Shown: one piece after another, positions 1-24,347 of the stretch
How positions within the stretch are numbered: the first letter of the stretch is position 1
Layout of the letters: each line of letters opens with the position of its first letter
NCBI GenBank assembly: GCA_001803565.1
Contig: MHDQ01000320.1
Coordinates: 1 to 24,347, forward strand
DNA: 24,347 nt
Direction of reading: 5' to 3'
Source: Nitrospinae bacterium RIFCSPLOWO2_12_FULL_45_22
Lineage (GTDB): Bacteria > 2-12-FULL-45-22
Position numbers and translations under genes: made by a program
The notes under the pieces: generated by a model
The model's input: the letters and a program-made list of their open reading frames with translations, nothing else
What the model was told of the DNA's origin: nothing
The model's database searches: none

Positions 1-42
1 AGCCTTTTTCATCGCAAAACATTAACAAATTATGCGTGAATT

Positions 43-112
43 GTAGCCGCAACCTTAAGGTTGCGCTATTTATGACAGATGAATTCATTCGCAGGCTAAA
101 GCCTGCGACTAC
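43..112. repeat. REP-like inverted pair (REPIN-like)
   Basis: Two hairpins face each other. The left has a GTAG head (43-46) followed by a perfect 18-bp palindrome at 48-65 (arm CGCAACCTT). The right is inverted: an 8-bp stem (90-97 with 100-107, arm CGCAGGCT) followed by CTAC at 109-112, the complement of GTAG. A GTAG tetranucleotide next to a short hairpin, in inverted pairs, is the layout of REP/REPIN elements mobilised by RAYT (TnpA-REP) proteins. No RAYT gene lies in the window, so the link is inference. Related single hairpins are at 5994, 7844 and 15925. Confidence 0.65.
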
Positions 113-177
113 AACAATTTTTATAAATTTACGCATAATTTGGTATTATAAGGGGCTAAAGTTTTATTGTAATCGTT

Positions 178-210
178 CACCACAGAGCACGCTGAGAACA
201 CAGAGAAAAG
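178..210. repeat. CACAGAG word-repeat arm
   Basis: Three degenerate copies of a roughly 9-bp word (CCACAGAG, CACGCTGAG, AACACAGAG) lie in a row. They resemble one arm of the larger word-built inverted repeats at 18051 and 21291. I do not see the opposite arm nearby, so this may be a decayed half element. Confidence 0.45.
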
Positions 211-483
211 ATTACTCTTGAAATTTATGTGCTAACCTTCGAATACCATCATTATAGAGCCTTGACATTGATCATTCGTCATAAAACATTGGGCAATGAA
301 CAATGATATAAAAAATTCATTTCCCACAAGGGGATATTTTTCATCCCCCCTTGATAAGGGTTATATCTCATTTTATATGACATTGCAAGACTTGACCCCA
401 TCTGCCCATATAACTTGCCTTCCGGATTCAATTCTGACAAAATATAGAAAACTTTATAATCAATTGTTAGGGATTAAAACTAT

Positions 484-864
484 ATGACAAGGAAAAATCC
501 GTTTGCCCAATATGAAGAGTGGGGAGAAGAAAAAGTGCGTCACCTTTTGGCTACAGGTAGAATTCAACCTGGAAGTGAGAGTCATAACAAAATGTCCTCA
601 TGGTTAAAATTATTGGATGATAAACGTACCGTAGTGCAGGCAGTACGGGCTGAAACACGGGAAGAAGAAACCCTTTCCATTTCTCGCAAAGCCTTACAAG
701 CTTCCGAAGAGGCTAATTCAATTGCATCAAAAGCGCGATTTGAGGCCCGCCAGGCAAATATTATAGCAATTATCGCTATGATATTAAGTGGGATTATAGC
801 TATCATTGCCACATCAGATAAGCTCATATTATTCCTCCAAGGGCTTGGAATCGTAAGCCTCTAA
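484..864 (+). CDS. Cassette-encoded small membrane-anchored protein
   Basis: A 126-residue protein that I cannot assign to a named family. The N-terminal half is charged and soluble-looking. Residues about 62-92 form an Ala/Glu/Arg-rich helix with repeated xxSxxAxxA spacing, probably a coiled coil. Residues about 92-121 are strongly hydrophobic (IAIIAMILSGIIAIIA), which fits one membrane anchor near the C terminus. The gene starts 11 bases after a GTTAGGG heptamer and its TAA stop lies inside the CTAAC box of the following attC, so it fills a complete cassette. A weak AGGG about ten bases upstream could serve as ribosome binding site. Small membrane proteins are common cassette cargo, and some in other integrons act in phage defence; nothing in this sequence shows that function. 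Confidence 0.75.
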   Translation: MTRKNPFAQYEEWGEEKVRHLLATGRIQPGSESHNKMSSWLKLLDDKRTVVQAVRAETREEETLSISRKALQASEEANSIASKARFEARQANIIAIIAMILSGIIAIIATSDKLILFLQGLGIVSL

Positions 865-907
865 CAAGTCATTGGAGCTGACGGCGAAACGTCGCAGCCC
901 GTTAGGA
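859..907 (+). other. attC-like recombination site, short type
   Basis: The left box CTCTAAC (859-865) pairs with the right box GTTAGGA (901-907) through the CTAAC/GTTAG core. Between them GGAGCTGACG and CGTCGCAGCC can pair over GG, CTG and ACG with bulged bases around a GCGAAA loop. Imperfect inner pairing with extrahelical bases is normal for attC. The stop codon of the upstream gene lies inside the left box, and the right box runs into the AGGAGG ribosome binding site of the next gene. It is shorter and less regular than the second site, so I am less sure of it. Confidence 0.65.
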
Positions 908-914
908 GGAAATC

Positions 915-1151
915 ATGACAAATGAAGAAATAAAACAGAAACTTGAAGCATCATTTCACCCCTATCGTTGTGTTGCTGAAATATGGGACTACCGTCAAAA
1001 AATACGGTTTCATATCTTTGATCAAAACGATAAACCCATAATTACAGCCCCAGAGATTGTAATACCTAAAATCAACCGTGAATCCTGGTTGTCTTCTCTT
1101 ATCAGACAAACTAAAGATGAAATTAAGAGAAAAAATTATTTTATTGATTAG
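915..1151 (+). CDS. Cassette-encoded small hypothetical protein
   Basis: A 78-residue soluble protein. It has an amphipathic N-terminal helix, then alternating hydrophobic and polar residues typical of beta strands (CVAEIWDYRQKIRFHIFD, residues about 19-36), then a basic C-terminal helix. I recall similar cassette proteins with an RCVAEIWDY-like core, but no function is known to me. The ribosome binding site AGGAGG overlaps the right end of attC 859-907, five to six bases before the ATG. The 3' end overlaps by 11 bases the 3' end of a gene on the opposite strand (1141-1371), so this cassette carries two convergent genes. Confidence 0.75.
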   Translation: MTNEEIKQKLEASFHPYRCVAEIWDYRQKIRFHIFDQNDKPIITAPEIVIPKINRESWLSSLIRQTKDEIKRKNYFID

Positions 1152-1371
1152 GCGTGTAACAACCGGCAATTATCTTTACTATGCAACCATTACTGGCCTT
1201 AAACCGCACGCATTCACCATCTACCTCAAATGGCGTTCCATCAATTTCTTTGGCGTTATCACGGGCGAGAGCGTCAGCATACTCACGTAGAGCTGTAGGA
1301 ACGGCATGGCAAAAAGCATCCTGCTCTTCTTGCAATCGTTCAACCATAATATTCAAAAGGCGGTAAATCAT
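1141..1371 (-). CDS. Cassette-encoded small protein on the opposite strand
   Basis: A 76-residue protein of unknown family. The N-terminal half is helical and acidic (VERLQEEQDAF), and the second half looks like a small beta structure containing two cysteines (residues about 50-70). The start is well supported: GGGGGTGA lies six bases before the ATG, an almost ideal match to the end of 16S rRNA. The gene points away from the attC at 1383-1442, opposite to the usual cassette orientation, and its 3' end overlaps the plus-strand gene 915-1151. Genes in this orientation need their own promoter; I could not pick one out inside the short gap. A convergent pair could be an addiction module, but neither protein resembles a toxin or antitoxin I know. 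Confidence 0.62.
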   Translation of the reverse strand: MIYRLLNIMVERLQEEQDAFCHAVPTALREYADALARDNAKEIDGTPFEVDGECVRFKASNGCIVKIIAGCYTPNQ

Positions 1372-1382
1372 AATTAATCACC

Positions 1383-1442
1383 CCCTAACCAGCGGCTGGA
1401 CTTGACCGGGGAAGCCCCGGCAAGTCAGCCGTTACGTTAGGC
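1383..1442 (+). other. attC recombination site, textbook form
   Basis: The left box CCCTAAC (1383-1389) and right box GTTAGGC (1436-1442) match the consensus core sites RYYYAAC and GTTRRRY closely. Inside, CGGCTG, CTTG and CCGGGG on the left pair with CCCCGG, CAAG and CAGCCG on the right. The left side carries extra GA and A and the right an extra T as unpaired bases, and the loop is only a few nucleotides. This is the folded single-strand structure recognised by IntI integrases. The site follows the start of the minus-strand gene 1141-1371 and precedes the remnant gene at 1459. Confidence 0.9.
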
Positions 1443-1458
1443 GTGACGTGAGGGCCTG

Positions 1459-1776
1459 ATGGAACATTTGTCAATGTCTATAGCGGAGGTAATGGCAGGT
1501 TTGGACTGGAGTGCTTGGGTGACCGCTTTGGCCACTCTTGTATTGGCCATCCTCACATTCGTGTACGTCAGGCTTACCAAAAAGATTCTTGATGCTCAAT
1601 CTGACCCCTGCGTTGTTCTTACCGTAGTGCACACGATGTGGCTATTTTCTGTCAGAAATCCATTAATAAGGGTAGCGGCAGAGATTGTCTCTACTTTCAT
1701 CCTCCAATGGCAAAGGCAAGCTTTGCAGCTACATTTGATCGGCATTGTTAACCCCGGATTCAGGGTTATTATATAA
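1459..1776 (+). pseudogene. Degraded cassette gene, N-terminal membrane segment
   Basis: The first 60 or so residues look normal: a hydrophobic segment at residues about 17-38 (WVTALATLVLAILTFVYV), then RLTKKILDAQSDPCVVLTVVH, the start I remember from small proteins with one N-terminal membrane anchor and a cytoplasmic beta domain. After about residue 58 the reading frame loses protein character. In the frame beginning at 1623 the sequence reads on as INKGSGRDCLYF and PPMAKASF, which fits the expected beta domain better and suggests a frameshift near 1630. That frame stops at about 1749. The gene begins 16 bases after the attC at 1383-1442; no attC follows it. Frameshift is my inference from family memory, so an intact short variant is possible. 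Confidence 0.5.
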
Positions 1777-1779
1777 GCT

Positions 1780-1805
1780 TTATGACAAAGAATAGCCACA
1801 CCCAA
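1780..1805 (+). repeat. 26-nt dispersed repeat, copy 1
   Basis: Twenty-six bases here (core AGAATAGCCACACCCAA) recur at 6093-6118 on the same strand with one mismatch. Both copies lie between genes, here just after the decayed cassette and there ahead of the GT9 gene. No hairpin is evident. Origin unknown; it could be the end of a lost mobile element. Confidence 0.6.
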
Positions 1806-1824
1806 TTAATTTTAATGAAATGAT

Positions 1825-1845
1825 CTGATATGTTCTGATTATCAG
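1825..1845 (+). promoter_or_regulatory. Palindrome upstream of AbrB-like gene, candidate operator
   Basis: CTGATA and TATCAG form a perfect inverted repeat with a 9-base spacer, ending four bases before the GGGAGG ribosome binding site (1850-1855) of the gene at 1864. AbrB/MazE-type proteins commonly bind inverted repeats at their own promoters, so this is a plausible autoregulatory operator. That role is inference from position. Confidence 0.4.
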
Positions 1846-1863
1846 CATCGGGAGGAATAAATT

Positions 1864-2061
1864 ATGGAGGAATATACCACAGTACCCAGGCTTGTGCGGG
1901 TAAGAGCGCGGGGTCAACTCACGATCCCCCAGGAGATGAGGGAGGCATTAGAGCTTGATGAGCATACGGGTCTCAATATCCTTCGGGTTGGCAAGGTATT
2001 GCTTATGACTCCAAAGCGATTGCAACGGGCCTCGCTGGCCGCAGAAGTGGAGCGGGAGTAG
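1864..2061 (+). CDS. Orphan AbrB/SpoVT-family DNA-binding protein
   Basis: A 65-residue protein with the swapped-hairpin AbrB fold signature: VRVRARGQLTIPQEMREALEL (residues about 11-31) followed by the GLNILRVGKVLLMTPKR strand pair (residues about 36-52). This domain is found in MazE/VapB-type antitoxins and in small transition-state regulators. It dimerises and binds DNA through the first hairpin. The start is set by GGGAGG eight bases upstream. Normally the antitoxin gene is followed by a toxin gene (PIN or MazF); here the next 50 bases hold none and the next gene lies on the other strand. It is therefore either a solitary regulator or an antitoxin that has lost its partner. An inverted repeat just upstream may be its operator. 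Confidence 0.85.
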   Translation: MEEYTTVPRLVRVRARGQLTIPQEMREALELDEHTGLNILRVGKVLLMTPKRLQRASLAAEVERE

Positions 2062-2115
2062 CTTTTTTGGTTCTTTTCTGGTTACACAGCGTGTGCACCG
2101 GATTCAGGAGGTTAG

Positions 2116-2844
2116 TCAATTAATGGGTAGGTCAATGATAAAAGAAGTTCCTTTGCCCACTTGACTTTCAACCTGTATATTACCGGAATGATTTAGTATT
2201 ATGCCATAAGTAGCAGTGAGGCCTAATCCTGTACCTTCGCCCAGGCGTTTAGTAGTAAAAAATGGATCAAATATTTTATCTATGTTTTTTCCTTTAATCC
2301 CTACACCCGTATCCTTAATTATCACCCGGATACTATTATTGTGGGGTTCAGTCTTAATATAAAGCCTTCCCCCGCCAGGCATAGCATCCTTAGCATTATT
2401 AAATAAGTTTAAGAAGGCTTCCATTATCTGGTTGCGGTTGCATTTAATTGCTGGTATCTCTGGATAATATTTTTTTATTATTCTAACATTCTTAAAATGT
2501 TCAAGGGTTTCTACCTGAGAAGCGGTTGCGTCTAGAATAGAATTGATGTTTAGTGATGATTTTTCCTTTCTCTCATCCACCGTACGGACAAAATTCAAAA
2601 AATTATTAACAATCTCTTTGATGCGATTTGCACTATTCATCATGGATTTTAAACACACCAGCATTTCATTATCCAGTTTTTCCTCTGACATTAGCAACAG
2701 TTGGAGATAATTACTGATGCAGCACAAGGGGTTATTGATCTCATGAGCGATACCTGCCCCTAGTTCACCTAAAGCTAGCATCTTTTCTGCGTGAACTAAC
2801 TGCTTGTGGGTCTCCTTATCAACAACGAAATTTTTCTTCTTCAT
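2116..2844 (-). CDS. Soluble histidine kinase (HisKA-HATPase)
   Basis: A 242-residue sensor kinase core. The dimerisation and phosphoacceptor helix has the H box at His34 (GIAHEINNP). The ATP-binding domain follows, with the N box around Asn150 (NNAKDAM), the G1 box at Asp178 (DTGVGI), an F box (FDPFFTTK) and the G2 box (GTGLGL). There is no membrane segment and almost nothing ahead of the H box (33 residues), so the protein lacks its own sensor domain and must receive its input through a partner. It is the last gene of a three-gene unit with a response regulator and a STAS-like protein, which suggests the three act together. The HEINNP box and GEGTGLGL motif resemble NtrB-like kinases. The ribosome binding site is weak (GAGAAAAG). 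Confidence 0.93.
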   Translation of the reverse strand: MKKKNFVVDKETHKQLVHAEKMLALGELGAGIAHEINNPLCCISNYLQLLLMSEEKLDNEMLVCLKSMMNSANRIKEIVNNFLNFVRTVDERKEKSSLNINSILDATASQVETLEHFKNVRIIKKYYPEIPAIKCNRNQIMEAFLNLFNNAKDAMPGGGRLYIKTEPHNNSIRVIIKDTGVGIKGKNIDKIFDPFFTTKRLGEGTGLGLTATYGIILNHSGNIQVESQVGKGTSFIIDLPIN

Positions 2845-2959
2845 ATCTTTTCTCTACCCGTTTTGGGCCTATCTATTATCCCGACTTTGGTAGTCTAGCT
2901 CATCATGAATTTCGGATAGACTATAGTGTATACCCCCAGTAAATCTTGGATCTCTCCTC

Positions 2960-3364
2960 TTAGTCAAACCTTACATCCCATTTCCCAAATGATGCCCTCT
3001 CATCAAGCATTCTTGGGCCAAAGAAACCTATCTCTTTTCTAAGATTGAAAATTTCCATCTGTTCCAATAATCTGGGGTCCAGATTTATAACGTTGATACT
3101 TCCCTTCTGATTAATCTTTGTCATTTCGTAGTAAGCATCATATAAGAGTTCAAAAATGTTAAAGTTTATCTTGTCAAGAAATGCCCCATTGATAATAATA
3201 TTCTTTTTCCCTTTTCTAATCGGCTCCATCAAGATTTCTTTGAACTCAAATATATTATTGCCATTTATCTCTCCTTCCCAATTGACAAATTCTATGGTGG
3301 AAAGGTCATTCACTAAGAAGGGTCTTATTAGGCACTTTTTATATTCCCGGCCCTCTATTACCAC
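2960..3364 (-). CDS. Degenerate STAS-like protein
   Basis: A 134-residue protein whose residues about 20-110 follow the STAS (anti-sigma antagonist, SpoIIAA-like) pattern: GEINGNNIFEFKEILM, then KKNIIINGAFLDKINF, ending in INVINLDPRLLEQMEIF. In active STAS antagonists the segment IDSxGLGxLxxAY carries the phosphorylated Ser. Aligned here it reads INFNIFELLYDAY, so Asp, Ser and the Gly residues are all replaced and phosphorylation at this site is unlikely. It probably acts as a binding or scaffold module for the flanking kinase and regulator; that is inference. The start used is a GTG with AAAGGA six bases upstream. The frame stays open a further 72 bases, to the stop of the upstream regulator, and that extension (with two cysteines) also reads like protein but has no standard start codon. 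Confidence 0.72.
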   Translation of the reverse strand: MVIEGREYKKCLIRPFLVNDLSTIEFVNWEGEINGNNIFEFKEILMEPIRKGKKNIIINGAFLDKINFNIFELLYDAYYEMTKINQKGSINVINLDPRLLEQMEIFNLRKEIGFFGPRMLDERASFGKWDVRFD

Positions 3365-3436
3365 CCAATTTCCTTTATAACCGCATCTGTCTTTCTTTAA
3401 GCAATAATATCCTCCGTGATATACCTGAGCAAAGAG

Positions 3437-4237
3437 TCAGCGCGATACAGATTCTGGTTTGTTCTTAAGATTTTGCCTCTCTTGCTCAACTCTTTCTTTA
3501 CTTTCTTCCAGACATCTTTCAATTACCTGCTCTATTTTATTTGGGCTATCCCCAAAAAGAATGCAGTCATCCGCACCGTAAGCAAAAAGCATGTCTCTAA
3601 TTTGATCAAACTCTGACTCATCAGCAACTATAACAATAGGATATCCCTCTCTACCTTTCTTTTTATTTCTCTCCAATAATTTGGGTGCCAATGGGTTATT
3701 TATTTCGATTAAGATTACATCCGGAGCCTCTTCTGAAATCTTCTTTAGCATTTGGTTTAAATTATCTTCTTTTCCTGAATAGAGACTGATTTGATAGGTT
3801 GATAATTGATCTTTGAGTCTGTTAAAGAGTGTTTGAGAAGCCAACAGTAATTTCTTTTTCTCATCCTCAATTTCTTTATTTTGGGTTAGTCTTTCAATAA
3901 GTAATTTCACATCCCCCGGATTATAAGGTTTTTTAAGGTAGTCTACTGCCCCATATTTTTTTGCATTAAGGAGAGTATCTATGCCTGGATAACCTGTTAC
4001 CATTATAGTCTTAACCTGAGGGGAGCGCTCCCTCAATCTCCGCAAAAAATCAATACCATTCATCTGTGGCATCATAATGTCAGTAATGACTATCTCCGTA
4101 TCCTCAGTTATTTTCTCTAACCCTTCCTGGGCACTGATTGCCGTTACAGTACAAAACCCTTCCTTCTGTAAGTATTCGCTAAGAGAAACCGCTATACTAG
4201 AGTCATCGTCAACTATTAAAATATTCTTATTACCCAA
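3437..4237 (-). CDS. Response regulator with receiver plus degenerate second receiver domain
   Basis: A 266-residue regulator. Residues 4-120 are a complete receiver domain: acidic pocket DDD at 10-12, phosphoacceptor Asp53 (TDIMMP), Thr81 (VTGYPG) and Lys103 (LKKPY). A helix of about 20 residues links it to a second alpha/beta domain (about 150-245) whose strands VILIEIN, IVIVADES and DDCILFGDS mimic a receiver. Its expected phospho-Asp position falls in EINN, so it is probably not phosphorylated. No DNA-binding or enzymatic output domain follows; the tail is a charged helix. The protein likely signals through protein contacts with the STAS-like protein and kinase downstream. It starts with TTG, supported by a run of six G ending seven bases upstream. 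It is the first gene of the minus-strand unit. Confidence 0.9.
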   Translation of the reverse strand: MGNKNILIVDDDSSIAVSLSEYLQKEGFCTVTAISAQEGLEKITEDTEIVITDIMMPQMNGIDFLRRLRERSPQVKTIMVTGYPGIDTLLNAKKYGAVDYLKKPYNPGDVKLLIERLTQNKEIEDEKKKLLLASQTLFNRLKDQLSTYQISLYSGKEDNLNQMLKKISEEAPDVILIEINNPLAPKLLERNKKKGREGYPIVIVADESEFDQIRDMLFAYGADDCILFGDSPNKIEQVIERCLEESKERVEQERQNLKNKPESVSR

Positions 4238-4637
4238 GGAATATCCCCCCTCTAGGATTTATTTACCCCGATACCATTAAACCCTTATTCTTGAGGTTTT
4301 CTAATGGGTACATTAATTTAATATCTCTTTTAGGGATCATCTTGAAATTTGTAGGTAACTACCAGACACCAAGGAGACAAAAACCCATAATTTATAATCG
4401 GCATTTCTCTCCAATAAATTTAGGGAAATAATTCCCATTACATTAAAAATCCCCTCAAGGAGTGCCTACCAGTAATTAGGACTAGGCATCGGCGCGGAAA
4501 TCAGTATAATATCTGAGTAAGCCTTCCCGTAGAGACTTGGTTACTGGTCATTGGTTAATAATTAATGACTGATGACTATTTATTCTCGGCGCTTTGTAGC
4601 GCATAATTTATGATAACCTATCAGGTAGGAGGAAGAG
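4238..4637. other. 400-bp divergent intergenic region
   Basis: No gene is visible between the divergently read response regulator and CAP-protein genes. A perfect TATAAT lies at 4505-4510 inside the near-palindrome TCAGTATAATATCTGA, about 128 bases ahead of the CAP gene, but I find no good -35 box 16-18 bases upstream of it. At 4540-4577 there are inverted words of the GTCATTGG / TTAATGAC kind, related in style to the octamer array at 9831. The CAP gene's ribosome binding site AGGAGGAAG falls at the right end. Confidence 0.5.
4505..4510 (+). promoter_or_regulatory. Possible -10 box for the CAP-protein gene
   Basis: An exact TATAAT lies within the near-palindromic TCAGTATAATATCTGA. No recognisable TTGACA-like box lies at the right distance, so the promoter would be weak or activator dependent. 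The alternative is chance in AT-rich DNA. Confidence 0.28.
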
Positions 4638-5978
4638 ATGGCTAGATTAAAAACAACTAGAGTGGTTTTGGGCTTATTTTTGTTACCTTTAACCTTCTTT
4701 TTTAGCGAGGCTTTTGCCGAATATGGCGATCCGACGGCAGAAGAGCAATATATGCTGGAGCTGATAAATAGGGCCCGGGCCAACCCCGCCGAGGAGGGAC
4801 AACGCTTCGCATATACCAATGATACTGACGTACAGAATGCTATAAATTATTTTGCGGTCAATATATCTACCATGATAGCCGAATTTAATTCTTATCCTAC
4901 CCATCCGCCGCTGACCTTTGACAAGAGGTTAATAGATATGGCCCGCTTTCATTCGGACGATATGCTAAAGTATAATTACCAGGGGCATACTGGCTCAGGG
5001 GGTGATACCCTGACTGATCGGCTCAAGCTTTTTGGCTACGATTATTCATCTGCTGCGGAAAACGTTTATGCCTATGCAAAATCTCTCTTTTATGGCCATG
5101 CAGGATTCATGGTAGACTGGGGAGTTCCCGATTTAGGACACAGGAAGAACCTCCTTGAATTTACTAAAACTGGTAGCATACACAAGGAAATCGGCATCGG
5201 TATTGTCCATACAGTTACTTCCTCGACCTTCAAAAATCTTTTAAAATTCCAACCCCCGGGTATTTTTCTCCAGGCAACCGTGGGCCCCATAATTATAACC
5301 GAGAACTTTGCCCTATCTCGCTCGATGACCCAGGGCCCTTCTCTTCTAGGGGTAATATATGACGATAAAAATGGCAATAATTTCTATGATATCGGTGAAG
5401 GTCTAAAGGGTGTCACGGTAGAATCGGATAATGGTCAATCTACCACTACTTCCACTAGCGGTGGGTATTCTATGGAAATAACCTCTCCCGGTAGTTATAT
5501 AGTAAAAGCCACAGGTGGCGGATTATCATATCCCCTTACCAAAACTGTCGAGATAGCCGATAAGAATGTTAAAGTAGATTTTCTAGCTTCAGAATCTCAG
5601 GCTAATACATTACTATCCTTATCCTTATCTAAAAGCGCATATTTGGTCGGTGAAGCTGTAACCCTGTATGTGAGTGTGTATCCCGGGATAGATATTGAGA
5701 GCGCCGATGTATATCTAGTATTGGTCTATCCAGATATAAGCTTTAGGAGCGTGACAGATATTGATGGTTCATTAGGGGAACAGAATAAGGCCGTTGCCCT
5801 GGCTAAATCCTGGCCTGTTACTGCGGTTTCTGCCTATCCCCTGTTCCAGAAGACTTTCCAGCTTACGGATCAGAAGGGGAAATATCAGTTATTCCTTATC
5901 CTGGTTAAACCAGGCGCTGATCCTTTAAATATCTTTAACTGGCTGACCTATAAGGATGTCAGTTTTTCGCTACAATAA
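4638..5978 (+). CDS. Secreted CAP-domain (SCP/PR-1, YkwD-type) protein
   Basis: A 446-residue exported protein. A signal peptide occupies residues 1-27, with basic start, hydrophobic core and a cleavage site AFA|E. Residues about 33-215 form the CAP domain, with ELINRARANP near the start and the two histidines of the CAP pocket at His105 (ARFHSDDM) and His168 (LGHRKNLLE). Residues about 235-320 look like a prealbumin-like Cna-B/SdrD-B domain beginning GVIYDDKNGNNFYD, whose Asp/Asn spacing suggests a calcium loop. The last 115 residues form a further beta-rich domain (SLSKSAYLVGEAVTLYVSV). No LPXTG or other anchor is seen, so it is likely released or held in the periplasm or at the surface. 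The start has AGGAGG eight bases upstream. Bacterial CAP proteins have no single agreed function; adhesion or binding roles are likely given the beta domains. Confidence 0.88.
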   Translation: MARLKTTRVVLGLFLLPLTFFFSEAFAEYGDPTAEEQYMLELINRARANPAEEGQRFAYTNDTDVQNAINYFAVNISTMIAEFNSYPTHPPLTFDKRLIDMARFHSDDMLKYNYQGHTGSGGDTLTDRLKLFGYDYSSAAENVYAYAKSLFYGHAGFMVDWGVPDLGHRKNLLEFTKTGSIHKEIGIGIVHTVTSSTFKNLLKFQPPGIFLQATVGPIIITENFALSRSMTQGPSLLGVIYDDKNGNNFYDIGEGLKGVTVESDNGQSTTTSTSGGYSMEITSPGSYIVKATGGGLSYPLTKTVEIADKNVKVDFLASESQANTLLSLSLSKSAYLVGEAVTLYVSVYPGIDIESADVYLVLVYPDISFRSVTDIDGSLGEQNKAVALAKSWPVTAVSAYPLFQKTFQLTDQKGKYQLFLILVKPGADPLNIFNWLTYKDVSFSLQ

Positions 5979-5993
5979 AAATGCTCCTTTTTT

Positions 5994-6022
5994 GTAGTGG
6001 CAGAGCTTGCTCTGCTAGGAAT
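5994..6022 (+). repeat. REP-like hairpin with GTAG head
   Basis: GTAG (5994-5997) is followed by a perfect 7-bp stem GCAGAGC/GCTCTGC with a TT loop and then the tail AGGAAT (6017-6022). It lies 15 bases after the CAP gene stop. The same head, stem layout and tail occur at 7844 and, with one change in the head, at 15925, with different stem bases that still pair. Confidence 0.7.
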
Positions 6023-6092
6023 GTTGAGCAGGCCTTCGGGCTGAGGCCATCTAGGCCGAAGCGTGAACATTACAAATTATATTAGCTAGACG

Positions 6093-6118
6093 TTATGATA
6101 AAGAATAGCCACACCCAA
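6093..6118 (+). repeat. 26-nt dispersed repeat, copy 2
   Basis: This copy matches 1780-1805 except for one C-to-T difference. It lies about 80 bases before the GT9 gene. Confidence 0.6.
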
Positions 6119-6200
6119 ATTATTTGAAGAGAGTCTATTTTTACCCGGATGATTATCCCGGGCCCTATCGCTCCCTTTTAAAGCCTTTAATGGATTGGTA

Positions 6201-7847
6201 ATGCCTCTCACATACCCGGCCAAGCAGCCTCACCTGGCGGTTATCCAACTAGGCCGCCTAGGGGATATGATACAATCCACGTTGGCCCTCAAGGCATTAC
6301 GCCAGCAAAACCCCGCTGCTCACCTCAGCCTGATCGCCTTTAAACCCTTTGTCAAGGTATTGGCCCACTGGCCGGTCATTGATGAGGTTATTACCCTTGA
6401 TCAATCTGAATGGTCTTACCTGACCGAGCCTAATGCCTGGGATAGTGCTACCTATGCCCCGGTAGTCAATGCCTTTGCCAAGAAATTAAATAAATTTGAT
6501 CGGGTCTACAATCTAACTTTTAACGAGCTTGCCTCTTATCTGGCTTACTCCCTCGCTAAGCCTAACCAGGTAACGGGCTTTACCCTGGATGATGTAGGAA
6601 ACTTTGTCTGTGCTAGCGATTGGGGACAATACCTGACAGCAAGTTTGGACTTTCGTTTACTTAATCCCTTTAATCTCGTGGACCTTTTTGTCTTGATGGT
6701 GCAGGGGTACCCCTTCTCTGGTACGCTGCATGTATCTAGCAGTAATATAGACCAAGCATCAACCTTGCTCCCAGCCAATTGCGATGATACTATCATGATC
6801 GCCTTGCAATGTGGCGCCAGTAGAAACCAGCGTTGCTGGCCCCTAGAACAGTTTGCCTCCTTAGCCAATATCCTGACCGATCATCCCAGGGTGCGGCTCG
6901 TATTTGTGGGTACAGAGGACGAAGGACCCCTTGTAGCTCAGATTATCTTATTGATGAAGGACAAACAGCGGGCCATCAATCTGACTGGCCAAACTCAGCT
7001 TAGCCAACTGGCCGATGTCATCAGGCAGGTGCGCCTTGTGGTGGGTAACGATACCGGTACGATGCATCTAGCCGCCGCAGTAGGCACTCCTACAGTGACC
7101 ATCTTTTTGGATTATGCCCATTTCTGGGAGACTGGACCGTATGGTTTTGATCATCTGGTCCTACAGGCCGCTCCACCCCAATATCCTTCCCAGGCAACCA
7201 TTTGGGGTCAATCATCCAGCCAGATTAGTACCACCGCGGTAGCCATCTGCATAAGTCAGTTAGTACCAGAATTGCAATCGCTAACCATAAGTAGCCCAAA
7301 TAATCAGTTGCCCTGTTATCGCTCACGCCACCTCTGGGGGCAATTAGATTATGTCCCTATTGATTCGGGAGCTGGGGCGTTGGATGATGCCTTACGGCTT
7401 ATTTATCGCTGGGTATGGCTTTCGGCCCTTTGCCCGCCAGACCAATTTACTATACCGTTAGATACTTTAATAGAGACTTTACCGCAAAGTTTTATCCTGA
7501 CCGCTGAAATCTTTGCAGGTCTTTGGCAGACCAGGACAAAGGCCCAAAAGGTCTCGCGGGAATTAGAGCGTTTTCAAGAAATAGTGGCTTCTTGTGAGCA
7601 GGGGGGGCAAAATTGGGTATTTACCTCTCTGGGCATATCACTACCTCAACCACTAGGGCCTATCTTGCAGGAATGGGAAAAAGATATCCAGTCAAAAGTA
7701 AGGCCCATCACAAGTTTTTTGCTATGGCAAATGCGAAACCATCTCGCTACCGGCCTTCCTGAAACCATCAGTAGTTATCTTAGTAATATCCAAACCGCCA
7801 GCCGCGCAACCCAGGCATTAATCAAGGCCCTAGATAAAATATTGTAG
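6201..7847 (+). CDS. Glycosyltransferase family 9 (heptosyltransferase-like) with long C-terminal extension
   Basis: The first 350 residues follow the ADP-heptose:LPS heptosyltransferase fold (WaaC/WaaF type). The N-terminal signature IQLGRLGDMIQSTLAL (residues about 15-30) and the nucleotide-sugar site VVGNDTGTMHLAAAVGTP (about Asn283) are clear, and QCGASRNQRCWPLEQF sits at the domain junction as in the family. The enzyme should transfer a sugar to a cell-envelope glycan or lipopolysaccharide core at the inner face of the membrane. Family members are usually about 350 residues; this one has about 200 more, mostly helical, with no recognised domain. I take the ATG at 6201 as start; an in-frame TTG at 6195 is the alternative, and neither has a strong ribosome binding site. 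Its TAG stop forms part of the GTAG head of the hairpin at 7844. Confidence 0.88.
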   Translation: MPLTYPAKQPHLAVIQLGRLGDMIQSTLALKALRQQNPAAHLSLIAFKPFVKVLAHWPVIDEVITLDQSEWSYLTEPNAWDSATYAPVVNAFAKKLNKFDRVYNLTFNELASYLAYSLAKPNQVTGFTLDDVGNFVCASDWGQYLTASLDFRLLNPFNLVDLFVLMVQGYPFSGTLHVSSSNIDQASTLLPANCDDTIMIALQCGASRNQRCWPLEQFASLANILTDHPRVRLVFVGTEDEGPLVAQIILLMKDKQRAINLTGQTQLSQLADVIRQVRLVVGNDTGTMHLAAAVGTPTVTIFLDYAHFWETGPYGFDHLVLQAAPPQYPSQATIWGQSSSQISTTAVAICISQLVPELQSLTISSPNNQLPCYRSRHLWGQLDYVPIDSGAGALDDALRLIYRWVWLSALCPPDQFTIPLDTLIETLPQSFILTAEIFAGLWQTRTKAQKVSRELERFQEIVASCEQGGQNWVFTSLGISLPQPLGPILQEWEKDIQSKVRPITSFLLWQMRNHLATGLPETISSYLSNIQTASRATQALIKALDKIL

Positions 7848-7872
7848 ACACGGATTCATCCGTGCCAGGAAT
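7844..7872 (+). repeat. REP-like hairpin with GTAG head, overlapping a stop codon
   Basis: GTAG (7844-7847, of which TAG is the stop codon of the GT9 gene) is followed by a 7-bp stem CACGGAT/ATCCGTG (7849-7864) and the tail AGGAAT (7867-7872). It shares head and tail with the element at 5994 but has an entirely different stem. It could also slow transcription after the GT9 gene; no T-run follows. Confidence 0.65.
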
Positions 7873-7972
7873 AGCAAGAATAGAGTATTGCTCCCCAAAA
7901 ATCTCTTGGATTTTACGCTTAATTCAGATAAGATTAAAAAAAGAAAAACCGTGCACCACGACACTAAGCATC

Positions 7973-8031
7973 AGTAAGGAGTAATGAGTTAGCAGTAACG
8001 GCTTACGGCTCACTCCTTACTCCTCACTCAT
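7973..8031. repeat. Word-built inverted repeat (GTAAGGAG words)
   Basis: AGTAAGGAGTAATGAG on the left is opposed by CTCACTCCTTACT and further CTCACT words on the right, with ACGGCTTACGGCT between. It ends 17 bases before the start codon of the CoA-transferase gene. The word GTAAGGAGTGAG appears again at 19368-19380. Confidence 0.6.
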
Positions 8032-8048
8032 AACCCCAGGAGGCAGGG

Positions 8049-9824
8049 ATGGATAAGAGACTAGAGGAGTTGGTTGATAGTACTTTCAAGTTAAAGGATA
8101 TGGAAGGGCCGGATAAAGTGACCAGTCTTTCAGAGGCTATTAGACGCTATATAAAGCCGGGGATGGCGCTCCATATCGGTATTGATGCCAATGCCGCTAT
8201 TTGTGAGCTCATTAGACAATATTGGGGTACTAATCCCGGATTCACCTATATATCTAGCATGATCATAAACCATGGGCTAAATCTTATCCATGCTGGCTTG
8301 GTGAATAAGGTAATCACCTCTAATAGCTCGGATATATACCCTACCCCTAGTCCTAGCCGCATCATCCAACGAGCATATAAAGCTAAGACAATTGAGTTTG
8401 AAAATTGGTCCCTCTACAGTCACCTCCAACGCTTAATGGCAGCGGCCCTGGGTCTTGAGTTCCTACCCACTCGCTCTATTATAGGTAGTAGTATGGCGGA
8501 GGAGAATAAAGATAGCTTTAAGCTGTTAGAGGACCCCTTTGGCAGTGGCAAGAGAGTGGGCATAGTAAAGGCCCTTATGCCTGATGTTTCGATAGTGCAT
8601 GTATTAGCCGCAGATAGATATGGTAATGCCATACCGGTGCCCCCATACCTGGCCGAGACCGCCTGGGGCGTAAAAGCTAGCCGGCATGGGGCGATATTGA
8701 CAACGGAAAAGCTGGTCTCTACCGACTTTATAAGAAAACATTCACTTCTGGTAAAGATCCCTGGTTATATGGTTAATGCAGTAGTTATTACACCCTTTGG
8801 GGCCCATCCTGGCGGTCTGATTAATCGCTGCCTACCCGAGGTAGAGCCCTATGCCGATGATGATGATTTCATTAGCCCGTATCGCAAAGCTACTGAAGCG
8901 CCACATACCCTGGACAAATGGCTAAAAGAGTGGGTCCTGGATTGCCCGACGCACGATGATTATCTTACTAAATTGGGCCATCAGCGGCTTATGTTGCTCA
9001 AAGGAAAAGCCCAAGAAGATACCTGGCAATATCGCTTGAATCTCCTGGCGAAGGATATTTCCCTGGAAGAGAAATATAACCCGGCTGAAATGATGGTAAT
9101 AGCGGCTGCTCGCTTAATGCTGGACAAGATCCTCAAGAATAATTATAAAACTATACTTACAGGCGTAGGGGTATCAGCCCTAGCAGCTTGGTTAGCCAGT
9201 TATCAACTAAAAAAGAGAGGGTATGATATAGAGCTGGTTATTGGATCGGGGGCTTTTGGCCACTCGCCCCGCCCTGGTAACGTTGATCTCAATAATTATT
9301 CTAACATTATGACTTGTAAGATGATCAGTGATACTCTGGATATATATGGGGTCATGGTAGGGGGGGCAAAGAACAACTGTTTAGGGGCCCTGGGAGCGGG
9401 CCAGATTGATAAGTGGGGTAATATCAATTCCACGAGAGTATCAGATGATCTTTTCCTTGTCGGCGCTGGTGGGGGAAACGATGTTGCTAGCGGGGCACGG
9501 GAGATAGTGGTAGCAGCCCACCAATCAGCTAAACGCTTTGTAGAAAAGGTACCTTATATAAGCATGCCTGGTGAGAGGGTAAAGACCCTGGTATCAACCC
9601 TGGGTGTTATGGAAAAATTGGGTGATGATAAAGAATTTACTTTAACGCAATACCTGTCAACACCGGAACCTTTAACCCCAGAGCAAAGGATAAAGAAGAT
9701 AAAAGAGAATTGCGGGTGGGAGCTAAAAATATCTTCTAACACCCACGGAGTTCCAGTCCCTACCGTTGAAGAATTATTAACCCTTAGACTGCTGGACCCC
9801 AAGAAGGAATTTATTGGCCCGTAA
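8049..9824 (+). CDS. Fused A+B family I CoA-transferase-like protein, catalytic Glu replaced
   Basis: A 591-residue protein joining both halves of a glutaconate-type (family I) CoA-transferase. The A half (residues about 20-310) has PGMALHIGIDANA, GSSMAEEN and the strand-loop VLAADRYGNAIPVPPYLAE. The B half (about 345-560) has NNCLGALGAGQIDKWGNINS and GAGGGNDVASGA (Asn477), the CoA-site loop. Family members carry a Glu in an ExG motif that forms the glutamyl-CoA intermediate. The paralogue at 16236 has MAEMG there (Glu400); this protein has VIGSG with Gly399. It may therefore be a hydrolase or lyase like IpdAB, which lacks that Glu, or a non-catalytic partner; I cannot tell. The substrate is unknown. 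The start ATG has AGGAGG (8039-8044) five bases upstream. Confidence 0.88.
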   Translation: MDKRLEELVDSTFKLKDMEGPDKVTSLSEAIRRYIKPGMALHIGIDANAAICELIRQYWGTNPGFTYISSMIINHGLNLIHAGLVNKVITSNSSDIYPTPSPSRIIQRAYKAKTIEFENWSLYSHLQRLMAAALGLEFLPTRSIIGSSMAEENKDSFKLLEDPFGSGKRVGIVKALMPDVSIVHVLAADRYGNAIPVPPYLAETAWGVKASRHGAILTTEKLVSTDFIRKHSLLVKIPGYMVNAVVITPFGAHPGGLINRCLPEVEPYADDDDFISPYRKATEAPHTLDKWLKEWVLDCPTHDDYLTKLGHQRLMLLKGKAQEDTWQYRLNLLAKDISLEEKYNPAEMMVIAAARLMLDKILKNNYKTILTGVGVSALAAWLASYQLKKRGYDIELVIGSGAFGHSPRPGNVDLNNYSNIMTCKMISDTLDIYGVMVGGAKNNCLGALGAGQIDKWGNINSTRVSDDLFLVGAGGGNDVASGAREIVVAAHQSAKRFVEKVPYISMPGERVKTLVSTLGVMEKLGDDKEFTLTQYLSTPEPLTPEQRIKKIKENCGWELKISSNTHGVPVPTVEELLTLRLLDPKKEFIGP

Positions 9825-9830
9825 ACCCCA

Positions 9831-9934
9831 GGTCATTAGGTGATTAGGTTATTAGGTTATTGGGTTATTAGGTGACTAAGTGACCAGGTCATTAGGTAAT
9901 TACGTAATGACCCAATAACCTAATAACCCAATGA
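9831..9934. repeat. Octamer array folding back on itself (GGTNATTA)
   Basis: Thirteen consecutive 8-base units run without a break of phase. The first nine read GGTCATTA, GGTGATTA, GGTTATTA and close variants. The last four (CGTAATGA, CCCAATAA, CCTAATAA, CCCAATGA) are the same word in reverse complement. The whole can fold into a long hairpin. It fills the gap between the CoA-transferase stop and the ribosome binding site of the truncated copy at 9955. Confidence 0.85.
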
Positions 9935-9954
9935 CGCAAATTGAGGAGAAGGTA

Positions 9955-10077
9955 ATGATAGAGGGCAGGGATTTTCTGGAAGCAAGATTTCGCCTTCAGG
10001 AACATGAAGGGCCGGACAAGTCTTCTGCTAAACCCAAATATAATGACCCCTTTCCAGCAAGGCTCGACCATGTATAA
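9955..10077 (+). pseudogene. 5' stub of a third CoA-transferase gene
   Basis: A strong ribosome binding site (GAGGAG, 9943-9948) precedes an ATG and 22 codons that match the start of the CoA-transferase at 16236: residues LEARFRLQEHEGPDK are identical. Over 9976-10020 the DNA agrees with 16257-16301 at 42 of 45 positions, and all three differences are silent. After codon 22 the match stops abruptly and 18 unrelated codons follow to a TAA at 10075-10077. That stop overlaps the probable ATG of the next gene (10070) by eight bases, so ribosomes finishing the stub could restart on the glycosyltransferase gene. The stub is therefore dead as an enzyme but may serve as a translated leader. The rest of the gene is not found in this window. 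Confidence 0.85.
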
Positions 10078-10816
10078 TCAAAAGATAGGGATTTCAGTGG
10101 TTTTCCCCTCTTTTAATGAGGAAGAAAATATTGAGAGGGCTGTAAGGGCTACAACCGACGTATTGGAGTTAATAGTTAGCGATTATGAAATAATTATCGT
10201 TAATGATGCCAGCACGGATGCCACAGGGGATATCGCCGAGAGTTTAGCAGAAAAGAACGGGAAAATATCCGTAATTCACCACAAAAAAAATAAAAAACTA
10301 GGCGGGGCATTAAAAACAGGTTTCGCAAAGGCAAGTAAGGAGCTGGTCTTATATTCTGATGTTGATCTCCCCTTTGATTTTATGGAGGTATCTAAAGCCC
10401 TAAGGATAATGGAATATACCGGTGCTGATATTGTCTCAGCATACAGGCATGATAGGATCTCAGAAGGGGTCAAGCGGGCGGTATATTCTTATATTTATAA
10501 CGCAATGGTAAGACTCCTTTTCGGGCTAAGGGTCAGAGATATAAACTTTTCTTTTAAGCTCTTTAAACGAAATATCCTGGATAGGATAGAGCTTGTTTCC
10601 AATGGTTCTTTTATAGATGCTGAATTGCTGATTAAGAGTCAAAAAAATGGTTTTCAGATTGTTCAGATGGGCGTGGATTTTTTCCCCAGACTGAGAGGAA
10701 GTTCAACCCTCTCAAGTCCATCGGTCATCTTTAACATCTTAAGCGATATGCTCGCCTTGCTCTTCCAATATAAGTTTAAGAGATTCCTCGGGCCAGAGAA
10801 TAATGAAAGAGGCTGA
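10070..10816 (+). CDS. Family 2 glycosyltransferase, dolichol-phosphate-mannose synthase-like
   Basis: A 248-residue GT-A enzyme. ISVVFPSFNEEENIERAV opens the nucleotide-binding domain, Asp46 lies in VNDASTDAT and Asp97/Asp99 form the DVD metal site (YSDVDLPFDF). The later INFSFKLFKR and DAELLIKSQKNGF segments match DPM1/polyprenyl-phosphate glycosyltransferases. Likely role: loading a sugar onto a lipid carrier at the membrane, which a GT-C enzyme such as the one at 13074 could then use. No membrane segment is obvious. I choose the ATG at 10070, just before MYNQKIG, because the longer frame back to 10004 is the CoA-transferase stub read out of frame; an ATG at 10043 is possible. Its 3' end overlaps the next gene by 14 bases. 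Confidence 0.88.
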   Translation: MYNQKIGISVVFPSFNEEENIERAVRATTDVLELIVSDYEIIIVNDASTDATGDIAESLAEKNGKISVIHHKKNKKLGGALKTGFAKASKELVLYSDVDLPFDFMEVSKALRIMEYTGADIVSAYRHDRISEGVKRAVYSYIYNAMVRLLFGLRVRDINFSFKLFKRNILDRIELVSNGSFIDAELLIKSQKNGFQIVQMGVDFFPRLRGSSTLSSPSVIFNILSDMLALLFQYKFKRFLGPENNERG

Positions 10817-11549
10817 ATATTACCGAAATTTCGAATATGAGGAGAAAAACTGGTGGTTTATTGGGATGAGGAGTATATATCAGGGATTACTAGATCTTTT
10901 TATAAATATAAATATGGAGATGCCCAAAAAATTGTTGGATACTGGCTGTGGAACTGGAGGTATGCTCCGGTATCTTAAGAAATATGGTTTTGTAATCGGG
11001 TCTGATGTTTCTATGACAGCTTTAGAATTCTGTAGAAAAAGGGGGGAGACCCATCTGGTTTTGTCAAATTCCCTCCGATTGCCCTTTCAGAACAATTCTC
11101 TTGACGTTATTACCGCCTTTGGCGTGATAGAACATCTGGATGACGATACCACAATGTTAAAGGAATTGTACCGGGTTTGCAAGCCTGAAGGGAGGTTATT
11201 TATCCTAACCTCTGCGTTCCAATTTCTATGGAGTTATCATGACGATGCTAACGAGCATAAGAGGAGATATACCAGGGGCGGTCTTTCTGACAGAGTTGGG
11301 CAGTCAGGTTTTAGAATAGAAAAGATCTGTTATGTAAATACATTTCTTTTCCCCGTGATACTCCTTATAAGGTTGATTCAAAAGATATTCTATAATAATA
11401 GGAAATTAGATAAAGTTAAGCGGGATATAATAACCCCCCCTTTTGGTATAAACAAACTGTTAACCTATATCCTGCAACTAGAAGCCCGGTTGCTAAGGAG
11501 AAGGGATCTCCCTTTCGGTGTCTCTCTAATCTGCGTTGCCCAGAAATGA
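10803..11549 (+). CDS. Class I SAM-dependent methyltransferase
   Basis: A 248-residue protein with the Rossmann-type SAM site LLDTGCGTGG (residues about 41-50), an acidic strand end (IGSDVS) and the post-IV motif AFGVIEHLDDDTTMLKELYRV typical of Methyltransf_11. The N-terminal YRNFEYEEKNWWFIGMR and the SAFQFLWSYHDDANEHKRRY segment are common in methyltransferases of glycan and O-antigen clusters. The substrate is unknown; a sugar or lipid-linked intermediate is likely from the neighbours. It overlaps the GT2 gene by 14 bases and the next gene by four (ATGA), so the block is translationally coupled. Confidence 0.9.
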   Translation: MKEAEYYRNFEYEEKNWWFIGMRSIYQGLLDLFININMEMPKKLLDTGCGTGGMLRYLKKYGFVIGSDVSMTALEFCRKRGETHLVLSNSLRLPFQNNSLDVITAFGVIEHLDDDTTMLKELYRVCKPEGRLFILTSAFQFLWSYHDDANEHKRRYTRGGLSDRVGQSGFRIEKICYVNTFLFPVILLIRLIQKIFYNNRKLDKVKRDIITPPFGINKLLTYILQLEARLLRRRDLPFGVSLICVAQK

Positions 11550-12205
11550 TCTCAGGAAAAGAGGCCCTAAGAAAATTATTAAATATCTATGCGAAATGTC
11601 CCTTATTTTCTAAGCTGCATATTTGGGTTAGGTTTAAATCCTGTCCTTTTCTTGAACTGATAAAATATATTCCCGAAGATGGTAAAATATTAGACCTAGG
11701 TTGTGGCTATGGGCTCTTTACCTGCCTCTTACATTTGACCTCACCCGGTCGCAATATAATCGGTATTGATCTCGACAGGAAAAAACTGGGGATCGCTATA
11801 AAAGTAACTACCAACTGTTCAGAGAAAATATCATTTCGTATGGGTGATATATGTGAAATTGGTGAAAACGATCTTGACTGTATCACAATTATTGATGTGT
11901 TATACTTGATTCCCTTCGAGCGCTGGGAGCTGATATTTGAAAACTGTTTTAACAGATTGAAACCTAATGGGCTTCTTTTGATAAAGGAGATGGGTAAGAA
12001 ACCTTCATGGAAATATATTTGGAACTTAATCCAGGAGACCTTATCAGTTAAGATCTTCAATATTACCGAAGGTAATTCTTTTTACTTCAAAACCCCTTTG
12101 GAGCTGGGTGAGGATTTACGCAGAATTGGTTTTAAGGTCACAAGGCTCGATCTTAACAAAAGGTATGCCCACCCCCACTTTCTCTATCTTTGCCGAAAAG
12201 GTTAA
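11546..12205 (+). CDS. Second class I SAM-dependent methyltransferase
   Basis: A 219-residue protein with SAM-binding motif ILDLGCGYGLF (residues about 48-58), acidic motif IGIDLDRKK and a later IIDVLYLIPFERW strand and helix. It resembles small lipid or polyprenyl methyltransferases but the substrate cannot be read from the sequence. It differs clearly from the methyltransferase just upstream, so this is not a tandem duplicate. It begins with the ATGA overlap of the preceding gene and ends four bases before the deacetylase gene. Confidence 0.85.
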   Translation: MISGKEALRKLLNIYAKCPLFSKLHIWVRFKSCPFLELIKYIPEDGKILDLGCGYGLFTCLLHLTSPGRNIIGIDLDRKKLGIAIKVTTNCSEKISFRMGDICEIGENDLDCITIIDVLYLIPFERWELIFENCFNRLKPNGLLLIKEMGKKPSWKYIWNLIQETLSVKIFNITEGNSFYFKTPLELGEDLRRIGFKVTRLDLNKRYAHPHFLYLCRKG

Positions 12206-12209
12206 GAAG

Positions 12210-13070
12210 ATGCACAAACCATCGGTGAAACGGTTAATAGTCACTGCAGACGACTTTGGACTGACTAAAGGTATAAACCAGGGGATATTCGAAGCCTTTA
12301 GTAAAGGTATAGTAACTAATACCACACTGATAGTAAATGGTCGTGCCTACGATCATGCCCTAGACCTGGCTAAAACGAACCCTGGCCTGCCCCTGGGAAT
12401 ACACTTAACCCTTATGGAGGAAAGAGCGGTTTTAAGTAATAAAGAAATACCTACTTTAGTCCAAAAGGATTCTTTTCTGCCCAGGAACTATCGCCAGCTT
12501 ATATTGAATTTATTCTCAAAAAAAATAAGATTACCTGAGATCGAGGCAGAGTTTAAAGCCCAAATAGATAAGTTTCTGGCTAGTGGGATAAAACCGACTC
12601 ACATTGATAGCCATCAGCATATCCACATGCTACCAAGCATCTTCAATATCGTAGTAAAGCTGGCCAGGGAATATGGAGTAAAAAATATAAGGTTCCCGTA
12701 TGAAAAGAGGGTGGTTCACAAAGGCTATATTCTTAGTACTCACAATCTAAACCGGGCCATTCTGAAGTACATTTGTTCTAAGGCAAAACAAAAGATAAAA
12801 CAAAATGGTATCATTACTACTGACTACTATTATGGTTTTTTAAGGAGTGGAGCCCTTTCGGTTAAGGCATTAAAAGAGATTTTGCTGGCCTTAGACTATG
12901 GAACGACCGAGCTCAACTGTCATCCCGGTTATATTGATCAGGAATGCGTTAAATATTATTCTCACTGGAATTATCATTGGGAAGAGGAATTAAAAGCCCT
13001 GACAAATGATGAGATCAAAGGTTTAATTACAAAGGACAATATTCAATTGATAAGTTATAAAGACCGATGA
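12210..13070 (+). CDS. YdjC/ChbG-family carbohydrate deacetylase
   Basis: A 286-residue protein. TADDFGLT (Asp14, Asp15) gives the metal-binding and catalytic Asp pair near the N terminus, LGIHLTL carries a metal His, HIDSHQHIH (His131-His139) the central His motif, and NCHPGY the C-terminal one. The family removes N-acetyl groups from sugars such as diacetylchitobiose, or from glycans built on lipid carriers; in this glycan block the second is more likely. The start is taken at the ATG with AAAAGG eight bases upstream, giving MHKPSVKRLIVTADDFG. A longer frame running back to 12108 merely overlaps the methyltransferase gene. The stop lies three bases from the convergent stop of the GT-C gene. 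Confidence 0.92.
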   Translation: MHKPSVKRLIVTADDFGLTKGINQGIFEAFSKGIVTNTTLIVNGRAYDHALDLAKTNPGLPLGIHLTLMEERAVLSNKEIPTLVQKDSFLPRNYRQLILNLFSKKIRLPEIEAEFKAQIDKFLASGIKPTHIDSHQHIHMLPSIFNIVVKLAREYGVKNIRFPYEKRVVHKGYILSTHNLNRAILKYICSKAKQKIKQNGIITTDYYYGFLRSGALSVKALKEILLALDYGTTELNCHPGYIDQECVKYYSHWNYHWEEELKALTNDEIKGLITKDNIQLISYKDR

Positions 13071-13073
13071 AGT

Positions 13074-15683
13074 TTATTGCCCCTTTAACTCTATATAATC
13101 AAAAACTAGCGCTAAGTCTGGTGGATTACCCACACTGACCATTTGGGATAGCTCTTTGCCGGCACTCTCTAAAGCAGTGCCTGCTGCCGCCCCTTTTACG
13201 CCTATTATTGCATGGCCCCACCAATATTTATTTCTTAAGTCATAACCGGTACCAATCGTTTTTAGGGCATCTACTGCCTTGAGGGTCAGTTTCCTTGATG
13301 CCTCATCCTTAACCGCTACCGCCACTATTTTCCCTTTCGGTATCTTCTCTATAAACTTAGCTAATCTTTCAGATTCTTTTGCATCAAGATAAGTGTCAAA
13401 CCCATCTACCGCTTCGACGCTCCCGGTCTTGGGATTAATTATAGCCAGGTTATAGCCCCGTTTTTGAGGGGAGACATTTTTCCCATTTATCAGAATATGG
13501 CCAAAATATCCGCACAGAAATCCGGCACTGTTAACGATAATGTTCACGGGGGATCTTAATCCTATGTCTCCGATAAAATTGGCATTTGGTGAGGGCTTTG
13601 TATACAGAGCCGAATATCGTAATTTAATCAGATTAAGACCTTCATGGAAAAACCCGGGTGGGATTTTTAAAAGATATTGGTGCCAGCCTTTGTTTATTTT
13701 CCAGCTTGAGAGATATTGATCTTTTATATATAGTTCTAGGGAACCCCATTCTGAGGTAATAGGTTTAATTTTCATGGTCATTGTCATTTCGGATTTAGGC
13801 AGAGGATTCCCCAGGTGGAAAAAGATCTCAGATTTTTGGTAGCCCATGGGCCTATAATATGTTTCACCATTCCATTTTGCGCTATCCAACCAGCCTCTGC
13901 CTAAATAGATATTTGATAAGCTGTCGCCAAAGCTAATAGAGATATTGACGGTATCTCTTTTATCCCGTTGAACAACTTTATAAACTATAAGTTTACTATT
14001 CTGACAAATCTTTTCTAAATCCAGGACTTTTTCTAAATAATCAATTATATAAAAAGCATAAGGTAGATGAACGATAATATAGTGAATATTTAGAGCCGGC
14101 ATGGACTCTTTAAATATTATTCTGTCTCTGGCGATAGTATCAGCCGTAACATTAATCATCCCATCTTCTTTTATAGAGGAGAGCCTTTTTACAAAAGGGA
14201 GATTAGAATAATATTTTAAATTATCCGGATGGCGCCGGGATAAGAGGGTATTGAATATGCGCTTTTCATGGCCTATCTGATCCAGGGAGGCATCAGCCTC
14301 GAGAGAGGTAATCTCCCAGATCTGAAAATCACCGCTTTGTTTAGCTATCTGTTCAAATATCTTGGGCTTATGGTAATGATACAACTCGATGGGCAAATTC
14401 AGATATTCGAAAGATATTAAGCCACCAATTAACAATACAACTACCACCCCCCTTCTTTGACTTTGAAGCCTAAATAATATTTCCTTAATAGAGTAAGCGG
14501 CCAAGATAGCGGCTGATAGCATTACCATTATATTAAAGCGGCTTGCTGCCCTCACCCCATTGATAACTGGGATATATTGCAATAGTAGGTATGGGAGCGG
14601 GATTCTGAATTCCTTCCCATTTATATGCAGGTAAGGCCCTAATGACAGAAGCATAAAAGTTAGGAAGGCAATGGTCCATAATTGAATGCCCTTCTCTTTT
14701 CGAAATCTAATCATACAATAAATAGACAGGAGTAAGACAGCGTAACCAGCAAAGACCACACCTTCGACACCGCTATGCTGGAGAAATTTGCCGTGACTCC
14801 AGGAATATAGATTTAGGGTATCCCGGTATTTCCCGAAAATACCTAAAAAAGGATGCCAGGGGCTGGGAGAAATATATCCTCGTAAGTCTGCTACAAACAA
14901 ATTCTGTCCCCACATCTGATAATAATGAGGACCTTTATCTAGCTCGCTTATTATGGTAACCAATACCGGGGAAAATAGGGCACTGAAGATCAATATTATT
15001 AGGATTAAATTTTTTACTATTACGGAATAATTTACCTTTTTTATAATGACAAGATGAAAAAAATAAATTAATGTAAATATAATTAGATAAATTAAATAAT
15101 AATAATCACATAATGCAGTTAATGCCAGGAATAGTCCTGCCAGAAGAGGATTCATGGCTCGGGGTTTTTCTTCGTTAGATTTAATTAGATAGAGGATATA
15201 GAAGGGCATCCATTCGGTGCTGGTCAGGTTAAAATGTCCTTTTAAATGGGCAAATATGTAGGGACAAAAGGCAAATATTAATCCGGCAATAAAAGCACCG
15301 ATTTTATTTTTAGTAAGATATTCAGCTAATAAATAAGCACCATATGCAGAGAAAACAAAGGAAAAAATGATTATTATATTATTAGCAATGACAATGTTAA
15401 ACAGAAGCTGTAAAGGTATGGAGAGTAATCCATTGAACAAGGTAAGGGCATGAAAAACTAAACTATGGCCTAAGGGATAGAAGATATAATCACAATATAA
15501 AGGATTAGTCCGGATCTCTATCAGTGCTTTCTTTATCCACCATAGATTCCATAGGAATACGAAATTATCACCACCGCTGCCGGGTATATGGGTAGAGAAA
15601 TTTAATGCCAATGGATAGGTAAAGGTCAAGGTCAAGGCTAAGTAAGCCGCCAATAATAAGGGCTTAGTAATTTTTATCTTCAT
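13074..15683 (-). CDS. GT-C-type membrane glycosyltransferase with C-terminal ILEI/FAM3-like domain
   Basis: An 869-residue protein in three parts. Residues 1 to about 430 contain roughly ten membrane segments, with the first periplasmic loop GSGGDNFVFLWNLWW (Asp39) typical of GT-C enzymes that use polyprenyl-phosphate sugars. A soluble region of about 290 residues follows, including a beta-sandwich (about 570-720). Residues about 730-855 match the ILEI (interleukin-like EMT inducer) domain: RGYNLAIINPKTG (Arg742 on), FDTYLDAKESERLAKFIEKI, VAVAVKDEASR and HAIIGVKGAAAGTALE. That domain also occurs in animal FAM3 proteins and in the stem of POMGNT1, where it binds sugar. Here it would face the periplasm and could bind the acceptor glycan. 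The gene is convergent with the deacetylase gene and markedly AT-rich. Its ribosome binding site is weak. Confidence 0.85.
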   Translation of the reverse strand: MKIKITKPLLLAAYLALTLTFTYPLALNFSTHIPGSGGDNFVFLWNLWWIKKALIEIRTNPLYCDYIFYPLGHSLVFHALTLFNGLLSIPLQLLFNIVIANNIIIIFSFVFSAYGAYLLAEYLTKNKIGAFIAGLIFAFCPYIFAHLKGHFNLTSTEWMPFYILYLIKSNEEKPRAMNPLLAGLFLALTALCDYYYLIYLIIFTLIYFFHLVIIKKVNYSVIVKNLILIILIFSALFSPVLVTIISELDKGPHYYQMWGQNLFVADLRGYISPSPWHPFLGIFGKYRDTLNLYSWSHGKFLQHSGVEGVVFAGYAVLLLSIYCMIRFRKEKGIQLWTIAFLTFMLLSLGPYLHINGKEFRIPLPYLLLQYIPVINGVRAASRFNIMVMLSAAILAAYSIKEILFRLQSQRRGVVVVLLIGGLISFEYLNLPIELYHYHKPKIFEQIAKQSGDFQIWEITSLEADASLDQIGHEKRIFNTLLSRRHPDNLKYYSNLPFVKRLSSIKEDGMINVTADTIARDRIIFKESMPALNIHYIIVHLPYAFYIIDYLEKVLDLEKICQNSKLIVYKVVQRDKRDTVNISISFGDSLSNIYLGRGWLDSAKWNGETYYRPMGYQKSEIFFHLGNPLPKSEMTMTMKIKPITSEWGSLELYIKDQYLSSWKINKGWHQYLLKIPPGFFHEGLNLIKLRYSALYTKPSPNANFIGDIGLRSPVNIIVNSAGFLCGYFGHILINGKNVSPQKRGYNLAIINPKTGSVEAVDGFDTYLDAKESERLAKFIEKIPKGKIVAVAVKDEASRKLTLKAVDALKTIGTGYDLRNKYWWGHAIIGVKGAAAGTALESAGKELSQMVSVGNPPDLALVFDYIELKGQ

Positions 15684-15727
15684 CTCTGATGCCCATACAG
15701 CGTCGGGAAATATTTCGTCACTGTTTA

Positions 15728-15845
15728 GACAGGATTAACAGGATTTACAATTTTTTATCCTTCCGGGCCAAAAGGCCCGACAGGCTTCCAGTCCGCAGGG
15801 TTAGAGGCTTTTGTCTTTATCCTGTTTCATCCTGTAAATCCTGTC
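15728..15845. repeat. Word-built inverted repeat (ACAGGATT words)
   Basis: The left arm (from 15728) reads GACAGGATT AACAGGATT and further degenerate words. The right arm (to 15845) is their reverse complement, ending ATCCTGTAAATCCTGTC. In the centre CGGGCC-AAAA-GGCCCG forms a small perfect hairpin. The element lies 45 bases upstream of the GT-C gene start and fills much of the 552-bp gap before the CoA-transferase gene. Confidence 0.8.
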
Positions 15846-15924
15846 AAAAAAATGAAAATTCCTATACTATCAAGTTAGCTGCATTAAGATTATAGTGATG
15901 AAGACCGGATTTCTATTATAATAT

Positions 15925-15952
15925 CTAGTGGCAAAGATTGCTTTGCAGGAAT
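15925..15952 (+). repeat. REP-like hairpin, diverged head
   Basis: CTAG in place of GTAG, then TG, a 6-bp stem GCAAAG/CTTTGC (15931-15946) and the tail AGGAAT. Relative to the copy at 5994 the stem differs at paired positions (GCAGAG to GCAAAG on one side, CTCTGC to CTTTGC on the other), so pairing is kept. Confidence 0.6.
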
Positions 15953-15993
15953 TTTTTCCGTGGCAACTACTTAGTTTCAATCTGTTTAATCAC

Positions 15994-16060
15994 AAGGGGG
16001 TATTTTGCCTTGACAAAGGGGGTATCTTGGCTTGGATAGGCTTAATTTTCATGCTATACT
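15994..16060 (+). promoter_or_regulatory. Promoter of the second CoA-transferase gene with 22-bp tandem repeat
   Basis: Two 22-base units (15994-16015 and 16016-16037) each begin AAGGGGGTAT and share 17 of 22 positions, spaced two DNA turns apart. The second unit ends in TTGGAT (16032-16037). Seventeen bases later comes TATACT (16055-16060), preceded by TG at 16052, an extended -10 element. Together this reads as a sigma70-type promoter with two regulator half-sites overlapping or just above the -35 region. The transcript would start near 16067, leaving a leader of about 170 bases that contains a hairpin at 16157-16184 (GGACACC with GGTGTTCC, one T bulged). Confidence 0.45.
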
Positions 16061-16235
16061 TTGACTATCCTCTTTAAGGGAAAATTCATAAACTTTCGGT
16101 TCATAAAGTACCATAAAAATTTGTGAGAGAAATCTTTTCCCATCAATTAATAGGATGGACACCCGGCTATACGAGTGGTGTTCCAACCCCGCAAAAATAT
16201 TTTCTTAAAAGACTTTGTTACCCTGGGAGAATAGC

Positions 16236-18020
16236 ATGACAGGATTCAGAGATGTGCTGGAAGCAAGATTTCGCCTCCAGGAACATGAAGGGCCAGATAA
16301 GGTATGTGACTTGAAAGAGGCGATAAAAAGGCATATCGAGCCTGGGATGACTATCCATTTGGGGCAGACCGGTGTGAGGTGGTGCAGTGCAGCGATATAC
16401 CAACTGGCTCGAGAGTTTTGGGGGACAAAACCGGCTTTTACCCTCGTAGGGGTATCTCTAAATCATCCGGTAGCGGTTCTGGTGCATGGTGGTCTGGTCA
16501 AGAAGCTGATTGCCAGCTATTATGGTGACCCTTATTATGCCCCTACACCCAATGCGGTTTACCAGAAGGCCTTTCAGGAAAAGGCGGTCGAGTTTGAGAA
16601 CTGGTCTATCCTTACCCTACCGCTCCGGCTAAAAGCGGCAGCTATGGGGGTCAAGTTTATGCCCACAAAATCCCTTATAGGCAGTAGTATGGCAGAAGAG
16701 AATCGGCACAGCTTCCAGGTAGTAGATGATCCCTTTGAACCGGGTGAAAAGATTGGCCTGGTAAAAGCACTCCAGCCCGATATTACTTTGATCCATGGCT
16801 GGGCAGCGGATCGCTATGGTAATGCCATATTCCTACCCCCTTATTTAGAGAACCTTTACGGGGCTATGGCCAGCCGCAAAGGGACCATATTAACAGTCGA
16901 AAAGATTGTCTCTACTGATTTTATCCGCCAGCATGCCCACCTGGTAAAGTTACCTGGTAGCTATGTGGCCAGTATCTCCGAAGTACCATTTGGTGGCCAT
17001 CCTAGCGGGTTATCTAGCTCCGGACTTAAAGAAATAGAGGTTTATGCCGAAGATTATGAGTTTGTGGACCAGGCCAATAAGGCAGCTAAAGACCCTGATA
17101 AATTGCAGGCCTGGATAGCTAAATGGGTACTGGAATGTAAAGATCATTGGGACTATCTGGAAAAACTAGGCTATGAAAGGATATTACATTTAAAAGGTAG
17201 GAGTCGGGTTGATGCCTGGAAATACAACCTGGAGGCACTACCAGCCGAGATCAATCCGCAAAAATATAACCCCATAGAGATGGCTGTGGTAGCCGCAGGC
17301 CGGAAGATAAAAGAGAAAATTTTAAAAAATAAGTATCAGACTATTTTAGCTGGGGCCGGAATGGCTAACCTGGCAGCCTGGCTAGCCTATCATGCCCTGA
17401 AAGAAGAGGGGTATCAGGTGGAGCTTATGGCCGAGATGGGGCTCTATGGGTATGACCCAAGGCCCTTTGATCCGGCTATCTTTAATCACGCCAATTTCCC
17501 TACCTGCAAAGTTATTAATGATGTACACTTGATTATGGGTATCCTTATGGCCGGTGAAAAGAATAGCTGTTTAGGCTCATTAGGGGCAGCCGAGATAGAC
17601 AAATGGGGCAATATAAATACCACCGTGGTAGGGGGCAAGACTTATATAGTGGGTTCAGGCGGGGCAAATGATGTAGCCAGTGCCAGCCAGGAGATAATAG
17701 TCACCGCGCTCCAAACCCCTAAACGCTTTGTTGAAAAAGCCTCCTACATCACCTCCCCGGGGAAAAAAGTAACTACGTTGGTCTCTAATCTGGGTATCTT
17801 CGAAAAATTAGATAATGAACCGGAACTTACCCTTACCGGTTATTTCTCTCACCCGCCTCTGTCCACTAAAGAAGAAACGGTTCGTTATATAAAAGATCAC
17901 TGCGGCTGGGAGCTTAAAGTTTCTCCTGATCCCCAGAAAATTCCTCCCCCTACCAGGGATGAGTTACTCTTATTGAGGACCTTTGATCCGTATAGATACT
18001 TTATTGGCGACTCCGTATGA
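16236..18020 (+). CDS. Fused A+B family I CoA-transferase (glutaconate type)
   Basis: A 594-residue paralogue of the protein at 8049, with the same two halves. The A half has PGMTIHLGQTGVRW, GSSMAEEN and WAADRYGNAIFLPPYLE. The B half has NSCLGSLGAAEIDKWGNINT and VGSGGANDVASA, the usual CoA-binding loop. Glu400 in MAEMGLYG fits the ExG motif that carries the glutamyl-CoA intermediate, so this copy should be a true transferase moving CoA between acyl-CoA and a carboxylic acid. The substrate cannot be told. The ATG at 16236 is preferred: GGGAG lies six bases upstream, and it starts MTGFRDVLEARF, matching the stub at 9955. A TTG at 16215 would add seven residues but lacks a ribosome binding site. 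It appears to have its own promoter and a long leader. Confidence 0.9.
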   Translation: MTGFRDVLEARFRLQEHEGPDKVCDLKEAIKRHIEPGMTIHLGQTGVRWCSAAIYQLAREFWGTKPAFTLVGVSLNHPVAVLVHGGLVKKLIASYYGDPYYAPTPNAVYQKAFQEKAVEFENWSILTLPLRLKAAAMGVKFMPTKSLIGSSMAEENRHSFQVVDDPFEPGEKIGLVKALQPDITLIHGWAADRYGNAIFLPPYLENLYGAMASRKGTILTVEKIVSTDFIRQHAHLVKLPGSYVASISEVPFGGHPSGLSSSGLKEIEVYAEDYEFVDQANKAAKDPDKLQAWIAKWVLECKDHWDYLEKLGYERILHLKGRSRVDAWKYNLEALPAEINPQKYNPIEMAVVAAGRKIKEKILKNKYQTILAGAGMANLAAWLAYHALKEEGYQVELMAEMGLYGYDPRPFDPAIFNHANFPTCKVINDVHLIMGILMAGEKNSCLGSLGAAEIDKWGNINTTVVGGKTYIVGSGGANDVASASQEIIVTALQTPKRFVEKASYITSPGKKVTTLVSNLGIFEKLDNEPELTLTGYFSHPPLSTKEETVRYIKDHCGWELKVSPDPQKIPPPTRDELLLLRTFDPYRYFIGDSV

Positions 18021-18050
18021 CATATCCATACCCATAAGTTAATCATGAAG

Positions 18051-18250
18051 AACCACAAAGACACAAAGGACACAAAGCGAAGTGATGAATTGAAAGTATT
18101 GAGCCAATCCATGAGGCGTAACTTCTGACATATCTTAAACTTTCTAATTTATGGCTTGGACTCTTAATAAATTTTAATGTTCCTGTGCTAAAGGAAGGTA
18201 TCCGTAGGATTGTAAATTGATTTCTTTGTGATCTTTGTGTCTTTGTGGTT
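18051..18250. repeat. Word-built inverted repeat (ACACAAAG words)
   Basis: A 27-base left arm (18051-18077) made of CCACAAAG, ACACAAAG and GACACAAAG is opposed by its reverse complement at 18224-18250, 25 of 27 positions agreeing. About 146 bases without a gene lie between. The left arm differs by only one base from the arm at 21330-21356. Confidence 0.8.
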
Positions 18251-18284
18251 TTAACCCGGCTTAGGAACTAGTAATCCAGTAATA

Positions 18285-19322
18285 ATGTACTGTTTATACC
18301 CTTATGAACAAGGGCCTATAAGGCCACCGAGTGAGGCCCACAGCCTCCTTATCCGCGTCACCCGTAATTGTCCCTGGAACCAGTGTGCCTTCTGCCCGGT
18401 ATATAAAGACCATAAATTCCAGAGAAGGTCAGTAGAAGAAGTTAAGGGAGATATTGTGCGGGCAGCACAATTTTTTGGGCCCAATATAAACCTCATCAGG
18501 AGCGCCTTTCTGCAAGATGCCGATACCGTTATTATCAAAGCCCAGGAACTAGTAGAAATAATATCTTTTGTTAAGGCAAAGTTCCCTTTCCTGGAAAGGA
18601 TCACGAGCTATGGCCGGGGTAAAACCCTGGCCAAAAAAGAAGTAGCAGACCTAAAACAATTAAAAGAAGCGGGACTCTCCCGCATCCATATGGGCCTGGA
18701 GACCGGCTATGATCCGCTCTTAGCTTATATGAGAAAAGGTGCTACTGCCCACGAGATGATTACCGCAGGGAAGAGGGTAGTAGAATCCGGCATCTCCCTT
18801 TCTCTCTATGTGATCCTGGGCCTGGGAGGGAAAAAATGGTGGCCAGAGCATGCCCGAGAAACTGCCAGGGTAATAAACCAGATAAATCCCCATTTTATCC
18901 GGGTACGGACTCTACGCATACCGGAGGGTACTCCCCTTCAGCAAAAGGCACAAACAGGAGAGTTTATCCCGTTAACCGATCAAGAAGTGGCGCTAGAAGA
19001 ACGCTTATTAATAGAGAGCCTGACGGATATAAATAGCTATTTTGCCAGTGACCATATCCTCAATCTGCTGGAAGAAATAGAGGGGCAACTGCCAGGGGCA
19101 AAACCCTGGATGCTGAACGTTATTGACCGGTTCTTGCAACTTCCTGAAGAAGAAAAACTCAATTTTATTATGGGCCGCCGGGGTGGTGCTTATAGGAGTC
19201 TGGATGATCTAGATAACGAGTTATTACATCAGCGGATAGCCGGGGCGATAGACCGGCTCCGCCAGGAAGGCCCTGACCGTATAGAAGAAGCCCTACAATT
19301 ATTAATGGAGCGGATGCTTTAA
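18285..19322 (+). CDS. Radical SAM protein with CX4CX2C cluster motif
   Basis: A 345-residue radical SAM enzyme. The iron-sulfur cysteines are Cys29, Cys34 and Cys37 in TRNCPWNQCAFCPVYKDHKF. The spacing is CX4CX2C rather than the common CX3CX2C, as in other proteins that share the CxWNxCxFC motif. HMGLETGYDPLLAYMRKG and YVILGLGGKKWWPEHA are the strands that hold the SAM. RVRTLRIPEGTPLQQ is typical of the coproporphyrinogen-oxidase-like (HemN/Elp3-like) group. The C-terminal 90 residues are helical (MGRRGGAYRSLDDLD). The substrate is unknown. The ATG at 18285 has no good ribosome binding site. galT follows on the same strand after 98 bases. Confidence 0.9.
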   Translation: MYCLYPYEQGPIRPPSEAHSLLIRVTRNCPWNQCAFCPVYKDHKFQRRSVEEVKGDIVRAAQFFGPNINLIRSAFLQDADTVIIKAQELVEIISFVKAKFPFLERITSYGRGKTLAKKEVADLKQLKEAGLSRIHMGLETGYDPLLAYMRKGATAHEMITAGKRVVESGISLSLYVILGLGGKKWWPEHARETARVINQINPHFIRVRTLRIPEGTPLQQKAQTGEFIPLTDQEVALEERLLIESLTDINSYFASDHILNLLEEIEGQLPGAKPWMLNVIDRFLQLPEEEKLNFIMGRRGGAYRSLDDLDNELLHQRIAGAIDRLRQEGPDRIEEALQLLMERML

Positions 19323-19339
19323 TGGTAAGCGTTCAGGTA

Positions 19340-19395
19340 TCAGCCTTCAGTATAAATAATTGTGAGGCGTAAGGAGTGAGAGAGCTGACGGCTGA
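19340..19395. repeat. Short inverted repeat between radical SAM and galT genes
   Basis: TCAGCCTTCAG (19340-19350) and CTGACGGCTGA (19385-19395) are complementary at 10 of 11 positions. Between them lie GTAAGGAGTGAG words like those at 7973-8031. It appears to be a decayed member of the word-built repeat class. Confidence 0.5.
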
Positions 19396-19420
19396 GCGAT
19401 TATCTTAACTGAGGTTAATT

Positions 19421-20458
19421 ATGATAATACCAGAAATCCGACATAACCTGATTACCCGCGACTGGGTCATTATTTCTTCCGCGCGGAGTAAGCGACCCGA
19501 CGAATTTCATAAGAAATTAGAGGGACCCGAAGAAAGCGCCCCTGACTATAAGCCAGATTGCCCTTTCTGCCGGGGTAATGAAGACAAAACACCCCCGGAA
19601 CTATTCCGGATTGGAGCTGGCGATAGGGGCTGGCAGATACGGGTTATCCCGAATAAATTTGCTGCCCTGTCCCGGGAGGGAGAATTACACAGAAAAGTAG
19701 AGGGTGTTAAGAGGGCAGTTAGCGGTGTCGGGATTCATGAGGTAATAATAGAACATCCACTGCATAATGTTACTACTGCCCTGCTGGATAATGATGGGGT
19801 GAGAAAGATTCTGCTGGCTTACAAGACCCGTTATCTAGAGATTTATAAAGACCCTCGGATACAACTGGTAATTATCTTTAAGAATCATGGTGAAGGGGCT
19901 GGCACCTCTCTGGAGCACCCCCATTCTCAAATCATTGGCACACCTGTTATGCCCCCCCATGTACGCCACCGTATGGAAGAAGCTATGCGCTACTATGACG
20001 ACACCGGCGAATGTGTCGTCTGTAAGGTCATGGAAACTGAGCTAGCTGACCAAGAACGAGTAGTGGTAGATGGGGTACATTTCCTCTCCTTTGTCCCTTA
20101 TGCGGCCCTCTCTTCTTTCCATATCTGGATATTTCCCAAGAGACACACACCTTCCTTTGGCGAGATCCAGCCAGACGAATTGGAAGACCTGGCAGGGGTA
20201 TTAAGGACAACCCTGGCCCAGCTCTATCATGGGTTGAACAACCCGGATTTTAATTATGTCATTCACTCTATCCCCGAGGTAGGTCGGGGTACGGAATATT
20301 TCCATTGGTACATAAGCATTGTCCCCCGGCTAGCTAAGATAGCCGGCTTTGAACTGGGTTCTGGTATGTTTATTAACCCATCGCTGCCAGAAGATAATGC
20401 CCAATTCCTCAGGGAAACCACTGTCGATAATCCCTTAACCCCTATTCCAGAAAATTAA
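19421..20458 (+). CDS. Galactose-1-phosphate uridylyltransferase
   Basis: A 345-residue GalT of the HIT superfamily, which exchanges UMP between UDP-glucose and galactose-1-phosphate in the Leloir pathway. RHNLITRDWVIISSARSKRP opens the protein, CPFCRGNE holds the first pair of zinc-site cysteines and IRVIPNKFAAL follows. The active site is HPHSQ with the nucleophile His168. The second half repeats the fold (CVVCKVMETE, SFHIWIFPKRH). The length matches the family. In this setting it probably supplies UDP-galactose or other nucleotide sugars for surface glycans rather than serving sugar use, since no galK or galE is next to it. The start has GAGG eight bases upstream. Some archaeal and bacterial relatives act on ATP or other sugars, so substrate is likely but not certain. 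Confidence 0.93.
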   Translation: MIIPEIRHNLITRDWVIISSARSKRPDEFHKKLEGPEESAPDYKPDCPFCRGNEDKTPPELFRIGAGDRGWQIRVIPNKFAALSREGELHRKVEGVKRAVSGVGIHEVIIEHPLHNVTTALLDNDGVRKILLAYKTRYLEIYKDPRIQLVIIFKNHGEGAGTSLEHPHSQIIGTPVMPPHVRHRMEEAMRYYDDTGECVVCKVMETELADQERVVVDGVHFLSFVPYAALSSFHIWIFPKRHTPSFGEIQPDELEDLAGVLRTTLAQLYHGLNNPDFNYVIHSIPEVGRGTEYFHWYISIVPRLAKIAGFELGSGMFINPSLPEDNAQFLRETTVDNPLTPIPEN

Positions 20459-20490
20459 AGGCAATTCCCTAATAAAATCGTAACCGTTCG

Positions 20491-20625
20491 GCCACCAAGG
20501 CCCTGAGTCACTAAGGAGCTCAAAGCTTAAAATGCAAAGTGTAAAATTAAGGTAATTATTTCTCAGCTTTGCACTTTTAGCTTTGCGTTTTACGTTTCAT
20601 TGGTGTCTTCGTGCCTTAGTGGCAG
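20491..20625. repeat. Nested word-built inverted repeat (CACTAAGG outside, AAAGCTAAAA inside)
   Basis: The outer arms, 20491-20516 (GCCACCAAGG, CACTAAGG) and 20598-20625, are complementary with several mismatches. Inside them a second pair of arms, 20521-20552 and 20562-20594, is made of CAAAGC/TAAAA/GCAAAG words. The inner right arm recurs inverted at 24174-24206, 31 of 33 positions agreeing. The element fills the gap before the gene at 20681. Confidence 0.75.
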
Positions 20626-20680
20626 ATAAAGCTTATCTAGGTGAACGCTTATAGAATAAAAAATGATAGGGAGGTAGATA

Positions 20681-21256
20681 ATGGTAAAGGTGGAAGAGAT
20701 AATGGAAGAAGTGCAGGAAGAAATACGTACCAGGAAAGAAATGTATCCTTATACTCTCCGGGTCCTTAATGAGAAATATAATCCCTTAGCAGCCGAGGAG
20801 GGCCATCTGGAGCATTTAAAGAACGTCAATGAAAACTATGGCATGGTAGCGCATGATGATCCCGACTATCCTGAGCTCAGACAGATAAATGAACTCTGGG
20901 ATACCTTGCCTGAATTTCAACCCATCTCCCATAAGCCGATAATTGGAGCATTAATAAATTTGCTCCATAGAATGGCCTTTCGGGTGGCAATGAGATACCT
21001 GAACCTGGTATTTAAAAAACAGCGGGAGTTTAATGCCCACCTGGTCAGATTACAGAACCAGTACCGGATAAGGGCTGACCATCAGATACGGTTTTATGCC
21101 GAACTGGTTCGACACCAGAACCGGAACCGCAAAGTCTTTGAACGCCAAGAAGAATTTAACAGCTATCTGGTTGAGTACAGCAACGAAGTAGAGGCCAGAC
21201 TAAACCTCTTAGAAAGCAGACTAAAGCATCTCGAACTGAAAGTAAATACTCGATAA
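20681..21256 (+). CDS. Coiled-coil protein resembling the N terminus of glycan-cluster methyltransferases
   Basis: A 191-residue protein without signal peptide or clear membrane span. Residues 1-80 are acidic and helical. The segment SHKPIIGALINLLHRM (about 86-101) is followed by KKQREFNAHLVRLQNQ (about 112-127), then related helices with FNSYLVEYSN and a heptad-rich tail (RLNLLESRLKHLELKV). I recall the hydrophobic RPIIG...L/VxRxxR motif and the QQxxFN coiled coil from the region ahead of the catalytic domain in many O-antigen-cluster methyltransferases and glycosyltransferases. Here no catalytic domain follows, so it is either a free scaffold that recruits such enzymes or a truncated gene. 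The start has GGGAGG seven to eight bases upstream. Confidence 0.72.
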   Translation: MVKVEEIMEEVQEEIRTRKEMYPYTLRVLNEKYNPLAAEEGHLEHLKNVNENYGMVAHDDPDYPELRQINELWDTLPEFQPISHKPIIGALINLLHRMAFRVAMRYLNLVFKKQREFNAHLVRLQNQYRIRADHQIRFYAELVRHQNRNRKVFERQEEFNSYLVEYSNEVEARLNLLESRLKHLELKVNTR

Positions 21257-21290
21257 TCTGACACCCTATTTCAACAAGTTGTAATAGTTT

Positions 21291-21459
21291 AGCCACAAAA
21301 AAGCACAAGAAAATTCGGGTTAAGTTTATAACCACAAAGACACCAAGGACACAAAGAATTTAATTGACCATCATCGAGATGCTACCCTTCTTTTTCTTAG
21401 TGTTCTTTGTGGCTTTGTGGTTCATATTGTTTTTGTTCTTTTTGCGCATTTTTGCGGCT
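21291..21459. repeat. Nested word-built inverted repeat (ACACAAAG inside, GCACAAAAA outside)
   Basis: The inner arms 21330-21356 and 21396-21422 agree at 23 of 27 positions when one is reversed. The left differs by one base from the arm at 18051. The outer arms begin AGCCACAAAAAAGC (21291) and end GCGCATTTTTGCGGCT (21459). The element accounts for half of the 334-bp gap between convergent genes; I see nothing else in that gap. Confidence 0.78.
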
Positions 21460-21590
21460 TATTTTTAGAAGACTTTAGTCGGCTAAACATTTACAACAAG
21501 TTACATGAAAAACATAGTGATTCGGATAGTTGTCAAAGACCAGGGTTTCTGCCACCGGTTCCTAACCCCTGGCCAAACATCCGATAAAAG

Positions 21591-22280
21591 TTAGTAAACT
21601 ACTCGACGGGAACGGAAAACACCGGCGGGGAGGGCGGAAGGGACCGTGCGGATCCTAAGCTTGCCAGAAACCCAGCTAACGGCAGGCACACCGCCACCAG
21701 AGTAGCGCGAACCCGTACAAATAGTAATATTTTCCATGTCTAAATGTTCCCCGGTCTCTCTAAAATATTTTAATTCATGTAGCAAACGCTCTTCTAAAGT
21801 CTCAGTAGTTATGTTTTTTGCTTTTATTTTGTCTGCCGAGAGGCTTCTAAATTCCTCGTCTGCCTCCACGTAGTCACGAACCCAAATAGCATAAGCATCA
21901 TTTTTGCTGGTTCTCTCTGAATAAGTGACAAGATTGTCGAGGGTAACACCAGCAAATTTCCAGCAAGGAAATAATTCTCCACATTTATCATAAAGCCGCT
22001 GAGGTGTCATTCCTCCGGCCATAATGATAAGCCGGTTAAAACCGGACTCTTTTTCCGGAATCTGCAGATTTGAAAAATCTGCTCTAATCCCGAAAATATC
22101 CTGGTAAAAACCTTTCCATTCAGTAATCAATTCCTCGATGCTTCTCTCCTCTAAAGGAATTCTGTGTTCCACAAAAGCTTTTGCAGGTCTTAACGCACTC
22201 TCTTCTTTATTCCGACGGAACAAATCTTTGAGTCCGCCGAGCCATTCCGACATGCTTCCGATTACTTTCCTCTTACTCAT
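21591..22280 (-). CDS. Hypothetical protein of unknown family
   Basis: A 229-residue soluble protein. The N terminus is basic (MSKRKVIGSMSEWLGGLKDLFRR). The middle contains RLIIMAGGMTPQRLYDKCGELFPCWKF (about 94-120), and the later part TLEERLLHELKYFRETGEHLDMENITICTGSRYSGGGVPAVSW. The C terminus, ending GVFRSRRVVY, loosely resembles the closing strand LRPxxAVS of repeated metagenome proteins. I remember similar proteins in several copies per genome in candidate-phylum bins, often beside mobile DNA, but I know of no function. The last 35 residues look less regular than the rest and may be diverged. The start is supported by GGGAGGAG about eight bases upstream. It faces away from the coiled-coil gene and toward the long repeat. 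Confidence 0.7.
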   Translation of the reverse strand: MSKRKVIGSMSEWLGGLKDLFRRNKEESALRPAKAFVEHRIPLEERSIEELITEWKGFYQDIFGIRADFSNLQIPEKESGFNRLIIMAGGMTPQRLYDKCGELFPCWKFAGVTLDNLVTYSERTSKNDAYAIWVRDYVEADEEFRSLSADKIKAKNITTETLEERLLHELKYFRETGEHLDMENITICTGSRYSGGGVPAVSWVSGKLRIRTVPSALPAGVFRSRRVVY

Positions 22281-22480
22281 AGCCAGTCTCCTCCCTTCCT
22301 GCTAAGGGTTTGGTATCCTCCCCTATCTCTGCGGTGAGTGGTTAAAAAATAATGATGCCCGTTTTATAACGTCAGAAAATCTTGCCGGGGAATATCAATA
22401 GTATTGTTTCCTCATGCCAGTTTTATTCGCAGATCCTGGCTGGGGCAACAAATAGGGCTTGTTATGGACAATGAAGGTAT

Positions 22481-22762
22481 TTATCGAGGAGGTCTATCTA
22501 GGGATTGGCTATATCCCGATGGGAGCAATTGGAGTATCCCTACGGTTAGAAACCAGATAAGGACCATTTGAAATAAAGGCGTCTCTACGCGGAAGAAGGT
22601 ATAGGGCTGGCAGCTATATACCACTACCTTCCAAGCTGCCCAGAGGCAAGGCCCTGGGCCGGCATCGCAAAGCTGGCGATTGGAATAATTAGCCCTAAGA
22701 ATGCATAACGTAGAAGATAATATGAGGGCAATGAGGAAGACTATAAATATTTTTCTTGCCAC
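22481..22762 (-). CDS. Small membrane protein with two hydrophobic segments
   Basis: A 93-residue reading frame if the GTG at 22762 is the start, which GGAAGGG six to seven bases upstream supports. The frame can extend to a TTG at 22810 but without a ribosome binding site. Residues about 3-23 (RKIFIVFLIALILSSTLCIL) look like a membrane anchor or signal anchor. Residues about 62-80 (QMVLIWFLTVGILQLL) are a second membrane span. Three cysteines lie in the loop. No family recognised. The clear hydrophobic pattern and good ribosome binding site make it probably real, though its isolation and length leave room for doubt. Confidence 0.5.
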   Translation of the reverse strand: MARKIFIVFLIALILSSTLCILRANYSNRQLCDAGPGPCLWAAWKVVVYSCQPYTFFRVETPLFQMVLIWFLTVGILQLLPSGYSQSLDRPPR

Positions 22763-22894
22763 AAGAGACCCTTCCGCTATCTTCATAACATGGGTGACAT
22801 AATAGTCCAAATAAAAAAATAAGTCAACTCTTCGTTGGAAAATATCACCAATAGATTGTTATGCGCCAGGCTGATCAAGGATAAGAAGTGTTGC

Positions 22895-24109
22895 TTATGT
22901 CTTACAGTAGATATGGGCGATCTCGACAAATAAGGCTGCGCCTACCTTGAGGGCATCCTCCCCAAAATCAAACCTGGGGCTATGGTTTGGGATAAAAGGA
23001 GTGCCTTTTTCCCGGGTACCAATCCGTATGAAACAGCCAGGGACTTTTTGTAAATAATAGGCAAAGTCCTCTCCACCTAAGCTGATATAAGGTCTTTTTA
23101 CTCGGGCCTGGTCACCCAATATATTCCGAATAGCCCGATTGGCCAGCATAGTCTCTTTAGGAGAATTTATTACCGCCGGGTATCCCCCTTCAAATACTAG
23201 TTCAGCTTTGGCCTTATGCATAGATGCTGTCCGTTGCGCGATACGGTTCATGGCAGCCCTGATCTCTTTTCTTACCCTGGGATCAGTAGTCCTGATAGTA
23301 CCTTTTAGGACAGCGGTATCGGCTATAGCATTGAAGGTTGTCCCTCCTTCTATCCGGCCGATAGATACTACAGCCGGCATAGTAGGGTCTATCTGCCGAG
23401 AGACAACGGTCTGCAAAGCCAATACCATAGAGCTGGCTACTACTATGGCATCAACGGCCTCATGGGGTCGGGCGGCATGGCCTCCTCGACCTTTAATTTC
23501 TATAGTAAATCTTTCGGTAAAGGCGGTAACCGGGCCCGGACGGAGAGATACTTCTCCTAGCCAAAAATGTGGGTCCAGATGACAGGCAAAGATAGCATCT
23601 ACCCCATCTAAGATACCGGCTTCTACCATATACTTTGCCCCACCACCACCCTCTTCGCCTGGCTGAAAGATAAAGACCAAATTTGCTGGTAATAACTCCT
23701 TCTTGAGCAATGCCACCGCACCTAACAATATGGCTATGTGCCCATCGTGCCCGCAGGCATGCATAAAACCCGGTTTTTGGGAAGCAAAGGGTAAGCCGGT
23801 CTCTTCGGTTATTGGTAAGGCATCCATATCGGCCCTAAAAGCTATAGTGGGACCTGCATTTGAATTATTCAGATAAGCTATAACACCAGTTTGAGCAATA
23901 CCGGTCTGGATCTCTAATCCCAGGGCCTGGAGTTCTTTAGTGATCAAAGCAGCGGTACGATGCTCCTGGAAAGCGGTCTCGGGATATTGATGGATAGCAC
24001 GGCGTATCTCTACCATCCAATGAAAGATCTCTTCTGGTACAAGATCATCAACCTTATTAGCCATCATACAAGTTGGGTTATTAAACCTGTTATATTGGTT
24101 AATCGTCAC
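22895..24109 (-). CDS. M20 family amidohydrolase (hippurate/N-acyl-amino-acid hydrolase type)
   Basis: A 404-residue zinc peptidase-like enzyme that cleaves N-acyl groups from amino acids. IHQYPETAFQEHRTA, FRADMDALPITEETGLPF and HACGHDGHIAILLGA carry the first metal ligands. QPGEEGGGGAKYMVEAG contains the catalytic Glu pair. The dimerisation lid domain starts ERFTIEIKGRGGHAARPHEAVDA, and SLGGEDFAYYLQKVPG gives the last ligands. The length is standard. Relatives act on hippurate, N-acetylcysteine, N-acetyl-diaminopimelate or auxin conjugates; the substrate cannot be separated by eye. I keep the GTG at 24109; in-frame ATG codons at 24067 and 24064 (MMANKVDDLVPEEIF) fit the usual family start better but have no ribosome binding site either. 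Confidence 0.93.
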   Translation of the reverse strand: MTINQYNRFNNPTCMMANKVDDLVPEEIFHWMVEIRRAIHQYPETAFQEHRTAALITKELQALGLEIQTGIAQTGVIAYLNNSNAGPTIAFRADMDALPITEETGLPFASQKPGFMHACGHDGHIAILLGAVALLKKELLPANLVFIFQPGEEGGGGAKYMVEAGILDGVDAIFACHLDPHFWLGEVSLRPGPVTAFTERFTIEIKGRGGHAARPHEAVDAIVVASSMVLALQTVVSRQIDPTMPAVVSIGRIEGGTTFNAIADTAVLKGTIRTTDPRVRKEIRAAMNRIAQRTASMHKAKAELVFEGGYPAVINSPKETMLANRAIRNILGDQARVKRPYISLGGEDFAYYLQKVPGCFIRIGTREKGTPFIPNHSPRFDFGEDALKVGAALFVEIAHIYCKT

Positions 24110-24173
24110 CGTTCACCGGGGTCAGGGATCAGTTATCAGGCAGGTCTTTCCTCAAAGGCAGCAATAATGAAAG

Positions 24174-24206
24174 CGTAAAACTCAAAGCTAAAAGTGCAAA
24201 GCTAAG
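24174..24206. repeat. Dispersed CAAAGCTAAAA word arm
   Basis: These 33 bases are the reverse complement of 20562-20594 with two mismatches. No opposing arm is visible before the window ends. It lies upstream of the M20 gene. Confidence 0.7.
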
Positions 24207-24286
24207 TGCTTCATTTCATAAATACAGTTACGTATTATGCCTATTTTTTGCCGTCTTTTTTATTAGGAAACCAAGAGGCCAGGAAA

Positions 24287-24310
24287 TTAACCCCGCCTAA
24301 GCGGGGTTAA
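24287..24310. terminator. Strong hairpin, possible terminator
   Basis: TTAACCCCGC and GCGGGGTTAA form a perfect 10-bp stem with a CTAA loop. On the plus strand CATCCCCTATTTTT follows, so a T-run exists but is displaced by about nine bases; on the minus strand no T-run follows directly. It could be a poor terminator in the plus direction or another structural repeat. No gene end is adjacent inside the window. Confidence 0.35.
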
Positions 24311-24347
24311 CATCCCCTATTTTTAACCTCTCCTGTATTCCTGGTTT

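Follow-up and report, generated by a model that had tools for sequence, protein, structure and literature searches.

Integrons are bacterial gene-collecting systems, and the locus described here raises the question of whether a run of short genes belongs to one when no integrase is in view. The window, meaning the whole stretch of DNA analysed, is the entire contig C320 (24,347 bp, starting at base 1) of G000, a draft MAG of 3.67 Mb in 321 contigs and 85% complete. The order of G000 includes one other listed genome (G001) and the remaining listed relatives match at the domain level only, so the lineage is non-proteobacterial. An earlier note on this DNA had suspected as much, and had taken the neighbouring genes for ordinary chromosome, which agrees with the rest of the window (a histidine kinase, a response regulator, a CAP-domain protein and others). 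The window also holds two similar genes of ~595 aa (8049-9824 and 16215-18020), which resemble CoA-transferase-type paralogues.

Our reading, to which we give a probability of about 0.92, is that 466-1640 is a fragment of an integron cassette array, eroding and without an integrase, on the chromosome of a deep-branching bacterium. Of its cassettes, two would remain together with the start of a third, with the following features (basis in brackets).

1-253, no strand: repeat-rich flank left of the array (DNA search of G000)
466-472, plus strand: R' box GTTAGGG of a preceding site, attI or a lost attC (sequence)
467-901, plus strand: cassette 1, G^TT to G^TT (box positions)
484-864, plus strand: cassette-1 gene, 126 aa, stop inside R'' (ORF; phage relatives)
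859-907, plus strand: damaged attC (fold, covariance models R1 and R2, left-arm matrix)
859-865 and 901-907, plus strand: R'' CTCTAAC and R' of the damaged attC, with L'' arm intact and L' arm truncated (sequence)
902-1436, plus strand: cassette 2 (box positions)
915-1151, plus strand: cassette-2 ORF, 78 aa, no relative found (ORF, searches)
1141-1371, minus strand: cassette-2 ORF, 76 aa, one relative at 45% identity (protein searches)
1383-1442, plus strand: intact attC (fold, R1 and R2)
1383-1389 and 1436-1442, plus strand: R'' CCCTAAC and R' GTTAGGC of the intact attC (sequence)
1393-1404 and 1421-1431, plus strand: L'' and L' of the intact attC (sequence, fold)
1437-1636, plus strand: start of cassette 3, interrupted, without a downstream attC (ORF, repeat search, R2)
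1459-1636, plus strand: 5' part of the cassette-3 membrane-protein ORF (ORF)
1637-1800, no strand: MITE-like element, 164 bp, 22-bp inverted ends (DNA search of G000)

An Rfam scan at gathering thresholds found nothing, and we therefore built our own covariance models with the window left out of both training sets. R1 was trained on 11 attC belonging to IntI loci in named genomes other than G000, plus four from G000's own IntI contig, and R2 on 21 attC, all of the former origin and none from G000. As a positive control, R1 matches fell on the expected cassette-array strand in 119 of 121 cases (80 IntI loci); 11 of 15 other genomes had no attC match at all. Both models have their only clear match in the window at 1383-1442 on the plus strand (R1, 44.1 bits, E 1e-8; R2, 33.4 bits, E 2.3e-6), where the minus strand reaches only 9 bits. 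The stem pairs 1393-1397 with 1427-1431 and 1399-1404 with 1421-1426, leaving G1398 and A1405 extrahelical, and their position in the left arm gives the cassettes a plus orientation. Folded as DNA, the site has a z of -6.5, and none of 200 shuffles was equally stable. Thus, 1383-1442 is an attC, and the consensus boxes, paired inner stem and unpaired bases that the earlier note described there are borne out by the fold and by both models, whose failure it had named as grounds for rejecting its claim. A strict box pattern applied across the whole of G000 matched this site only, and thereby understates the number of attC.

The earlier note had named model matches at both sites, the second a shorter attC-like one, as support for its claim. 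At 859-907, both models fail (about 12 bits, E about 0.4) and the fold is no better than that of shuffles (z -1.3), and we considered a coincidental hairpin because of the failed models. This was ruled out by a left-arm matrix of the first 27 bases, built from 44 other attC of G000 with 2 Mb of sequence as the null. Position 859 ranks first in the window (26.9 bits) and 1383 second (26.2 bits), the third-ranked position scores only 10.6, and nothing in the null reaches either of the two. The left arm of 859-907 fits the 44 other attC as well as those of intact sites do, and its right side lacks the expected complement to the outer part of that arm, so that paired L'' and L' arms are absent. 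The boxes RYYYAAC and GTTRRRY are paired at both sites, with the outermost base deviating in each, and the stop codon TAA (862-864) falls within R'' as the earlier note had seen. Since the left-arm matrix ranks 859 first with no equal in the null, 859-907 is a real attC in which deletion has removed roughly 10-12 bases and with them the greater part of the L' arm. It should be a poor recombination substrate, and 1383-1442 should be the sole site here that remains a good substrate for IntI acting in trans. Within cassette 2, GATTAGGCGTGTAACAACCGG at 1146-1166 resembles joined R' and R'' boxes and is possibly a further decayed recombination site.

The genes are placed as cassette genes would be. 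There are three GTTRRRY boxes in 466-1640 (at 466, 901 and 1436), each followed by a short ORF (ATG at 484, 915 and 1459), and those at 901 and 1436 close the hairpin-like sites. The box at 466-472, which the earlier note overlooked, forms the left edge of cassette 1; no hairpin was seen to its left, and the box is all that was observed of a possible attI. Cassette genes typically start closely after a recombination-site box, and those at 484-864 and 915-1151 begin 11 and 7 bases past theirs. Cassettes 1 and 2 each have a short gene fitted between two recombination points.

The genes had been described as short ORFans, which fits 915-1151 but not 484-864 and 1141-1371, as both of the latter have relatives. 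The cassette-1 protein, with a soluble N-terminal part and a hydrophobic C-terminal segment, has relatives of 66-67% amino acid identity in two IMG/VR phage contigs. No relative of the cassette-1 gene, the cassette-3 ORF or the 1141-1371 ORF was found in 385 other genomes, and none was found for the products of 915-1151 and 1459-1636; tblastn searches in plasmids with the cassette-1 and cassette-3 proteins returned nothing. None of the cassette genes could be reliably assigned to a family in Pfam, NCBIfam, PADLOC or PHROGs (SLATT and AbiEi matches, E 0.019, were not used).

The ORF of cassette 3 is interrupted at 1637 by the MITE, whose family (~125-195 bp, ends TGTGGCTATT) has many copies across G000, including on C141, C189, C270, C176 and C196. 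In the left flank, 28-123 and 170-253 are in part repeated elsewhere in the genome, on other contigs. In a genome so full of repeats, with one MITE within the region itself, the sites might be copies of a scattered hairpin element (REP or MITE) with only a likeness to attC, but we regard this as very improbable indeed. A DNA search of G000 found no copy of 466-1636 elsewhere, and the sites are diverse (pairwise identity among attC of G000: median 57%, maximum 79%) yet retain R' and R'' together with covarying arms. The covariation of the arms across 35 sites is 0.379 against a shuffled mean of 0.119 and at most 0.099 for slid versions, in an alignment that was fitted to the structure. Moreover, G000 holds at least 40 attC (40 at E<=0.01, on 23 contigs), many of them in arrays and some adjoining IntI.

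As the earlier note had stated, neither site has a recombinase nearby: no integrase was found in the window (1-24,347), and intI is thus not adjacent to the array as in a complete integron. This absence would be an assembly effect if the array were the distal end of an integron, or a piece of one separated by a contig break, with IntI just left of base 1. The first R' box stands 465 bases into the contig, which has no sequence beyond base 1 for the leftward IntI search that the earlier note proposed, and integrons are known to break draft assemblies (PMC9024848). However, the canonical layout puts the start of intI in or near bases 1-465, which hold no trace of IntI, and the left flank is repeat-rich; we consider a neighbouring IntI unlikely.

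Elsewhere in G000, C243 (467 bits) and C304 (439 bits) each carry a full-length IntI gene, and other contigs hold several IntI remnants (e.g., C115, C136, C95, C317, C7 and C287). C304, which is mostly cassettes, carries an intact integron at 90-5809 with six attC and IntI, the latter in a frame open for 461 aa with an N-terminal extension of ~140 aa ahead of the usual IntI. The region C243:1188-4164 holds the second intact IntI, together with an attC at 3426-3484 and a cassette resembling a HigB/HigA-type toxin-antitoxin; beyond ~4400, C243 has a much higher G+C. The remnants at C136:20148-20653 and C317:8631-9136 both lack an internal part (about residues 125-268), which suggests one deleted IntI form that was duplicated. 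The tetranucleotide match to the window is 0.89, 0.94 and 0.91 for the remnant contigs C136, C7 and C287, and 0.58 and 0.62 for the two intact-IntI contigs as compared to 0.8-0.95 for most attC contigs; because of this weaker match, the intact-IntI contigs could be mis-binned. In the tree, the IntI of C243 and C304 fall in separate clades. Their neighbours are a Desulfobacterales protein and that of HGW-Deltaproteobacteria-15, and the IntI of G001 is sister to neither of them. This suggests horizontal acquisition and loss on more than one occasion.

The model match, the damaged second attC, the cassette-like gene bounds, and the arrays and IntI elsewhere in G000 uphold the view of integron-type cassettes with attC sites. 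By the known mechanism, the bottom strand of attC would form a hairpin that is bound by the integron integrase and cut at G^TTRRRY. The cassettes would have been inserted by IntI from a nearby attI, since lost, or in trans from other integrons of G000. The array would now be largely frozen, with its middle attC lacking the L' arm, a MITE-split cassette 3 lacking attC, and no adjacent IntI.

The closest relative of cassette 1 (66% amino acid identity) lies between two attC in a 24-kb phage contig, IMGVR_UViG_3300025030_000416 (L168), which encodes a portal, a major head protein, a large terminase and replication genes. It has ten attC on a single strand in two groups (4178-6663 and 10750-12806), and no IntI was seen in it by tblastn. 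The array (4178-12806), found in three metagenomes, is flanked by an HTH/terminase-like gene on one side and the large terminase on the other. A chimera is unlikely because contigs from two other metagenomes repeat the array at ~99.9% over the parts covered. In the phage, a GTTAGGG box also precedes the cassette-1 homologue, ~10 bases from its start, and the attC after that homologue is 90% identical to 1383-1442, above any pair of attC within G000. A 318-bp stretch inside a phage cassette is 99.7% identical to C304, the IntI contig, and C261 matches the phage exactly over 87 bp that include an attC. In another contig (L176), the same attC stem as at 1383-1442 stands behind a different gene, so the gene paired with this hairpin differs among cassette 2 of the window, the phage homologue of cassette 1 and L176. 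This indicates cassette-like turnover, not the lone hairpin scattered among unrelated genes that the earlier note had named as a refutation.

With the closest relatives of both cassette 1 and the intact attC in a phage array, the cassettes may have arrived in the window with a phage, by integration or homologous recombination, instead of through IntI. The window has no phage structural genes, its flanks hold no sequence of this phage, and the pairing of genes with attC differs between the two, so that we judge such an arrival improbable, and prefer an eroded array built by IntI. The near-identical cassette DNA and the cassette family and attC common to both sides nevertheless suggest an exchange of cassettes between phage and this or a related bacterium, within one community or between communities that are linked. 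Beyond cassette DNA, a DNA search of the phage against G000 gave one match (73%), to a terminase/HTH-like gene on C222, which is no proof of host. More tentatively, and with considerable doubt on our part, phages of this community may be regular carriers that pick up cassettes via a host IntI, keep them in integrase-less arrays, and deliver them to the integrase-poor chromosomal arrays of a deep-branching lineage with its own integrons undergoing repeated gain and loss. Cassette DNA shared by a bacterial integron and a phage, both uncultivated, makes a concrete case in which phage-borne exchange is testable.

The window array belongs to a known system, as a degraded and no longer intact remnant without integrase (CALIN/SALIN). 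CALINs, which are at least two close attC without IntI, have been proposed to be degraded integrons (IntegronFinder 2.0, PMC9024848). Like them and the single attC without integrase of that study, the window has short genes bounded by attC and no adjacent IntI; in contrast, only one of its two sites is intact and its lineage is poorly sampled. With one clear match and one damaged site (E about 0.4), only one site passes the covariance model, and under the two-site rule of IntegronFinder the locus would count as a single attC and not as a CALIN. Integrons of archaeal MAGs (PMC9668308) resemble those of G000 in having arrays over many contigs, mostly without IntI, whereas G000 combines two intact IntI with several remnants in one genome. 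The integron integrase of HGW-Deltaproteobacteria-15 (L025) is 75% identical to the IntI of C304 and its sister in the tree, but comes from a different lineage, which indicates horizontal transfer of the integron. Phage CALINs, whose attC sites are active with IntI1 (Qi et al. 2023, PMC9892861), are like the array in L168 an IntI-less run of cassettes inside a phage; L168 differs in being uncultivated, in its ten attC, and in sharing near-identical cassette DNA with the MAG of a candidate lineage. The kind of system is therefore already known, since published examples exist of CALINs, of integrons in MAGs and of attC arrays in phages (PMC9024848, PMC9668308, PMC9892861). As far as can be told, what is new is the lineage, together with the concrete connection to a phage. 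The locus brings to the map of integrons a deep, sparsely sampled lineage in which a single genome has acquired several integrons and seen them decay.
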